Positions 1 through 64,000 of a stretch of DNA of 64,000 nt are shown piece after piece (the first letter of the stretch is position 1; each line of letters starts with the position of its first letter). The DNA is from Candidatus Neomarinimicrobiota bacterium. GTDB taxonomy: Bacteria > Fidelibacterota > Fidelibacteria > Fidelibacterales > Fidelibacteraceae. The position numbers and the translations under genes were made by a program. Location of the stretch: contig JAGGVO010000042.1 in NCBI GenBank assembly GCA_021157965.1, forward strand, positions 62,001 through 126,000, read 5' to 3'. The notes beneath the pieces are model-generated. The model searched no databases. It was given only the letters and a program-made list of their open reading frames with translations, and had not been told where the DNA came from.

Positions 1-832
1 CAATTTTCAAATGTTCCTGCTGGTGAGAAAATATATGTTGACGGATTGTCTCTTTAAGGCTGGCCTGAAAAAAGGGCCAATTTATGGATACTGATCCTCC
101 CAAAACCACAATATCCGGATCCACCAGGGCAATAAAAGGTAAAATTGTATACGCGACAGTCCGCCCATATTCCTCAAAGGTTTTCAGGCAGTTTTTATCT
201 CCTTTGAAAGCCCGGTCTGAAATTTCCTTCGGATCAAGGTCTTCACTGCTCAACCGGGCATGCATGGCCCGGAGTCCCCGCCCTGTCACAAAATCCTCGT
301 AGATCCCCCCCTGATAAGGGAGCATCCCGATTTCAGTTGCCGTGCCTGTGGAACCGTGTAGAACATTCCCATTCAGGATACATGCAAAACCAAAGCCTGT
401 CCCCAGGGTGCCTACTAAAACATGATGCATCCCTTTGGCTTTTCCCGCACGCTGTTCTCCCAATCCAAAGCAATTGGCATCATTATCCACGCAGACACGC
501 ATGCCCGTCGCTTCCGCCAAAGATTTTCCCAAAGGGTAATTGCATACAGCTTTTAAATTCAAGGTTTCTTTAATGTATCCGGTGTAGGGATCCAAAGGTC
601 CCGGAGATCCCACGCCAATGCCCTTGATATGGTCTGCGCTCAGATTATTCTTCTCCATCAAAAGTCGGACTCCCTGATGAATTCGGGCTACAACCTCATC
701 TCCGCTGCTGCAATCGTAAGTGTTTAATCTGGGCGTCTCTCCAATAACTTCATACGCTTCATTAACCAGACCAAGACGAACTTTAGTTCCTCCCAAATCA
801 ACCCCAATAGCAAATTGTCTCGACTCGCTCAT
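1..832 (-). CDS. ROK-family sugar kinase / transcriptional-type protein (3' end cut by window)
   Basis: Translated by hand from the minus strand. The frame opens with ATG at 832 and stays open to the window edge, so about 277 residues are visible and the C-terminus is missing. The ATP-binding motif DLGGTK is at residues 12-17. VDNDAN at 115-120 carries the expected catalytic base Asp118. The second phosphate motif GTLGTGFG and the ROK segment TEIGMLPYQ follow. ROK kinases phosphorylate glucose or related hexoses with ATP in the cytoplasm. There is no N-terminal helix-turn-helix, so a kinase is more likely than a repressor. The usual histidine and CxCGxxGC zinc site after the GTxxEIG segment is absent and that loop is shortened. 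Its ATG overlaps the stop of the upstream GWxTD gene (ATGA), so the two are probably translationally coupled. The sugar substrate cannot be told. Confidence 0.85.
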   Translation of the reverse strand, partial: MSESRQFAIGVDLGGTKVRLGLVNEAYEVIGETPRLNTYDCSSGDEVVARIHQGVRLLMEKNNLSADHIKGIGVGSPGPLDPYTGYIKETLNLKAVCNYPLGKSLAEATGMRVCVDNDANCFGLGEQRAGKAKGMHHVLVGTLGTGFGFACILNGNVLHGSTGTATEIGMLPYQGGIYEDFVTGRGLRAMHARLSSEDLDPKEISDRAFKGDKNCLKTFEEYGRTVAYTILPFIALVDPDIVVLGGSVSINWPFFQASLKETIRQHIFSHQQEHLKI

Positions 833-2202
833 CGGTAATTATACCTTTCATACCAATCCGGATCGTAACGTTCTCCTCTTTTGGTACTATGGACTAATTC
901 GTAGAGCCCGGTTCCCATTTCATCCACAAAAACGAATTCCACGCCACCTTCAATATGGTTGTAACTCCATATTTCATAGGGATTTCTCTCCATACGGCTG
1001 GGAAAAACCTCCCGGTCACTGGGAAAACCGTATTTCAATAAAACCATGCCCCGGTCAGTTTGAGCCCCCCGGCGTATCTGAGTCGAAAACTGGTCATTGG
1101 CATATTGAATGCGTTTTTCCAGTTCAATCCGAAACTCGTTCACCGGCGTGGTAGGATCAGGATCCCGGGCTTCCCAAAACCGGATCAGCACATTTTTCTT
1201 CCCCTCAAGATTGCTGCTTTTGTACATGCGAATTTCTTCTTTCGCCATTACCGGTTGTAAAATACTGAAGATGGAATCCACATCCTCCGCTGTCAAATTC
1301 CGGACGGTATCTTCCAGGGGACTGATTTCCGGCATAGCACCGCGGGAACTCATGACATAAAACTTCTTTGTAGAGATGTCTGTCTGGCCTGTATTCAAAT
1401 CTTCCACTTTAAGTTCATAGGTATAAATACCCGGTTCCAGCGCCCCGACATTCAATTTATCCATAACCACACTGAAAGAGCCGGGCGTGTCAATTTCCAG
1501 TTTCTTATTCTTCATCACTTCCCGACCGTTCATATCCAACACACGGCTGATCTGTGTATATCGGTTTTTATCCCGCCGTTTGTCCGTTTTCGTCAGATTG
1601 TAAATTTCAGCATAGACGATCATGGATGGGTTTTCAGGATTATACATTCTTTGGGCGTGGGGTATAACATCATAACGTCCAAGTTTTGTAAAATGACTTA
1701 CTTCTTCTGCATTTAAAATATAGGATGCAATTTCAATATCACTCAGCACAAGGGAATCTTTTGGAAACTCAGGCACCGTCACGGCTATTTTCTGTTCCCC
1801 CGTATGTCCTGAATGAATATCTTTTATCTCTACTTTAATTTCATAATTTCCCGGCCGGATCTGAAGCGGCAGGATATTTGGGATTTTTTGTTTGGGTGTA
1901 ACAAGGGAAGGATCCTTTACTTCATCATTTTGAATGTCTTTCTTTTGATAGACCGGCTCCCCCCGGCTGTATAATGTGGTTACAATTTCATATCCTCCCT
2001 TGTAGAGAGAGTCCTGGATTTCATCACTTTGATAGGTAATCAGTGATCTGTGGGTCATATAATAAATTTCAAGTGTCGGTGTCCCGTCGTCCCCGAGAAA
2101 AACAGCATAATCAATGTCAAAAGGCATCTGGGTCTGTCCCAGAGCCACACTGCTTATAACCAACAAAATTAATGTTGTTTGTTTTAATATAGTTTTAAAC
2201 AT
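829..2202 (-). CDS. GWxTD-domain secreted protein
   Basis: About 457 residues with a signal peptide (hydrophobic residues 8-20, ending SVALGQTQ). The ATG at 2202 has GGGAGG four bases upstream and is preferred to an in-frame TTG at 2214. The C-terminal third carries the GWxTD-family signature: FWEARDPDPTTPVNEF, then a tyrosine/asparagine-rich helix, then GAQTDRGMVLLKYGFP, then a YEIWSY segment. In this copy the eponymous Trp is replaced by Ala (GAQTD). The N-terminal two thirds look like beta-sandwich repeats. GWxTD proteins are common in FCB-group and acidobacterial genomes, and no biochemical role is established. The gene follows smc with 12 bases between and overlaps the ROK gene. Confidence 0.8.
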   Translation of the reverse strand: MFKTILKQTTLILLVISSVALGQTQMPFDIDYAVFLGDDGTPTLEIYYMTHRSLITYQSDEIQDSLYKGGYEIVTTLYSRGEPVYQKKDIQNDEVKDPSLVTPKQKIPNILPLQIRPGNYEIKVEIKDIHSGHTGEQKIAVTVPEFPKDSLVLSDIEIASYILNAEEVSHFTKLGRYDVIPHAQRMYNPENPSMIVYAEIYNLTKTDKRRDKNRYTQISRVLDMNGREVMKNKKLEIDTPGSFSVVMDKLNVGALEPGIYTYELKVEDLNTGQTDISTKKFYVMSSRGAMPEISPLEDTVRNLTAEDVDSIFSILQPVMAKEEIRMYKSSNLEGKKNVLIRFWEARDPDPTTPVNEFRIELEKRIQYANDQFSTQIRRGAQTDRGMVLLKYGFPSDREVFPSRMERNPYEIWSYNHIEGGVEFVFVDEMGTGLYELVHSTKRGERYDPDWYERYNYR

Positions 2203-2214
2203 AAGACCTCCCAA

Positions 2215-5200
2215 TCAGGCTGAAGCCCCGTTTGCTTCACCGGTAAAATTAACCGATACGATTTTTGAAACCCCTTCTTCCTGCATGGTTATACCATACA
2301 TATAATCGGCAGCTTCCATGGTCAGTTTATTATGAGTAACAATAATAAACTGGGTCCGTTCCGTAAAATGTTTTAAAGCCTTTGTGAACCGTGCAACATT
2401 CTGATCATCCAGCGGGGCGTCCACCTCATCCAGAATACAATAGGGGGATGGCTTGACCAAATAAATTGCAAAAAGTAGCGCAATAGCCGTCAGTGCCTTT
2501 TCCCCGGCTGAAAGGGAACGAAGGCTTTTCATGTCCCGCCCCTTGGGCCTGGACAGAATTTCCACTTCGGCTTCAAGAGGATCTGAATTCCCGACAAGCC
2601 GGATGTCACCGGATCCGTTAGGAAAAAAGAGTCCATACGTCTTGCCAAAATTTTGCCGGATCTGATCAAAAACTTCCCTGAACTGTTTCCGTGCCGTCGT
2701 ATCCAGTTTCTGAATGGTTTCAAGAATGCTTTTCTCTGATTCCAGCAAATCTTCTTTTTGCTCAGTTAAAAATTTTAAACGTGCGGATTCTTCCTCATAT
2801 TCCGTTTTAACGGCCATATTCACAGGACCAATCATTTCTATCCTGTGCCTGAGACGTTCAATTTTTTCTTCTATTTCGAAATCATCTTCCGGTCTGTGCT
2901 GATATTCCTGCTTAAGAATATCTATCCTGTATCGTTCAAGAATCCGATCCCGAATCCGGTTTTGTTCGCTTTGTAATTCAGATAATTTGATCTCAATATC
3001 CCGAAGAGTTTGAAATGTGTCTTCGCGATTTTTATGTTGTTCAGCAATGGATTGTTCAATTTTAAAAATTGCTTCTCGTTTAGACTTCAACTGATCTGCA
3101 ATTTTTAATCTTTTTTCCTCTTCGGAATGAAAAATATCTTGCTGCTTTTCCGAGTCCATCCGGGTAATCTGCAGCTCTTTCTCACTTTGGACAAGGGTTT
3201 CTTCTGCTGTTTGCAGATTTCCTTCAATCTCTTCAATCCGCTGTTCCATCTCACGGATGATGTCCAGGGCATTGTTATACCGAAGCCGTGTATTGTCTTT
3301 TTCACGCTCTTCGGAAATCAGGCGGACCCGAAGATCCTGGACTTTCTTAAAAAGATCGTCTTTTTCCTTCAAAGCACCCTGATTCTGATTCTGTACTTCT
3401 TCCAGCATTCGCCGGGCTTTTTCCAGTGCTTCAGCGGCTTTTTCCTTATCAATTTCCAGTTTCTTCAGTGTAACGTCAGAATCTTCAATCTGGTAGCTAT
3501 ATCTGGAAATTGTTTCGTTCAGTTCCCGTATCCGTTGCTGATTGTGATCCGATGCGTACCGGATCCTGCTCAGTTCTTTTTCCGCTTCAAGCCGTTCCCG
3601 CTCCCATTTTTTTAAAGTCTCTGTCAGAGCAGCCCGCTGCGATTTTAAATTCTGTTCTTTTACTTCTGAATTCCGGTGGGATTCTTCCAGGGACCGAATC
3701 TGACCTGATAATTCTTTTTCTTCTTTTTCGAGGATGTGGATTTTTTCCCGGCGGCCAATGATATTCTGATATCCCGATTCGCTTCTTCCTCCCTTGATCA
3801 GTCCCCGGTGTTCCAGATAATCCCCATCAGGGGTGACAAAACGAAAGCGGGGCTCTTGCAACGTTTTCCTGGGAATCTTCCGTAAAGAGTGGACCAGGAT
3901 GACATCGCTGAGAAAATAGTCTATCAACAATTCTGCTCCGGGCTCAGCCGTAATATACTCCCTGGCCGGACCGATGACATTATCATCCCAATGGGTAAAT
4001 TCTCTGGGTTTCCGGAGTCTTTCCCGTACCAGATCCATGGGTATGACTGTCACACGCCCTTTTTTGTTTTTCTTTAAATCATCAATTACATCCAGTGCCG
4101 AATTTTTCGTATCAGCAACCAGGTATTTGACTATATTTCCCAGGGCTATTTCTATAGCCGTGGCGTAATCCGGTTTCACATGCAGCAAATCAGCAACGGT
4201 CCCTTTTATACCCGGATGATTCAATTCCTTTAAAACATAACGGACGCCCGGATTAAAACCTGTCATGGATTCTACCAGTTCCCGATAGAATACCAGTTCT
4301 TTCCGTACTTGCTCATGCTTGGATTTTGCTTCCATAATCTCTTCACGGAGCAAACGGGTCGATTCGGCATGTGCAGAAATATCTTTTTCCAAATCAATCA
4401 GTGACTTGCCAACAGAATCAACAGAGGTTTCGGCTTTTTGATATCTTTTTCCCAGATCATTCAGAGTTTGAATCCGGCCCTGATTTTCTTCCTCGAGTTC
4501 AATCCGCCTTTTTTCATCCCTTTCCAAGAGTTCCCGGAACTGCGCCAGTTGATCCAGCAGACGGGTGCGTTGATGTTCAATGTGATTCAAAGCGGCCTGT
4601 TTTTCCCGCACCTGATCAGCCATATCATCGACCCGGCTTGTAATTTCCCGGGTTATCTCTTCCATCTTTTCATAAGCTTCACGGGCTTTTTCATAATCTG
4701 CCCTGAGGGATTCCATCCGGGGATCATTTTTATCAAGCTCAACCTTCAAATCATCCCGAATCTTTTCATTGGCTGCCTTTCGTTGCAATGCCAGTTCGCG
4801 TTCTTCCTTCAGGCGGCCTATAGAAATTGTGGCATTGTGGATTTTTTCTTCCAGAACCATCGCACGGGTTTTCAAATCCGCCAGAACCCGGTTCAGTTCA
4901 TTAAGATGCTGATTATGGATTTCCAGACTCTTTGAAAGGCCTTCCTCCTCTTTCCGGTAGGTGCTGAGCATGGATTCTTCAATACCCAGTTGCCGGCTGG
5001 TTTCATTCTGACGGACCTGATTTCGTTCCAGCTGATTTTGAAGCGGTGTGATCTGATCTTGCAAGGTAAACCAGTTCTTCTGACCGAGCCGGATTTCAAG
5101 ATCCCTTAATTCATCTGCATATTCCTGATATTTCTGATACCGGTTTAACTGACGTTTGAGTCCGCTGACATTCTTTTTAATTTCGTACAGAACATCATCC

Positions 5201-5772
5201 AGACGTTCCAAATCTTCCCGGGTGGCATCCAGTTTGCGATAGGCACTCTTCCGCTGACTCTTGTACTTGTTAATTCCCGCCGCTTCTTCAAACAAATGTT
5301 TCCGGCTATCCTTATTCTCACTGAGAATTTCTTCCACCATTTTCAATTCAATGACGGAATAAGCATCAAAACCCATACCCGTATCGACAAAAAGGTCGTG
5401 AATATCTTTCAAACGAACAGGTGTGTTGTTCAGCAGATATTCACTGGTACCGTCCCGGTAAAGGCGACGGGTAATAATCACCTCATTATAGGCAACACCC
5501 AGCACACCCCGATTGTTATGTATAGTCAGGGAGACTTCACTGTAATTCAGGGGTTTACGGTGTTTTGAACCATTAAAGATGACATCCGTCATCACATCTG
5601 AGCGCAGCAGACTTGATTTTTGTTCCCCCAAAACCCAGCGAATCGCATCAACAACATTGGTTTTTCCGCATCCATTTGGACCGACTATTGATGTAACGCC
5701 TTCACCAAAATTCAATTGCGTTTTATGAGCAAAGGATTTGAAGCCAAAAATTTCGAGTTTCGATATATACAT
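2215..5772 (-). CDS. smc: Chromosome segregation protein SMC
   Basis: About 1185 residues, the normal size for bacterial SMC. SMC dimers form ATP-gated rings with ScpA/ScpB that organise and segregate the chromosome. The Walker A motif GPNGCGKTN is at residues 31-39, followed by long coiled coil and a hinge starting near residue 500 ([22 protein letters not shown]). After the returning coiled coil come the ABC signature [11 protein letters not shown] and Walker [14 protein letters not shown]. The ATG at 5772 begins [14 protein letters not shown], matching the family start. An in-frame TTG lies at 5781, and neither has a clear ribosome-binding site. A sigma70-like promoter candidate lies about 150 bases upstream and a second promoter-like element abuts the ATG. 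Confidence 0.98.
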
Positions 5773-5778
5773 ACGTTT

Positions 5779-5810
5779 CAAAAGTTATTTCATCTGAATT
5801 TCCAAACCAA
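5779..5810 (-). promoter_or_regulatory. Bacteroidetes-like promoter candidate abutting smc start
   Basis: On the minus strand a TTG (5810-5808) is followed after 20 bases by TAACTTTTG (5787-5779), close to the Bacteroidetes TTG-N17-23-TAnnTTTG pattern but with one extra base in the -7 box. It would place the transcript start almost at the ATG at 5772, giving a leaderless mRNA. That fits the missing Shine-Dalgarno sequence there. Pattern match only. Confidence 0.25.
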
Positions 5811-5925
5811 ATGAATTTTGGACATAAAGGACCTAAACACAAGTGATATTCAGGGTTTTGTTAAGCCGGGATTGAAGAAAAGAGTTAATATATTGTTATC
5901 CCTATGTCTGGAATCCCCCGGGGAC

Positions 5926-5954
5926 AAGATAATCCTCCGGCTCTGAAAAGTCAA
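5926..5954 (-). promoter_or_regulatory. Sigma70-like promoter candidate upstream of smc
   Basis: On the minus strand TTGACT (5954-5949) is separated by 17 bases from TATCTT (5931-5926). This matches TTGACA at five of six bases and TATAAT at four of six, with ideal spacing. It lies in the only sizeable gap of this region and would give smc a leader of about 150 bases. It could also be chance in AT-rich sequence. Confidence 0.35.
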
Positions 5955-6002
5955 GTTAATATTATTTTTTATATATTATTTGTATGCCATTCCTGCAGGT
6001 GC

Positions 6003-6344
6003 CTACCCTGGAGGCCAGGAAAATTTCCGGCCTGCCAGCAGATGCAAATGAATGTGTTCCACTTCCTGACCGGCCAGGGGACCGTTATTGAAAACAAGCC
6101 TGTAACCGTTTGATATCCCCAGTTGTCGGGCAATTTTTTTAGCGGCAATCACGAGTTTTCCCGCCACGTCGCCCTGATCGTCACTCAGGTTTTCCACCCG
6201 GTCGATATGCACTTTGGGGATGATGAGAATATGTTCGGGTGCCTGGGGATTGATATCCCTGAAGGCTAACACGTCCTCATCTTCATACACCTTTGTAGAG
6301 GGAATGTCTCCCTTGATAATTTTACAAAACAGACAATCTGCCAT
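6003..6344 (-). CDS. HIT-family nucleotide hydrolase (HinT-like)
   Basis: 113 residues. HIT proteins of this branch hydrolyse nucleoside phosphoramidates such as AMP-lysine. The hallmark histidine triad is present as His97, His99 and His101 in QEVEHIHLHLLAGR, and the N-terminal CLFCKIIKGDIPS segment is typical of HinT. The start is the ATG at 6344, which has AGGAGG seven bases upstream. A longer frame from a TTG at 6365 would overlap rsmE and lacks support. It sits 11 bases downstream of rsmE in the same direction and so is probably co-transcribed. Confidence 0.93.
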   Translation of the reverse strand: MADCLFCKIIKGDIPSTKVYEDEDVLAFRDINPQAPEHILIIPKVHIDRVENLSDDQGDVAGKLVIAAKKIARQLGISNGYRLVFNNGPLAGQEVEHIHLHLLAGRKFSWPPG

Positions 6345-6355
6345 TGAAAAACCTC

Positions 6356-7060
6356 CTAATTCCAATATGCAAAATAGGCAATTGCGTTAATTGCTGCCGT
6401 TTCAGACCGAAGCCGGACAGGCCCCATGTGTGCTTTATAAAGACCCTTTTGTTCGGCATAGGTGATTTCTTCATCGGAGAATCCTCCTTCAGGACCGACA
6501 AACAGAGTTATTTCATCTTTTACAACGGCGACATCACGTAAGTAGGGGATGCCTTCTTCCTGATGAAGAATAATACCTTCTCCCCGTTTTTGCTTTATTG
6601 CCTCGGCAAAATCCATCTCATTTTCCAAATCAGGCAAGGTATACCGGCCACATTGCTTTAAAGCTGCTATCATAATTTTTTTATCCCGCTTCGGCCGATA
6701 TGTCTCCCGGATTGTATATCGGCTTTTCAGGGGAATGATTCGCCGGACCCCCAGTTCAACGGCTTTTTCCAATAACCATTCCCACCGGGATCGCCGGATA
6801 ATACCTACAGCCAAATGAACCCTGATACCGGGTGAGCCTGAAGAATCCAGCTGTTGAATGATCTGACAGCGGGTTCTGATCTTGGAAATATCTGTGATAT
6901 GTGCCTTCGCCCCGAAGCCCTTACCATTAAGTATGTAGATTTGTTTGCCTGGCATTAAGCGCAGAACCCGGGACAGATGGTGATGTTCTTCATTCTGAAT
7001 ATCCACAGTGCTCATCTCAGGGGACCAATCCGGTACATATACATAGTGCTCATTGGCCAT
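6356..7060 (-). CDS. rsmE: 16S rRNA (uracil1498-N3)-methyltransferase RsmE
   Basis: 234 residues, the normal RsmE size. The enzyme methylates N3 of U1498 in 16S rRNA with S-adenosylmethionine. It has an N-terminal PUA-like part (HHHLSRVLRL, then ILNGKGFGAKAHI) and a C-terminal SPOUT knot with the motifs EKAVELGVRRIIPL, LFVGPEGGFSDEE and LRSETAAI. The start ATG at 7060 (MANEHYVYVP) overlaps the 3' end of the PH-domain gene by 11 bases. An ATG at 7090 also exists but would overlap further. Confidence 0.95.
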   Translation of the reverse strand: MANEHYVYVPDWSPEMSTVDIQNEEHHHLSRVLRLMPGKQIYILNGKGFGAKAHITDISKIRTRCQIIQQLDSSGSPGIRVHLAVGIIRRSRWEWLLEKAVELGVRRIIPLKSRYTIRETYRPKRDKKIMIAALKQCGRYTLPDLENEMDFAEAIKQKRGEGIILHQEEGIPYLRDVAVVKDEITLFVGPEGGFSDEEITYAEQKGLYKAHMGPVRLRSETAAINAIAYFAYWN

Positions 7061-7547
7061 GAGGTTGCCCCCGGTATTCTGCCATGGCATTCTCTAAGGC
7101 TGGCAGAAACTTTTCAGGATTTTTGGGAGACAAGAGATATCTTTCCCCCCGTCGGCATACAACCATAACAAGTCCATGGTAGCGGTTCAGAGCATTCCGG
7201 CTGGCCCATCCAATAAGCACTTTAAAAGAAAATCCCCGTATCAGGTGAACTTCCTGAATCTCATCCAGCAGCAACCGTTTTTTATACCAGGGTGCCCTGA
7301 TATCAAGCATAGCCGGTGTTATGATATATTTCACCCGGAAGGAATCCACCAGATGCCAGATAAGGGCAAGATAAACCACACCAAACAGAAAAATCCGCCA
7401 GGGTGTCCAGACAAAACATCCGGTTCGGCACTGAAGTTGAGGAACCAGGATAAAAACCGCCAAAAAGAGCAATTCTGTTATTAAATAGCCAATTCCGAGG
7501 CGGGGTTTGCTGATATAATTCACGTTATCAGGGGATGATTTTTCCAT
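7050..7547 (-). CDS. Membrane-anchored YyaB-like PH-domain protein
   Basis: 165 residues. Two hydrophobic helices at about residues 19-36 and 48-66 form a hairpin. They are followed by a small beta-rich domain with VKYIITPAMLDIRAPWYKKRLLLDEIQEV and ending YLLSPKNPEKFLPALENAM. The SPxNPexFlxaL ending is typical of the bacterial PH domain of the YyaB type. Function is unknown; the domain probably faces the cytoplasm. The gene overlaps the barrel gene upstream by 20 bases and rsmE downstream by 11, so it belongs to a small operon. Confidence 0.7.
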   Translation of the reverse strand: MEKSSPDNVNYISKPRLGIGYLITELLFLAVFILVPQLQCRTGCFVWTPWRIFLFGVVYLALIWHLVDSFRVKYIITPAMLDIRAPWYKKRLLLDEIQEVHLIRGFSFKVLIGWASRNALNRYHGLVMVVCRRGERYLLSPKNPEKFLPALENAMAEYRGQPHGQ

Positions 7548-8127
7548 ACTGAATCACTATCGTTGTACCATTCCAATATTTATGTCCGTCTACAGATTTT
7601 TCAAAAACATTCCACTGGGTACCAATAGCAACGGAAAAACCATATTTCCGGTCAACGGCAAAATCCACACCTCCAAAAAAACCGGTATTGAAACCGTGTA
7701 CCCTGTCGATATGCTTGATTTTTTCCATAAATCTTTCGCCTTCCGGTGTATCCAATGCCAGGGCATATCCCATTTTGGCACTCAAAAAGGGAGAAAAACT
7801 GTTGGCGATTTTCCCTTTGAAAATGTGATATTTCCCGTTTAAGCCCACATTGACAATATTCAGGCTAACTTCATTTTCCACATGAGCATAGCCGTAAATA
7901 TCATACCACGTATACTCCTCGCCCCCGGACACCATGGTACATAGAGCATTAATTCCAAGATGAAACCGTCCGATGGGTGAAAACTGCCGATAAGCTCCAA
8001 TACCCGTTCCAAAATCTGTCACATGCACATCCAATGCCGTAAAACGATGAATATCCGCCATGGATTTTGGCTGTCCGGCCGAAAGGACGGCGGCTGACAA
8101 CATCAATAACAATATAATCTTTTTCAT
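7528..8127 (-). CDS. Small outer-membrane beta-barrel protein, unknown function
   Basis: 199 residues with a clear signal peptide (MKKIILLLMLSAAVLSAGQ). The mature part alternates polar and hydrophobic residues in short strands rich in Gly and aromatics (FGTGIGAYRQF, GFFGGVDFAVDRKYGFSVAIG) and ends in a strand with Tyr-Gly, as in eight-stranded OmpA/OmpW-like barrels. I do not recognise a specific family. It overlaps the PH-domain gene by 20 bases, and upstream lies the tag pseudogene. Confidence 0.65.
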   Translation of the reverse strand: MKKIILLLMLSAAVLSAGQPKSMADIHRFTALDVHVTDFGTGIGAYRQFSPIGRFHLGINALCTMVSGGEEYTWYDIYGYAHVENEVSLNIVNVGLNGKYHIFKGKIANSFSPFLSAKMGYALALDTPEGERFMEKIKHIDRVHGFNTGFFGGVDFAVDRKYGFSVAIGTQWNVFEKSVDGHKYWNGTTIVIQYGKIIP

Positions 8128-8142
8128 GGTATTCTCAGGGGT

Positions 8143-8620
8143 TTAACAGTTTTCATGCCTGAAGCAGGAGATCACATGATCGTTAATCAGACCGGCAGCC
8201 TGCATAAAGGCATAGCATGTCGTGAATCCCACAAAACTGAAACCGTGATGTTTCAAATCTTTGCTCATGGCATCTGATTCCCGTGATGTCACAGGTATAT
8301 GGGATTCCTCCAGTCAATGATTGTGGATGATTTTTCCTTCTGTAAACATCCATATATAACCGCAGAAAGATCCCTTTTGTTCCCGGATATCCAGGAGTCA
8401 ACGGGCAATCTTTTCAGGATCCAATCCGTTAAAAACAAGAGGGAAAGCTTCCTTTTTCTGAATTCGGTGGACCAGCTGAGGTCGGCCTGAAAATCATCCG
8501 GTACCAAAAATTCAAACAATCTCTGATCTTCATGGAGAGATACCCCCCACTCCCTATCATGATAAGTAATCATCTGGGAATACTTCCGGGGTCGGGGACA
8601 TCTTGTTACATTATTCATTG
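8143..8620 (-). pseudogene. tag: Decayed DNA-3-methyladenine glycosylase I (tag)
   Basis: Conceptual translation from ATG at 8620 gives TYHDREWGVSLHEDQRLFEF and FQADLSWST, the conserved N-terminal half of Tag. The frame then shifts by about one missing base: the next frame reads QKKEAFPLVFNGLDPEKIAR and hits TGA near 8399. After an apparent deletion of some 27 codons a further frame continues with GSFCGYIWMFTEGK. The conserved Trp after IIHNH is TGA, and the tail reads SKDLKHHGFSFVGFTTCYAFMQAAGLINDHV before TAA at 8143-8145. Tag normally removes 3-methyladenine from alkylated DNA. At least one frameshift, one internal deletion and an in-frame stop make this copy non-functional. Its start overlaps the end of the YihY gene by 10 bases. 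Confidence 0.88.
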
Positions 8621-10065
8621 ACACCAATTTGTTTAGGTTCTTCCGGAATATCCGGTTCCGGAAGCGATTCGCCACTGCTCAGGATGCTGTCGAGTGTGAT
8701 GGCGGCAAAGCCTGATGTCATGGCGCCATAAGCACGGACAAAAACATCTTTCAGCTTCAACATCACAGGATCTTTTTCAGGCGATCTCCGCAATCCGCTT
8801 CCGGGGAATATCCGGGCTTCGGCAGGATATTCGTGGACATGGACACACCGGACCACATCTGACAGGTAGATATGCCGGGGATCCTTACCCAGAAAGTAAG
8901 ATCCGTTTTGGGATGTATCAGGAAAAATGAAATTCTTTTGAACCAGAATCCGGGCCACTTCATCCAGGGCTTCAATCCGGATACCCGTCTTCTGTCCGAT
9001 GTCTTCCAGGGTTGGAACCGGATTACCCTGGCGAAAGGCTTTTCCGATAAAAACAAGAAGCATGGCTGCCAGATAATGCTTGGAATAAAAACGTTCCCTG
9101 CCCTGATTCTCATAGATCCGTCGTAAGATTTGTATGTTTTGAAAGGTATGGGATAGTTCAGCTCCCCACAAAACCAACACCCATGTTAGATACACCCACA
9201 TAAGAAAAAGGGGAATTGTCGCCAGGGATTTATAAAAATTGGTGACATGGCCAACCTGGGCAACATACAGATAAAAGGTCTTTTTGGACAGTTCCCAAAG
9301 CATTGCGGTAATCAATCCGCCCCAGGCTGCATATTTGAATTTTACAGCGGTGGAAGGGACAATGATATACGCCAGGGTAAAAGCTGTAAAACTAATCCCC
9401 AGAGGAACCAAATTGTTATACATCAACCTGAAAAACCAGGAGGATTGGATCAGCTGATCAATCATACCTCCGGGAGGATTGATATAATTCATGAGCCAGA
9501 TGGACATCAGGATTAAAAAGGGACTGGTCGTCAGAACAACCCAGAAAGCCACAATTTTCTGAATATAACTTCGCTTTTCCTGGACCTTCCATATATGGTT
9601 GAAAACCCGTTCTGCCATGACAAACACAGCCATTGCAGCCAGCAATAAACTGAAAATGGCAATCAGATTGACAATTCCGCTTTTAATACCCCGGAATGCC
9701 GTAGGAGAAATATAAGTATTCAGCCAGCTACTCAATTCCTGCTGAAATTCCGGCGCCACAAAGGGGAAAACCCGATCCTGAACATAATTGATAATTTCCT
9801 GTCCCACACCTAAAGCACCGGCAATACTGAAAAACAGAACCGACAAGGGAATCAGTGAGATCACCGTGATGAAAGCAAGACTGGCAGCCTGTTCAAAACA
9901 GAGATCATTTGTAAATTTTTTAAAAGTGATCGTGGATACCCAATCCACCTTGTAGATAATATTTCTCAAAGTTTCGGATTCATTTTCCTTGGACCGGATA
10001 AAGGTATAGATTCTCTCTTTTATCCGTTGAAAAAAGTCCGAATTTTTTTTGTTGTCTGATATCAT
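8611..10065 (-). CDS. YihY/UPF0761-type inner-membrane protein with C-terminal winged-helix region
   Basis: 484 residues. About six membrane helices span residues 60-310. The family signatures LAFITVISLIPLSVLFF and YVAQVGHVTNFYKSLATIPLFLMWVYLTWVLVLWGAELSH are interrupted only by loops. These are the YihY (once mis-called RNase BN) motifs. A soluble part of about 150 residues follows, including PTLEDIGQKTGIRIEALDEVARILVQKNFI, a likely winged helix. Function is unproven; it may act in envelope transport. ATG 10065 is preceded by GGGGA at a good distance. The neighbouring genes also encode envelope proteins. Confidence 0.88.
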   Translation of the reverse strand: MISDNKKNSDFFQRIKERIYTFIRSKENESETLRNIIYKVDWVSTITFKKFTNDLCFEQAASLAFITVISLIPLSVLFFSIAGALGVGQEIINYVQDRVFPFVAPEFQQELSSWLNTYISPTAFRGIKSGIVNLIAIFSLLLAAMAVFVMAERVFNHIWKVQEKRSYIQKIVAFWVVLTTSPFLILMSIWLMNYINPPGGMIDQLIQSSWFFRLMYNNLVPLGISFTAFTLAYIIVPSTAVKFKYAAWGGLITAMLWELSKKTFYLYVAQVGHVTNFYKSLATIPLFLMWVYLTWVLVLWGAELSHTFQNIQILRRIYENQGRERFYSKHYLAAMLLVFIGKAFRQGNPVPTLEDIGQKTGIRIEALDEVARILVQKNFIFPDTSQNGSYFLGKDPRHIYLSDVVRCVHVHEYPAEARIFPGSGLRRSPEKDPVMLKLKDVFVRAYGAMTSGFAAITLDSILSSGESLPEPDIPEEPKQIGVNE

Positions 10066-10098
10066 AATTTTTCCCCGGTCACGGTAATCTTATCGAAT

Positions 10099-11439
10099 TC
10101 AAAAGTGGATGTCCAGATTTAGATTAAAAAGGTGATTATCCTCATACGCAAGGGTTGTATACAGTCTTTCCGGAATAACCATAAACTGAACACCGGGCTG
10201 AAGTTGCCATTTATCCCCATAGGGATTTCTGAAGAAGGGTTGGGGAAAATAGTCAACCTGTACAAAGACACCCAGATGTTCTTCCAGATGCACATAGAGG
10301 GGGTGAATAATCCACCCAAGGGATACCCGGCGTTTATCTGCCTGAAGACAAGCTGTGGAATAGAGGTTGGGTATAGATACATTTACCATCCCGCCGAAAG
10401 TAAATTCATGGTGAAAAGAGTTATCTTTCAACCCGTTAAAGTCCTGAATCCGGGGCAAAGTGGACAAATACTGGGAAAAAGAAATTGCTGCTGACATGCG
10501 ATAAATCTTCCCAATCCCATCCAGTATTTTAAACTTTACGGTGGCATCCTGGCGATCCAGACGGTTCCTGTGCATCCCCATGGTCAGGGAAACATTGAGG
10601 AACCTGAACATACTGACGCTGTAGGATGCGCTGACAAAACCCGGCCGGTTTAAAGCCCCCTTCACAGACAGGCTATGACGTCCCGGATCGATTTCTGCAT
10701 TTTTCATGTCAGCCAGACTGGAGTGTGGCTGAAAAGTGTTATACTTCCCATACACCCGGGCAATATGTTCCATGTGCTCTTTTTGTCTTTTCTTCCGTGC
10801 TTCCCTTTTTTCATCCTTGTGTTTCTTTTCTGTCAACTTGACAGCCGTCTGGGCTGAATCCAGCTTTACCATGGACTCCTGATGACGGATAGTTTCTTCC
10901 CGCTTTTTCTCTTCATACCGGTTCAAAGCAATCTGACGTGCCGCTTCCAGAGCAACCTCTTCCTCTATCAGTTTATTATAATCACCCTTGTTTACCCGGA
11001 TCAGACTGTAATATTTCCCCGTTTCCGGATCAGTCCACCGTTCAGATACATAAATGCCCCGGAGAATCATTTTGGACATGACGGTATTTTTCATCTGAAA
11101 GGCTTCGGATACCTTTCGCCCTTTTTCGCTGATTTGATGCTGTACCTGGGCATCCACCTGGACTTCCAGCATTTTTGCAAATTCAATCCGCGCTTTATCG
11201 TCTGCATCCTCCCGGGATTTCTCACTCATGCCGATTCCGAAATAACACTGTTCCGGATCCTCAATTTTCATTTCACGAACCCAATAGGGTTTCTGATCTT
11301 CGGTTGATTCCCCGATTGGTTTCCCAAGCATCGGCGAATCTAAGGTAAAGTCCGTGGAATCAATGGCCTGAGCCGGAAGATATCCAGGGTGAATACACAG
11401 AAAAAACAATACACAAAACCACAATAAAGACTGTTTCAT
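10099..11439 (-). CDS. LPP20-like domain fused to an outer-membrane barrel-like domain
   Basis: 446 residues, starting at ATG 11439 with GAGGG upstream; a TTG at 11454 is less likely. A signal peptide covers about residues 1-24. Residues around 45-150 resemble the LPP20 domain: WVREMKIEDPEQCYFGIGMS, then SREDADDKARIEFAKMLEVQVDAQV, then RGIYVSERWTDPETGKYYSLIRV. A Lys/Glu-rich coiled-coil linker follows (about 165-225). The last 200 residues form alternating strands that end in LDIHF, an aromatic C-terminus typical of outer-membrane proteins. LPP20-like proteins include secreted or outer-membrane lipoproteins, but this one has no lipobox cysteine. Function is unknown. Confidence 0.65.
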   Translation of the reverse strand: MKQSLLWFCVLFFLCIHPGYLPAQAIDSTDFTLDSPMLGKPIGESTEDQKPYWVREMKIEDPEQCYFGIGMSEKSREDADDKARIEFAKMLEVQVDAQVQHQISEKGRKVSEAFQMKNTVMSKMILRGIYVSERWTDPETGKYYSLIRVNKGDYNKLIEEEVALEAARQIALNRYEEKKREETIRHQESMVKLDSAQTAVKLTEKKHKDEKREARKKRQKEHMEHIARVYGKYNTFQPHSSLADMKNAEIDPGRHSLSVKGALNRPGFVSASYSVSMFRFLNVSLTMGMHRNRLDRQDATVKFKILDGIGKIYRMSAAISFSQYLSTLPRIQDFNGLKDNSFHHEFTFGGMVNVSIPNLYSTACLQADKRRVSLGWIIHPLYVHLEEHLGVFVQVDYFPQPFFRNPYGDKWQLQPGVQFMVIPERLYTTLAYEDNHLFNLNLDIHF

Positions 11440-11467
11440 GGTGAATTCCCTCAAGTCTTGATTCGTC

Positions 11468-12169
11468 TTATTTTAATTCATCCACGACCGATGCCCCGCC
11501 AAACATAACGAAATAACGGATTTCTAAAACCGGCGCATCTGTTTCAGGCGTAATTTCTTTTCGTTCGTCATCAAATCCCCCGAACAAAGGTGTCCCCCGG
11601 GTGATAACCTTCCATCCCTTGGGAACGGCGATATCTATCCCCCCGAAAAGGGCCGTGATATTGATGACAATCTCTTTTTGCTCCGTTTTCACCTCTTTCA
11701 GATCCACCGCCATCCCACCGAAAAGGACCATGCAGTTACCCCCTTTGAAATGGGTGGATACAAAACTGTGTTTTGATCCGCTGAATATGGCAAAAAGATC
11801 CAGAACATCTGTTTCCTGTTTTGAACCCTTGACAGTCACTTCTTTTCCGGCAGGATTTTTCTTCAGCAGACTCACTCCAATAACCAGCAATATGGCGGGC
11901 CAGAAAAGATCAAAAAAATTGAAATGCAAACGGTCTATGGCATTTAATTGAAATACCACTCCCAAAATTAAGATAACGGTCCCCATGGATTTATTACCAT
12001 GGGTGGAAACCAGATGGGACAGCCCAAAGAGAATAAGTAACAAAGGCCACCATTGGCTCAGGGATGAAAAAAGATGCCAGTCCAGAATGTTATTGAAAAA
12101 AATCATTCCGGCTAATACTATTAAAACCACGGCAATGACGGTTCGTTGAGAAAAAACAGATCTACTCAT
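11468..12169 (-). CDS. LiaF-like membrane protein
   Basis: 233 residues. Four short hydrophobic helices fill residues 10-105 (including WWPLLLILFGLSHL and FWPAILLVIGVSLL), followed by a beta-helix-like C-terminal part. In it the motif FGG recurs with near-regular spacing: VLFGGMAVDL, ALFGGIDIAVPKGW, PLFGGFDDERK and VMFGGASV. This is the LiaF / cell-wall-active antibiotic response architecture, in which LiaF restrains a LiaRS-type envelope stress system in Firmicutes. No LiaS or LiaR gene is nearby, so here it is an envelope protein of unknown role. The gene is 28 bases upstream of the LPP20 gene. Confidence 0.82.
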   Translation of the reverse strand: MSRSVFSQRTVIAVVLIVLAGMIFFNNILDWHLFSSLSQWWPLLLILFGLSHLVSTHGNKSMGTVILILGVVFQLNAIDRLHFNFFDLFWPAILLVIGVSLLKKNPAGKEVTVKGSKQETDVLDLFAIFSGSKHSFVSTHFKGGNCMVLFGGMAVDLKEVKTEQKEIVINITALFGGIDIAVPKGWKVITRGTPLFGGFDDERKEITPETDAPVLEIRYFVMFGGASVVDELK

Positions 12170-12192
12170 CGCTTAATCCTCCTTACGGCGTT

Positions 12193-14454
12193 TCAAAATT
12201 CCATGCCTATTCTGGCCCATGAATTTAAACCAAAATTATCCTCTTTATGAAAAACAAATCCATACGTGACAGGTCCAAGAATTGTGTTATATATCAGAGA
12301 TATCTCCACACCGTAATCCAGGGTTCTGTCGAAAGTTTCCACATCAGTCCACAAACGGTATTTACTGTAACGGACAAAAAGCTGCGGCTCAAACCACAAA
12401 TTATCAACCCAGGTATGGTAAACAGTCCCCAGCGAACCCCCGATATAATCCGTAGTCAGCAAATCCTCACCAATAAAATACCTAAGATGTTCCGCATGTT
12501 CCGGCCGGATATTTTCCAGAATGGGCGGATACCCGAAAATATGGCCATATCGCGCATGTGTCAATAAACCCATTCGGCGGTTCAGGGGGATTCCGATTCG
12601 AATCTCCGATTCCCCTTTTAAAAAATAGGCGGCATATTCATGCAATTGCAGCACCGGATGGAATTCTTCCACAAATGATCTTCCTCCCGTAAAGGTTATA
12701 TCAACGGAGTATCCCGTTTCCATAGGCATAAGCCGCGTACGCATGTCTTCAATATATCGGAACATGGCATAAATATACGGCTTATCTGTATTCAATCGCC
12801 GTATATAATCCTGAATGGATGCCTGGGAGGGTAAATATTCTCCATAAATACCGCCGAATTCAAGTTGAATCAGCCTGTCCCACCCCAGGGACGCAGACGC
12901 CGTCATGCTCGCGGTGACCACATTTTTGCGGATAAAACGGGAGTCAAAAAGGTTGGTATCATACTGATAGCGATGGGCGGAAATTTGAAAAGCACGGGTA
13001 AACCGCAGGTTGATGAAAGGGAATTTGAGGGATTGGATGCCTGTGAGCCTGGAGCGTCCTCCTATATGATAATTCCCTGCAAAGAGGTAATTCTTCAGAA
13101 AAAGTGATGTATTAAAAAGCTGTCTGTTCAACTCGGCCATATACACATTCATGCCGGCATTGCTGTCAAAATAGAACCCGCCCTGAACGCTGTGGCACAT
13201 ATTTTCATTCACCGAAAGAACAAACAGAAGGGAATCCGATCCGGCAATTTCACTTGCTTCAACATCGACAGAATTAAAATATCCACTGCCATAAAGCCGG
13301 TCCATATCATTTTTCAGCACATCTACTGAATATGGAATTCCCGGTTGATAAGCCATCAGATTCTGAATCTGTTTACAGGTAAACCGTTCATTCCCCCGAA
13401 TATCTACCCGGTATCCGGTTCTGTTGTCCAACCAGGTCCGGATAGTTTCCTGCTTTTGGTGAAAGGCAGCCGTATCCCACTGATTATCAAGAATTCCTCG
13501 GATTTTTCGGGCGGCCTTAAGTCCGACCTCATATCCCCTTTGGAAGATTTCCTCACCTTTCAGGAAATCAAAGAGCATTACGTCCGGATTGTTGATTTGA
13601 ATAAAATAATCGTAGCCGCTTACGGCACCGGAATCACTGCGGGCAGCAAAGACATTGTTCAGATACGTAAAAACATCGCCCACATCCACAATTTCATTTT
13701 TCTTTGGCGGGATATCGCTGGTGTTCACGGCGATAATGAAATCGGCACCCATATCCCGGGCTTCCTGAATAGGTAAATTATTATAAAAGCCGCCATCCAT
13801 GTAAAAAGTGGAATCAAGAAATACCGGTTCAAACACAATAGGATAAGCCATGGATGCACGGATAATTTCCGCCAGGTTTCCATGTGAAAAGGATGTGGCT
13901 TTCTGATAGACCATATCGGAAGCCACCACTCTGAGGGGAATAGCCAGGGAATCAAAATTGCCGCCGGAATAAACCTGTCCCGGAAGCAACTGAATCTGAA
14001 GATACTGTTTGATCGCCCTGTTGGAAAGAAGTCCCATGGGCAGAAGGCTGCTTCCTGATTCATCAAGAAAAATATTCACTTGTTCAGGCAGGGCATCAAT
14101 CCTGTTTTCGATGGGGATATCCCGGCGGTCCTGAATCCCGGCCAAAAGGTCCCAACCAATGCCGGAACAGGCAAAGTCATAGAGTTGATCAATCTGCCAT
14201 CCCGAGGCATAGAGTCCGCCTATCAGCGCCCCGGCGCTGACACCACTGATACAATGAATAGGAATTTGGTACTCTTCCAGCGCCTTAATCACTCCGGCAT
14301 GTGCAATGCCTTTTGCACCGCCACCACTTAAAACCAGGCCGATACGGGGGAAATCATTTTCTGCTTGTCCGGAAAGAACTCCTGCAAAAAACAGAATCCC
14401 CAGAAAACCGGGTATAATCCGTTTCAATGAATGCTTTTTAGATGAGTAAGGCAT
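12193..14454 (-). CDS. Patatin-like phospholipase with POTRA and BamA-type barrel (type Vd autotransporter, PlpD-like)
   Basis: 753 residues from ATG 14454; an in-frame TTG at 14493 is possible. Signal peptide at about 10-30. The patatin domain has the oxyanion loop GGGAKG (44-49), nucleophile Ser73 in GVSAG, and Asp220 in DGG, so the catalytic dyad is intact. Residues near 355-425 form a POTRA domain (YRVDIRGNERFTCKQIQNLM to FNSVDVEASEI). The rest is a Bam/D15 16-stranded barrel ending in GMEF. In P. aeruginosa PlpD, such proteins carry a lipase to the cell surface. The lipid substrate is unknown. Confidence 0.92.
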   Translation of the reverse strand: MPYSSKKHSLKRIIPGFLGILFFAGVLSGQAENDFPRIGLVLSGGGAKGIAHAGVIKALEEYQIPIHCISGVSAGALIGGLYASGWQIDQLYDFACSGIGWDLLAGIQDRRDIPIENRIDALPEQVNIFLDESGSSLLPMGLLSNRAIKQYLQIQLLPGQVYSGGNFDSLAIPLRVVASDMVYQKATSFSHGNLAEIIRASMAYPIVFEPVFLDSTFYMDGGFYNNLPIQEARDMGADFIIAVNTSDIPPKKNEIVDVGDVFTYLNNVFAARSDSGAVSGYDYFIQINNPDVMLFDFLKGEEIFQRGYEVGLKAARKIRGILDNQWDTAAFHQKQETIRTWLDNRTGYRVDIRGNERFTCKQIQNLMAYQPGIPYSVDVLKNDMDRLYGSGYFNSVDVEASEIAGSDSLLFVLSVNENMCHSVQGGFYFDSNAGMNVYMAELNRQLFNTSLFLKNYLFAGNYHIGGRSRLTGIQSLKFPFINLRFTRAFQISAHRYQYDTNLFDSRFIRKNVVTASMTASASLGWDRLIQLEFGGIYGEYLPSQASIQDYIRRLNTDKPYIYAMFRYIEDMRTRLMPMETGYSVDITFTGGRSFVEEFHPVLQLHEYAAYFLKGESEIRIGIPLNRRMGLLTHARYGHIFGYPPILENIRPEHAEHLRYFIGEDLLTTDYIGGSLGTVYHTWVDNLWFEPQLFVRYSKYRLWTDVETFDRTLDYGVEISLIYNTILGPVTYGFVFHKEDNFGLNSWARIGMEF

Positions 14455-14507
14455 GTATTTAAATATGTTACGGCATTTGCATAACAGAAACAACAGGCGT
14501 TGGCGTA

Positions 14508-17498
14508 CTATTGTTCGATTACAAGACGGACCGGTCCCTTATGAATTCCACCGCCGTTTCCATAATCCGTCACTTTCACCAGAAGGGTATTATTCATATT
14601 CCACAATATGCGGGATTTGCCGGGCGATATCTGATACCGACGCGGCAGGTTCCAACCGGCGGTAGACCCAACTACATCACAATTGATATATGTTTCATCC
14701 TCGTCATCCACAGCACCCATATCGAGCCAGATGCGCTTATTATGGAGGCTGTCCGGTAATGAGAAGGTCCGCCGGTACCAACATGTGCCATCTAAATCGG
14801 GATATCCCGCATCTTCCCAATTCGCCGGCACCTGAATCGGGAACCATAAGGAATCATCAGCACGGAGTTTAAAACACTGATTCACCTGTTGGGCCGGACT
14901 GAATTCCCAGTTTCCACTCAGGTCCATTTCACGGCCGGGGATCCAGTTGAAATGTTCAATATGTTCATCATTCCCAAAGAGAATGATCAAATCCAGACTA
15001 TCCTGAAGAGCACCTGAATCCGAAAGAGAAATAACAAATTCATCATGATAATCCGGGGGAAAAATCCGGGTTTGCGTCAGGGTGTCTTTCATCCAAAGTA
15101 TTTCCACCGGGGCTTTAGACCGGTTGAAAAGCTGAAAGACAGGATTATCCACAACCAGCGTATCTTTCAGAGTTATTTTGTACGGGGCAAGGATTTGATA
15201 GTGAACCGGAAAAAAGAGGGGGACCGTCATATCCTCAAAAGAGAAAAGCCATTCCAAAAGGAAATACCCATAATGATCCGTAACGGGCATGGGAATAAAA
15301 GGGATTACCCGGACGGTATGGATTCCACCTTCTTTCACGCGGGGGGTCTTGATACGCCAATTCCGCGTGGTATAGCGGTTCCGGACACGGACGCGCGGTG
15401 CAGGTTCTTTCATGACCAACCGAAAAGGGATATCAAAAGCATTGGGGCTGATCAATTCCAGGGGATAAGGATCCATTGCCAGAGTAATTCCGTATCTTTT
15501 CAGGGATGCGGCCCCGAAAAGAGCAGTTACCTTTTCTTTTTCCCTGATGAAATTTTCCCGCCAGAAGGATGCATCTTTCAGGTAGTCCATACACTCCTGC
15601 CGGGGCAGGGTATCCTGAAAGGGGATCTGGGCAGAAATCGCATCTTGACAAAGATTAGCAGCCCGTGCTTCCGTAGCCCGGATATCATCACTGATCATCA
15701 GATGCCGTGCCCCTTCCAATAGAACCATGACATATTCTGCAGAGCACCAGGTCAGGGGTGAGGCTTCACTGATTTTATCATCATCCGCAGGATAGTGAAT
15801 CCGTTCCGGTATGAGTCCGTACACATTGCTGTTCCGATCAAGCCAGTTCTTAAGCAACAGATATCGTTCTTTGCGATGTTGGGCAGCATAATATTGAGCG
15901 AGGGCGCCGGTAGTAAAGCCGAACAGGTCGTCTCCGTATCCCTCCCCGTCGAAATACTGAATCCCGTTACCGTTCTTCCGGCATTGGTGCCACCAATATT
16001 CCGAGCTAAGCTGGAGCCGCAGGTGATCTTCATAACCCCAAATCCAGCCAAACAGAGCGGATGTATTCCAGGAAAAAGTATGATCCCTTATATCTTTGTA
16101 AGTTTTATCTGTGGGGTCAAAAAGTGAAGCAAGTCCTTCATCCATTCGTTCTGCCACGGCTGACCACCGGCGTGCCAGTTGTTTCCGGTTCCGCCATTTT
16201 GCCATGAAAGCAGCCTGTTTAAATGCAGCCGCCAGGGACATATTGGTGGAGGGGAGTTTTCCCGGCCATTCCACAATTCCCCCCTCATGAACCAGGTTAT
16301 CAGCACCCAATCGAAGTTCGATAAAAGTCAGAAGGTTTTGTATCAGTTTAAAATCCCCGATCCAGGTCCGATATCGCAAAAAGGCTTCATAGACGAGGGA
16401 TGTATAGTATCCGTTGCTATCCCACTCCGGCACATCATAACGTGCGCCGCTTCCTCCTTCCGCGGCACGTCCGAAGGCATCATAGCGGGCATACCATTCA
16501 CCTGTCGATTTAAATGGGACATTGGCCCAAAAATCCAGAATTTGTTTCACTTCATGCAGATGTTCCGTTTCCAGAAACATGCGGGCCGTCATAAAAGCAT
16601 CCCGCGGGTAAAGCTGGGGCAGGCCGTTTGTCACAAACTGGCCGGTAATATCAGCCGGTACTGCCCCATTGAGATTCAGGGCTTTTACAGAAATCAGATT
16701 CGTCCGGAAACGAAGAGAATCCTCCCGGGACAGGAAAGAGGGTTCATATCCTTCCGCAAGCCAGGCATCCCACCCTGTCCGGGCAAAACGACGTAAATCT
16801 TTCACAGCCAGGGTATTCCAGATCTGTTGCCCTTGGAGCTGGTTTTCGGATATCACAATCAGGAGGGTAAACTGATAATCTTCCGAAGCGGCTAAGGTCA
16901 CGGACCGACTGAGCCGGCCGTCAGCCACATCTGTCTTCCGGGCATCGGTAAATCCCACTGTCAGAATCAGTTCATCCACCAGATACTGGACCTGTTTTTC
17001 ACCGTAATCAGCGGCACTGGGACGGGCAAATTCAAAGACCGGTTCGATCTGAAATGAGATTTTCCGCCGATCAGTATTGACAACACACCCTTCCCAGACA
17101 ATCACTTTCATGGCCGGATCCGGCAGGGCATACAGGCGGGTTACGGCATTCAGCGGACCGGCTTCCCATTGGGTTGCTTCGGCAAAATAGGGGTCACTGG
17201 TGGAGGCAATCCATTCCGGCTCACGGATCCCTTTCAATTCCAAACGAATCGATTTCACAAAATTCCGGGTATAATCATTTACATAAAGGGTTTGAATGCC
17301 CGGCGATTCTTCACTGTTTCGCGGGAATCCCGAAGCGGAAAAACAGAAAGTCCCGTTCCCAAGAATCCGGGAACCGGGATGAGGTCCCAGCGATGAGATG
17401 GTTTCAAGATCCGGAGCCTCATACTCACAGGCCGTAAAAACCAAAACGGTCAGGACAAGTCCAAGCCGGAATATGAAGTTTTTTATAATACATTTCAT
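14508..17498 (-). CDS. Large lipoprotein: (alpha/alpha)6 glycosidase-like core with GH2-type carbohydrate-binding jelly roll
   Basis: About 996 residues from ATG 17498, chosen because it begins a lipoprotein signal with Cys24 in VLVFTAC; in-frame ATGs lie further upstream. Residues 30-270 look like a beta-supersandwich. Residues about 275-640 form a helical barrel with Trp/Tyr-rich turns such as LPQLYPRDAFMTARMFLET, HEGGIVEWPGKLPS and HTFSWNTSALFGWIWGYED. This resembles GH15/GH63-like six-hairpin enzymes. Residues about 870-996 are a galactose-binding-like jelly roll (VPANWEDAGYPDLDGTCWYRR; LDMGAVDDEDETYINCDVVG) as in GH2 enzymes and sialate O-acetylesterases. It probably cleaves a glycan at the outer face of a membrane. 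Catalytic acids cannot be assigned with certainty. It lies beside a polysaccharide export gene. Confidence 0.7.
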   Translation of the reverse strand: MKCIIKNFIFRLGLVLTVLVFTACEYEAPDLETISSLGPHPGSRILGNGTFCFSASGFPRNSEESPGIQTLYVNDYTRNFVKSIRLELKGIREPEWIASTSDPYFAEATQWEAGPLNAVTRLYALPDPAMKVIVWEGCVVNTDRRKISFQIEPVFEFARPSAADYGEKQVQYLVDELILTVGFTDARKTDVADGRLSRSVTLAASEDYQFTLLIVISENQLQGQQIWNTLAVKDLRRFARTGWDAWLAEGYEPSFLSREDSLRFRTNLISVKALNLNGAVPADITGQFVTNGLPQLYPRDAFMTARMFLETEHLHEVKQILDFWANVPFKSTGEWYARYDAFGRAAEGGSGARYDVPEWDSNGYYTSLVYEAFLRYRTWIGDFKLIQNLLTFIELRLGADNLVHEGGIVEWPGKLPSTNMSLAAAFKQAAFMAKWRNRKQLARRWSAVAERMDEGLASLFDPTDKTYKDIRDHTFSWNTSALFGWIWGYEDHLRLQLSSEYWWHQCRKNGNGIQYFDGEGYGDDLFGFTTGALAQYYAAQHRKERYLLLKNWLDRNSNVYGLIPERIHYPADDDKISEASPLTWCSAEYVMVLLEGARHLMISDDIRATEARAANLCQDAISAQIPFQDTLPRQECMDYLKDASFWRENFIREKEKVTALFGAASLKRYGITLAMDPYPLELISPNAFDIPFRLVMKEPAPRVRVRNRYTTRNWRIKTPRVKEGGIHTVRVIPFIPMPVTDHYGYFLLEWLFSFEDMTVPLFFPVHYQILAPYKITLKDTLVVDNPVFQLFNRSKAPVEILWMKDTLTQTRIFPPDYHDEFVISLSDSGALQDSLDLIILFGNDEHIEHFNWIPGREMDLSGNWEFSPAQQVNQCFKLRADDSLWFPIQVPANWEDAGYPDLDGTCWYRRTFSLPDSLHNKRIWLDMGAVDDEDETYINCDVVGSTAGWNLPRRYQISPGKSRILWNMNNTLLVKVTDYGNGGGIHKGPVRLVIEQ

Positions 17499-17576
17499 CT
17501 CGTGAATATACATGTCTTCCATGTAAAAGAGCAGCAGAAACCCTCTCCGGACAGAAGGTTTCGACATGTTACATAT

Positions 17577-19046
17577 TTACATCTTTTTTCGTGATTTATT
17601 TCTCAGCATTTTTTTCAGAGTATCAATTTCCCGGAATTCGTAAAAACGGAAGAGATAAAGAAGCAGCGGAAAGAGGGAAAGAAGGATCAGTTTTGCCAGG
17701 ATAGCCGATAAAAGAGAGAGGGCGGGTAAACATTGTATGGAAATATAAATCAGGGCTGCAGACAGAAACAATTTCCCCATATTCAGCCATTCGTAATGGG
17801 TTTCAAAATATTTTTCACTGAGCCAGGCACTGATACCTGAAGAAAAGAGAAACGAGAGAAGCGTGGCCAGGGCGGCTCCCTGCATTCCCCACCGGGGAAT
17901 CATCAGAAAATTCAGACCGATATTCAGTACAGCCGAGCCGAGAGTAATGTAGGCAATCATGGCTGTTTTAGATGCCATTTGAAGGGTCTGTTTAAAAATA
18001 AACCCCATTCCCCGGATAACCAGAGCCAGCAGAATGGTAGGAATAATGATAGAAGCGGCCAGATATTCATCATAAGTGACTGTCATCAAATTGACAAGAT
18101 CATAGGAAAAAACCGAGACCGCCAGGATAATCCAGAGGAAGACAAAAAGAAAATAATTCAGAAATTTCCTTATAATTCTTCGGATATTGGCAGCTCTGAC
18201 ATGTTTCCATATCATTTGCTGATAGGCATTATTGAACGAACGGATTAAAATAATATCCACAGCATTGGCAATCCGGTAACCGATATCATAAGCACCCACC
18301 ATTTCGAGTGTTGTGAGAAAACCAAGAATATACCGGTCGCCGATATTTAATACCCGGCTTGCTAAGCCCGAAAAAGAAAGAGGAAAGCCAAAACGGATCA
18401 TTTCTTTGAGTGTCACGGGCAAAAAACGGAAAGACATTTGTGACCATACAAAGGGGAGCATAAGAAAAAAAGTAAGCGCCTCCCCCATCAATTGTCCCCA
18501 AAATATGCCTAAGATTCCTTTTTCATATCGTACAATCATCAGGACCGTCACAAGAAGCTGAACTGCAAATTTCAGCACTGCCACAATAACATAGTAGACA
18601 GACTTCTCCCGAATCCGCAGGGTAAAAAGTGGAATCATATTCAGCACGGAAAGGGTAATGATGGCGGCGCTGAATTTAAAATAGATGCCCATAGCCGGGT
18701 TACTGAAAATCCCCCGGGCAAGATATCCGGAAAAAAAATAAAGCGGTAACGTAACCAGAATAACAATCAAAGCAGTAAACGTATATGCCGTAAAAAAAAC
18801 AGCTTTTTTATCCTGTTCACCCTCTTCCAGGTTCATCCACCTGAAAAGAGCATTGGGGAGCCCCAGATGTAAAAACCCCTGGCAAAACTGAATGGAGACA
18901 TCAAAAAGAGAATAAAACCCATAATCGGATATTCTGATCATGGATGTATACAGGGGGAGTAAAATGAGTCCAATCAATTTGGATGAAACATTTCCGATCA
19001 TATAAATGCCGGAATGTTTTGCCATGTATTTCAGGTGGTTTAACAT
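17577..19046 (-). CDS. Polysaccharide / lipid-linked oligosaccharide flippase (Wzx-like, MATE/MVF superfamily)
   Basis: 489 residues with about 12-14 membrane helices and the family opening SGIYMIGNVSSKLIGLILLPLYTSMI, then SDYGFYSLFDV. Proteins of this kind flip undecaprenyl-linked saccharides to the outer leaflet. A second diagnostic stretch is LNIGDRYILGFLTTLEMVGAYDIGYRIA. The C-terminus is very basic (RNKSRKKM). It is the last gene of a minus-strand polysaccharide region and is followed by the glycosidase-like lipoprotein gene 78 bases downstream. Divergent to it lies a sulfotransferase gene. No Wzy-type polymerase is obvious in the window. Confidence 0.88.
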   Translation of the reverse strand: MLNHLKYMAKHSGIYMIGNVSSKLIGLILLPLYTSMIRISDYGFYSLFDVSIQFCQGFLHLGLPNALFRWMNLEEGEQDKKAVFFTAYTFTALIVILVTLPLYFFSGYLARGIFSNPAMGIYFKFSAAIITLSVLNMIPLFTLRIREKSVYYVIVAVLKFAVQLLVTVLMIVRYEKGILGIFWGQLMGEALTFFLMLPFVWSQMSFRFLPVTLKEMIRFGFPLSFSGLASRVLNIGDRYILGFLTTLEMVGAYDIGYRIANAVDIILIRSFNNAYQQMIWKHVRAANIRRIIRKFLNYFLFVFLWIILAVSVFSYDLVNLMTVTYDEYLAASIIIPTILLALVIRGMGFIFKQTLQMASKTAMIAYITLGSAVLNIGLNFLMIPRWGMQGAALATLLSFLFSSGISAWLSEKYFETHYEWLNMGKLFLSAALIYISIQCLPALSLLSAILAKLILLSLFPLLLYLFRFYEFREIDTLKKMLRNKSRKKM

Positions 19047-19119
19047 TTCACATCATCATTTACAAAATGAAAAATACAATTTTTTTCCAGAGGTTAACAG
19101 TTTTAAGGTTTATGAACAA

Positions 19120-19150
19120 TTGTTACTTACACATATAATGGATAAATTTG
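19120..19150 (+). promoter_or_regulatory. Bacteroidetes-type promoter candidate for the plus-strand sulfotransferase
   Basis: TTG at 19120-19122 is followed after exactly 20 bases by TAAATTTG (19143-19150), a perfect TAnnTTTG box. The transcription start would fall at about 19155, right at the ATG at 19157, implying a leaderless or near-leaderless message. No Shine-Dalgarno sequence is present. A TATAAT (19134-19139) overlaps the region but lacks a matching -35 box. Confidence 0.45.
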
Positions 19151-19156
19151 CTTGTC

Positions 19157-19825
19157 ATGAACATGCTAAACCGCGACAGCCAGGCCGACAGGACACATGT
19201 CTTAATTCTCGGGGCGCCCCGTTCGGGGACATCCATTCTTGCCAGTCTGATCGGAGCACATCCCGATATTGCCCTATGCAGTGAGGATTTCAGCAATACC
19301 TGGACAACTGCAATCGGTAAACCTGTTGTCGGGAACAAACTCTGTGTACCCAATCAAATTCAGCTTACTGCAAAAAAAAATCTGATAACAGAACTCTTGA
19401 AACGCCTGGGAGTTTGGAAACGCTTTCCTTTGTCGTATTATTCTGTCAAAGATTATCTGAAAATCCCGAACCTGAAAATTATATTTATCATCCGTGACCG
19501 GAAGAAAAACGCGGAAAGTATGGCCCGCCGGGGTTCCATTAAACGGTATTTTCTGCTATTCAAGTGGAAACGAAAGCTGAAAGAAAACGAAATCAAGAAA
19601 ATCCTGGATCAGACATACATAACCAAAGAAATTCTGGAAAACCGCGAAAATGTCATGACTATCCGTTATAAAGATTTGATTCGGGAACCGGAAAAAACAT
19701 TGACATCTATTTTCAATTTTCTAAATGTTCCTGTAAAAGATTTACAATCAATCATTAAACAGGGCACCCGTTGGAACTGGATGTATTCAGACAGTTCAAA
19801 AAGTTTAGATACTTCGAAGATTTAA
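19157..19825 (+). CDS. Sulfotransferase-family protein
   Basis: 222 residues from ATG 19157; a second ATG is at 19163 and a TTG at 19148. The PAPS 5'-phosphosulfate loop is GAPRSGTS (residues 19-26), and the 3'-phosphate motif IFIIRDRKKNAESM lies near residue 107. The C-terminal part YKDLIREPEKTLTSIFNFLNV is typical of carbohydrate sulfotransferases. No signal peptide, so it is likely cytoplasmic and would transfer sulfate from PAPS to a sugar precursor. It is the only plus-strand gene in the first 50 kb, overlaps the next sulfotransferase tail-to-tail by 21 bases, and has its own promoter-like element. The acceptor is unknown. Confidence 0.85.
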   Translation: MNMLNRDSQADRTHVLILGAPRSGTSILASLIGAHPDIALCSEDFSNTWTTAIGKPVVGNKLCVPNQIQLTAKKNLITELLKRLGVWKRFPLSYYSVKDYLKIPNLKIIFIIRDRKKNAESMARRGSIKRYFLLFKWKRKLKENEIKKILDQTYITKEILENRENVMTIRYKDLIREPEKTLTSIFNFLNVPVKDLQSIIKQGTRWNWMYSDSSKSLDTSKI

Positions 19826-20794
19826 AACCAGCCGGTTATATACATACCGTACCAGATTTTCTCCCTTTACAGGCCTGTACAAACTCCCTTTCACCGAAAA
19901 AGGCTCATAGTCAAACATTTCAAGTAAAGCCCCATATCGTGTATTGATAATTGATGCTTCCACAGGTGAAATCAATTTTTTCCATTCCGACAGACGGCTG
20001 GAAGAAATACCTGTGAATTTTTCACCAGACGTACTGTTTCCATCCCATAACTTTCCATGAGACGTGGGGTATAAAAGATTCTCCTTAAAAGGTATTTTCA
20101 GCTTTTTACACAACCCTGTAAGTGTTTCCCGGGGAGAAGAAACAAGATCACAGTACCGGATCACGTGATAATCCGGAAGCATTCTTATATTTTTAAGAAG
20201 ATAATAATAGCTGTTGTCCATAGTCTGAATAACCCGGTCAATCTTTGGGAAACGGGTAGTTATATCCTTAAACCGGCGAAGACTCACAATATTGGCATAG
20301 GGATTCCGTACGATATGAATGAAAACAGCTTCGGGAAAAAGATATTTCAATTCCGCGGCAAATTCGGCATGTTCCACAGATTTTTCACAGAGCCATGTAT
20401 CTTCCGGAATATTTTTCCCGTTGTTATACGAGGCATACATTGCATTCCAATAAAGGGTAAAATCCCGTGCTCTGTGTGACACTTCACCGGAAATGTCTGC
20501 CATTTTTTCAACAAAACATGATTCATCAAACAGATCCGGTGTTACTGAATCCGTGAGAGGGTCATCGGCTGTATTGCACCGGAGGATCCATTCCCTGCAC
20601 CGCCGGATAATTTCTTCACGGCTCAGGTTTTGAGCAAACTGCCGTCGGTAATTATAGTGAATTTCATAACCAAAATGCTGAAAGGGGTGGGTTTCCACAG
20701 GCAACACTGTCAAACCGGGATGGCCGTCCAGCAGGCTGCGGACCAGACTCGTCCCGGATTTATGCAAACCAAGAATGAACAGGGGACCTTTCAT
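19805..20794 (-). CDS. Sulfotransferase-family protein
   Basis: 329 residues. The PAPS-binding loop GLHKSGTSL is at residues 9-17 and the 3'-phosphate motif FIHIVRNPYANIVSLRRF lies about 155 residues in, followed by YCDLVSSPRETLTGLCKKLKIPF. No signal peptide or membrane helix is seen, so it is a cytoplasmic enzyme unlike the animal Golgi enzymes. ATG 20794 has GGAGG four bases upstream and overlaps the stop of the upstream glycosyltransferase (ATGA), indicating coupling. It most likely sulfates the glycan made by this locus. Its similarity to the divergent sulfotransferase is limited to the motifs, so they are not recent duplicates. Confidence 0.9.
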   Translation of the reverse strand: MKGPLFILGLHKSGTSLVRSLLDGHPGLTVLPVETHPFQHFGYEIHYNYRRQFAQNLSREEIIRRCREWILRCNTADDPLTDSVTPDLFDESCFVEKMADISGEVSHRARDFTLYWNAMYASYNNGKNIPEDTWLCEKSVEHAEFAAELKYLFPEAVFIHIVRNPYANIVSLRRFKDITTRFPKIDRVIQTMDNSYYYLLKNIRMLPDYHVIRYCDLVSSPRETLTGLCKKLKIPFKENLLYPTSHGKLWDGNSTSGEKFTGISSSRLSEWKKLISPVEASIINTRYGALLEMFDYEPFSVKGSLYRPVKGENLVRYVYNRLVLNLRSI

Positions 20795-21870
20795 TTTTCC
20801 TCCGACAGAAGACCATATTTAATAAACACATCTTTTAAGGCTTTTTCACGGACTTCGAGACTATATTTTTCCTTGAGTTGCCGGAAAAATTGTTTCCGCA
20901 TTGCATCATTTCCGGTATAAAGAGCCTGAATTTTTCGTCTGCCCTCTTCCGGATTATCAAAATCCTCGATTATATAATCCGGAAAACCGTTCACCATTTC
21001 AGGAAGGGCTCCTGCAGAAGATACCAGAGGCAGGGCTCCGTAGGCACAAGCCTCCGCCACGCCCATACCAAAAGATTCAAAACGGGAAAACTGACAGTAA
21101 ACCGACGTCTTTTCATAGTATTCTGAAAGGGTGTCATGTGACTGGGGTGCCAGGACGGTCAGGTTTTCCGGTAAATTTGGTAGACCATCCTTAAAGGTCT
21201 GCTCCATGCCGATAATCATGAAAGGATAGTCCGGATTCATCCGGGCCATCCGGATAAAACGGTCAAACCCTTTAATAAGATAGCGCCGCCGGGTATTGCA
21301 ATATCCCACCGTCAATATCAGTGATTTCTTCGGTGTCCGTTCTTTCAGGCGAACTTCCGGAAATGCAATGGCATTATATATGACACGTCCGGAGTAAGGA
21401 CCCCTTTTTTTTGATTCAGCGGCCGCATAGTCCGAAACCGGTAAAACACAGGCAGCCTTTTTATACAAAAAACACACAATGCGGGAACGAAGGGGGTTCG
21501 TAAACACACCATAATGGTATTCGGGCAGCCAAGTGGTATCATATCCGCCCAGAACCAGAAACACCGGTTTTCGGAAAATAAGTCCCAAAAGCATGGGAAT
21601 CAAAGCATGATAATCGGCAAACCATATAAACAGGGCCCGGCTTCGAAGAATGGGAAGGGGTAACTGAAAAAGTTGTTTCAGCATACTTGCAGCTGTCCGG
21701 AAGCCGGCTGCCGATTTAAATCGACAGACACGAACTTTAAAAAAACGTTGTAAAATATCCACATCCTGAATGATAAAAAAACTCTCGTATTCATAACGGG
21801 GAGCGATAAAACAAAGAGACGGTATCTTTTTGTGGTTTTTCACCTGATTCAGCGGTTTTCTGATATCCAT
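20791..21870 (-). CDS. Glycosyltransferase family 4 (GT-B fold)
   Basis: 359 residues. The C-terminal Rossmann half has ILTVGYCNTRRRYLIKGFDRFIRMA, the nucleotide-binding turn after LTVLAPQSHDTLSEYYEKTSVYCQFS, and the Ex7E-type motif FESFGMGVAEACAYGALPLVSSAGALPEM. This is diagnostic of GT4 retaining transferases. It adds a sugar from a nucleotide donor to a lipid-linked or growing glycan at the inner membrane. A TATAAT (21916-21911) lies upstream on the minus strand. The stop overlaps the sulfotransferase start. Donor and acceptor unknown. Confidence 0.9.
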   Translation of the reverse strand: MDIRKPLNQVKNHKKIPSLCFIAPRYEYESFFIIQDVDILQRFFKVRVCRFKSAAGFRTAASMLKQLFQLPLPILRSRALFIWFADYHALIPMLLGLIFRKPVFLVLGGYDTTWLPEYHYGVFTNPLRSRIVCFLYKKAACVLPVSDYAAAESKKRGPYSGRVIYNAIAFPEVRLKERTPKKSLILTVGYCNTRRRYLIKGFDRFIRMARMNPDYPFMIIGMEQTFKDGLPNLPENLTVLAPQSHDTLSEYYEKTSVYCQFSRFESFGMGVAEACAYGALPLVSSAGALPEMVNGFPDYIIEDFDNPEEGRRKIQALYTGNDAMRKQFFRQLKEKYSLEVREKALKDVFIKYGLLSEEK

Positions 21871-21910
21871 AAGGAGAATTTACATTTCAGGAAAGAAAAT
21901 GTGCAGTATT

Positions 21911-21916
21911 ATTATA
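21911..21916 (-). promoter_or_regulatory. Possible -10 box for the GT4/sulfotransferase pair
   Basis: A perfect TATAAT on the minus strand about 40 bases upstream of the GT4 start. No convincing -35 hexamer lies 16-18 bases further upstream. The gap to the ABC ATPase gene is only 78 bases, so read-through is also possible. Confidence 0.25.
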
Positions 21917-21948
21917 TTGTTTAAAACAGGATGTTATCTGTTACCCTT

Positions 21949-22710
21949 TCAATACCTGCGGGTATCCAGCTGATCGTAGAGAGTATGCCACAAATCCATA
22001 AATTCCGGTGTTTCAGGCATACGGGGCTCCGGAAGGGGATTTTCCTCATAATATTTTATCCGTGCCGGGCTTAACGAGAGGACCATCACTTTTGATCCCA
22101 AAAGGATTGCTTCCTGCACATTATGAGTGATAAAAATGATTGTCGTTTTAAATTTCCGCCACAAGGTTTTCAATTCTTTTTGGAGGATGGATCGTGTCTG
22201 GGCATCCAGGGCACCGAAGGGCTCATCCATCACCAGAACCTTGGGGTTCAGGGCCAATGAGCGGGCAATGGCCACCCGTTGCCTCATGCCGCCGGAAAGC
22301 TGGTTGGGATAGGCATGTTTAAATTCAGAAAGATGAACCAGCTCAAGAAATTCTTCTGCCCGCCGTGTCAGTACTTTCATATCCCCTGAAACTTTATTCA
22401 GTTTCAAAGGATAGATGACATTTTCGATGACGGTTTTCCAGGGAAACAGTTGATTGAAATCCTGAAAAACCATGAGACGGTCCGGACCGATTCCGCTGAT
22501 GGGCTCTCCGTCCAGGAGGATTTTCCCCGAAGTCGGTTCTTCAATACTGCAGATACAGCGAATGAGGGTGGTTTTGCCGCACCCAGAGGGACCCAGAATG
22601 GTGAGAAAATCGCCGGAATCCACGGAAAAGGAGAGTTTATCCAGAACAGTAAAGGATTTACCTTCAAGAGAATACTGTTTTACAAGATCCTGAACCGTCA
22701 GATTACTCAT
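21949..22710 (-). CDS. ABC transporter ATP-binding protein, nitrate/sulfonate/taurine type
   Basis: 253 residues. Walker [10 protein letters not shown] is at 40-48, the Q-loop is [14 protein letters not shown], the signature is QLSGGMRQR, and Walker [13 protein letters not shown] with switch His in THNVQEA are all present. The FPWKTV Q-loop and the length fit the SsuB/TauB/NrtD group. It powers the neighbouring permease. ATG 22710 overlaps the permease stop (TGATG); an ATG at 22728 would add six residues. It ends the operon porin - binding protein - permease - ATPase. The substrate cannot be read from the sequence. Confidence 0.95.
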
Positions 22711-23501
22711 CAAACACTCATCCCCCATTTCTTTACGGTTTTATTCTCCAGCGTTTTCAACAGAAATTCATCAACAAGCATACCGATAATAATCACAGAT
22801 ATCAGTCCGGCAAAAACCGATTCAATATCCATAAAATAGCGGGTTTTGTAAATAAACCAACCGAGTCCGCCCACTACACCGGAAGCGCCGAAAACCATTT
22901 CGGCAGATACCAGGGCCCGCCAGCTCCGGGCCCAGGCGATTTTGAGTCCGGACAGGATATACGGAAAAGCATTGGGGATCATCACAGCCCATATCAGGTG
23001 AAATTCACTCATACCGATGTTCCGTCCCAGTTCCAGCTGGATTTTCGGTATCGAGCGGAATCCTGCGAGGGAATTCACAATCAGGGGCCACAAAATAGAA
23101 TGAATGATGATGATGATAATGGCTTTGGCTCCCAGCCCCACCAGTAACATCACCACCGGCAGCAGAGCGATGCCCGGCAACGGATGCATGATAGACACAA
23201 TCACATCCATAATCCGGGCAAAAGTTTTGCTGATCATACAGAAGGCCGTCAGAAAAAAAGCCAGAACAATTCCAAGACCGATACCGCTGAAAATCAGATA
23301 AAGGGAAAATTTTATGTGCTGCAGTAACTCACCGGTTGTCAGGTTTTGCCACAGGGATTCCAGAACCCGTGAGAAGGGCGGAAAAAGTTTATCCCGGCCC
23401 GTCCACACCGGAATGTATTCCCAGAGAAAAAACAAAATCAAAATAAACAGGACTTTCGTGATTACGGTAACGCGCCGTTCCCGTATTTCTGATTTCAGCA
23501 T
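22710..23501 (-). CDS. ABC transporter permease, nitrate/sulfonate/taurine type (SsuC/TauC-like)
   Basis: 263 residues from ATG 23501, which starts 17 bases after the stop of the binding-protein gene. Six membrane helices are visible. The EAA-type loop for ATPase contact is ELGRNIGMSEFHLIWAVMIPNAFPYILSGLKIAWARSWRALVSAEM, read in shorter parts, and LPGIALLPVVMLLVGLGAKA precedes it. This pattern is standard for the BPD_transp_1 family members that work with NMT1/TauA-like binding proteins. It probably acts as a homodimer in the inner membrane. Confidence 0.94.
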   Translation of the reverse strand: MLKSEIRERRVTVITKVLFILILFFLWEYIPVWTGRDKLFPPFSRVLESLWQNLTTGELLQHIKFSLYLIFSGIGLGIVLAFFLTAFCMISKTFARIMDVIVSIMHPLPGIALLPVVMLLVGLGAKAIIIIIIHSILWPLIVNSLAGFRSIPKIQLELGRNIGMSEFHLIWAVMIPNAFPYILSGLKIAWARSWRALVSAEMVFGASGVVGGLGWFIYKTRYFMDIESVFAGLISVIIIGMLVDEFLLKTLENKTVKKWGMSV

Positions 23502-23518
23502 GCGTTCAGATCCCGTTG

Positions 23519-24484
23519 TTAATCTGCCCCGGCCGGATTCACCGTTTCCCAAAGCAGGTCTTTTACATTCTCCGTATTGCGGTCTACATATCCGGCTTCA
23601 TTCATAAAATCCAGAAATTTCAGCAAACCATGGGGGGTTTTACTGAAACGAACCCCTTCCCAGGTGGTGTATTTCATATACGTATCCCGATCCAAATTTA
23701 ATACCGGCGCCACATATTCTGCAGTTTTTTCAGGATTTTCATTCAACATGTCAATGGCTTCTTCCAGTGCTTTATATACTGCGTTGAATAACTCAGGATT
23801 ACGTTTTTTCAGCTGGCCGGTGGCAGCCGTTACCAAAAAGGTGAAATCACCACCGAAAGCATCCCGCGCATCAACCACCTGATGGATATCTTCCTGTTCC
23901 AACTCTTTAAAAATATAGGGAGGTGACGTAAAATGGCCGTCAATTTCCACCCGGTTGATCAGGGCATTGACCCCGTCGGGATGTGCCATGGCAATGATAT
24001 TATGATCCAGGGCTTTTGGATTTCCCAGTTCCTTTGATGCAGCCATGGAAAGGAGAATATGCTGAATGGAACCGGGCGACGGCAGCGCAATTTTCATACC
24101 GGGTTTGATATCTTGTAAGGTTTTGATGTTTTCATGATATGTCTGAAGTCCTAAAGGCATCTCACACAAAGCCGAAATAATTTTATAATCATAACCCTTT
24201 GCCCAGGCAATCAGATACGGAGGAACTCCCATACTTCCCACATCAATGTTGCCTCCGGCCATCCCTTCCCGGATTGCCCCTCCGGAACCCAGGCGTACCC
24301 ATTCAACCTGTGCATCGGGATAATATTTTTCAATCAGATTCAGTTCCTGCATTAAAATGACCGGGGCATACCCCAATCCAAACTGCTGGGCAACCACTAC
24401 CCGGTTCTTATCCATACTCTTACCGCATGAAAACAGAGATAAACTCAGGATAACCATAAACAAAAAAATGGCTGTTTTTTTCAT
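23519..24484 (-). CDS. ABC transporter substrate-binding lipoprotein (NMT1/TauA/SsuA-like)
   Basis: 321 residues with a lipoprotein signal; the lipobox ends LSLFSC at Cys20. The fold markers FGLGYAPVILMQELNLIEKYYP, GGAIREGMAGGNIDVGSMGVPPYLIAWAKGYDYKII and IALPSPGSIQHILLSM are those of the NitT/TauT-type binding proteins for nitrate, sulfonates, taurine or thiamine precursors. It presents solute to the adjacent permease. The upstream gene encodes a porin-like protein with 12 bases between, so this operon seems to cover both membranes. Confidence 0.92.
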   Translation of the reverse strand: MKKTAIFLFMVILSLSLFSCGKSMDKNRVVVAQQFGLGYAPVILMQELNLIEKYYPDAQVEWVRLGSGGAIREGMAGGNIDVGSMGVPPYLIAWAKGYDYKIISALCEMPLGLQTYHENIKTLQDIKPGMKIALPSPGSIQHILLSMAASKELGNPKALDHNIIAMAHPDGVNALINRVEIDGHFTSPPYIFKELEQEDIHQVVDARDAFGGDFTFLVTAATGQLKKRNPELFNAVYKALEEAIDMLNENPEKTAEYVAPVLNLDRDTYMKYTTWEGVRFSKTPHGLLKFLDFMNEAGYVDRNTENVKDLLWETVNPAGAD

Positions 24485-24496
24485 GTTACCACCCCC

Positions 24497-25543
24497 TTAT
24501 TTAAAAGCATATTCAATGAAACATTCAATTTTGTTCCGGGTATATTTCGTATCATCCGGACTGCCTTTCCACTGCCGGCGCCACGTGGGGCGAATCTTAA
24601 CCGATCCGGCATCTGAATTGTGTACCGTGATTTTATATTCCAGCCAACTGTAGAGATGATCTGTCGTGTTATCCCCGCTGTCCGTTACCTGGCCGTAATC
24701 GAAAAATCCCCGAAAGACACCGGGGCCTGTTTTACCGCGCACACCTATGCGACCGATCCATCCGTCATAAAACTCCTCAATGGTCACAGCAGCTTCACCC
24801 CAAACGGAATATCCGGAGACTTTACCCGACACAACCGCTCCGGCAGTCAAAGGATTGTAATTGGATTTCTTTGTACTCCACAAGACTTGAGGAACAATTT
24901 CCAGAGCCCCCAAATTCAGGGCATAATCTGCTCCAATGGTTATGCCATCGCGGTTTGTAATGGTTGAGTCACCGTCCAGATATACTTCCAGATTTGTGCG
25001 GTTTTCATCCACGGAAAAATAGGCTCTGGCCAGTCCGTCTCCCAACGTTTTATGTACCCTGAAACCGGTGTAGGCATTATTGTTGAAAATCAGGAATGGA
25101 ATATCCACCACTCGTGTGGGATAATAATGAATATCCCAGATTGTGTTTCCACCTTGCGGAATCCGCCCCAGATCAAATCCAAAATCCCCTTTTTTACCGA
25201 CATAAAGCCGGGTAAAATCCACGGAAGGCGATTGGGCTGATCCGTCAGACGAAGCAGAGGGAAGCCCTGAACCACTTCCCATTTTAGACCAGAAAGCCAG
25301 GGAATTATGGGAAAGTTGAATTTTGGCAAAATACCCGTTATTGATGTCCGCATTCAGATTAAGCCGGGCCCTGAACTGCAGATAGGCGTCACCTGTCCGG
25401 CTGTTTATTTTTCCATCACCGTCTTTATTAGTAATCAGATCAAAACGTGGCCGTATCCAGGTGTCTCCACTCAGACTGATTTCAGACCGGGCATTCCCTG
25501 CCAGCATGAGCCCTGCAAGAAATAACAACAACATTCTTATCAT
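24497..25543 (-). CDS. Porin-like outer-membrane beta-barrel protein
   Basis: 348 residues, ATG 25543 with AGGAG seven bases upstream. Signal peptide MIRMLLLFLAGLMLAGNARS. The mature part starts EISLSGDTWIRPRFDLITNKDGDG and continues as amphipathic strands with Asp/Gly turns, ending FIEYAFK with a penultimate Phe as in barrels. The opening resembles alginate-export / porin-like proteins that start with a repeated strand plus D-G-rich loops. It probably lets the substrate of the downstream ABC transporter cross the outer membrane. The gene lies 71 bases after the LysR gene. Confidence 0.75.
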   Translation of the reverse strand: MIRMLLLFLAGLMLAGNARSEISLSGDTWIRPRFDLITNKDGDGKINSRTGDAYLQFRARLNLNADINNGYFAKIQLSHNSLAFWSKMGSGSGLPSASSDGSAQSPSVDFTRLYVGKKGDFGFDLGRIPQGGNTIWDIHYYPTRVVDIPFLIFNNNAYTGFRVHKTLGDGLARAYFSVDENRTNLEVYLDGDSTITNRDGITIGADYALNLGALEIVPQVLWSTKKSNYNPLTAGAVVSGKVSGYSVWGEAAVTIEEFYDGWIGRIGVRGKTGPGVFRGFFDYGQVTDSGDNTTDHLYSWLEYKITVHNSDAGSVKIRPTWRRQWKGSPDDTKYTRNKIECFIEYAFK

Positions 25544-25614
25544 GAGAAATCTCCTCTTTTTTTTCAATTTGAAAGAGTATAGAGAGAAATGAAAGGGGAT
25601 AAAAATCTAAATAT

Positions 25615-26454
25615 TTAATGAGAGGGGGACAGATTATTTAATTTTTCGATAAGTGCCCGGATTATATCCCCGTACCGGGAGGATTCACCGGCTAAAAGCA
25701 AAATATTCCGATGGATCTGATAGGTATCTGAAACAACAATATGAGGATATTGCTCCTGAATGTTTTTCAGATAGGTTTCGTTGATAAAGAGTCCAAGCGG
25801 TTTCTGATTTATCAGGGTAAGCCGGTCTGCGGTTGTACCCATTTCGGCCACAATGTTTACATCTCCGAACTGTTCCAGATAATTCAGAACCACGGTATGA
25901 ATTCCTGAATCCTTCTGATCAATCACCAGGGGGATTTTCCTGATATCATGGCTTAGGGATTGATGGTAGACCAAAACGATGCGTTCATCTTTCAGGGGGA
26001 TTGCATCAATGTGCCGGGGAAGTTCCATATTTACACCGCCAACAATGGCCACATCCGCCTGATGGTCGATGATATTCCGGATGGCTTCATCAGACCGGCA
26101 TGTATACACACGGGGAAAAAGTCTTTTTTCCCGGAGCAGTTCATAAATGGGTTCAAGATAGAGATGGGTGGCCACCGTACTCAGATTTACGGTGAAATCA
26201 TTCATTCCTTCCAATCGGGCCATCAGTTCGTCATGATCCCGGAGTATCCGTTCACAATATTTATAAAAAACCTTGCCCTGGGGTGTAAAATGGTATTCGC
26301 CGTCGTAAGAATACAGGGTTATGTTCAACTCCTGCTGGAGTTTGTTCAAACGATAGCTGATTGTTGGCTGTGATAAATATAAATACCGGGAAACTGCAGA
26401 TGTATTACGTTGTATATAGAGCTGTTTATAAATTTTAAGGTCCAGCAGATCCAT
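25615..26454 (-). CDS. LysR-family transcriptional regulator
   Basis: 279 residues, ATG 26454 with GGGAGGG upstream. The N-terminal winged helix (about 3-62) reads LKIYKQLYIQRNTSAVSRYLYLSQPTISYRLNKLQQELNITLY, read in parts, with the SQPTIS recognition helix. The LysR effector domain follows from about residue 88. It likely controls the porin-ABC operon that directly follows in the same direction, with the effector perhaps being the transported solute. That the regulator is not divergent is somewhat unusual for LysR genes. It could be co-transcribed with the ATP-grasp gene 24 bases upstream. Confidence 0.93.
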   Translation of the reverse strand: MDLLDLKIYKQLYIQRNTSAVSRYLYLSQPTISYRLNKLQQELNITLYSYDGEYHFTPQGKVFYKYCERILRDHDELMARLEGMNDFTVNLSTVATHLYLEPIYELLREKRLFPRVYTCRSDEAIRNIIDHQADVAIVGGVNMELPRHIDAIPLKDERIVLVYHQSLSHDIRKIPLVIDQKDSGIHTVVLNYLEQFGDVNIVAEMGTTADRLTLINQKPLGLFINETYLKNIQEQYPHIVVSDTYQIHRNILLLAGESSRYGDIIRALIEKLNNLSPSH

Positions 26455-26478
26455 CAATCCCTCCCGGGTTTGAAAGGC

Positions 26479-27528
26479 TTATTTTACTTCGTCAGAATCA
26501 TAAAACACCTGATCATAATAACGGACACTTTGCCGGGTAGTCCGGAGATTTTTTTGAATCTCCGTAAGTTCTTCAAGAGAAATAAGTCCAAGCTCATGTT
26601 TAACACCAGCCCAGGGAATGTTAAAATTTTCCTGATGGACAAAGGTAGAGACCCGTGGATTGATTTCCATGAGTTTGCCTCCCTTGAACTGAATATTAAT
26701 AAAATAGTCATACTCCAGGCGGTGAACAATATCCCGTGCATATTCCATATATTCCGGTGCATCCTGGTTTCTGAAAAACATGGCCAGACCTGCTTTCATG
26801 GCTTCCCGGGTTTTTGTAAAGCCCAACAAAACCTTCCCGTTCCGGCAATAACAATCCACGGTAATTTCTGTCCCCTCAAGAAATTCAGATACAATCAAAT
26901 CAGGAAAACGTGCTGCTTGTCTCAGAATCTCTTCACATTCCTCAAGAGTAAAAGTGGTATCTTCAATCCGCTTCTTCAACAGCATATTCAGCCGGTCGGT
27001 TCCGGCTTCGAGGATTCGGAATCCCCGGGATCCCTTACTTACAGCCGGTTTGAAGCAGACTCTTTTATCAGGATAGCCCAAACCTAAAACGGCTTTTCTG
27101 AAGTCATTCACGGTGTTCACGGTCCGTGTTTCGGGCAGGGGGACCGAGCTCTCTTTAAAAAAGTCATTCATGGCAGATTTGCTGTCACAGGGAATGGCCG
27201 ATTCGGTTTTGGGGATCATGATGGGAAAACCTGCCTTGCGAAAATCATCCCGGAGGGGACTCAAAGGCATCACATCCGAGGAGCTTTGGGGCAGAATCAG
27301 ATCCACTTTCTCTTTTCGTGCAATATGGAGGATTGTTTCAGGATAGGCAGGATCCGTCCCGGCGGGGACAGGATAAAACACATCACTGAAAAAGCGTCCT
27401 GACGCCAGGGGATTCATATCCGTCCCGATGATTTCAACCGGTCTTTCCCCATGTTCTTTCAGTGCCCGGATCATGGTAACACCTCCGGGACAACCGACTG
27501 TCGTTAACAAAATACGGATAAGTTTCAT
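26479..27528 (-). CDS. ATP-grasp ligase (carbamoyl-phosphate-synthase/PylC-like)
   Basis: 349 residues. An N-terminal pre-ATP-grasp Rossmann part (ILLTTVGCPGGVTMIRALKEHG; IIGTDMNPLASGRFFSDVFYPVP) leads into the ATP-grasp fold. Its motifs are CFKPAVSKGSRGFRIL, LIVSEFLEGTEITVDCYCRNG and GGKLMEINPRVSTF, with the Mg-binding Glu and Asn in MEINPR. Such enzymes join a carboxylate to an amine through an acyl-phosphate. In surface-glycan clusters they have been proposed to attach amino acids to sugars or make carbamoyl-type precursors, but the substrate here is unknown. It follows the PIG-L gene by 10 bases. Confidence 0.88.
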   Translation of the reverse strand: MKLIRILLTTVGCPGGVTMIRALKEHGERPVEIIGTDMNPLASGRFFSDVFYPVPAGTDPAYPETILHIARKEKVDLILPQSSSDVMPLSPLRDDFRKAGFPIMIPKTESAIPCDSKSAMNDFFKESSVPLPETRTVNTVNDFRKAVLGLGYPDKRVCFKPAVSKGSRGFRILEAGTDRLNMLLKKRIEDTTFTLEECEEILRQAARFPDLIVSEFLEGTEITVDCYCRNGKVLLGFTKTREAMKAGLAMFFRNQDAPEYMEYARDIVHRLEYDYFINIQFKGGKLMEINPRVSTFVHQENFNIPWAGVKHELGLISLEELTEIQKNLRTTRQSVRYYDQVFYDSDEVK

Positions 27529-27538
27529 TGATTTCCTG

Positions 27539-28171
27539 CTATATTATGTATCGTATCACTTCAAAACATTCGGCATAATCACAACCGATCTGCACACCCC
27601 GTGTGGTGGCAAGACTCATAATAAATTCTTTTGAAGCATACTTTCGCATCTTCTGGGAATTGTATGCATCCAAAGCATAAATTTTCTTTTCAATGTGGCG
27701 CTTTTCCAGCCGGATAAAGGAGCGGGTTTCAAAATTGATATGATTCCATGGAATTTCATACGCCAAAATAGTGGTCTGCTTGAAAGCCCGTTGCCCTTCC
27801 ATGGCGACTGTATTGTGATCCTGGTGCAAATCGTGAGGGGAAGGCATAAATACAAGATCGGGGTTCAGTTCCCGCTTTAAGCGTACCATTTCTTCCAGCA
27901 AATCCTGGCGGACATAGTTAAGTTTCCGAACGGTAAACCCGTAAATCAGAAGATTTTCCGCTTTGATACCGAGGCGTTTTGTGGCTTCTTTGACTTCAAT
28001 TTCGAGAATGTTTTCCGGCATGCCCGGAGGGACTGATTCCTTGGCGGTTGAAAAAGCGGCATAATATATATCCGCATCGTCTTCCAGAAATTTGGCAATA
28101 CTCCCCCCACATCCAAATTCTCCGTCATCGGTATGGGGTGCCAGAATCAGTATACGTTTTGCTGTCTTCAT
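27539..28171 (-). CDS. PIG-L/LmbE-family deacetylase
   Basis: 210 residues, ATG 28171 with GAGGAA upstream. The metal-site motif PHTDDGEFGCGGS occurs near residue 12 and the second motif PSPHDLHQDHN near residue 107, giving the His-Asp-Asp...His zinc ligands of this family. Members remove acetyl groups from GlcNAc residues, for example GlcNAc-phosphatidylinositol or lipid-linked sugars. Here it lies between AsnB and an ATP-grasp ligase in a polysaccharide locus, so N-deacetylation of an amino sugar in the glycan is likely. A free amine could then be sulfated or acylated. Confidence 0.93.
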   Translation of the reverse strand: MKTAKRILILAPHTDDGEFGCGGSIAKFLEDDADIYYAAFSTAKESVPPGMPENILEIEVKEATKRLGIKAENLLIYGFTVRKLNYVRQDLLEEMVRLKRELNPDLVFMPSPHDLHQDHNTVAMEGQRAFKQTTILAYEIPWNHINFETRSFIRLEKRHIEKKIYALDAYNSQKMRKYASKEFIMSLATTRGVQIGCDYAECFEVIRYII

Positions 28172-28179
28172 GGTTTTCC

Positions 28180-30120
28180 TCAATTCATGTAGGATTCCAA
28201 ATCAAAGTGACGCTCTGCAAAAGCATCACTGTCAATAAACATCTTTTGCCACACCGCCAGTCCCATAACCACCCACAGAAAATTGTAATGCCAGCGGAGA
28301 CGGGGATGGGGCGGCGTGTCCAGTATTTTGCGAATGTATTCGTAATTAAACAAGCCCTGCTTTTCTACAAAGTCCCGGGTTAATACCCTTTCGCATACAT
28401 TCTTCAGGTCTTTTTTGTACTGCAGGTAGGGGTTGACTGTAAACCCCCATTTCTTTTTCCGGGTAATTTTTTCCGGTAAATAAGGTTTCATGGCTTCACG
28501 GAACAGGTCTTTGGCCCGGTTCCCCTTCATTTTCAATCCGGCAGGAATAGAAAATCCAAACTTCACTAAATCGAGATCCAGAAAGGGCACCCTCTCCTCA
28601 ACAGAATGGCTCATACTCATGCGGTCTTCCACCAAAAGGTAGTCGTTAACCATCTTCGTATGAAATTCAGTAAAGAGCACCTGATCCAGTGCAGACATGT
28701 GATTCACCTTTTGAAAAAAGGGGTCAAAAGCTTTCCGGACTCCTAATGAGTCCTCTTTCATTTTTTGAGCCATGTCCCGGTGATAGATCCGGTCATACAT
28801 GGCGTTGTCAAAGTCCCAAACATTTCTCAGGATCAGATAATATTTTTCTATTTGTCCCAGGGCCAGAAGCATCTGAATGCCACGTCGGTATTCATCCAGC
28901 CGCAAGACCCCTGTTTTCTGTTCCATTCTGAAGAGAATCCGGGATTTGAAATCCCAAAATTTTTTCATCCATCCGGGGATTCGGTCATGAAGATGGTTCA
29001 TTGGATAGATAAACCGGTGAATATCATAGCCTGCCAGCAGTTCATCCCCGCCGAGTCCGCCAAGGACCACTGATACATGGGGTTTGACAAAAGCGGACAT
29101 GTTGAAACCCTGAAGGAGGTTGATTTTCGGTTCCTCGGCATGCCACAGGACTTCCGGGAACATTTTCAGGGGTTCCATACTCAGGCTCAGGGTATGATGA
29201 TCGGTCTTGAAGTGACGGGCCACCCGCTCAGCATCGGGAAATTCATCGGTGGGTTCATTGAAACCGAGTGTAAATGTTTTAATATCCGGGACCCCCAGTT
29301 CTGACATCTTCTGGACAATCACGGATGAGTCCATGCCGCCGCTCAGGTAAACCCCTATGGGGACGTCGGAAATCAGTTGGCGTTTGACAGCCTGCCGCAG
29401 GAGTTCATGTAACTGGTCTGCAGCCTCTTTTTCGTTCATACCGTCCCGGATTTCAGGTGTCAGTTCCCAATACCGGTGTATATTGATTTGTTTATTTCGA
29501 TACACAAGATAGTGTGCCGGGGGAAGACGATAAATACCTTTAAAAAGGGTCTGGTCATTTTGAGTATAGCGCAAATTCAGATGTGTATGAAGGGACTTAA
29601 GATTTAATTCCCGGGGAACGGAGGGATGCAGGAGCAGGGGTTTCTGCTCTGAGGCAAAGGCAAAAAGACCGTTCTGATGAATATAGTGAAGGGGTTTGAT
29701 CCCAAAATGATCCCGTACCAGAATGAGGGAATCCTGTCTCTGATCCAGGATAACAAAGGCAAAAATGCCGTTCAGGCGGTGAAAAAAGTCTGTCCCCCAA
29801 CTTTCATAACCATGGACAAGTATTTCCGTATCCGATTCCGTGTAAAAATGGTGCCCAAGGTTTTTCAGTTCTTCGCGGATTTCCTTGTAGTTGTAGATTT
29901 CGCCGTTATAAATAACGGCAATGGAGCGATCCTCGTTAAAAATAGGCTGGTTCCCGGTTTTCAGATCAATAATGGCCAGACGCCGGTGTCCCAGGGTGAC
30001 ATCACCGTGCCTGTATATTGATTCGGCATCCGGTCCCCGGTGACGGATAAGGTCCAGCATCTGCTTAAAACGATTTGGGGGAGTTCCTCCCGCTTCAACT
30101 GTCCCTAAAATACCACACAT
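28180..30120 (-). CDS. asnB: Asparagine synthase-type glutamine amidotransferase (AsnB-like)
   Basis: 646 residues. The N-terminal Ntn domain begins MCGILG with nucleophile Cys2 and contains RHRGPDAES and HRRLAIIDL. The C-terminal synthase domain has the PP-loop LSGGMDSSV near residue 260. Classical AsnB makes asparagine. In polysaccharide loci close relatives (for example WbpS) amidate uronic acids to uronamides. The neighbouring uronyl epimerase favours the second role here, but a metabolic role is not excluded. The ATG overlaps the epimerase stop (TGATG). Confidence 0.92.
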   Translation of the reverse strand: MCGILGTVEAGGTPPNRFKQMLDLIRHRGPDAESIYRHGDVTLGHRRLAIIDLKTGNQPIFNEDRSIAVIYNGEIYNYKEIREELKNLGHHFYTESDTEILVHGYESWGTDFFHRLNGIFAFVILDQRQDSLILVRDHFGIKPLHYIHQNGLFAFASEQKPLLLHPSVPRELNLKSLHTHLNLRYTQNDQTLFKGIYRLPPAHYLVYRNKQINIHRYWELTPEIRDGMNEKEAADQLHELLRQAVKRQLISDVPIGVYLSGGMDSSVIVQKMSELGVPDIKTFTLGFNEPTDEFPDAERVARHFKTDHHTLSLSMEPLKMFPEVLWHAEEPKINLLQGFNMSAFVKPHVSVVLGGLGGDELLAGYDIHRFIYPMNHLHDRIPGWMKKFWDFKSRILFRMEQKTGVLRLDEYRRGIQMLLALGQIEKYYLILRNVWDFDNAMYDRIYHRDMAQKMKEDSLGVRKAFDPFFQKVNHMSALDQVLFTEFHTKMVNDYLLVEDRMSMSHSVEERVPFLDLDLVKFGFSIPAGLKMKGNRAKDLFREAMKPYLPEKITRKKKWGFTVNPYLQYKKDLKNVCERVLTRDFVEKQGLFNYEYIRKILDTPPHPRLRWHYNFLWVVMGLAVWQKMFIDSDAFAERHFDLESYMN

Positions 30121-31130
30121 CAGATCCGGCCCAGTTTTTTTAATGCTTTCACTTTATCTCCATACATCCGGATAATATGATCCATACGGTCATACTGTGA
30201 GAACTGTTCCCTGAAGCTTTTTAATTCCTGTCGGCCGGAGAGGTTTTCAAGGAGCAAGAGCTGGCTCATAATCAGCCGGTAATATCCCACCGAACAGGGG
30301 TCGGTTTTAGGATAATGGTCCAGATCGCACAGGTTAAAACGAACCCAATAACCCATATCATAGTCAGGCAGTCGGGTGATCAGGGTTTGAATTCCTGCAT
30401 CAAAAGCATTTTTCGCCCTGATTTTATCAGCCGGATAGAGATCTTCCGGCAGAGCCCGGTATGCATCAAAAAGGCCTAAAAGGGAAAAATTATGCCCATC
30501 CAGGACCCGTGTTGGTTTTGCCGCCACATACTCTTCGTAAAAAGGAAGTCCTTCATGTAAATCTGCCACAACCCCGCCATCCCGGATATCCACAAAGAAA
30601 AGATCAAGGATTCCGGGGATCAACTCCAGATATTTTGCATTGTTTGTGAGTTGCCAGGCCCGTAAAAGTACAGAGAGAGCCCGGCTTTGTGTAAAAGCGG
30701 ATTTCCAGGGCTTTGTAACCCGGTATTCCGGTTTTGGGATATCTGTGAGCCAGTAAACACCGGTATCATCCCGTTGAGCCTTTTCAAGAAACCAATCGGC
30801 AATACGGAGAAAATGCCCGGAAACGGCAGGGTCCCCGCTTTGAACAAAACGGTTAAAACGGGCCAGTGCATACTGCCCTATGGAGATGGGATAATAGTGT
30901 GTGCGCGGGGATTCCACATCGATATAAGCACTGTTTATGGGGATTCCATTTTCATCGAACCCGCTAATTAGCCTGTTTAATAATTTGGGGTCATCCTCAA
31001 AAAGAAAATAAAATTCCCCCAGTTTTTCTGAAAAAAGGTCCGTTGATATCGCAAAAGGCGGGGATTTTTTCACAATATCCCGCCGGAATTTATTCAGCAT
31101 GAATGCCATTTTTTTCAGACGCTTAGCCAT
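30120..31130 (-). CDS. D-glucuronyl C5-epimerase family protein
   Basis: 336 residues. Its most telling segments are YPISIGQYALARFNRF (80-95), FYEEYVAAKPTRVLDGHNFS (197-215) continuing LLGLFDAY, and VGYYRLIMSQLLLL near 295. They align, from my memory, with the C-terminal domain of animal glucuronyl C5-epimerase, including its active-site Glu-Glu-Tyr. That enzyme converts D-glucuronate to L-iduronate inside heparan sulfate. The protein is about half the size of the animal form and has no signal peptide or membrane anchor, so it is probably cytoplasmic. It overlaps the upstream GT4 gene by 8 bases and asnB downstream. The exact uronic acid is unknown. Confidence 0.82.
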   Translation of the reverse strand: MAKRLKKMAFMLNKFRRDIVKKSPPFAISTDLFSEKLGEFYFLFEDDPKLLNRLISGFDENGIPINSAYIDVESPRTHYYPISIGQYALARFNRFVQSGDPAVSGHFLRIADWFLEKAQRDDTGVYWLTDIPKPEYRVTKPWKSAFTQSRALSVLLRAWQLTNNAKYLELIPGILDLFFVDIRDGGVVADLHEGLPFYEEYVAAKPTRVLDGHNFSLLGLFDAYRALPEDLYPADKIRAKNAFDAGIQTLITRLPDYDMGYWVRFNLCDLDHYPKTDPCSVGYYRLIMSQLLLLENLSGRQELKSFREQFSQYDRMDHIIRMYGDKVKALKKLGRI

Positions 31131-32412
31131 GGCGAATCACCTCATGCATAATATCAGACAATCTGCGGACATTTTCCGATGTTTCGTACTGTTTCAGGGC
31201 TTCGCCGGAAGGAAGTGACAGGACGGGATTTTTTTCGAACGCATTAAAGCACCGGGTTAAAAAGTGTGCAATGCCCTGAATATCCTTTTCCGGGAAAACA
31301 CTGCCGCTATCCGTTCCGGCCACCATGGATTCAATCACACCGCCCTTGCCTCCGATGACGAGAATCGGTTTTCTCATGGCAAGATAATCATACATTTTTG
31401 CCCCGATACTCTTGTCGGAATAGCCGCTTTGTGCCTGAATTTTCAGGAGGAGGGATGCCGATCGGGCTTCTTCCATCATCCTGTCATGGGGCAAATACGG
31501 TTCAAAAGCTGCAGGGACCGGCGAAGTATGTTCAATGTGTGTCTTGTGGGCATCATAAACCTTTCCGATAAACCGGAGGCGCATGATATCCAGCATTTTA
31601 TCAGGCAAAAGCTGAAGTGCCTTCAGCAGGGGCTCGGGATCCTGAAATTTACTCAGCGTGCCTGTATACATGATGGTAAAGACTGACGAGGCTTTTGCCG
31701 ACGCATTCAACCGTGTAAAGCCATTGTGGATAACATAATAACAATTTTCTGCTTTCTGTTTAAACATATCCACCAGACCGGGGCTCACGGTTATCACGGC
31801 AGAGGCTTTTCTCAGAACCTTCATTTCATAACGGTGATTTAAGCGTCCGGCAAGGAGCGTGCGATTCAGATCCTTTTCCCAGAAAGCTTCTGTCCAGGGA
31901 TCCCGTAAATCGGCAATCCAGGGGAGTCTGAAGAGTCGTGCCAGTTTGCCTGCACCGATTTGCAGGCTGTGAGGCGGTGATGAACTTAAAATCAAATCCG
32001 GTTTTTCCCGGAGGATAATCCGGCGGCCTGATTGTTTCAAAAACGGATTCCACCCGACCCTGGCATCGGGAATAAAAAAATTGGCCCGGATCCATCGGGA
32101 GAGTTTTTGACTCAGTGATTCATCTTCATCCCGGCTAAGTACGTAAGTGGGAATTTTATCCTCTTTTTCTTTTCCCGTAATCCGCTTGTACACTCCAAAA
32201 GGCTCCACTGTTTTTGTGCGGAAAACCTTTAAGTCCCGGGGAATTCCCCGCCCCAGTCCCGGATCCAGGGCGGGATAATCGCCGTGCTTAACGGTAAGCA
32301 CTAAAGGTTCCCATCCATATTCAGGTAAAAGCTGCACCCATTTAACCAGGCGTTGTACACCGGGCCCGCCGGCCGGGGGCCAGTAATATGTGATGATCAA
32401 AACCTTAGGCAT
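31123..32412 (-). CDS. Glycosyltransferase family 4 (WcaI/WbuB-like)
   Basis: 429 residues, ATG 32412 inside the end of the YfhO-like gene. The N-terminus VLIITYYWPPAGGPGVQRLVKW is a classic GT4 acceptor-domain start. WIADLRDPWTEAFW and, in the C-terminal half, VFTIMYTGTLSKFQDPEPLL and SIGAKMYDYLAMRKPILVIG follow. GT4 enzymes transfer sugars with retention from nucleotide donors at the cytoplasmic face. It overlaps the epimerase gene by 8 bases, so the two are expressed together. The donor is not known; a uronic acid or hexosamine would suit the epimerase. Confidence 0.92.
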   Translation of the reverse strand: MPKVLIITYYWPPAGGPGVQRLVKWVQLLPEYGWEPLVLTVKHGDYPALDPGLGRGIPRDLKVFRTKTVEPFGVYKRITGKEKEDKIPTYVLSRDEDESLSQKLSRWIRANFFIPDARVGWNPFLKQSGRRIILREKPDLILSSSPPHSLQIGAGKLARLFRLPWIADLRDPWTEAFWEKDLNRTLLAGRLNHRYEMKVLRKASAVITVSPGLVDMFKQKAENCYYVIHNGFTRLNASAKASSVFTIMYTGTLSKFQDPEPLLKALQLLPDKMLDIMRLRFIGKVYDAHKTHIEHTSPVPAAFEPYLPHDRMMEEARSASLLLKIQAQSGYSDKSIGAKMYDYLAMRKPILVIGGKGGVIESMVAGTDSGSVFPEKDIQGIAHFLTRCFNAFEKNPVLSLPSGEALKQYETSENVRRLSDIMHEVIRHG

Positions 32413-34861
32413 GGGAATCCGGTTCAAATCGTGGTTTCCGCTCAAGCCACCATCCTCCGCCGATCAAAATCCACACGATGATGACACCTATCCAGCTCAC
32501 GGCAAGTCCTCGACGGTACGCCGGCGGATCAAAGTACAAATGGAGGGACCCCTTTCCGGCAGGGAGTTCAATACCACGTAGCATATAGTTGACCCGGTAT
32601 ATCGGCAACTTTTTTCCCTGAAATTCAGCAATCCATCCCTCATCGTAATACATTTCGGAAATAACCACGAACTGTTTTTCTGAAAGATTGACGGAAAAGG
32701 TAAGGGAATTGGGTGTTTGTGATTCCAGGCTGACCGATCCATTACCACTGTACTCCCCACCGGCATCCAGAGCATAGGCAAGGATGGCAGGATTAAAATC
32801 TTCACGATTCATGCGCATGACGGCATCTTCCCAGGAATCCGTCTTTTCCAGCCTTTTAATCAGCCAGGCTTTCGGTAAAGCCCGGGTATTTTCATAAAGG
32901 ATTTCCTTCCGGTTCTGATCTACAGCAAGGGGCCTGAGAAAGAGGTGTTCCAGCTGACCGGATGCGATGATATACCGGCCGTTTAACATGTTGACCACAT
33001 TCCAGTTCAGACGGGCCGGGCCGGACCCCTCAAAGAGAAGATGATCCATTGCATCCTGAATCGTCTGAAGTTTGATGGCACTATACCCGTTAATAATGGG
33101 ATACCAATAGGCATAATGATTATCCTGAAATCCCTGCCCCACAACCAGAGCCCGGTACCCTTCAGGGGCTTTTTCCAGAACCCGGGTGATGTCTGTATCC
33201 GAAAACTGACGCCGCTCCATGACCTTTTTATTTCCCAGAGTAATTTGATTATAGGCTTTTCCGGTAATAATGCCCAGTTCCACCGAAACAAGTCCCAGCA
33301 GAATCAGGACAAGGGAAAATTTTGCCAACTTTTTAAAGCGGTACGCGGTAATGGCCGATCCGGCAAGCACGGTAATCCATAAGGCCCGGATCAATTCACC
33401 GGTAAGCACCTCTTTGCGAACGGTTTTGAGGATCCCCAGGGTTTCACCGGGATACCGGGAGACTTCACCCGGAGCCAGGTACGATAACTGTCCCCGGATC
33501 AAAAGCAGAATGAGTATAAAAGCCACACCGCCACCGAAGACAACAGGCTCAAGATAATCTTTTCCCTGATCCCGCGGAGAGAAAAGGGCTTTTAATCCAT
33601 AACCCGCCAGAATCAGCAGCGTTATGAAAGTCATATTAACAATCATGACCGGAACCCGGAATTTGGAAAAGTAAGGGAAGTAATAGAAAAAGAGTTTGTA
33701 AAGAGGCATAAAGTGGTGGCCGAATCCCAGAAGAACTGTAAAAACGGCAAAAATCGTCAGGGATTTCACCTGACCAAGTTTATAATACCGGATGATACCG
33801 ATCAGTGCCAGTAAAAAGAGAAGAAAACCCATGGAGTCATAACTTTGGGTAAAGGGCATATCGCCCCAATAGCCGGGGAGTCTTTGTCCTTTCAGACGGG
33901 GATAGGCATTACCGTCATATTTTTCCGAAGACATGCCACCGAAAAAGCGGGGAAAGAAGAAATTCAGGATTTCTTTCGGTGCAAGAGACCAGCGTGTGGC
34001 ATAATCCAGGCTGACTCCTTTGGAACGGGTTGCCGAGGTCTGCTCCTGTCCGATTTGAAGGGGATTGCCGCCACGGGTGGAATGGGGAGTGTATTCATGC
34101 AGACTGATAAATGGCTGGGCAGAGACTAAGACCGTTAAAATAACAGCCACAACGATTTTCAGAGCCAGGTCTCCGAAGAGCCGGTACTCCTTGCGAAAGA
34201 GAAGCCGCAAAACAGGTATCAGGTAGAGAAACAGAAGGATCAGGATTCCGTAAAAAACAACCTGTATATGCTGGGTTCGCACCATCCAGGAAAACATGAG
34301 TGCAAAAAAACCGACGGTATACCATTTCCGTTTATCCATCAAGAGCTGAAAACTCAGAATCAGCCAGGGCATCAACATAAAAGCCCGGAGTTTGCTATAG
34401 TGACCCACATGAATCAGGGACTGCCAGTGAGGCAGCAGAATGAAACCAAGGGCCACAATCACGGCGGCATACCAGGGGATTTTCCGGGATCTCAGCAGGG
34501 CAAACATTCCCAGGCCTCCCAGAAGAAAATACCAGAAATAAAGGTATGTAAACCGCCCCAGAAATTTGACAAGTGTATCGGGATGGAGCAGGGGCGGTGT
34601 AATGCGGTGATAGGTGGGCATGCCACAGAAAAAGCCGGGATTCCACAAGGCTTTATCTCCGCTTTCCTTTTCCCATTCCAGATAATTACGGGTACTGGCA
34701 ACAGATGCCACTGAATCCACACCCAGGGGACGGACATTTTCAAAAATGAATTTTGCATACATGATAATCAGGGGAATCAGCAAAACAATCACTGCCGCCA
34801 GAAGAGTTTTTCTCCCGTTCAACATTTCCCATGCTGCCGGTTGCACTTTTTTATCAGACAT
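32405..34861 (-). CDS. YfhO-family polytopic membrane protein (GT-C-like)
   Basis: 818 residues with about 12-13 membrane helices, a large extracytoplasmic part after residue 540, and a last helix near 785-805. The family features LGVDSVASVASTRNYLEWEKESGDKALWNPGFFCGMPTY near the start and a later LPIYRVNYMLRGIELPAGKGSLHLYFDPP are typical of YfhO. In Firmicutes YfhO works with a CsbB-like enzyme that makes undecaprenyl-phosphate sugar, and transfers that sugar outside the membrane. A matching GtrB/CsbB-type transferase is encoded two genes upstream. Confidence 0.85.
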   Translation of the reverse strand: MSDKKVQPAAWEMLNGRKTLLAAVIVLLIPLIIMYAKFIFENVRPLGVDSVASVASTRNYLEWEKESGDKALWNPGFFCGMPTYHRITPPLLHPDTLVKFLGRFTYLYFWYFLLGGLGMFALLRSRKIPWYAAVIVALGFILLPHWQSLIHVGHYSKLRAFMLMPWLILSFQLLMDKRKWYTVGFFALMFSWMVRTQHIQVVFYGILILLFLYLIPVLRLLFRKEYRLFGDLALKIVVAVILTVLVSAQPFISLHEYTPHSTRGGNPLQIGQEQTSATRSKGVSLDYATRWSLAPKEILNFFFPRFFGGMSSEKYDGNAYPRLKGQRLPGYWGDMPFTQSYDSMGFLLFLLALIGIIRYYKLGQVKSLTIFAVFTVLLGFGHHFMPLYKLFFYYFPYFSKFRVPVMIVNMTFITLLILAGYGLKALFSPRDQGKDYLEPVVFGGGVAFILILLLIRGQLSYLAPGEVSRYPGETLGILKTVRKEVLTGELIRALWITVLAGSAITAYRFKKLAKFSLVLILLGLVSVELGIITGKAYNQITLGNKKVMERRQFSDTDITRVLEKAPEGYRALVVGQGFQDNHYAYWYPIINGYSAIKLQTIQDAMDHLLFEGSGPARLNWNVVNMLNGRYIIASGQLEHLFLRPLAVDQNRKEILYENTRALPKAWLIKRLEKTDSWEDAVMRMNREDFNPAILAYALDAGGEYSGNGSVSLESQTPNSLTFSVNLSEKQFVVISEMYYDEGWIAEFQGKKLPIYRVNYMLRGIELPAGKGSLHLYFDPPAYRRGLAVSWIGVIIVWILIGGGWWLERKPRFEPDSHA

Positions 34862-34879
34862 GGTACCCCCGATTGTTAA

Positions 34880-35914
34880 TTATTTATAGTAATTCCGGAC
34901 AAATCCTGTAAATGCATCCTGTTTTAAAATGACCCGTTTATAATAAGCCTGCATAAAACCCATTCCGTAGGCAAAAATCTGAGTCGGCACAATCACAGGG
35001 ATGTAGAGGAACACCCGGACATCCTTATATTTAATAATCCCGTGAAGGCCCATGGTAAAAAGAGCAAGAATACCCAGAGCCGGAAGGGGCCAGAAAAAGC
35101 CGGGTGCCAGCAAAAACAGTAAAAGAGCCAACGCCGTAAACAGGGTTCCTGCCGCCGGCAGAAAATGGACCGGTTCAAGCATCTTGTTATCGATTTTATA
35201 CAGATTGATCCGGGCTACACCCCAGTTAAAAACCTGTTTGAAAAATTTTTTCACGGAAGTGCGCCGTTTATGATAGACGATGGCCTCATCCACTTTAATC
35301 ACCGGTTCGCCTGTTGCCAGGATACGGTTGCTGAACTCGATATCCTGGCCATGCCGGAGGTCATTCATCCCGCCGATTTTATCCACGATATCGGCCCGGA
35401 CACCCATATTGAAGCTTCGGGGATAGTATCTGGACAATTTTTTTTTTGAATGTCCCCGGATTCCTCCCGTTGTGAGAAAAGACGTCATACTGTAATCAAT
35501 GGCTTTCTGCAGGGGAGAAAAATCGGCCCGTACCCTGTCCGGACCGCCAAAACCGGCCACATCCTGTTTGGACACGGCATCGGCATAAGCCTGAAGCCAG
35601 CGGGGATGGGCAATGCAATCACTATCCACAAAAACAAAATATTTCCCTTTTGCGTGTTTCATGCCCAGATTTCGCGCTGCGCCGGGACCCTGGTGATCCT
35701 GTCGGATAAAGCGAAGGTTCAGGGATGTTTCTTTACTGAAAGTTTCAACAAATTCCTGTGTTTTATCTGTTGACCCATCATCCACAACAAGGACTTCAAA
35801 ATCCCGGACGGGAAACACCTGGTCACGAAGGGATAAAAGCAGTTCCCGGATTTCAGACAGGCGGTTATATGTAGGGATAATGACCGTAAAAAGATAGAGA
35901 TAATCATTCGTCAT
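34880..35914 (-). CDS. Glycosyltransferase family 2 with C-terminal membrane helices
   Basis: 344 residues. Start chosen at ATG 35914, five bases after AGGAGG; a GTG at 35920 and ATG at 35917 also exist. GT-A motifs: TVIIPTYNRLSEIRELL, VLVVDDGSTD, RNLGMKHAKGKYFVFVDSDC with the DxD-type metal site DSD, and later GGMNDLRHGQDIEFSNR. Two or three hydrophobic helices follow residue 235. It probably elongates a lipid-linked oligosaccharide at the inner membrane. Its start overlaps the end of the adjacent GT2 gene. Confidence 0.9.
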   Translation of the reverse strand: MTNDYLYLFTVIIPTYNRLSEIRELLLSLRDQVFPVRDFEVLVVDDGSTDKTQEFVETFSKETSLNLRFIRQDHQGPGAARNLGMKHAKGKYFVFVDSDCIAHPRWLQAYADAVSKQDVAGFGGPDRVRADFSPLQKAIDYSMTSFLTTGGIRGHSKKKLSRYYPRSFNMGVRADIVDKIGGMNDLRHGQDIEFSNRILATGEPVIKVDEAIVYHKRRTSVKKFFKQVFNWGVARINLYKIDNKMLEPVHFLPAAGTLFTALALLLFLLAPGFFWPLPALGILALFTMGLHGIIKYKDVRVFLYIPVIVPTQIFAYGMGFMQAYYKRVILKQDAFTGFVRNYYK

Positions 35915-36836
35915 CATCACCTCCTGCTTTCCCTTTATTTTTCCTGAACTGGTACACCAGCATTTCGCCGATCAGTCCCATGGAGACAAGCTGAATTCCC
36001 AGAATCAGGAGTAAAATTCCCAAAAGCAGCATAGCCACATGGGTTTGAAAGGGTTCATGATAGGCATATTTCAAAACAAGGACCCACACCTCAACCCCAA
36101 CACCCACAATTACGGACAGGAGTCCCAACATCCCGAAAAAGTGCATAGGCCTCAGGGTGAAACGGGCCAGAAAAAGGACAGTAATCAAATCAAAAAAACC
36201 TTTAAATATGCGGCCGACACCATATTTACTTTTTCCTGATGTCCGGGGGTGGTGGGTTACGGGAATTTCTGTCACACGGAATCCTTCCATTTTGGCCAGG
36301 ACGGGAATGTAACGGTGAAGTTCTCCATAGAGGCTGATGGATTGTACCACTTCTTTTCGGTATGCCTTCAGACCGCAGTTGAAATCATGGATATGGATAC
36401 CGGTCAAGAGGCTGGTGGTTTTATTAAAGAGTTTACTGGGCAGGGTTTTATTCAGGGGGTCATGGCGGACTTTTTTCCAACCGGATACCATATCCCAGCC
36501 TTCTTTCAGTTTGACAAGAAGTCTGGGAATCTCTTCGGGATCATCCTGCAGATCCCCGTCCATGGTGATTACATACCGACCTTTCACCTGACGAAAACCG
36601 GCCTGTAATGCTGCTGCCTTCCCCTTATTCCTCCTGAAATGGATGACTGACACATTTTCAAAATCTTTTGTCAGAGTGTCCAGTATCTCAGGAGTATTAT
36701 CCGTTGATCCGTCGTTCACAAAAAGAATTTCACCCTGAAGGTTTTTCGATTTCAGCACAGTGAAAATTTTTTCAGTCAGGGTTTTGACGGTCCCCTCTTC
36801 ATTCAGGACCGGTATGACAAGGGAAACATCAATCAT
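35904..36836 (-). CDS. GtrB/CsbB/DPM1-like glycosyltransferase (polyprenyl-phosphate sugar synthase)
   Basis: 310 residues. The GT2 domain has VSLVIPVLNEEGTVKTL, ILFVNDGSTDNTPEIL, GRYVITMDGDLQDDPEEIP and FNCGLKAYRKEVVQ, the set typical of dolichol- or undecaprenyl-phosphate sugar synthases. Two C-terminal membrane helices (about 228-255 and 263-290) match GtrB/CsbB topology. It should make an undecaprenyl-phosphate monosaccharide that is later used outside the membrane, with the YfhO-type protein as candidate user. It overlaps the TPR lipoprotein gene by 8 bases. Confidence 0.92.
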   Translation of the reverse strand: MIDVSLVIPVLNEEGTVKTLTEKIFTVLKSKNLQGEILFVNDGSTDNTPEILDTLTKDFENVSVIHFRRNKGKAAALQAGFRQVKGRYVITMDGDLQDDPEEIPRLLVKLKEGWDMVSGWKKVRHDPLNKTLPSKLFNKTTSLLTGIHIHDFNCGLKAYRKEVVQSISLYGELHRYIPVLAKMEGFRVTEIPVTHHPRTSGKSKYGVGRIFKGFFDLITVLFLARFTLRPMHFFGMLGLLSVIVGVGVEVWVLVLKYAYHEPFQTHVAMLLLGILLLILGIQLVSMGLIGEMLVYQFRKNKGKAGGDDDE

Positions 36837-38421
36837 GATTCATTGCCTCCAATTGATCACGGGCCGGTTTATAATCGGGATTTTTTTTCAGGGATTTTTG
36901 CAGAAGCTCACTCGCCGCATCCCCCTGATTCATGGAGAGTAAAATCATAGCTTTATGGTAAAGCATCTCGTGATCGTCAGGAAGGACGGACAGGGCACGA
37001 TTTATATAGTTCAGAGCTTCCGGATAGCGTCCGAGACGGTATAAAATCCAGGCTGCCGTATCCAGATAAGCGCTGTTTTCCGGTTCAAGGGATAGCGCCT
37101 TTTGTATCATGGTCCAGGCTTTTAACAGATCCTTATTGTGTTCTGCAAGGAGAAAGCTGTAGTTGTTAAGAATGAGGGGGGTTTCTCCGTTTTTGGCTAA
37201 AAGTTCTTCGTACAGTTTTTCAGCCCGCACACTTTGTCCCGTCCTGTCATAGAGAGCGGCAAGCATCTGAAGAACGCTTTCGTTGTCGGGCTGGAGTGTC
37301 CTGAGATTTTCCAGGATCTGTATAGCCCTAACCGATTCGCCCGATTCATCCAGAAGGAGGGCTTCCAGGTACATAAGATCCTGATCATCCGGAGACATAT
37401 CACGACCTTCCAGGATCACATCCAATGCCGTTCGGATATCATCCTGGTCAGCAAGCCAGAGGGCATAATTCCGATAGGCAATCGGGAGGGCTGTCCCTTC
37501 ATTCAGTGCCATATTGTAATATTTTCTCACGCTGTCCGGCTCTGCCTTTTCGATATAAACAATCGCCATAAGATGAGGGAATGCCCAGTGCCGGGGCCAT
37601 ACGGCATGTCCATGATAGAGGACATCCAGCGCTTTTTCCCATTCCCCGCTTCGGATCATTTGATCGGCATATAAAAGTTCAACCTGAGGAGTGGGATTCA
37701 CCTGGTTCCGCCATAGGAGAAGAGTTTCCCGGGCATCTTCCGTCCGGCCCAACTCCATATATGTTTTGTAAAGCCCCTGATAAAAGCGGTTGTTATCTGG
37801 AACCAGTGAAATGAGTTTTTCCAGATAAGGGATGGATGCTTCATACCGACCCAGTTTGTGCAAAATATCTACCATTCGACCCAGCACATTCGTATTATCC
37901 GGATCTTTCTTAAGCAGTTTCCGCAGTATTTCAAGTCCCTTTTCTGTGTCTTTCTGTTCAAAATAGTAATCAGAGAGATTATACCAGGCATCTTCATATT
38001 CGGGATAATTTTCTATCAGGTTGAGCCAGATTTTTTCAGCTTCGGCCGCCTTACCATCCATAACAAGGGTGAGGGCAATCATATCATAGAGTCCGGGTTG
38101 ATCCGGGTTTAACTCAACGGATTCCAAAAAGGCGTTCCTTGCCTTTGTCATCCTGTTCAGTGCCATATAGGTTTCCCCGATGCGGGCATAGATTACGGGA
38201 CTCAACGAATCGATGGATGCCGCCTCTTCATATTCTATGAGGGCCCGGGCGAAATCTCCCGCCTGCCTGTATAACTCTCCGTATGCAAATTTCTGAACAG
38301 CCGTGGTGGGATAGGTGTGTTGCTTTTCTTCACCGGTAGACACCAGGGCTTTCCGGCCGGAACAAGCGGAAAAAAACAAGAAAACGGAAAGCAGAAATGT
38401 GTATGAAATAAACTTTTTCAT
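36829..38421 (-). CDS. TPR-repeat lipoprotein
   Basis: 530 residues. Lipoprotein signal MKKFISYTFLLSVFLFFSAC with Cys20; ATG 38421 is used because the upstream TTG (38439) lacks support. At least ten tetratricopeptide repeats follow, for example YGELYRQAGDFARALIEYEEAASI and AWILYRLGRYPEALNYINRALSVLPDD. TPR lipoproteins scaffold complexes at the outer or inner membrane. Standing at the head of the glycosyltransferase run, it may help assemble or export the polysaccharide, but this is only a guess from position. Confidence 0.9.
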   Translation of the reverse strand: MKKFISYTFLLSVFLFFSACSGRKALVSTGEEKQHTYPTTAVQKFAYGELYRQAGDFARALIEYEEAASIDSLSPVIYARIGETYMALNRMTKARNAFLESVELNPDQPGLYDMIALTLVMDGKAAEAEKIWLNLIENYPEYEDAWYNLSDYYFEQKDTEKGLEILRKLLKKDPDNTNVLGRMVDILHKLGRYEASIPYLEKLISLVPDNNRFYQGLYKTYMELGRTEDARETLLLWRNQVNPTPQVELLYADQMIRSGEWEKALDVLYHGHAVWPRHWAFPHLMAIVYIEKAEPDSVRKYYNMALNEGTALPIAYRNYALWLADQDDIRTALDVILEGRDMSPDDQDLMYLEALLLDESGESVRAIQILENLRTLQPDNESVLQMLAALYDRTGQSVRAEKLYEELLAKNGETPLILNNYSFLLAEHNKDLLKAWTMIQKALSLEPENSAYLDTAAWILYRLGRYPEALNYINRALSVLPDDHEMLYHKAMILLSMNQGDAASELLQKSLKKNPDYKPARDQLEAMNHD

Positions 38422-38476
38422 GAGATAGCAATTTACCAAGGCGGGGGTGTTTATGCAAAATGTTTACACATATAAA

Positions 38477-38498
38477 AAACCCCTGATAACAGGGGTTT
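38477..38498 (-). terminator. Rho-independent terminator
   Basis: A perfect 9-bp stem (AAACCCCTG / CAGGGGTTT) with the four-base loop ATAA. Read on the minus strand it is followed by a run of six T. It lies 22 bases after the stop of the zinc-ribbon gene and ends that transcript before the TPR lipoprotein gene, so the polysaccharide genes must have their own promoter. Confidence 0.85.
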
Positions 38499-38519
38499 CC
38501 TTACATTTTTTTTCATCAA

Positions 38520-38711
38520 TCAGTTGAAGATTTCGTTTTTATTGCAAGCACACACTGAAACCATTTTCTGGTTGAACTTGACACCTTCTTTACCACTGTT
38601 GACAGATTTGAACACTTTCAGGTGGGAGATCGCTTCACCGCAGACAGGACATTTTTTCCCTTCTTTTTGCCGGTTGGCAATTTTAGCACCGAATCCACTG
38701 GGACGAGCCAT
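38520..38711 (-). CDS. Small zinc-ribbon protein, unknown function
   Basis: 63 residues. Four cysteines are placed as CPVC (21-24) and CAC (54-56), a likely zinc-binding pair, with a basic N-terminus (IANRQKEGKK). I do not recognise a named family. The start ATG overlaps the stop of the diguanylate cyclase gene (TAATG), and a strong terminator follows, so the protein is real and co-expressed with the cyclase. It might bind nucleic acid or a ribosomal site, but nothing in the sequence proves it. Confidence 0.75.
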   Translation of the reverse strand: MARPSGFGAKIANRQKEGKKCPVCGEAISHLKVFKSVNSGKEGVKFNQKMVSVCACNKNEIFN

Positions 38712-39913
38712 TAAGAGCCTCCATTTGGTTTTTTATAGATTTCCACACGGTTTTTCCCGGTCCGTTTTGCTTTATACATGGCATCATCTGCCGCCTGAAT
38801 CAGTGAAATTCCGTCATGGCTGTCCTCGGGAAAGGACGCCATACCGATACTCGCAGTGACAGATGCCCGGATGCCACCCTGCTCAAAAGGATATTCGGCA
38901 ATTTTCTGCCGAATCCGTTGAGCTGTCCCCATGACAGCCTCTTTTTCAGCGTTGGCCAGGATAACCGTAAATTCTTCACCTCCGTACCGGGCAACAATAT
39001 CCACCATACGGATATTGTTCTTAATAATATCGGCCACAATTCTCAGCATGTAATCCCCGTACAAATGCCCGTGGGTATCGTTGACTTTTTTAAAATCATC
39101 CAGATCCAACATCATCAGCGTGAGGGAATGATCATAACGCCGGGCCCGGTATACTTCTTCAAAGAGCTTTTCTTTAAATGCCCGGTGGTTCAGGACCCCG
39201 GTCAGGCCGTCCACCGTGGCAAACCGTTTCAGCGCATCCAGGGTTGTCAACCTGTGATACGCAGACGCAAAATTTAAACTGATCAGGTTAAATGTATCAA
39301 GGTCTTTTTCAGAATATTCATCCGGATTATAACTTTCCAGGGTAATAATGCCTGATTTATAACGATCCAGGTGAACCGACCATCCCAAAAGGCTGTGATA
39401 GGGTGTATGGCGCAAATCACCGGCTGAAAGCCTGAAGGCAAAAGGAGCACTATCCCGATATTGATTCAACACAACGGGGTTTTTACGTTTTAACACATAC
39501 GCCCATAGCCCTTCTTTAACAGACAGGGCGTCCCCGCTTCCGGGCGTATCCCCCGGACCGTCTGTATAAATGACCGTTAAAACATTGGGTTCATGAGGAA
39601 TTCTTCGGCAAACCGTCAGCTTGTCATACTGAAATTCTGAAAATAAAACATCCCGGAGGGCTTGAAAAAGCTCTTCTTCCGTCGTAACAGTGTTCAAGCG
39701 GGTGAGATAACGGGTAATGGTATCGGATTCTTCTCCCGATTCGGGCTGCTTTTCCGTTATAGAGTATAATAAATATAAACTGAGTCCTAATAATATCCAG
39801 AGAAACACCCGGACAAAATCCATCCACCGGGAGGTGCCGGGTAATGGTAAAACCCATACAAAGAGTCCAAAGACCCATATAGCCGTTGAAACGCCAAATC
39901 CGGCTTTTTTCAT
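38711..39913 (-). CDS. Diguanylate cyclase with membrane anchor and GAF-like sensor
   Basis: 400 residues. Two N-terminal membrane helices (about 8-50), a GAF-like region (about 75-220) and a GGDEF domain (about 240-395). The active site is GGEEF in RYGGEEFTVIL, so it should make cyclic di-GMP from GTP. An inhibitory site RxxD (RMVD) sits five residues before it, so feedback inhibition by c-di-GMP is expected. The gene lies between the anti-sigma gene and the zinc-ribbon gene. c-di-GMP often controls exopolysaccharide, which would suit the neighbouring locus, but no link is shown. Confidence 0.95.
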   Translation of the reverse strand: MKKAGFGVSTAIWVFGLFVWVLPLPGTSRWMDFVRVFLWILLGLSLYLLYSITEKQPESGEESDTITRYLTRLNTVTTEEELFQALRDVLFSEFQYDKLTVCRRIPHEPNVLTVIYTDGPGDTPGSGDALSVKEGLWAYVLKRKNPVVLNQYRDSAPFAFRLSAGDLRHTPYHSLLGWSVHLDRYKSGIITLESYNPDEYSEKDLDTFNLISLNFASAYHRLTTLDALKRFATVDGLTGVLNHRAFKEKLFEEVYRARRYDHSLTLMMLDLDDFKKVNDTHGHLYGDYMLRIVADIIKNNIRMVDIVARYGGEEFTVILANAEKEAVMGTAQRIRQKIAEYPFEQGGIRASVTASIGMASFPEDSHDGISLIQAADDAMYKAKRTGKNRVEIYKKPNGGS

Positions 39914-39966
39914 AACCCTCTCAAATCCTCATGAAATATAAGAAATTAAGCAAAAAAAACCGTGTT

Positions 39967-40542
39967 TCAACGTCGATCATTGACCAGCTGGATCCGGTTT
40001 CTGAAATCTTCAGGATCCAAGCCGTCGTTATTTTCCGGGTGCTTTTTGTCACTGCTGTCTTTCAGGGTCACGGAAGATGCAACATCTCCTTTTAAGGGCG
40101 TGGCGGCCTGTTGAGAGAGTGGTGGAGTACCGGAAGATCCCATAGATGAAAGAACAGGAGAAGATTTCATTAGGGGGGGGAGACTTTCCAGGCGCGGGTT
40201 ATATCCCCGCCAGATGACAAGCGTTCCTGCCATCACCAAAATCAAGGCAGCCGCGGCGGAAAAGGTCCGGCTGTGATTTGAAAAGAGAGTCCAGAGATTC
40301 CGGGGATGCTGAAGACTATCCTTGTGATGGCGAATTTTCTCCATGAGCACGGCTTCGAAAGAATCAGAAGCCGATACTTCAGGTAGAGCGTGCAGGGCAT
40401 CTACAAGTCCGGACATCTCTTCCACTTTCTGACGACATGCAGGACACTCCCGAAGATGAGCTTCGGCCTCACGGCGCAAAGGAAGTTTCAGCTGATTGTC
40501 CAGATAATCTGTTAAAAGGTTAGTAAAACTGTAGCAATCCAT
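39967..40542 (-). CDS. Anti-sigma factor with zf-HC2 domain
   Basis: 191 residues. The zinc-binding anti-sigma motif His29-x3-Cys33-x2-Cys36 lies in HLRECPACRQ. A single membrane helix follows (about 92-110, FSAAAALILVMAGTLVIW), then a Ser/Pro-rich periplasmic tail. It should hold the sigma factor encoded 18 bases upstream at the membrane until an envelope signal releases it. The tail is short and has no recognised sensor fold. Confidence 0.9.
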   Translation of the reverse strand: MDCYSFTNLLTDYLDNQLKLPLRREAEAHLRECPACRQKVEEMSGLVDALHALPEVSASDSFEAVLMEKIRHHKDSLQHPRNLWTLFSNHSRTFSAAAALILVMAGTLVIWRGYNPRLESLPPLMKSSPVLSSMGSSGTPPLSQQAATPLKGDVASSVTLKDSSDKKHPENNDGLDPEDFRNRIQLVNDRR

Positions 40543-40560
40543 TCTATAAGCGTACCCTCC

Positions 40561-41139
40561 TTACTTACTTTTCAATTCTTTCAATATTTCCTGCAATTTC
40601 TGCCTGCCTCTGTTAATCCGGCTTTTGACCGTTCCTGCAGGAACACCAACTATCTTACTGATTTCTTCGTAAGATAGTTCCTGGATATCTCTTAAAATGA
40701 TAGCCGTTTTAAATTGTTCCGGTAAACGTGAAATTGCAATCTGGATTTCTTTTTCCTGATACGCCGAACGGGACTCCCGCTCCGGGTTATAGGTGTCCGA
40801 AGGGATTTCAAATTCCTTATCATCGATGCCCATATCATGAATGGAATAAATCTTTCGCCTTTTCCGTTTCCTCAGCTCTGTTTTTGCCAGATTTCCTGCA
40901 ATGGTGTAAATCCAGGTACTGAAACGGGCGATTTCTTTATACATGTGACTGCTGGTATAAAGTTTTAAAAAAGTATCCTGGACAATATCTTCAGCCATTT
41001 CCCGGGACGCCACAAAACGAAAAACAAAATTGACAAGCCTGTCTTTATAGCGGCGAACCAGTTCAAGATAAGCCCGTTCATCCCCTTTCTGAAAAAGGGC
41101 AATCAGTTCTTCGTCTGTGTATTTTACCGTATCCCGCAT
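40561..41139 (-). CDS. ECF RNA polymerase sigma factor (RpoE/SigW type)
   Basis: 192 residues, ATG 41139 directly after the holA stop (TAAATG spacing of one base). Region 2: YKDRLVNFVFRFVASREMAEDIVQDTFLKLY. Region 4: LPEQFKTAIILRDIQELSYEEISKIVGVPAGTVKSRINRGRQKLQ, read in parts. It directs RNA polymerase to its own set of promoters, probably for envelope stress, and is paired with the anti-sigma gene downstream. Its position in a run headed by a PorX-type regulator recalls the PorX-SigP pair of Bacteroidetes, but SigP has no zf-HC2 partner known to me. Confidence 0.96.
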   Translation of the reverse strand: MRDTVKYTDEELIALFQKGDERAYLELVRRYKDRLVNFVFRFVASREMAEDIVQDTFLKLYTSSHMYKEIARFSTWIYTIAGNLAKTELRKRKRRKIYSIHDMGIDDKEFEIPSDTYNPERESRSAYQEKEIQIAISRLPEQFKTAIILRDIQELSYEEISKIVGVPAGTVKSRINRGRQKLQEILKELKSK

Positions 41140-41140
41140 T

Positions 41141-42124
41141 TTATTCAAGTATTTTGTCCAGTGTTAAAATTAACCGTGTTAAAGGATCTCCACCACTAAT
41201 AGTTTTTAATTCCGTATCAGCCTGAAGGACTGCCTGAATGCCTTCGGCCAGATCAGCATTGGAAAAACGTTTTGAAGCACTCAGCATTTTTGCATATTTA
41301 TCCCGTCGCCATGTCCGGGTAATCTTTTCACCATGTTCCACCCGGGGATCCCGCAGGACGCTGAGGTTCCACAAATAATGGAACAGCGTGGTATAGATAA
41401 AGGCTTCGCTCATACCGTGATTAATCAGATTTTCAGCAATGACAATGGCTTTTTTCCTGTTTTTTTCTCCGATACTTTCAGTGAGATCCTCCGGAGTCCA
41501 GGTCCGCTGGTAGCCGGCCGATTTCATGACAGCCTGCGTAGTGATCCGTTCTCCCGGTGTAAGCATCAGATCCAGTTTATCCAGTTCATTTGCCAGATCA
41601 TTTAAATCATTTCCCGTCATACGGATCAGTGTCTTGACCGCCTCACGATCCGCCGAACGATTCTTTTCTTTCAAATATTCCACAGCCCACTGGGGGATTT
41701 CACTATCGAAGGGCGGATTCACATAAACCGTAGCAGACATTTTTGATACTTTGGATAAAAAATCATGACGCCGTTCAATGACGGGAGCCGTCAGAATGAC
41801 AGTATTAGTTTCTGCCGGGTTTTCGAGGTATTTCAGAAACATTTTTCGCACTGTGGGTATCATCTGTTTTATTTCCTCGATGAGGATAAAATTTTCGGAC
41901 TGGAAGAGGGATGTGCCATAGAGCAACTGTTGAAGATCATTAACCCGAAGTTCTTTTGCTGTTACATGTTGCCGTTCAATGCCCCGGCCGGCCAGGGCTT
42001 TCCGCACCTCCTGAATGAAGGTGGATGCCAGATAAAAATCACTGCCAAAGAGGAGATAAACGGGCCGGATTTTCCCGTTTCGAACCTTTTCCAACTCTTT
42101 GAAATAATCCTGCAGCCAGGTCAT
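41141..42124 (-). CDS. holA: DNA polymerase III subunit delta (HolA)
   Basis: 327 residues from ATG 42124, which overlaps the uppP stop (TGATG); an upstream GTG-like extension is unlikely. The sequence has the HolA pattern: PVYLLFGSDFYLASTFIQEV near the start, LIEEIKQMI, NDLNDLANELDKL and a C-terminal helical domain with FHYLWNLSVL. The delta subunit opens the sliding clamp within the clamp loader. Sequence similarity in this family is low, but the order of motifs is clear. Confidence 0.92.
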   Translation of the reverse strand: MTWLQDYFKELEKVRNGKIRPVYLLFGSDFYLASTFIQEVRKALAGRGIERQHVTAKELRVNDLQQLLYGTSLFQSENFILIEEIKQMIPTVRKMFLKYLENPAETNTVILTAPVIERRHDFLSKVSKMSATVYVNPPFDSEIPQWAVEYLKEKNRSADREAVKTLIRMTGNDLNDLANELDKLDLMLTPGERITTQAVMKSAGYQRTWTPEDLTESIGEKNRKKAIVIAENLINHGMSEAFIYTTLFHYLWNLSVLRDPRVEHGEKITRTWRRDKYAKMLSASKRFSNADLAEGIQAVLQADTELKTISGGDPLTRLILTLDKILE

Positions 42125-42927
42125 CAGCTCAGTGCCACTGTAATAAAACCTAAAAGAACACAATAATATGAAAAGGAGGACAGGCGCCCCCGCATCAAAA
42201 CTCTAATCAGCCATTTCAGGGCCACAATTCCGGTTAAAAAGGCTACAACCATCCCGAATGAAATATTCAACAGACTAACCTGGGCATCTCCCTTCATTTC
42301 GGGGATTTCCAGGATGGTGGCTCCCGCAATCAGGGGCAGGGCCATAATAAAGGAGAATTTTGCAATCTTTTCCCGGTCCACACCGGCCAGGAGACCGGCT
42401 GAAATGGTACTGCCGCTCCGGGATATACCCGGGACCATGGCCAAAGCCTGAAAAATACCCATAAAAAGAACATTCCATCCTTTCAGTGGCCGCCGGGCCC
42501 GGGGTGCCCACTGAGTAATAAAAAGAAGAGAGCCTGTAAAAATCAGGGCAATGCCCACACTTCGCGTACTTTCAAACAAACCCTCAATAAAATCCCGGAG
42601 AAAAAGTCCCACCAGCATCGCTGGAATCATGGAAAGCAAAACCAACACGGCCATCCGGAACCATTCATCCTCCCGGTAATTCCGGGGTATCTGCCGGATT
42701 TTCCATATCTTTGAAAAAAAAGAGATGAGAATGTGCGTAATCTCTTTTCGGAAAACGAGCAGTACACTCATGAAGGTTCCGAAATGAAGGGCAATTTCAA
42801 GGGTAATACCCGGGATTTTCAATCCCAAAAGGGCTTCAGTAAGAACCATGTGTCCCGAACTGCTGACAGGCAGAAATTCCGTGAGTCCCTGCACGATTGC
42901 AACGATCATTACTTCCAGTGTAGACAT
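42124..42927 (-). CDS. uppP: Undecaprenyl-diphosphatase (UppP/BacA)
   Basis: 267 residues with about eight membrane helices. The two catalytic motifs are QGLTEFLPVSSSGH at the N-terminus and PGISRSGST in the middle. The enzyme recycles undecaprenyl-pyrophosphate to the monophosphate carrier used by peptidoglycan and surface-glycan synthesis. The gene abuts pgeF (stop at 42928) and overlaps holA, so it lies within the long envelope/housekeeping run. Confidence 0.97.
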   Translation of the reverse strand: MSTLEVMIVAIVQGLTEFLPVSSSGHMVLTEALLGLKIPGITLEIALHFGTFMSVLLVFRKEITHILISFFSKIWKIRQIPRNYREDEWFRMAVLVLLSMIPAMLVGLFLRDFIEGLFESTRSVGIALIFTGSLLFITQWAPRARRPLKGWNVLFMGIFQALAMVPGISRSGSTISAGLLAGVDREKIAKFSFIMALPLIAGATILEIPEMKGDAQVSLLNISFGMVVAFLTGIVALKWLIRVLMRGRLSSFSYYCVLLGFITVALS

Positions 42928-43611
42928 CTATTTCCTCAGTATTGACAAAAGTCTGTTATGCGTTTTGTTCACCCGGTAAGAAACATATCTTTCTCTATGA
43001 CACACAGTGCACCGATTTGTTTGCAGAATATTCTCATCGGGGATACCGGACTGCAAAAGCTGGTCCCGCACAATGCCCTGGAGATCCAGAGTCATCCGGT
43101 TGTCAAGAGATCTTATATGATTCGGAAAATATTCCGCCACATCTTCTCCCACCGTGTAGCAGTCCCTGCAGATGGACGGACCTGTGGCAATAATCAAATC
43201 GGCTCCCCTTATTCCCATTTCTTTCATCAGTTTTGCCGACCGGATAATAATTTGCTGCCGGAGTCCGCGCCATCCGGCATGGATCAGTCCCCGGAACTGC
43301 CCCTTTTTATCAGCCATAAAAACAGGAACACAATCGGCGGTCTGCAGGAGGAGGATCAAAGAATCACAGTCGGAGATCACACCGTCACAGTCGTCAACAG
43401 GCCCCGGTTTTCGGATGAAATGTACAGTCCCCGAGTGAATTTGTACAGGCCAAACTGCATCTTCCATCTTCAGATCCAGTTTCTGAAACACCACATTCGT
43501 CAGATCCCGGACAGGGATCCCATCATCATAAAAGGCCCGGGTGCTTGTCAGGGCAGTTGTCCCCGTCAAACGTTTGAATTGCCTGTATGTATCAAAATAA
43601 CGATCCCCCAC
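42928..43611 (-). CDS. pgeF: Peptidoglycan editing factor PgeF (YfiH/laccase-domain)
   Basis: 227 residues. Conserved copper/zinc-fold motifs: TADCVPVFM, HAGWRGL and GPSICRDCYTVG. In E. coli the homologue YfiH removes wrongly built peptidoglycan precursors that carry serine in place of alanine. It lies two bases after a LpoA-like gene and directly before uppP, an all-cell-wall context. Confidence 0.93.
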   Translation of the reverse strand: MGDRYFDTYRQFKRLTGTTALTSTRAFYDDGIPVRDLTNVVFQKLDLKMEDAVWPVQIHSGTVHFIRKPGPVDDCDGVISDCDSLILLLQTADCVPVFMADKKGQFRGLIHAGWRGLRQQIIIRSAKLMKEMGIRGADLIIATGPSICRDCYTVGEDVAEYFPNHIRSLDNRMTLDLQGIVRDQLLQSGIPDENILQTNRCTVCHRERYVSYRVNKTHNRLLSILRK

Positions 43612-43613
43612 TG

Positions 43614-45419
43614 TTACTCCTGCAGTGTATAAATGGCATTATTTCGGAATTCAAGGAGTCTTACCGCCGCATTAACGCCCGGTTTCCGTTTTGAAAACCG
43701 CACATTACGGATCACGCCCCGGAACTCTCCCATATTGTTGACTGCAAGCCGCAGTGCTTCCCGGCTGGTATTCCCGTTTTCAATGAGATTAAGTATCAGC
43801 ACCATCGTCTCATATCCATACATGGTCAACCTGTCCGGCGCTTTGCCGGTCTGGCTTATATATTCCTCCCGAAAAAAACTCACCCGGGGATCCTGCTCCA
43901 GCATCAGATGGTCGGCAGAAATCACGATGCCGTTCACGTAGCGGCGATACCGGGACAAGAGGCCTTCATCCAGCCAGTTCCCATCCCCTAAAAGGCGGGT
44001 GTTAAAATTGTAATAGGCCAACTGGGGAGCCACAGACTCGATCTGATTATGATAAATCGGCAGATAGAAGGCATCGATGGCCTTCAGGGTGATTTTCAGA
44101 GAATCGCTTTGGGTTTTCAGCTCCAGTTCCGGATCCAAAAGGACATTTGTGGTATCGAGGGTATCGGCGGCCTGAAGGGAAAAAGCCGCTTTACGGATAT
44201 TCATGAACTGGGATTTCAAATCGTTAGGATCGGTAAACCACTCCCTTCGGACAACCATCCCGCCGCTTCGGGCGACAGTCCTGGAAAAACTGTCCGAAAT
44301 TCTCCGTCCGTAATCATCAGCCGGTGCAAGAATGGCAAAGGTTTTATATTTCAGGGAATCCACAGCATATCTGGCAAGGGCATAAGCCCGTTCATCCTGA
44401 TCCGGATTCAACTGATAAACATAGGGGCTCAGGGCAGAAAGTCCGTCTCTGGTTGCCGTCGGTGTAAAGAGTGGGATTTTTTCATAATCACAGATGGGAG
44501 CCATGGCGATGGCATCCTGACTGGATAACGGGCCCAAAATAGCAATGACATGCTCCATGTCTGCCACGGAACGGGTATAGTCGATACTTTTCAGGATATC
44601 GCTTTCATTATCCAGCACCACGAGCGAGATATTGTTCGTCAGATCATGCCTGAAACGATCCAGGGCAAAGAGCATTCCGTCCAGCAAAGCCTTGCCTGTA
44701 ACCCTTTCGGGACCACTGAGAGGAAGGATAACAGCCAGATCTATCCGTGGCCGTTTTTCATCTCTCATACTGTCCAAAATTTGATTATAATAATTAACTT
44801 CAAAAAGGGTCATAAGGGATGTTTTGACAGACTGAAGAATTTGCCGGGCCATAGCAACATCCCCCTCCAGCTTCATTTTCTCAGCCATAAGGAGATCAAC
44901 GCCCCGCATTTCCGCCCGGCTTCCGGCCAGGGCTTTCAGCGTTTTAATTTCTTCAGGAGTCAAAAACTGCCTGGCCCCTTCCCTGGCCAGTTCAAGGGCT
45001 TTGCGCTGGAGTGATTCCCTTTCGGTTTGGTACGCCACTTTCAGAGCAAAGGAAACAGCCGGCAGGTAGCGCCCTGTTTTTATCAGAGAGGCACTTTTGG
45101 TATAAATGACATCATCCCGGTAACGGCTTTCATCAAAGGTATCAGTAAAAAGTCCTGCCTGGGCAATAACATCCTCATGACGGTCCAGAAAATAAAGGCT
45201 GCGGATAACCATAAAAAGGGATGTGGATGCATAGGGATTAACATCGACAGGTAATTGATGAAACACTTTGTGAAATATCAGATAGGAATCATAATAATTT
45301 TCCCGCTCAAATTCCTTTAATCCCTCTTCCATAAGTGATCTGGCTGAGGCCAGAATCACAACAGGCAATAAACAGGCAATCAATATGAGAGTCAGGATTT
45401 TACGAAGCCGGACTTTCAC
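43614..45419 (-). CDS. LpoA-like periplasmic protein (TPR-like N-terminus plus type I periplasmic-binding fold)
   Basis: 601 residues from a GTG start at 45419 that overlaps the surE stop (GTGA). Signal sequence at about 6-25. Residues 30-210 are helical and TPR-like. From about 220 the receptor-type ligand-binding fold begins (RIDLAVILPLSGPERVTGKALLDGM; ILGPLSSQDAIAMAPICDYEKIPLFTPTATRDGLSALSPYVYQL, read in parts). E. coli LpoA has this order and activates penicillin-binding protein 1A. Lack of a lipobox cysteine differs from LpoA. The neighbouring pgeF and uppP support a cell-wall role. Confidence 0.75.
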   Translation of the reverse strand: MKVRLRKILTLILIACLLPVVILASARSLMEEGLKEFERENYYDSYLIFHKVFHQLPVDVNPYASTSLFMVIRSLYFLDRHEDVIAQAGLFTDTFDESRYRDDVIYTKSASLIKTGRYLPAVSFALKVAYQTERESLQRKALELAREGARQFLTPEEIKTLKALAGSRAEMRGVDLLMAEKMKLEGDVAMARQILQSVKTSLMTLFEVNYYNQILDSMRDEKRPRIDLAVILPLSGPERVTGKALLDGMLFALDRFRHDLTNNISLVVLDNESDILKSIDYTRSVADMEHVIAILGPLSSQDAIAMAPICDYEKIPLFTPTATRDGLSALSPYVYQLNPDQDERAYALARYAVDSLKYKTFAILAPADDYGRRISDSFSRTVARSGGMVVRREWFTDPNDLKSQFMNIRKAAFSLQAADTLDTTNVLLDPELELKTQSDSLKITLKAIDAFYLPIYHNQIESVAPQLAYYNFNTRLLGDGNWLDEGLLSRYRRYVNGIVISADHLMLEQDPRVSFFREEYISQTGKAPDRLTMYGYETMVLILNLIENGNTSREALRLAVNNMGEFRGVIRNVRFSKRKPGVNAAVRLLEFRNNAIYTLQE

Positions 45420-46207
45420 GCAGTATCCTCCCGGGGAAAGCTGAATTCAAAGGATGAAAGTTCCTGGAAATACTCTTTGGCTGTCAGATCAAACTGAAGG
45501 GGTGTTATGGAGATTTTCTGCTCAAGAATCGCCGTTTCATCGGTTTCCGCCACTTCCGTACCGGCGATTTTTTCCCCGGAGAGCCAGTAATAGGGCTCCT
45601 GTTTGGGATTAATTCTTTCAATAAATATTTCCTTCCATTGGGCCTGTCCCTGGCGAGTAATTTCAACACCCTGAATATGATCTGGTGAAGGGACATTGGG
45701 GACATTAATATTGAGGAGCATTCCTTTGGGAAGACCTTTCTCCAGGATTTTTCCCGCAACCTGACGGATAAAAAGCTGAGCCGGTTCAAAATTCGGGTCG
45801 GTATAGGTTGTCAGGCTTACAGCGACGGATGGGATACCCATGAATGTCCCTTCGGCTGCGGCTGCCACGGTACCGGAATATAAGACATTAAATCCCGTAT
45901 TGCTTCCCAGGTTAATGCCGCTGACCACCAAATCCGGCAATTTTTTCATCAGTTTGTGCAGGGCCAGCTTGGAACAATCCGCCGGCATACCCGAGACGGC
46001 CATTCCAAAGAATTTACCATGTTTATAATATTTTCGTGGATAGATCACATCGTGCAGTGTGATGGCATGGCCTGTGGCACTCCGTTCTTTATCCGGCGCC
46101 ACAATCGTCAGTTTTCCCAGATCCTCAAGGGCATCGGCCAGGGCTTGTAATCCCGGGGCGGCAATGCCGTCATCGTTTACTAATAAAATGGATGGTTTAT
46201 CAGGCAT
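45416..46207 (-). CDS. surE: 5'/3'-nucleotidase SurE
   Basis: 263 residues. The metal-binding NDDG motif is at 11-14 and GINLGSNTGFNVLYSGTVAAAAEG is the classic SurE stretch. The enzyme dephosphorylates nucleoside monophosphates and short polyphosphates. The start overlaps the accD stop by 8 bases. Confidence 0.97.
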   Translation of the reverse strand: MPDKPSILLVNDDGIAAPGLQALADALEDLGKLTIVAPDKERSATGHAITLHDVIYPRKYYKHGKFFGMAVSGMPADCSKLALHKLMKKLPDLVVSGINLGSNTGFNVLYSGTVAAAAEGTFMGIPSVAVSLTTYTDPNFEPAQLFIRQVAGKILEKGLPKGMLLNINVPNVPSPDHIQGVEITRQGQAQWKEIFIERINPKQEPYYWLSGEKIAGTEVAETDETAILEQKISITPLQFDLTAKEYFQELSSFEFSFPREDTA

Positions 46208-47042
46208 AATAAAATTTCAAAACCTCATCAATTGATTTTTTCAGATTTCTCCGATCCACAACAGCATCCACAAAACCTTTTTTCAACAGGAATTCTGCCG
46301 TTTGGAATCCTTCAGGCAGTTCTTCACCAATGGTTTGGCGGATTACGCGGGGACCTGCAAAACCGATAAGAGCCCCGGGTTCTGCAAAAATAATATCCCC
46401 CAGCATGGCAAAACTGGCTGTTACACCGCCAGTGGTGGGATGCGTGAGAACACTGATATAAGGGATACCTTTTTCATGAATCCGGGCAAGACGGGAAACC
46501 GTTTTAGCCATCTGCATGAGCGACAGGGCCCCTTCCTGCATTCTGGCACCTCCGGAAGCACTCACAATCACCAGCGGATAACCTTTTTCCAGCGAGCGAT
46601 CCACCAAACGGGCAATTTTTTCTCCCACAACCGATCCCATACTGCCACCGATGAAACGAAAATCCATAACCGCCAAATGAATGGGTACACCGTTTAAACG
46701 TGTCTCTACGGTTCTGACGGCATCATATAAACCGGTTTTCTGATGAGCCGCCACCAGTTGTTCCCTATATGGCACGGGATCAGAGAATTCCAACGGATTT
46801 TCCGAACGCATGTTCCGGTCATATTCGGTGTATTTCTCTCCGTCACACAAGATGCTCAGATACTGGCCGGAATGAATCCGGAAATGGTGATTGCATTTGA
46901 AGCATACATGCTGGTGACGGGCCAGTTCCTTATAATAAATGATTTCACTGCATCTGGGACATTTTACCCAAACACCGTCGGGGATTTCTTTCTTATCCTC
47001 GGTTAATATCGGTTTTTCTGTCCGTTCATACCATTTTCCCAT
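46200..47042 (-). CDS. accD: Acetyl-CoA carboxylase carboxyltransferase subunit beta
   Basis: 280 residues. The zinc ribbon is Cys28, Cys31, Cys47 and Cys50. The crotonase-like core has GGSMGSVVGEKIARLVDRS, SASGGARMQEGALSLMQMAKT and HPTTGGVTASFAMLGDIIFAEPGALIGFAGPRVI, read in parts. It transfers the carboxyl group from biotin to acetyl-CoA in fatty-acid synthesis and needs AccA, which is not in this window. The gene starts four bases after the rimI stop. Confidence 0.97.
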   Translation of the reverse strand: MGKWYERTEKPILTEDKKEIPDGVWVKCPRCSEIIYYKELARHQHVCFKCNHHFRIHSGQYLSILCDGEKYTEYDRNMRSENPLEFSDPVPYREQLVAAHQKTGLYDAVRTVETRLNGVPIHLAVMDFRFIGGSMGSVVGEKIARLVDRSLEKGYPLVIVSASGGARMQEGALSLMQMAKTVSRLARIHEKGIPYISVLTHPTTGGVTASFAMLGDIIFAEPGALIGFAGPRVIRQTIGEELPEGFQTAEFLLKKGFVDAVVDRRNLKKSIDEVLKFYYA

Positions 47043-47046
47043 ATCC

Positions 47047-47553
47047 TCACCTCACCGTACGGCTCATAATCAATGCATGAGCTTTTTCTGACGCATAATA
47101 ATTTTTACGCATTCCCCTGACTTCAAACCCGAATTTCCGGTAGAGGGCCAGGGCTGCCATATTGTTGTGGCGGACTTCCAGGGTAATTTGCTTGATCCTC
47201 AATTCATAAGCAAGATCCATCACATATTCCATCAGACGGGATCCCAGTCCCCGATACCGGTATTCCGGGTCCACCGTAATATTTGTAATGTGAATTTCCG
47301 GTGGCAAGAGCCAGATTCCCACATAAGCAACCACTTTATTTTTCATGTCAAGGACCGTCATCTTCGAAATCGAACTCACGGAGAGTTCATATTTAAAATG
47401 TTCTCTCTTCCAGGGATCGGCATAACACCGTTCCTCGATTTCCAGCACCCGGTCAAGATCCTCCGGCCTCATGGGGCGGAGAATGCAATCACGCCGGGTA
47501 TTTCGGGATTCCTCAATCAGATTTCCACCGGACGGGTTCATAATGCGAACCAT
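47047..47553 (-). CDS. rimI: Ribosomal-protein-alanine N-acetyltransferase RimI-like (GNAT)
   Basis: 168 residues if the ATG at 47553 is used; ATG 47541 is also possible and neither has a clear ribosome-binding site. GNAT motif A is ITVDPEYRYRGLGSRLMEYVMDLA, followed by LEVRHNNMAALALYRKFGFEVRGMRKNYY, the RimI signature. RimI acetylates the N-terminal Ala of ribosomal protein S18. The usual tsaE-tsaB-rimI order supports the call. The N-terminus overlaps tsaB by about 40 bases. Confidence 0.9.
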   Translation of the reverse strand: MVRIMNPSGGNLIEESRNTRRDCILRPMRPEDLDRVLEIEERCYADPWKREHFKYELSVSSISKMTVLDMKNKVVAYVGIWLLPPEIHITNITVDPEYRYRGLGSRLMEYVMDLAYELRIKQITLEVRHNNMAALALYRKFGFEVRGMRKNYYASEKAHALIMSRTVR

Positions 47554-48148
47554 AATATATTCTAAGTTGATCGTATTGTGTCGTCAGGCTGACAGCGGAA
47601 TTTCCAAAGACAGCAGCACCGATCCAGGCCGGCATGATGGGATATACATCCTGTGACAGTTCATCAAATATTCCCGGGGCCTGGTTGGATATAATATGCC
47701 GGCATCGGGGATAAAAGTCGGAGAATTCCCTCTTTTTCATATAGTGGATATCTTCTTCGTTATCCCCCAGGGTATAGATAAAATCCCGGTGCGAGTGGAT
47801 AACCCAAACCGTTTTTTCTTCGGCTCCACCTGTTTCCCGGGTTGCATCGCGGAATGCAAAAAGAGTGTTCACGGCGGCCACGGGGATTTGGTGGGCATAA
47901 GCTAACCCTTTGACAAAACTCATCCCGATCCGGAGTCCGGTAAAGGATCCGGGGCCTGCAGAAACGGCAATTCCATCAAGCCGGGACACATTCAGGGAAT
48001 TCCTGAGCAGGAGATCCTTACAGATTACCGCCAGTTTTTCCGCGTGAACCCGGGGTTGAATTAATACTTCTTTATCTTTTTCTCCCTCCGGAGTACAGAG
48101 CGAAACGCCACAAACGGGAGATGATGTTTCAACAGCCAAAATTAACAT
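47513..48148 (-). CDS. tsaB: tRNA threonylcarbamoyladenosine synthesis protein TsaB
   Basis: 211 residues from ATG 48148, which has GGAGG six bases upstream; the much longer open frame upstream overlaps tsaE and is not real. Motifs: MLILAVETSSPVCGVSL, then VSRLDGIAVSAGPGSFTGLRIGMSFVKGLA. TsaB helps TsaD, TsaE and TsaC modify tRNA A37 with t6A. It overlaps tsaE by 20 bases. Confidence 0.95.
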   Translation of the reverse strand: MLILAVETSSPVCGVSLCTPEGEKDKEVLIQPRVHAEKLAVICKDLLLRNSLNVSRLDGIAVSAGPGSFTGLRIGMSFVKGLAYAHQIPVAAVNTLFAFRDATRETGGAEEKTVWVIHSHRDFIYTLGDNEEDIHYMKKREFSDFYPRCRHIISNQAPGIFDELSQDVYPIMPAWIGAAVFGNSAVSLTTQYDQLRIYYGSHYEPVRWKSD

Positions 48149-48590
48149 GCCGTTCCTCCGGTGATTCAATGGTGATTTCACGAACATCATCCCGGGATCC
48201 GGACTGTACCAACCGGATGCGGATGGTATCCTCCGGCAGGAATTTTTCAATCTTCTGGGGCCATTCCACAACGACGATGCCTCTCATATCCAGGTACTCT
48301 TCAAAACCCAGATAAAGGACCTCCCGGGCATCCTTAATCCGATAGCAATCAAAATGATACAGGGTGAGGGTTCCCGGGTATTCATTGATCAAGGTAAAAG
48401 TCGGACTCGTCGCTGGTTGGTTTGCCTGAAAAGCCTCTGCAAGTCCGCGTGTCAGGGTGGTTTTTCCTGCAGCCAGATCTCCGTAAAGGGCTATCACATC
48501 ACCCGGTTTCAGGACCCGGGCAATTTTCCTCCCCAGGGCTTTGGTTTCGTCGGCACTGAATGTCCGGCAAGTTTTTTTATACTCCGCCAT
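48129..48590 (-). CDS. tsaE: tRNA threonylcarbamoyladenosine ATPase TsaE
   Basis: 153 residues from the third of three successive ATGs (48596, 48593, 48590). The third gives a normal distance of seven bases from AGGA. Walker A GDLAAGKTT is at residues 37-45, and TSPTFTLINEY, FDCYRI and EYLDMRGIVVVEWPQ complete the family pattern. The ATPase drives turnover of the TsaBD complex. The ATG run overlaps the porX stop. Confidence 0.95.
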   Translation of the reverse strand: MAEYKKTCRTFSADETKALGRKIARVLKPGDVIALYGDLAAGKTTLTRGLAEAFQANQPATSPTFTLINEYPGTLTLYHFDCYRIKDAREVLYLGFEEYLDMRGIVVVEWPQKIEKFLPEDTIRIRLVQSGSRDDVREITIESPEERHVNFGC

Positions 48591-48592
48591 CA

Positions 48593-50158
48593 TCATGTCC
48601 TGGGGTGTAATACTGCGACCGGTAATATCATTTCGTGCATGGAAATCCCGCCGTGTTGAAAGGTATCGGGATAAATCTTTTCAAATTTCCGCATATTGTT
48701 GGGATAAAGGAAAAAGTAGTCACTCCGGGCAAAGATGTAATTGGTAAAAACCTGGGGAGACGGTAAATGAAAGCGCTCCGGATCCCGTAAATAAAGGGCA
48801 TGTTTATTCGATACTTTCAAATTCCGGCCCACCTTGTACCGCACACTGGTTGTTGTCTCTTTATCCGCCTTGACCAGACTCCCCCTGGCAACCTTCCGGC
48901 TTCCGTGATCAGAGGTGACAACAACGGTATAATCCATCTCCGCGGCCTTTTCCAGAATGGTCAAAAGGTAGGAATTTTCAAACCAGTTCCGCACAATTCG
49001 CCGGTAGCTTGTTTCATTGGGGACAATCTCCTGGAGAATGTCCGATTCCGATCGCCGATGCGCCAAAATATCCACAAAATTGACGACAAAGGCCAAAAAA
49101 CGGGTCCCTGAATAATCTGAAAAACGAGCCGCAATCTGATCTCCCTGCTGGGACTGAATTATTTTTTGAAATTTATGGGAAACGCTGCCTGCAATACCCC
49201 GTCTTTCCAGGTAATCCTTCAGCAAATCATGTTCATACCGGTTCATACTTTCTTCCGATTCGGGATCGCTGTATAAATCCGGAAATTTTTTGTGGATATT
49301 TTCCGGATGGTCCCCGGCAAAAAGGGCATTTCGGCTATATGGCGTGGCAGTGGGCAAAATACTCACATGATGGTGGAGATCGGCATCAAAACGCCGGTAA
49401 ACAACGGGGGATAACATAAGCCACTGGTCCAGTCGCATACAGTCTATAACCAGAAGCAAAACTTTTCGGTCCTCTTTCAGATAGGGCAGCACATAGGAAT
49501 CCATCATCTGGTGGGACATGGGCAAATCGGCATCCCCGTTGACCCAGGATTCATAATTGTCAATCACCTGCTTTTCGAAGCGGTAATTTGCTTCAGTAAT
49601 CTGGTCGTTTAAAATATTTTTTAAATCTTCCCGGGGGGTTTCATCGAATTCGATTTCCCACCGACACAAATCTGTGTGTATACGGGCCCAGTGACGGAGG
49701 GAACCTTTATTCTCATTGATCCGATCGTTCATCTCCGCAAAGGTGTTCATATACTGTTGAGCCTGGGTTTCCCGGGTGATATCCGGTCCGTTCAGGTTTT
49801 TTTTCAGAGCCAAAAGGATCTGAGAGGGATTGATAGGTTTGGTTAAATAATCAGAAATCTTTCTTCCAATGGCATCTTCCATGAGGGATTCTTCCTCATT
49901 CTTGGTAATCATGATCACCGGAAGGGCCGGACGAAGATTTTTGATTTTCTCCAAAACAGCCAGACCGTTCAGGCCGTCCATCATTTCATCCAGTAAAACG
50001 GCATGAAAATATTCTTTCCTGATCAGGTCCAGAGCATCCACCCCGTTCGTCGCCGTTAAAACTTCATAACCCTTGTTTTTGAGAAAAAGAACGTGCGGCT
50101 TTAAAAGATGTATCTCATCATCAACCCACAATATCTTCTGTTTTTTCAGATTCTTCAT
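48593..50158 (-). CDS. porX: PorX-type response regulator with PglZ/alkaline-phosphatase-fold domain
   Basis: 521 residues. A receiver domain (acidic pair Asp13/Asp14, phospho-acceptor Asp57, Thr85, Lys107) is followed by a helical linker and a PglZ domain. That domain has the metal motifs VIDCMRLDQW, PTATPYSRNALFAG, VTSDHGSRKVARG and GGISMHEMILPV, so Asp, Thr, Asp-His and His ligands are kept. This architecture and size match PorX, which in Bacteroidetes controls the type IX secretion system with PorY and the sigma factor SigP and has been described as an oligonucleotide phosphodiesterase. No PorY or T9SS structural gene is in the window. It heads the run of overlapping genes down to the ECF sigma pair. 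Confidence 0.9.
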   Translation of the reverse strand: MKNLKKQKILWVDDEIHLLKPHVLFLKNKGYEVLTATNGVDALDLIRKEYFHAVLLDEMMDGLNGLAVLEKIKNLRPALPVIMITKNEEESLMEDAIGRKISDYLTKPINPSQILLALKKNLNGPDITRETQAQQYMNTFAEMNDRINENKGSLRHWARIHTDLCRWEIEFDETPREDLKNILNDQITEANYRFEKQVIDNYESWVNGDADLPMSHQMMDSYVLPYLKEDRKVLLLVIDCMRLDQWLMLSPVVYRRFDADLHHHVSILPTATPYSRNALFAGDHPENIHKKFPDLYSDPESEESMNRYEHDLLKDYLERRGIAGSVSHKFQKIIQSQQGDQIAARFSDYSGTRFLAFVVNFVDILAHRRSESDILQEIVPNETSYRRIVRNWFENSYLLTILEKAAEMDYTVVVTSDHGSRKVARGSLVKADKETTTSVRYKVGRNLKVSNKHALYLRDPERFHLPSPQVFTNYIFARSDYFFLYPNNMRKFEKIYPDTFQHGGISMHEMILPVAVLHPRT

Positions 50159-50291
50159 AGTTATTAATTTACTTCAACTTTTATACTGTCCCAATGACTT
50201 TAAAGACGATCCCCCCAAAGTTCCCGCCCTTGGAACAAATTTCAGAATTTTCTCATATAAGGAAAGAGAAAAAAAAGAAAGGCGGAAAATC

Positions 50292-51665
50292 ATGAAACGG
50301 TTACAAACAGCATTACTTCTTCTCATTGTATTTGTCACCCCGATGGCAGCCTCGGTTCTCGACGATTTAAGTTCTGAATTTATCAACGTTGCCGATAAAG
50401 TCAGTCCGGCCGTCGTAACAATCCGCGCTGAAAAAGTAGTGCGGCGTCCTGATATTTTTAACGGATGGGAATATGATTTTTTCGGATTCCGATTCCCCCA
50501 GAACCGGGACATGGAATTTAAAACTGATATATTGGGTTCCGGTGTTTTAATAGAGGACGGATACATTTTAACCAACAATCATGTCGTGGAAAATGTTGAT
50601 AAAATAACTGTTCATTTAGCGAATCGGCATAAATACAAGGCGGAAATCATCGGACGGGATCCCAAATCGGACATTGCCGTCCTCCAAATTGACGGGAAAA
50701 ACCTTCCGGCAGCCAAACTGGGGGATTCGGATAAATTGCAGGTAGGTCAATGGGTTTTAGCTATTGGAAACCCTTTCAGCGACCAGCTTTACAGTACAGT
50801 TACCCATGGTATTATATCGGCCCTTGGGCGCTCCCGGGTGGGACTGGTAGATTATGAGGATTTCATCCAGACGGATGCAGCCATTAATCCCGGAAATTCA
50901 GGCGGTGCCCTAGTGAATCTGGACGGTGAAGTTATCGGAATTAATTCGGCCATTGCCTCCCGTTCCGGCGGATCCCAGGGAGTGGGCTTTGCCATCCCCA
51001 TCAATCTGGCAAAACGGGTCATGAAGGATCTGATAGAAAACGGCCGGGTTATCAGAGGTTATCTGGGTGTGCAAATTCAGGAAGTCGATTATGAAATTGC
51101 CCGGTCTCTGGGTTTGAAAGAAGTGGCCGGTGCCCTGATTGCCGATGTGGTTGAAAACACACCTGCCGATAAAGCAGGACTAAAAACCGGGGATCTGGTT
51201 TTAAAAGTGAACGGAAAAAAGATTTATACCTCTTCAGAGCTGCGGAACACTATTTCTGCCCGCCGCCCCGGAGATAAAGTGACCCTTCGGCTTTTAAGGG
51301 ATGGAAAAGAAAAGAATATTGATGTAACCCTGGAAGAACTGCCGGAAAACCTGAACCAGGCAATGGAAAGCAAGTCCTTTCAGGATGGTCCCGGTTTTTC
51401 CGTTCAGGACCTTGACAAGAACTTGGCCGCAAGATATGGCATAGAAAAAGATAAAGGAGTGATTATCACCGAAGTCCAGTCCGGGTCCGAAGCGGCAAAA
51501 AAGGGACTCCGTCCCGGCGATATCATCATCAGGGTCGGTGATGAAAAAATCTCCTCCGTTCGTGAATTCAACAAAGCCTTCGATAAATATGAAAAGGGCG
51601 ATTCTGTTTTATTGCTTGTTCAGCGAAAAAATCTGAAACTTTTTATTGCCCTTACCATACAATAA
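50292..51665 (+). CDS. Periplasmic serine protease of the HtrA/DegP family
   Basis: 457 residues from ATG 50292 with AAAGGCGG upstream; a longer frame is open upstream but overlaps porX. Signal peptide at 1-20. The trypsin-like domain has His97 in NNHVVENV, Asp127 in SDIAVLQI and Ser203 in NPGNSGGAL. Two PDZ domains follow, with RGYLGVQIQEV and later EKDKGVIITEVQSGSEAAKKGLRPGDIII. It degrades or refolds damaged envelope proteins. It is divergent from porX, with 133 bases between, and ends at a strong terminator. Confidence 0.97.
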   Translation: MKRLQTALLLLIVFVTPMAASVLDDLSSEFINVADKVSPAVVTIRAEKVVRRPDIFNGWEYDFFGFRFPQNRDMEFKTDILGSGVLIEDGYILTNNHVVENVDKITVHLANRHKYKAEIIGRDPKSDIAVLQIDGKNLPAAKLGDSDKLQVGQWVLAIGNPFSDQLYSTVTHGIISALGRSRVGLVDYEDFIQTDAAINPGNSGGALVNLDGEVIGINSAIASRSGGSQGVGFAIPINLAKRVMKDLIENGRVIRGYLGVQIQEVDYEIARSLGLKEVAGALIADVVENTPADKAGLKTGDLVLKVNGKKIYTSSELRNTISARRPGDKVTLRLLRDGKEKNIDVTLEELPENLNQAMESKSFQDGPGFSVQDLDKNLAARYGIEKDKGVIITEVQSGSEAAKKGLRPGDIIIRVGDEKISSVREFNKAFDKYEKGDSVLLLVQRKNLKLFIALTIQ

Positions 51666-51696
51666 GTACTTCTCAAATCCCCTCAATGTTCCTCAC

Positions 51697-51722
51697 AAGG
51701 CCGCCCGGATCCGGGCGGCCTT
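51697..51722 (+). terminator. Rho-independent terminator after htrA
   Basis: An 11-bp perfect stem AAGGCCGCCCG / CGGGCGGCCTT around the tetraloop GATC. It is followed by CCTCTTTTTA, a modest T-run. It lies 31 bases after the protease stop codon. Confidence 0.88.
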
Positions 51723-51778
51723 CCTCTTTTTATCCCACCCGTAAACATGATAAACACTTTCATAAAAAGCGTATTTGT

Positions 51779-51787
51779 TATAATTTG
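51779..51787 (+). promoter_or_regulatory. Promoter-like box next to the DUF1232 gene start
   Basis: TATAATTTG contains a perfect TATAAT and also fits TA-N3-TTTG, as at smc. It ends four bases before the ATG at 51792, so the message would be nearly leaderless. No clear -35 or TTG box was found at the right distance. Confidence 0.3.
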
Positions 51788-51791
51788 AGTT

Positions 51792-52187
51792 ATGAATTTC
51801 CGAACACGTGCCGCATATCCGCTTGATGCAACCATGAAAGAGGCTCTGGGCTATATTGCAGGGGGTATTCCCGCCTTAATAAAACTCCTTTTTCGTTTAG
51901 TGAAAGACAGAAGAACGCCGGTTCACATTAAGATCTGGCTTGGTGGTACGATTCTATATCTCATATCCCCCGTCAATTTTTCCTTAAAACGCTTTAAACG
52001 TTTCCCTTTGAAAATTATAAACTATCTGGATGACCTGGCCCTGTTACTTATTGTCATACAGAAAATTCTGGATACATGTCCCCATGAACTGCTGGATGCT
52101 TACTGGGATTATAAAATTCCCATCATTGAGTGGAAGGATATGATTTACAAGGTACGTGTTGATTTAAAGGATTTCAGACATTCATAA
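51792..52187 (+). CDS. DUF1232 (YkvA-like) membrane-associated protein
   Basis: 131 residues. The helix pair around HIKIWLGGTILYLISPVNF and INYLDDLALLLIVIQKIL matches the DUF1232 core (YLxSPxD...DD..ll). Function unknown; several relatives are small membrane-associated proteins. There is no ribosome-binding site before the ATG, matching a leaderless message. The gene ends 12 bases before malQ. Confidence 0.75.
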   Translation: MNFRTRAAYPLDATMKEALGYIAGGIPALIKLLFRLVKDRRTPVHIKIWLGGTILYLISPVNFSLKRFKRFPLKIINYLDDLALLLIVIQKILDTCPHELLDAYWDYKIPIIEWKDMIYKVRVDLKDFRHS

Positions 52188-52199
52188 CGGAGGTTTTAA

Positions 52200-53675
52200 T
52201 TGAACAGCGTTTTTACCCGATCCAGCGGTGTTCTCATGCATATCACATCACTGCCGGGTCCATGGGATACTGGTGATTTTGGAAAAGAGGCTTTTCAATT
52301 TATAGACAAACTGCATCAGGCACGGCAAACCCTCTGGCAAATATTACCTCTCTCCATCCCTGATGCTACCGGATCTCCATACGCCAGCATTTCCGCATTT
52401 GCAGGGAACCCATTGTTCATTAATCCTGAACGTCTTTTGGAAGAGAGACTTTTACCGGAGGATCGTTATCGTGAGCTTATGTCCACAGACAAACCCCTCG
52501 TTGAAAAAAAGAAATTATTACTCCGGGAGGCCCGGCTTCATGCCCGGAGTTACGACAGCACGCTTTCTGCCTTTGCCGAGTTTATTGATAAAAATCACTA
52601 CTGGCTTATCGATTATGCCCGGTTTAATGTCTTGAAGGATGTGTATCAGAGCAAAGATTGGACATCCTTTCCCGATAAATATAAATGGCGGCATGCCGAA
52701 GCCCTTGAAAATCTGGACCGGGAGCACCGGGAAGCGATTCGGCAACACATGTTTGAACAATTTCTTTTTAACCGGCAGTGGAATCAGTTAAAAGAGTATG
52801 CCCATGCCCGCCATATCCGGATTATCGGCGATATCCCCATCTTTATCTCACACAACTCGGCCGATGTGTGGAGCCATCCCGATTTGTTCAAACTGGACGA
52901 CAACGGCCGGCCGTATGTGGTTGCAGGAGTTCCTCCCGACCTCTTCAGCAGTACAGGTCAGCTTTGGGGGAATCCCCATTACCGTTGGGACCGGCTGAAA
53001 GAGACGGGATATACCTGGTGGATTCACCGCCTGGAGCACTTGCTGGAGTGCGTGGATTATATCCGCCTGGATCATTTCAGGGGATTTGAAAGCGTATGGG
53101 AAATCGATGCCGGTGCAGCCACAGCCCAAAAAGGAAACTGGGTTCACAGTGCCGGCCATGAGTTTTTTCATTATCTTCGGGAACATTTGGGAACCCTGCC
53201 CATCATCGCCGAAGACCTGGGTGTAATCACCGAGGAAGTACGAAAACTCCGGGATGATTTTGAATTCCCCGGCATGAAAATCCTCCAGTTTGCTTTTGAC
53301 AGTGATAATAACCCCTTTTTACCGGAAAATTTCGATACAGATCTTTGCATTGTGTATTCCGGAACCCATGATAACAATACGACCCTGGGGTGGTTCCGCC
53401 ATGATGCATCACCGGAAGAGAAAGAACGCTGCCTTCAGCGATTGCATTGCGATCCCGACGATGTCCCCTGGAACATGATCCGATACGGTATGGAATCCAG
53501 GGCGGTATGGATGATTTCTCCCCTTCAGGATATTCTGGAACTGGACGAAAAAGCCCGGATGAACTTTCCCGGAACAACAGAGGGAAACTGGAAATGGCGA
53601 ACGGATATGGCCCTTTTTGATGAGAAGCGGATCAACAGATTAAAAAAGCTGACTGAAAAAACGAACCGTATATAA
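52200..53675 (+). CDS. malQ: 4-alpha-glucanotransferase (amylomaltase, GH77)
   Basis: 491 residues from a TTG start at 52200, which has the strong site CGGAGG six bases upstream. The N-terminal MNSVFTRSSGVLMHITSLPGPWDTGDFG is the family opening. Catalytic residues: nucleophile Asp in YIRLDHFRGFESVWEID, acid/base Glu in IIAEDLGVITEEV, and Asp in YSGTHDNNTTLGW. It rearranges alpha-1,4-glucans in maltodextrin or glycogen metabolism. No other glycogen gene is nearby. Confidence 0.97.
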   Translation: MNSVFTRSSGVLMHITSLPGPWDTGDFGKEAFQFIDKLHQARQTLWQILPLSIPDATGSPYASISAFAGNPLFINPERLLEERLLPEDRYRELMSTDKPLVEKKKLLLREARLHARSYDSTLSAFAEFIDKNHYWLIDYARFNVLKDVYQSKDWTSFPDKYKWRHAEALENLDREHREAIRQHMFEQFLFNRQWNQLKEYAHARHIRIIGDIPIFISHNSADVWSHPDLFKLDDNGRPYVVAGVPPDLFSSTGQLWGNPHYRWDRLKETGYTWWIHRLEHLLECVDYIRLDHFRGFESVWEIDAGAATAQKGNWVHSAGHEFFHYLREHLGTLPIIAEDLGVITEEVRKLRDDFEFPGMKILQFAFDSDNNPFLPENFDTDLCIVYSGTHDNNTTLGWFRHDASPEEKERCLQRLHCDPDDVPWNMIRYGMESRAVWMISPLQDILELDEKARMNFPGTTEGNWKWRTDMALFDEKRINRLKKLTEKTNRI

Positions 53676-53676
53676 A

Positions 53677-54309
53677 CTAACGGATTTTTTTCCGGTAGTA
53701 CCAAAAATCCACACCCTGATTCTGCCAGTTACCGAAGCGTTTAATTTTCTCACAGGATGGAAAAAGAAATTCCAGATTATCCTCTTTTTCATGACCGCTG
53801 ATATAACGAAATCCGTTTCCTGCAAGCCAGTTTGAAAACAGGCGGATCAAAACCCTGGAATAATTTTGCCGTACATATTTGGGATGAATAAAAAATGAAT
53901 GGATGTACACCGTATCGCCCATACCCCAGTGTGTATCACATTTTACCCAGCTTTCTTTATTGAGAGATTCCAGGGCGATGCCGACAATATAAGCAACCGG
54001 CATGCCTTCATGACGGGCCAGAACAGGGAATGTTTTGGGATAATGGAAATATTTCCGGACGGATGTGGCATTAAACCGGGCGTTTTTGTCCGGATCCTCC
54101 TCCTGGAGGGCGGACAGGTTAATAATGGCCCGGGCATCCTTGTCGTTAAGCTGGCGGACCAGTTCAAGCTGAAATCCGTCCGGAGTTTTAGCCAGTATAT
54201 CCACACGGGATGTCTCTTCCTGCTGCTGAAAAAGCGATTCGGTTTGTCCGTTCATATCCCAAATATAATACCCGGAAATCTGAATGAAAAATTTCTTTCC
54301 TTCTCCCAT
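53677..54309 (-). CDS. GNAT-like acyltransferase, unknown substrate
   Basis: 210 residues if the ATG at 54309 is used. Longer starts at 54384 or 54378 are possible, and no ribosome-binding site decides between them. A GNAT-like fold is suggested by VLARHEGMPVAYIVGIALE followed by DTVYIHSFFIHPKYVRQNYSRVLIRLFSNWLAGNGFRYISGHE, read in parts. This is the beta4-alpha3 acetyl-CoA binding region, although the usual Q/RxxGxG/A loop is degraded to RQNYSR. The tail FGNWQNQGVDFWYYRKKI resembles a GNAT C-terminus. It is convergent with malQ, one base apart. Confidence 0.5.
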   Translation of the reverse strand: MGEGKKFFIQISGYYIWDMNGQTESLFQQQEETSRVDILAKTPDGFQLELVRQLNDKDARAIINLSALQEEDPDKNARFNATSVRKYFHYPKTFPVLARHEGMPVAYIVGIALESLNKESWVKCDTHWGMGDTVYIHSFFIHPKYVRQNYSRVLIRLFSNWLAGNGFRYISGHEKEDNLEFLFPSCEKIKRFGNWQNQGVDFWYYRKKIR

Positions 54310-54418
54310 GGTAAATAATTCGGATAAAAGCTCCCTATGTGATAGAATAGTAGATTTATAGCAGATCTTCTCATACATTACCATGTTATGAAACAAGAAA
54401 ATAACAGGAGAAAGAGTC

Positions 54419-55384
54419 ATGAGTCAGAATGATGTACTCCGTTCTTTTACGGATCAACTAAAGATCAATCCAAGAATGATAAAGAGTTTTGTGATTCTTG
54501 TGATTGTTCTTCTGCTGCTTTTCACATCCTGGTTTACAGTGGGTGCTGAAGAAGTGGGGGTTATCCTTCGTCTTGGAAAATTCAGCCGTACAGTCAATCC
54601 GGGGCTGCATTTTAAAATCCCCTTCGGTGTGGAACAGGTTTTCAAAGTGCCTGTCCAGCGCCAGTTGAAAGAGGAATTTGGTTTCCGGACCCTTTCTCCG
54701 GGTGTGCGGTCAACCTATGACACCCGGAATTATGAAGATGAAAGTGTAATGCTCACCGGAGATTTGAATGTGGCGGTTGTGGAATGGACAGTCCAGTACC
54801 GGATCGATGATCCTTACAAATACCTTTTCAGGATTCGGAATGCCCGGAGCGCCCTGAGGGACATGACTGAAGCCACGATGCGGGAAGTTATCGGAAACCG
54901 GACCGTCGCTGAAATCCTGACCATCGGCCGGGCGGAAGTGGCCAGCACCGTGAAAGTAGAACTTCAAAAAATGGCAAACAGTTACGAAACCGGTTTCCGG
55001 ATTGACCAGGTGGTTTTACAGAATGTCATGCCTCCGGAACCGGTGAGATCCTCCTTCAATGAGGTTAACGAGGCGCAACAGGACCGGGAAAAGCTTATTA
55101 ATCAGGCCAAATCAGAATATAACCGGGTTATCCCGAAAGCAAAAGGACAGGCACAGCAAACAATCCAGGAAGCCGAAGGGTATGCCTTAAACCGCGTGAA
55201 TTCGGCAAAGGGACATGTTGCCATGTTTAATGCCGTATTTGAGGAGTACCGGAAAGCACCTGACGTGACCCGTCAACGCATCTATCTGGAAACGATGAAC
55301 GAAATCCTGCCCCAACTGGGCAAAAAATACGTCATCGATGAGGATGTCTCCGGAATATTACCCCTGCTGAACCTTGACAAATAA
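54419..55384 (+). CDS. hflK: HflK protein (SPFH/band-7 membrane protein)
   Basis: 321 residues with one N-terminal membrane helix (about 20-40). The band-7 domain follows: VGVILRLGKFSRTVNPGLHFKIPFG, DPYKYLFRIRNARSALRDMTEATMREVIGN. Then comes a long coiled coil with QVVLQNVMPPEPVRSSFNEVNEAQQDREK. HflK and HflC form a cage around the FtsH protease at the inner membrane. It is shorter than E. coli HflK because the Gly/Pro-rich N-terminal extension is missing. ATG 54419 has AGGAGAAAGAG upstream. Confidence 0.95.
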   Translation: MSQNDVLRSFTDQLKINPRMIKSFVILVIVLLLLFTSWFTVGAEEVGVILRLGKFSRTVNPGLHFKIPFGVEQVFKVPVQRQLKEEFGFRTLSPGVRSTYDTRNYEDESVMLTGDLNVAVVEWTVQYRIDDPYKYLFRIRNARSALRDMTEATMREVIGNRTVAEILTIGRAEVASTVKVELQKMANSYETGFRIDQVVLQNVMPPEPVRSSFNEVNEAQQDREKLINQAKSEYNRVIPKAKGQAQQTIQEAEGYALNRVNSAKGHVAMFNAVFEEYRKAPDVTRQRIYLETMNEILPQLGKKYVIDEDVSGILPLLNLDK

Positions 55385-55407
55385 GCAGAACAACAGGAGA
55401 TAAAACC

Positions 55408-56346
55408 ATGAAAAAGTTACTTTTTCTCATATTATTGATCATCATCGGGGTGGGCTTGTATTCATCCATTTTTATCGTGAATGAAACCGAGCAGGTGATA
55501 AAAACCCGTTTTGGTAAACCTATCGGTGAAGCTATTACCGCTCCGGGTATTCATTTTAAAGTCCCCATTTTGGATGTACTGCACTATTTTGATAAACGGT
55601 ATCTGGAATGGGATGGTCGTCCAAACCAAATTCCCACAAAAGACAAACGGTTTATCTGGGTGGATACCTATGCCCGTTGGCACATCACCGATCCCCTGAA
55701 ATTTTACCAGCGTTTGTATAACGAGCAAGGTGCCCACTCCCGTCTGGACGATATTATTGACGGTGAAACACGAAATGCCGTGGCTTCCCACAATCTGATT
55801 GAAATCGTCCGGAAAAGCAACCGGGAATCTATGATTGATTCAACAGCTCTGGACGAAATTATAGTTCTGGAAGAGATTGAGGTCGGCCGGGAAAAAATCG
55901 GAGATATGATCCTGAAAAATGCTCAAAAGCGGTGCGAGGATCTGGGTATTGAAATTCTGGACTTTGAATTCAAGCGGATCAACTACGTCCAGGAGGTTCA
56001 GGAAAAGGTCTTCGAACGAATGATATCCGAACGGAAACGGATTGCGGATCGCTACCGGAGTGAAGGTCAGGGGGAAGCATCCCGCATTCAAGGAGAGAGA
56101 GAACGGGAACTTCTCAGGATCCGTTCCGAAGCCTATCGTAAGGCTCAGGAAATAAAAGGGAAAGCTGATGCCGAAGCGACGGCCATTTACAACCTGGCTT
56201 ATAACCAATCATCTGAAAGCCGTAAGTTCTATGAGTTCATGAAAACCATGGAAACATATCAGAACACCATCGACAGCTCAACAACCGTGATACTTTCCAC
56301 TAAGAGTAAATTCTATAAGTATCTCAAGAGCACCGGAGATCTGTAA
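55408..56346 (+). CDS. hflC: HflC protein (SPFH/band-7 membrane protein)
   Basis: 312 residues with a single N-terminal helix (4-24). Signature parts: NETEQVIKTRFGKPIGEAITAPGIHFK, DTYARWHITDPLKFYQRL, RRIN-type coiled coil with AQKRCEDLGIEILDFEFKRINYV and ERKRIADRYRSEGQGEASRI. It partners HflK, whose gene ends 23 bases upstream, and has AGGAG before the ATG. The pair regulates FtsH-dependent proteolysis. Confidence 0.96.
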   Translation: MKKLLFLILLIIIGVGLYSSIFIVNETEQVIKTRFGKPIGEAITAPGIHFKVPILDVLHYFDKRYLEWDGRPNQIPTKDKRFIWVDTYARWHITDPLKFYQRLYNEQGAHSRLDDIIDGETRNAVASHNLIEIVRKSNRESMIDSTALDEIIVLEEIEVGREKIGDMILKNAQKRCEDLGIEILDFEFKRINYVQEVQEKVFERMISERKRIADRYRSEGQGEASRIQGERERELLRIRSEAYRKAQEIKGKADAEATAIYNLAYNQSSESRKFYEFMKTMETYQNTIDSSTTVILSTKSKFYKYLKSTGDL

Positions 56347-56411
56347 TCCCTTTACATTCTGTCAATCATATTTTCAAAATAAACAATGTGATATAAAATG
56401 AAAGGGATATC

Positions 56412-57068
56412 ATGAATGATGAAATCAAACAGGAAGAAGTCGTAGGATTTCCTCAGCTAAACAAACTTGCCCCACAGTTTACGGCAGTGACAACACACGG
56501 AACGCTGAGCCTGTCGGATTTCAAAGGTAAGTGGGTCGTTCTCTTTTCTCATCCGGCAGATTTCACACCCGTGTGTACTACCGAGTTCCTTGCCTTTGCC
56601 AAGAAACACGATGAGTTTGTCAAACTGAACACGCAGGTGATCGGACTCAGTATCGACAGTATTTTTTCCCATATTGCCTGGGTCCGGAATATCGAACAGA
56701 ATTTCGGCGTGAAAATTCCTTTCCCCATCATTGAAGATCTGAAAATGGACGTGGCTAAAAAATACGGCATGATTCAGCCGGATGCATCAGATACTCAGGC
56801 CGTACGCGCTGTTTTCTTTATCGATCCGGAACAGAAACTCCGGGCCATGATCTACTATCCCCTCTCCAACGGACGGAACATTGATGAATTCATCAGAATT
56901 CTTAAAGCCCTTCAAACATCCGACAAATATGGCGTGGCCACACCGGAAAACTGGAAGCCCGGGGAAAAAGTGATTGTTTCGCCACCCAAAACACAAAAAG
57001 ATGCTGATAAACGGATGACGGAAAACTATGAAATCACCGACTGGTACTTCAGCAAAAAAGAAATCTGA
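56412..57068 (+). CDS. Peroxiredoxin, 1-Cys / Prx6 type
   Basis: 218 residues. The peroxidatic Cys55 lies in HPADFTPVCTTEF, and it is the only cysteine in the protein. The long C-terminal arm (about 150-218) with LRAMIYYPLSNGRNIDEFIR and ENWKPGEKVIVSPP places it in the Prx6 group. Archaeal and bacterial relatives often have extra cysteines near the C-terminus; here the segment ITDWYFSKKEI has none. It reduces hydrogen or organic peroxides and would need an outside thiol. Confidence 0.95.
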   Translation: MNDEIKQEEVVGFPQLNKLAPQFTAVTTHGTLSLSDFKGKWVVLFSHPADFTPVCTTEFLAFAKKHDEFVKLNTQVIGLSIDSIFSHIAWVRNIEQNFGVKIPFPIIEDLKMDVAKKYGMIQPDASDTQAVRAVFFIDPEQKLRAMIYYPLSNGRNIDEFIRILKALQTSDKYGVATPENWKPGEKVIVSPPKTQKDADKRMTENYEITDWYFSKKEI

Positions 57069-57159
57069 CAAGCGCTGACTCAAATATTCCGCCGTTTGTT
57101 TACTGAAAAAGAAAAGAAAAAGGGTTCTGACGTTCGATAAATTATAATTGTTATATTTA

Positions 57160-58495
<1,336 letters not shown>

Positions 58496-58825
58496 ATGGT
58501 TCGCAGGACGCAACAAAAACTGACGCCACAACTTGTGATTAAGTTGCTGGTGCTGCTCCTAATCATAGCCGTAGTCTCCCTAATTCTGGGAGATTACGGC
58601 TTTTATGCCTATTACAAAACACTTCGACAAGAAAAGTCCGCCCGCCAGGAACAGGAATACCTGAGAGCCCTGGAACGGGAAAAGGCCCGGGAGCGGGACC
58701 GCCTTGAAAACGATTTACAGTATCTTGAGAAAATTGCCCGGGAAAAATACCGCATGTCCGAAAAAGGGGAAATTATCTACCGGGTGATCGAAAAAAAACC
58801 GGAAAAACCCCAGGACAAGCCATAA
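58496..58825 (+). CDS. FtsB/DivIC-family septum formation protein
   Basis: 109 residues. The ATG follows the enolase stop directly. One membrane helix (about 15-38) and a coiled coil (about 42-85) rich in Glu, Arg and Leu end in the family motif LEKIAREKYRMSEKGEIIYRV. FtsB/DivIC bridges FtsL and FtsQ in the divisome and spans the inner membrane. The enolase-ftsB order is widespread in bacteria and supports the call. Confidence 0.9.
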   Translation: MVRRTQQKLTPQLVIKLLVLLLIIAVVSLILGDYGFYAYYKTLRQEKSARQEQEYLRALEREKARERDRLENDLQYLEKIAREKYRMSEKGEIIYRVIEKKPEKPQDKP

Positions 58826-58864
58826 TCCCATTCTCTCATCCACTGTCGACAGGTATATTTGAAT

Positions 58865-60640
58865 ATGAAAATCCTCTCTACATGGTGCCTACTCATCGTA
58901 TGCCTTTTTGCTCTGCCCCGACAGAGTCCGGCAGCTGATACCACATCTGTCCGTCTGTATCAACTCAATCACTATTATACACTCAATGCCTTTTCCCATT
59001 TAAGTATGAACACTCCCCATTTTCTCATCAGAGCCAATTACCAAAACAGCAGCAATGTTTATAAAAAGCCCGGCAATCCCACCCGAATAAAACAGGAAAA
59101 TGCACTGGAAACCCGTTTCCTCTATAAAAAAAATCCCCTCTTTTTTGTAGGCCCATCCTTCCGGGGATATCGGTTGTCCGACGAGCAACACAGCTCAGAA
59201 AACGACTATACCAACAGCCGTATCGGAATGTCCGGATTATTCCGTAAAAATCTTTCTCTGTTCGGGAATGCCGGTCTTTTTCGGGAAAAACGCCGGGGAA
59301 TTCAGGATGTGGGATGGTTTTCCACCCTGGAACTCCTCGACGAGAACCGCAAACGAATGCTCACACCCGCCCTGCGATTTCAATATGATAAAACACCTCA
59401 CCGCGCAAATTACACCACGGACAACTCCCTTCAGTTTAGAACAGCTTTTATCGAAGATATTTTTAACAATCTGAACCTTCATTTTAAGGAAACCCGCAGG
59501 GAATACTTCATCAATCCTTCCGATTTGTCCCTAACTGAGATACGGACCACAAGCACGCGGCAGGTTCAGGACAAGCTCTCTTATATTTTCCCCTGGAAGA
59601 TCAGGTTTTTATATCATGTCCGTTTTTCCTCCACGACGGATAAACTGGATTTCTACCTGTCCGACAGCTCTGCAACCCGAAAGCGGGACAGCTACCAGTT
59701 TCACAATCAATTTGCAGTCATGAAAAGACATGGGGCTTTGAATTTGAGAGGGGAATTCACCATTGACCAAAATCAGGATCAATCCTCGGCCAACCGCGAG
59801 GAGATCAGAGTCCCCGCTGATTATAAATACGCCCGGAAAACCATCAATACACAGGCGTCATATAATATCAACACAACCGACAGCCTCTTGCTGCGGTATC
59901 AGGTTTCTTTGCTGCATTTTGACACGCCGGACAGCAACAACACCGACGACCGGGATGAACTCAGCTATGTTGTAAATCCCCAACTGAGTATTCGTCTATC
60001 CCCCTATATCCGCTGGAACCTGTCCGGTCAAATATATTTGCATCACCTGATTTATCTTCATGCGGGGCGTTCAGGTCAAAATCACTGGAACCGGGTCTAT
60101 TCTCTCCGGTCCCATTTGAATCTGGCTATTCCAGCCCGGTTGAACTGGTCTTCAACTCAAAGCCTGAGTTCCAATTATTTTGTATACGATTTTGAAGATT
60201 CCGCTTTTGTAAATGTGAGCAGCCGGATTTTTCGATCTCTTTATATTGATCAAAATGTGGATTATTTCTTATCGTCAAACTGGGGAATATCCCTCCGACT
60301 CAGCGGGCGTTTTGAAGATGACGGTACGCTGGATTGGAACCGTTTGGTTCAGGATAAAAGCTCTGACCGGATACAGGTCAACCAGGAATACCTGATGACG
60401 TACCGAAAGAAGTCGATTAAAATATTCGGCGGACCCGTCTTTTCAAAACGGTGGTTTTACCAGAAAGGATTCGATGAACAGTGGTCTCTGATCCATTATG
60501 TCTATCGTAAGGGAATCACCGGGGGATGTCAGTTCCACAGGAATGTGCAGTTTAAATATACCCTGGAAGCAATCCGGCAAACCGGACAGAAAAAAGTTTA
60601 CAATCAAAACGGATTTCTCCAGATACACTTTATATTGTGA
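58865..60640 (+). CDS. Large outer-membrane beta-barrel-like protein, unknown function
   Basis: 591 residues from ATG 58865; a TTG at 58859 is also in frame. A signal peptide covers about 1-23 (ending RQSPAADT). The rest is a long series of amphipathic strands with Ser/Asn/Asp turns and many Tyr, Phe and Arg, ending FLQIHFIL. This is the pattern of a barrel with 20 or more strands, but there is no plug domain or TonB box. I do not recognise a family. The gene overlaps nothing and is followed after 7 bases by the YgjV-like gene. Confidence 0.6.
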   Translation: MKILSTWCLLIVCLFALPRQSPAADTTSVRLYQLNHYYTLNAFSHLSMNTPHFLIRANYQNSSNVYKKPGNPTRIKQENALETRFLYKKNPLFFVGPSFRGYRLSDEQHSSENDYTNSRIGMSGLFRKNLSLFGNAGLFREKRRGIQDVGWFSTLELLDENRKRMLTPALRFQYDKTPHRANYTTDNSLQFRTAFIEDIFNNLNLHFKETRREYFINPSDLSLTEIRTTSTRQVQDKLSYIFPWKIRFLYHVRFSSTTDKLDFYLSDSSATRKRDSYQFHNQFAVMKRHGALNLRGEFTIDQNQDQSSANREEIRVPADYKYARKTINTQASYNINTTDSLLLRYQVSLLHFDTPDSNNTDDRDELSYVVNPQLSIRLSPYIRWNLSGQIYLHHLIYLHAGRSGQNHWNRVYSLRSHLNLAIPARLNWSSTQSLSSNYFVYDFEDSAFVNVSSRIFRSLYIDQNVDYFLSSNWGISLRLSGRFEDDGTLDWNRLVQDKSSDRIQVNQEYLMTYRKKSIKIFGGPVFSKRWFYQKGFDEQWSLIHYVYRKGITGGCQFHRNVQFKYTLEAIRQTGQKKVYNQNGFLQIHFIL

Positions 60641-60647
60641 GGTTTTC

Positions 60648-61292
60648 ATGAACGTTTCTCTCTACGAATTCATTGGTTATGCAGCCACCTTGATTGTTGC
60701 CATTTCTCTGATGATGCGTCAGATTCGGCGCCTCCGCATCTACAATCTGATCGGATCTGCTTTATTTTCCTTATACGGAGCTCTTATCGGCGCCTGGCCG
60801 GTGGCTGTATTGAATGGGTTTATTGTCTTAATCAACATCCGGGAACTGATTTCACTCAGCAGGCGGGATATCGTATTTAAAGCACAGAAAGTAGATGTGA
60901 AAAATTCCTGGTATCTTGAGTACTATCTGAACTTTTTCCAAGAGGATATCAAACGGATTTTCCCTGATTTTGCCATCCGGGAAGAAGAAAAGTACGAATC
61001 TGTCATCATTATGCGGGATGTATTACCTGCCAGTATTGTGATTCTTCGTAAAACAAAAGGGCCCGAAGCCGAAATCATTCTGGACTTCGCCCATCCGGAA
61101 TTCAGGGACATGCAAAATGCCCGGTATTTTTTCAGGAAAGGCTGCGAGTCCCTGAATCTCGAGGGGAAAGAGTTTTTTATAACACCCGGTATGGAAAAAC
61201 AGCATATCCGCTTTTTAAGGAAAATGCATTTTAAACCCCATCCCCAAAAAGAGAATTGGTATATTAAAAAAATTGGAGTAAAAAATGTCTGA
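60648..61292 (+). CDS. YgjV-like membrane domain fused to a GNAT-like domain
   Basis: 214 residues from ATG 60648 with GTGAGG upstream; a longer frame inside the barrel gene is not used. The first 80 residues hold about three helices with IGYAATLIVAISLMMRQIRRLRIYNLIGSALFSLYGALIGAWPVAVLNGFIVLINI, read in parts, like the inner-membrane protein YgjV. The last 120 residues are soluble. DFAIREEEKYESVIIMRDVLPASIVIL and the closing HIRFLRKMHFKPHPQKENWYIKKI resemble an N-acyltransferase fold. Function unknown. It overlaps the next gene by 8 bases. Confidence 0.65.
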   Translation: MNVSLYEFIGYAATLIVAISLMMRQIRRLRIYNLIGSALFSLYGALIGAWPVAVLNGFIVLINIRELISLSRRDIVFKAQKVDVKNSWYLEYYLNFFQEDIKRIFPDFAIREEEKYESVIIMRDVLPASIVILRKTKGPEAEIILDFAHPEFRDMQNARYFFRKGCESLNLEGKEFFITPGMEKQHIRFLRKMHFKPHPQKENWYIKKIGVKNV

Positions 61293-62073
61293 AGCACAAT
61301 TGTTCGGCCGGAAAGCCCGGGAATGGATCGTGGCGGCAGGATCCCTGGTAATGAAAGGCATGGAAGAACAATACGCTGTAGAAATGAAAAGCAAAACGGA
61401 TCCTGTCACCGAAATCGATTTCCGGTGTGAGCAATTCCTGAAAGAAAAAATCATAAACGAATTTCCGGACCATAAAATTCTGGCGGAAGAAAGCGATCCC
61501 CTGGAAAACTCATCGGAAATCAGGTGGATCATTGATCCTATCGACGGGACCACCAATTTTTTACACGGTTTCCCCTATTTTTGTATATCCATTGCCGTCG
61601 AAAAAGAAGACAAAATACTGGCTGCCGCCATCTATGACCCATACAGGAAAGAGTTGTTTTACAGCGATCCGGAAACAAAGGGAACCTTATTAAACGATAA
61701 ACCCGTGACCGTAACCCGTACTCAAAGAGTTCAGGACAGTCTTTTGGTAACCGGATTCCCTTACGAACATAACGATATATTTTACAAAAATTTTGTACTT
61801 CACCGCCGGGTTTACGAACGGAGTCATGGCGTTCGAAGAACGGGAGCCGCTGCATTGGATTTGGCTTATATCGCCGCCGGCCGTTCGGACGGTTACTGGG
61901 AATTTACTTTAAAACCCTGGGACTGCGCCGCCGGAGCCTATTTGGTTGTGAAAGCCGGGGGACGGGTGACCACCGTAAGCGGACAAGACTATTCTCCCTA
62001 TATTCCAAGTCTTTTGGCAACCAACGGTCTAATACACAATGAAATGTTGGAAATCCTGAATAAAGAAGATTAA
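61285..62073 (+). CDS. Inositol-monophosphatase-family phosphatase
   Basis: 262 residues. The metal motifs are complete: DPVTEIDFRCEQFL, ILAEES, WIIDPIDGTTNFLHGFP and, near the C-terminus, LKPWDCAAGAYLV. The family (SuhB, IMPase, CysQ) hydrolyses inositol phosphates, 3'-phosphoadenosine-5'-phosphate or fructose bisphosphate. CysQ-type action on PAP would be useful in a cell with sulfotransferases, but the motifs here fit SuhB better, and the gene lies far from the sulfotransferases. Confidence 0.95.
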   Translation: MSEAQLFGRKAREWIVAAGSLVMKGMEEQYAVEMKSKTDPVTEIDFRCEQFLKEKIINEFPDHKILAEESDPLENSSEIRWIIDPIDGTTNFLHGFPYFCISIAVEKEDKILAAAIYDPYRKELFYSDPETKGTLLNDKPVTVTRTQRVQDSLLVTGFPYEHNDIFYKNFVLHRRVYERSHGVRRTGAAALDLAYIAAGRSDGYWEFTLKPWDCAAGAYLVVKAGGRVTTVSGQDYSPYIPSLLATNGLIHNEMLEILNKED

Positions 62074-62092
62074 AAAACAGAAAACGGATTCT

Positions 62093-62584
62093 CTATTTCC
62101 GATATTTGTTATCCCCAAAAGAAATAACCTGGATATGTACTTTAGCCGTCCCCCTATTTTCAAAGCCCAGGGCTTTTGCCGCCCCGTAAGACAAATCCAG
62201 AATCCGTCCTTCTACATACGGGCCACGGTCATTTATTGTAACAACTACAGACCGGTTGTTTTCAAGATTCGTCACACGGATCCGGGTCCCCAAAGGCAGT
62301 GTTTTATGAGCTGCCGTAAGGGCATACATATCAAAAATTTCCCCATTTGCCGTCATTTTCCCGTGAAAATCCTCTCCATACCAGGAACTGAGTCCGATCC
62401 AGCTCCGTTGATAACTGAGTTCCGGATTTTTATCCACAGGAATCTGCCGGGATGGCCGGGTCTGTACGGTTTTTTTGGGGTTCCCCGGAACAGCCTGATT
62501 GCCATACCTGGGCGCTGAACTGCACCCTGCGATATAAACAATAAAAAGAAAAAAGATAAGAGCTCTATTCATGAGTCGATTCAT
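62093..62584 (-). CDS. rlpA: RlpA-like septal lipoprotein / lytic transglycosylase
   Basis: 163 residues. Lipobox IAGC with Cys21. The double-psi beta-barrel has GLSSWYGEDFHGKMTANGEIFDMYALTAAHKTLPLGTRIRVTNLENNRSV and VTINDRGPYVEGRILDLSYGAAKALG, read in parts. RlpA cleaves denuded peptidoglycan strands at the division site. The C-terminal SPOR domain of many RlpA proteins is absent; only a short tail follows. The ATG at 62584 has GAAGAG upstream and overlaps the TPR gene end by 20 bases. Confidence 0.93.
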   Translation of the reverse strand: MNRLMNRALIFFLFIVYIAGCSSAPRYGNQAVPGNPKKTVQTRPSRQIPVDKNPELSYQRSWIGLSSWYGEDFHGKMTANGEIFDMYALTAAHKTLPLGTRIRVTNLENNRSVVVTINDRGPYVEGRILDLSYGAAKALGFENRGTAKVHIQVISFGDNKYRK

Positions 62585-64000
62585 TTGTCTCTTCCCTCTT
62601 TATGCTATCCTGTGCCATCTCATCCATAACCAGCTCAGGCAATTGAGTCGTATCCGCTTCCATCGTGGTATCAAGCGTATCATTGGCCGATGTTTCCATA
62701 AGCTTTTCAATAATCTGATTTAATTCATTCATGCGTTTTTCGGCGGCACCGGCATATTTTGATGAACCATATAAACTCTTTACCTTCTGATAATAATATA
62801 TGGCACTATCCAGATCTGAAAATGTCCGATCATATTCCATGGCAATCCGGTACATAACCTGCGCCTGGCTTATGGAATCCAGCGATACTGTATCCAAAAG
62901 TGCCTTGAATGCTTTTATTCCCTCCTGGTGGCGGTCCTGGTTAAAGTAGGTTTTCTCGATGTCGAAAATCATGGACTGGTTTTTTTTTCGCTTCAGAGAA
63001 TCAGGATGTTCCCGTCCAAGATACTGAAGACTGAAAGGTGAATAGGGATATTCCCGAATCAGACGGTTCTTCAACATCTCCGCCCGAAGTGTATCTCCCG
63101 TTTCTTTTAACAGATAACTCCAGGTGTTTAAAATCTGGGGAATAAAGGGGTTTTCTTTGAAACGGGTTGTCAAATTCTGATAAATCCCAAGGGCTGAATC
63201 GGGACTCTGGAAATTGAAAGCCAGAAACTCAGCTTGCCGAAATTTATTTTTTACATAATCATTGATCACTTTGTCTGTCAGGGAAGTATCCTGTTCAATC
63301 TCTGGATTCATCAGCGTGGGATATTCTTCCTCCAGATTCCGTATTTGATTGTTCAGAGAGATAAACTGACCGATCTGATTAATCTTTCCCTGGGCAAGAG
63401 TCGCTTCAAGAGAGTTTCGGTTATGTTGCCGGACTGCAATAAAGGCATTCCGGGCACTTTCATAATCTCCCAGCCTGTTTAGATAAATTTCTCCCAACTG
63501 GTACGATGCTTTTGCTGCCTGAGGGGTATGGGGATAGTTTTCGATCAGGGTTTTGTAGCGCTGAACAGCCTGATCAATTTTATCCTGCTGTGTATAAACC
63601 CGGGCCAGTTCCAGCTCCAGGTCGGGAAAAACCGCTTTATTTTCTTCATTCGCCAGCATCTCTTTTATCAATTCTTCACTTTCTTCATACATCTCCTGTA
63701 TCCGGTAAATTTTGGCATACTGGAGTTGAACCCGTGTCAACAATAAAGGATCAACAGAAATCTCCTCAATTTCGTGTAATACGGCCGATGCCTTTTCCAG
63801 CAAGGAGCGGTCAATGTATATTTGAGACAGCTCATAGAGTAAATTGCTTTTTGACTCGACATCATGAGACATTTCCACAGCCTGGTTAAAATAATCAAAG
63901 GCTTTTTTATCTTCACCTCCTTCCAATGCCAGATATCCTGCAAGTGACATGGCTTCACCAAAAAAGGCTTTATTTTTCGGATCGGCAATGAATTCTTCAA
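62565..64000 (-). CDS. TPR-repeat protein (5' end beyond window)
   Basis: The frame is open to the window edge, so at least 478 residues are visible and the true start lies outside. A Met at 63950 is internal. Multiple tetratricopeptide repeats are present, for example YELSQIYIDRSLLEKASAVL, LARVYTQQDKIDQAVQRYKTLIENYPHTPQAAKASYQLGEIYL (read in parts) and AIYYYQKVKSLYGSSKYAG. The late part (about 400 on) resembles BamD/YbgF-type outer-membrane TPR proteins with a Thr/Asp/Glu-rich tail. It overlaps rlpA by 20 bases. Confidence 0.85.
   Translation of the reverse strand, partial: EEFIADPKNKAFFGEAMSLAGYLALEGGEDKKAFDYFNQAVEMSHDVESKSNLLYELSQIYIDRSLLEKASAVLHEIEEISVDPLLLTRVQLQYAKIYRIQEMYEESEELIKEMLANEENKAVFPDLELELARVYTQQDKIDQAVQRYKTLIENYPHTPQAAKASYQLGEIYLNRLGDYESARNAFIAVRQHNRNSLEATLAQGKINQIGQFISLNNQIRNLEEEYPTLMNPEIEQDTSLTDKVINDYVKNKFRQAEFLAFNFQSPDSALGIYQNLTTRFKENPFIPQILNTWSYLLKETGDTLRAEMLKNRLIREYPYSPFSLQYLGREHPDSLKRKKNQSMIFDIEKTYFNQDRHQEGIKAFKALLDTVSLDSISQAQVMYRIAMEYDRTFSDLDSAIYYYQKVKSLYGSSKYAGAAEKRMNELNQIIEKLMETSANDTLDTTMEADTTQLPELVMDEMAQDSIKREETNESTHE

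Follow-up and report, generated by a model that had tools for sequence, protein, structure and literature searches.

What does a short epimerase related to animal glucuronyl C5-epimerase (GLCE) act on when its gene lies between those of a glycosyltransferase and a putative sugar amidotransferase? The window analysed here, a 64,000-nucleotide stretch of a Marinimicrobia genome, carries what its gene content indicates is a Wzx-type glycan locus (Table 1). The 5′ end of the epimerase gene, which starts with ATG, overlaps a GT4 gene at 31123-31130, and a TGATG at 30120 is common to the epimerase and AsnB genes; an earlier note on this DNA had placed the three genes in one operon on the basis of both overlaps, which we confirm.

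Table 1. Features of the glycan locus, in window coordinates.
Feature	Position	Strand	Evidence
Wzx-type flippase (Polysacc_synt)	17577..19046	-	PF01943, 1.8e-19
Sulfotransferase (Sulfotransfer_3)	19805..20794	-	PF13469, 1.5e-24
Second GT4-type glycosyltransferase	20791..21870	-	PF00534, 1.4e-13
ATP-grasp ligase	26479..27528	-	PF15632, 1.1e-16
PIG-L type de-N-acetylase	27539..28183	-	PF02585, 1.5e-16
AsnB/WbpS-like amidotransferase, predicted uronate-to-uronamide enzyme, intact Cys2 (MCG) and SGGMDS loop	28180..30120	-	Sequence motifs, profiles
Short C5-epim_C (GLCE-type) epimerase, 336 aa, D/F active-site variant	30120..31130	-	PF06662, 2.1e-32; Foldseek GLCE, 1e-9
Y283 codon (human Y578, general base)	30282..30284	-	55/55 conserved
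F265 codon (human Y560, double-tyrosine motif)	30336..30338	-	Y in 45/45 outside the clade, first set
D211 codon (human N510)	30498..30500	-	N in 45/45 homologues outside the clade, first set
E200 codon (human E499, proton donor)	30531..30533	-	55/55 conserved
GT4-type glycosyltransferase, conserved upstream partner, 8-base overlap with epimerase start	31123..32445	-	Pfam; synteny
YfhO-like membrane protein (probable GT-C)	32405..34861	-	PF09586, 1.2e-8
GT2 glycosyltransferase (GT2a)	34880..35920	-	PF00535, 7.8e-34
GT2 polyprenyl-phosphate glycosyltransferase-like (GT2b)	35904..36836	-	PF00535; NF007986, 1.5e-57

The translated epimerase contains the segments YPISIGQYALARFNRF, YEEY (198-201) and YYRLIMSQLLLL that had first drawn attention to it, and matches Pfam PF06662 (C5-epim_C) with 112.6 bits against a gathering score of 23.3; a search of NCBIfam gave no match. 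In a phmmer alignment with the human GLCE chain 6hzz, residues 61-102 correspond to chain residues 105-142 and residues 106-313 to 314-518, with a chain-to-protein numbering offset of 90 derived from N510 in the alignment. By these blocks the protein is without human GLCE residues ~233-403, the beta-sandwich, and the AlphaFold model has neither a beta-hairpin nor a beta-sandwich domain. Described earlier as about the C-terminal domain alone, the protein is by this alignment larger than that, because the N-terminal segment also matches GLCE and YPISIGQY, which in GLCE stands before the sandwich in an N-terminal helical-domain segment, is retained. No hydrophobic N-terminal segment is present (maximum 19-residue Kyte-Doolittle mean near the N-terminus, 0.7), in line with the export signal having been reported missing, and from this the protein is apparently cytoplasmic. 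It is under purifying selection, with dN/dS in the window lineage of 0.08 for the epimerase and 0.06 for AsnB, which rules out a pseudogene or a decaying enzyme. The locus is found near-identical in ‘Marinimicrobia bacterium 46_43’ (epimerase identity 89%). Elsewhere in the genome there is a second, weak C5-epim_C match (G000:C55:15764-16141; L191:3493-5295), to which PF07221 (GlcNAc 2-epimerase) matches better and whose protein bears a T9SS sorting domain.

The AlphaFold2 model of the epimerase, made from a 16-row alignment, has a pLDDT of 91.6 and a pTM of 0.91. The first 8 Foldseek matches in the PDB are all human or zebrafish GLCE chains (E 1e-9 to 1e-8), which superpose on the model over ~220 columns with an rmsd of 2.5-2.7 Å. 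The protein is a member of the PF06662 superfamily, and its model has the GLCE alpha-barrel fold. In GLCE, barrel and sandwich form the two sides of the cleft that holds the substrate (PMC12350261), so that the window epimerase, which has no sandwich, is missing one wall of it.

The catalytic residues of GLCE are E499, Y500, N510, Y560 and Y578 (PMC13308652), of which Y578 is the base and E499 the acid (PMC12834895), and Y578/Y560 form the double-tyrosine motif common to GLCE, DS-epi1 and lyases (PMC8006597). Their equivalents in the window epimerase, from hhalign and a multiple alignment, are E200, Y201, D211, F265 and Y283, the hhalign alignment being gap-free between F265 and Y283. The check that the earlier note proposed, alignment of the active-site Glu and Tyr residues, therefore comes out as expected for the acid and the base, E200 and Y283, but the note had overlooked that two of the five catalytic positions are changed, N510 to D and Y560 to F. 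A first set, 55 sequences that included the human protein and distant bacterial members, has D and F at these positions (D/F) in 10 and N and Y (N/Y) in 45. Extending the comparison to 124 rows shows more variation at the N510 position among distant members (N, D, S), with Phe at the Y560 position nearly restricted to one clade, hereafter the D clade; N to D thus arises repeatedly, and it is the D/F pair that is specific. With the fold and the acid/base pair retained, the protein likely works like a C5-epimerase. It has in common with human and zebrafish GLCE (PDB 6hzz, 6i01, 6i02, 4pw2, 4pxq) the alpha-barrel fold, the YPIxIxQY and YEEY segments and the equivalents of E499 and Y578, but is not GLCE (EC 5.1.3.12) in the strict sense, because its domain make-up and two catalytic positions are different; it also differs in its missing secretion signal and in being encoded, together with GT4 and AsnB, in an operon for an oligosaccharide.

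The D clade has 13 members, 12 of them D/F and one D/Y (L233, which keeps the Tyr), drawn from two families of Marinimicrobia and from several Bacteroidota. It is monophyletic with a support of 100/96 in a tree built without both columns (100/97 in an earlier tree). Each of the 13 has an intact, WbpS-like AsnB gene 0-50 bp downstream, intactness having been read from Cys2 and the SGGxDS loop in the first eight and from Cys2 in all 13; five members (L192, L193, L233, L234 and L235) were added after the pattern was spotted. An AsnB gene directly downstream is found in none of 33 close N/Y relatives, one of which (L011) is on a contig that stops right after the gene. In the operons of L012 and L144, an active-type AsnB lies upstream of the N/Y epimerase, and the distant N/Y members L200 and L239 adjoin AsnB-family genes. 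Six distant D-type members (L203, L207, L211, L212, L121, L123) have no AsnB within ~1.4 kb, and a rule that N to D always means AsnB is rejected as too strong on their account. The link between D/F and AsnB has a single evolutionary origin, one event that was retained rather than many independent ones; the AsnB tree itself is too poorly resolved to be used for dating the linkage. A GT4 gene is directly upstream of the epimerase in most close relatives, but the GT4 tree does not track D/F (4 changes), which rejects D/F as a marker of a GT4 lineage and indicates AsnB as the correlate.

At the downstream position, 8 of the 33 close N/Y relatives encode an AsnB-like protein that is without Cys2 and in which TxGQDSR replaces SGGxDS. 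This family of ~620 aa, found directly 3′ of N/Y epimerases (L008:8990-10849, L014:846-2729, L015:8993-10864 and L017:8662-10527; also L132, L151 and L152, with a copy in L195 cut by the contig end), has no Pfam match above cut-off and is related to AsnB by hhalign (98.6%) and weak TIGR01536 matches. Its members may form amides with a different amine; a model of its fold was too poor for use (pLDDT 56). The window sulfotransferase has a 36% homologue near an N/Y epimerase in L147.

Bacterial members of the family had been thought few, but PF06662 matches occur in 27 of 245 genomes of the window’s phylum, 20 of 396 in the phylum of a Bacteroidales genome (G251) and 40 of 125 in that of a Cloacimonadota genome (G252). 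Within one genus, what lies at this locus, flanked by YfhO and Wzx, differs from genome to genome. The window genome (G000), G004 and G005 have GT4, a D/F epimerase, AsnB, PIG-L and ATP-grasp in that order; G001 has a GT4′, an N/Y epimerase and a Wzx′, without AsnB; and G002 has a GT4′, an epimerase remnant and then Wzx. By this comparison the cassette is exchanged and dispensable. Flanked by intact GT4 and Wzx genes, the remnant (G002:C6:50498-51478, inside L168) is interrupted by nine or ten in-frame stops. In the window lineage, the glycan locus also holds genes for a LysR-type regulator, an NMT1-type binding protein and an ABC transporter (21949-26457), absent from the corresponding place in G001 and G002. 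Other arrangements include that of genus g2 of the window’s family (L129, L131, L132, L136, L137), where the epimerase follows PGA_cap and DUF819 genes and has no GT4 neighbour, and a 660-aa protein in which a polysaccharide deacetylase domain (PF01522) is fused to C5-epim_C (L194:10368-12350), which recalls the heparan biosynthesis order of deacetylase, then epimerase.

WbpS and WbqG, of the AsnB family, are reported to make uronamides from uronic acids (PMC7468200). The AsnB neighbour has in common with WbpS, WbqG and PGN_1234 the Cys2, the SGGMDS loop and similarity to TIGR03108 (E 1.6e-132), but its 443.3 bits are below the curated cut-off of 816.9. PF06662 epimerases are not mentioned alongside the loci of these enzymes in PMC7468200, and the window operon has PIG-L and ATP-grasp genes in place of the WbpA/B/D/E, VimE (CE4) and VimA of the Wbp and Vim systems. 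The genome has 55 matches to TIGR04183 (T9SS type A sorting domains), an abundant T9SS cargo; that the locus makes the linking sugar of T9SS A-LPS was considered, and assessed by sorting-domain counts only. A TuaD-like UDP-glucose dehydrogenase, its gene cut by a contig end, makes UDP-GlcA plausible.

The reading that we favour, with a probability of roughly 0.6, is that the protein is a cytoplasmic C5-epimerase consisting of the catalytic core only and acting on a lipid-linked uronic acid, that AsnB amidates, and that D/F was selected together with the AsnB pathway. GT4, or one of the GT2 enzymes, would add a D-uronic acid to an undecaprenyl-linked oligosaccharide; since GT4 enzymes are retaining, a substrate other than beta-D-GlcA is conceivable. 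The epimerase would then invert C5 through Y283 as base and E200 as acid to give the L-hexuronic form, AsnB would amidate the carboxyl group, and Wzx would flip the oligosaccharide for extension or transfer outside. In this scheme we infer the epimerase reaction, the lipid-linked nature of the substrate, the amidation by AsnB of the residue that is epimerised, and the sequence in which the steps occur. Action before flipping, on an undecaprenyl-linked oligosaccharide, is suggested by the apparent cytoplasmic location together with the coupling to a glycosyltransferase and the Wzx gene in the locus. A counterpart is the archaeal GlcA C5-epimerase Agl32 of Halobacterium salinarum, a single helical domain whose target, in its own system, is a short lipid-linked glycan that has yet to cross the membrane (PMC13308652). 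Agl32, going by its description, is without the GLCE catalytic residues, whereas the window epimerase retains the acid/base pair.

In the favoured reading the D211/F265 pair would have been selected for in connection with the pathway that AsnB takes part in, and its simplest cause would be that an amide, not a carboxylate, is met at that epimerase site. If N510 and Y560 hold the carboxylate in GLCE, roles that we draw from PMC13308652, PMC8006597 and inference, N to D and Y to F would suit a carboxamide, with an acceptor gained for the NH2 and one donor fewer. A more specific proposal, which we hold as a tentative possibility, is that AsnB amidates first, the D211/F265 pocket binds CONH2 and the protein is a hexuronamide-specific C5-epimerase whose product is an L-hexuronamide; an acceptor would replace a donor at one position and one donor would be lost at the other. 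A hexuronamide C5-epimerase activity was not found in the literature searched.

The alternative that survives best, though we think it doubtful, is an ordinary uronate C5-epimerase that takes a different sugar, such as GalA, ManA or an N-acetylated uronic acid, with its carboxylate free, D/F reflecting sugar stereochemistry or ring pucker and AsnB amidating later or on another residue. It is consistent with the two N/Y epimerases paired with an active-type AsnB, with the recurrence of N to D in distant members without AsnB nearby and with a second, UDP-ManNAcA-dehydrogenase-like enzyme encoded in the genome, but taken alone it leaves unexplained both the immediate AsnB linkage (13/13 in the D clade, 0/33 in close N/Y relatives) and the presence of Cys-less AsnB-like proteins in that position of N/Y loci. 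Less probable by far is that the D/F protein lost epimerisation with Y560 and N510 and is now a binding, scaffold or lyase-like protein of the glycan pathway. Small changes in the double-tyrosine region can switch lyase and epimerase, as argued in PMC8006597, and two of the five positions are changed, but the acid and base are invariant, the dN/dS is low and the D/Y form is nested in the clade. We regard it as improbable, still more so, that the substrate is a nucleotide-activated uronic acid (a UDP-sugar) and not a lipid-linked chain; the small size, solubility and apparently cytoplasmic location of the protein, and its lack of the sandwich lining the cleft in GLCE, would fit such a substrate, but GLCE and the DS-epimerases act on polymer, Agl32 works on a lipid-linked tetrasaccharide, requiring sugars on either side (PMC13308652), and the gene is coupled to a glycosyltransferase, not to UDP-sugar enzymes. 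An (alpha/alpha)6 2-epimerase of the AGE type, or a glycosidase, mis-assigned to PF06662 is hardly credible: AGE-type enzymes do appear from Foldseek rank 9 (E ~1e-4 or worse), but with an rmsd of ~6-13 Å behind GLCE structures at 2.5 Å, and the GLCE motifs align, so that the superposition asked for at the outset supports the GLCE assignment.

The literature searched names a single characterised GlcA C5-epimerase from bacteria, RED65_08024 of Bermanella marisrubri (PMC4432689, PMC13308652), an enzyme of the GLCE kind to which we liken the window epimerase by description. The window operon points to likely partners, namely GT4, AsnB and Wzx. The two changed active-site residues and the predicted amide-forming neighbour suggest an epimerase variant adapted to an amidated sugar of a surface glycan. 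With so tight a link between the two substitutions and the neighbouring amidotransferase, a single pair of enzymes would be enough to test this substrate hypothesis, and a small, soluble, sandwich-free catalytic core could aid the study of how GLCE-type epimerases choose their substrates.
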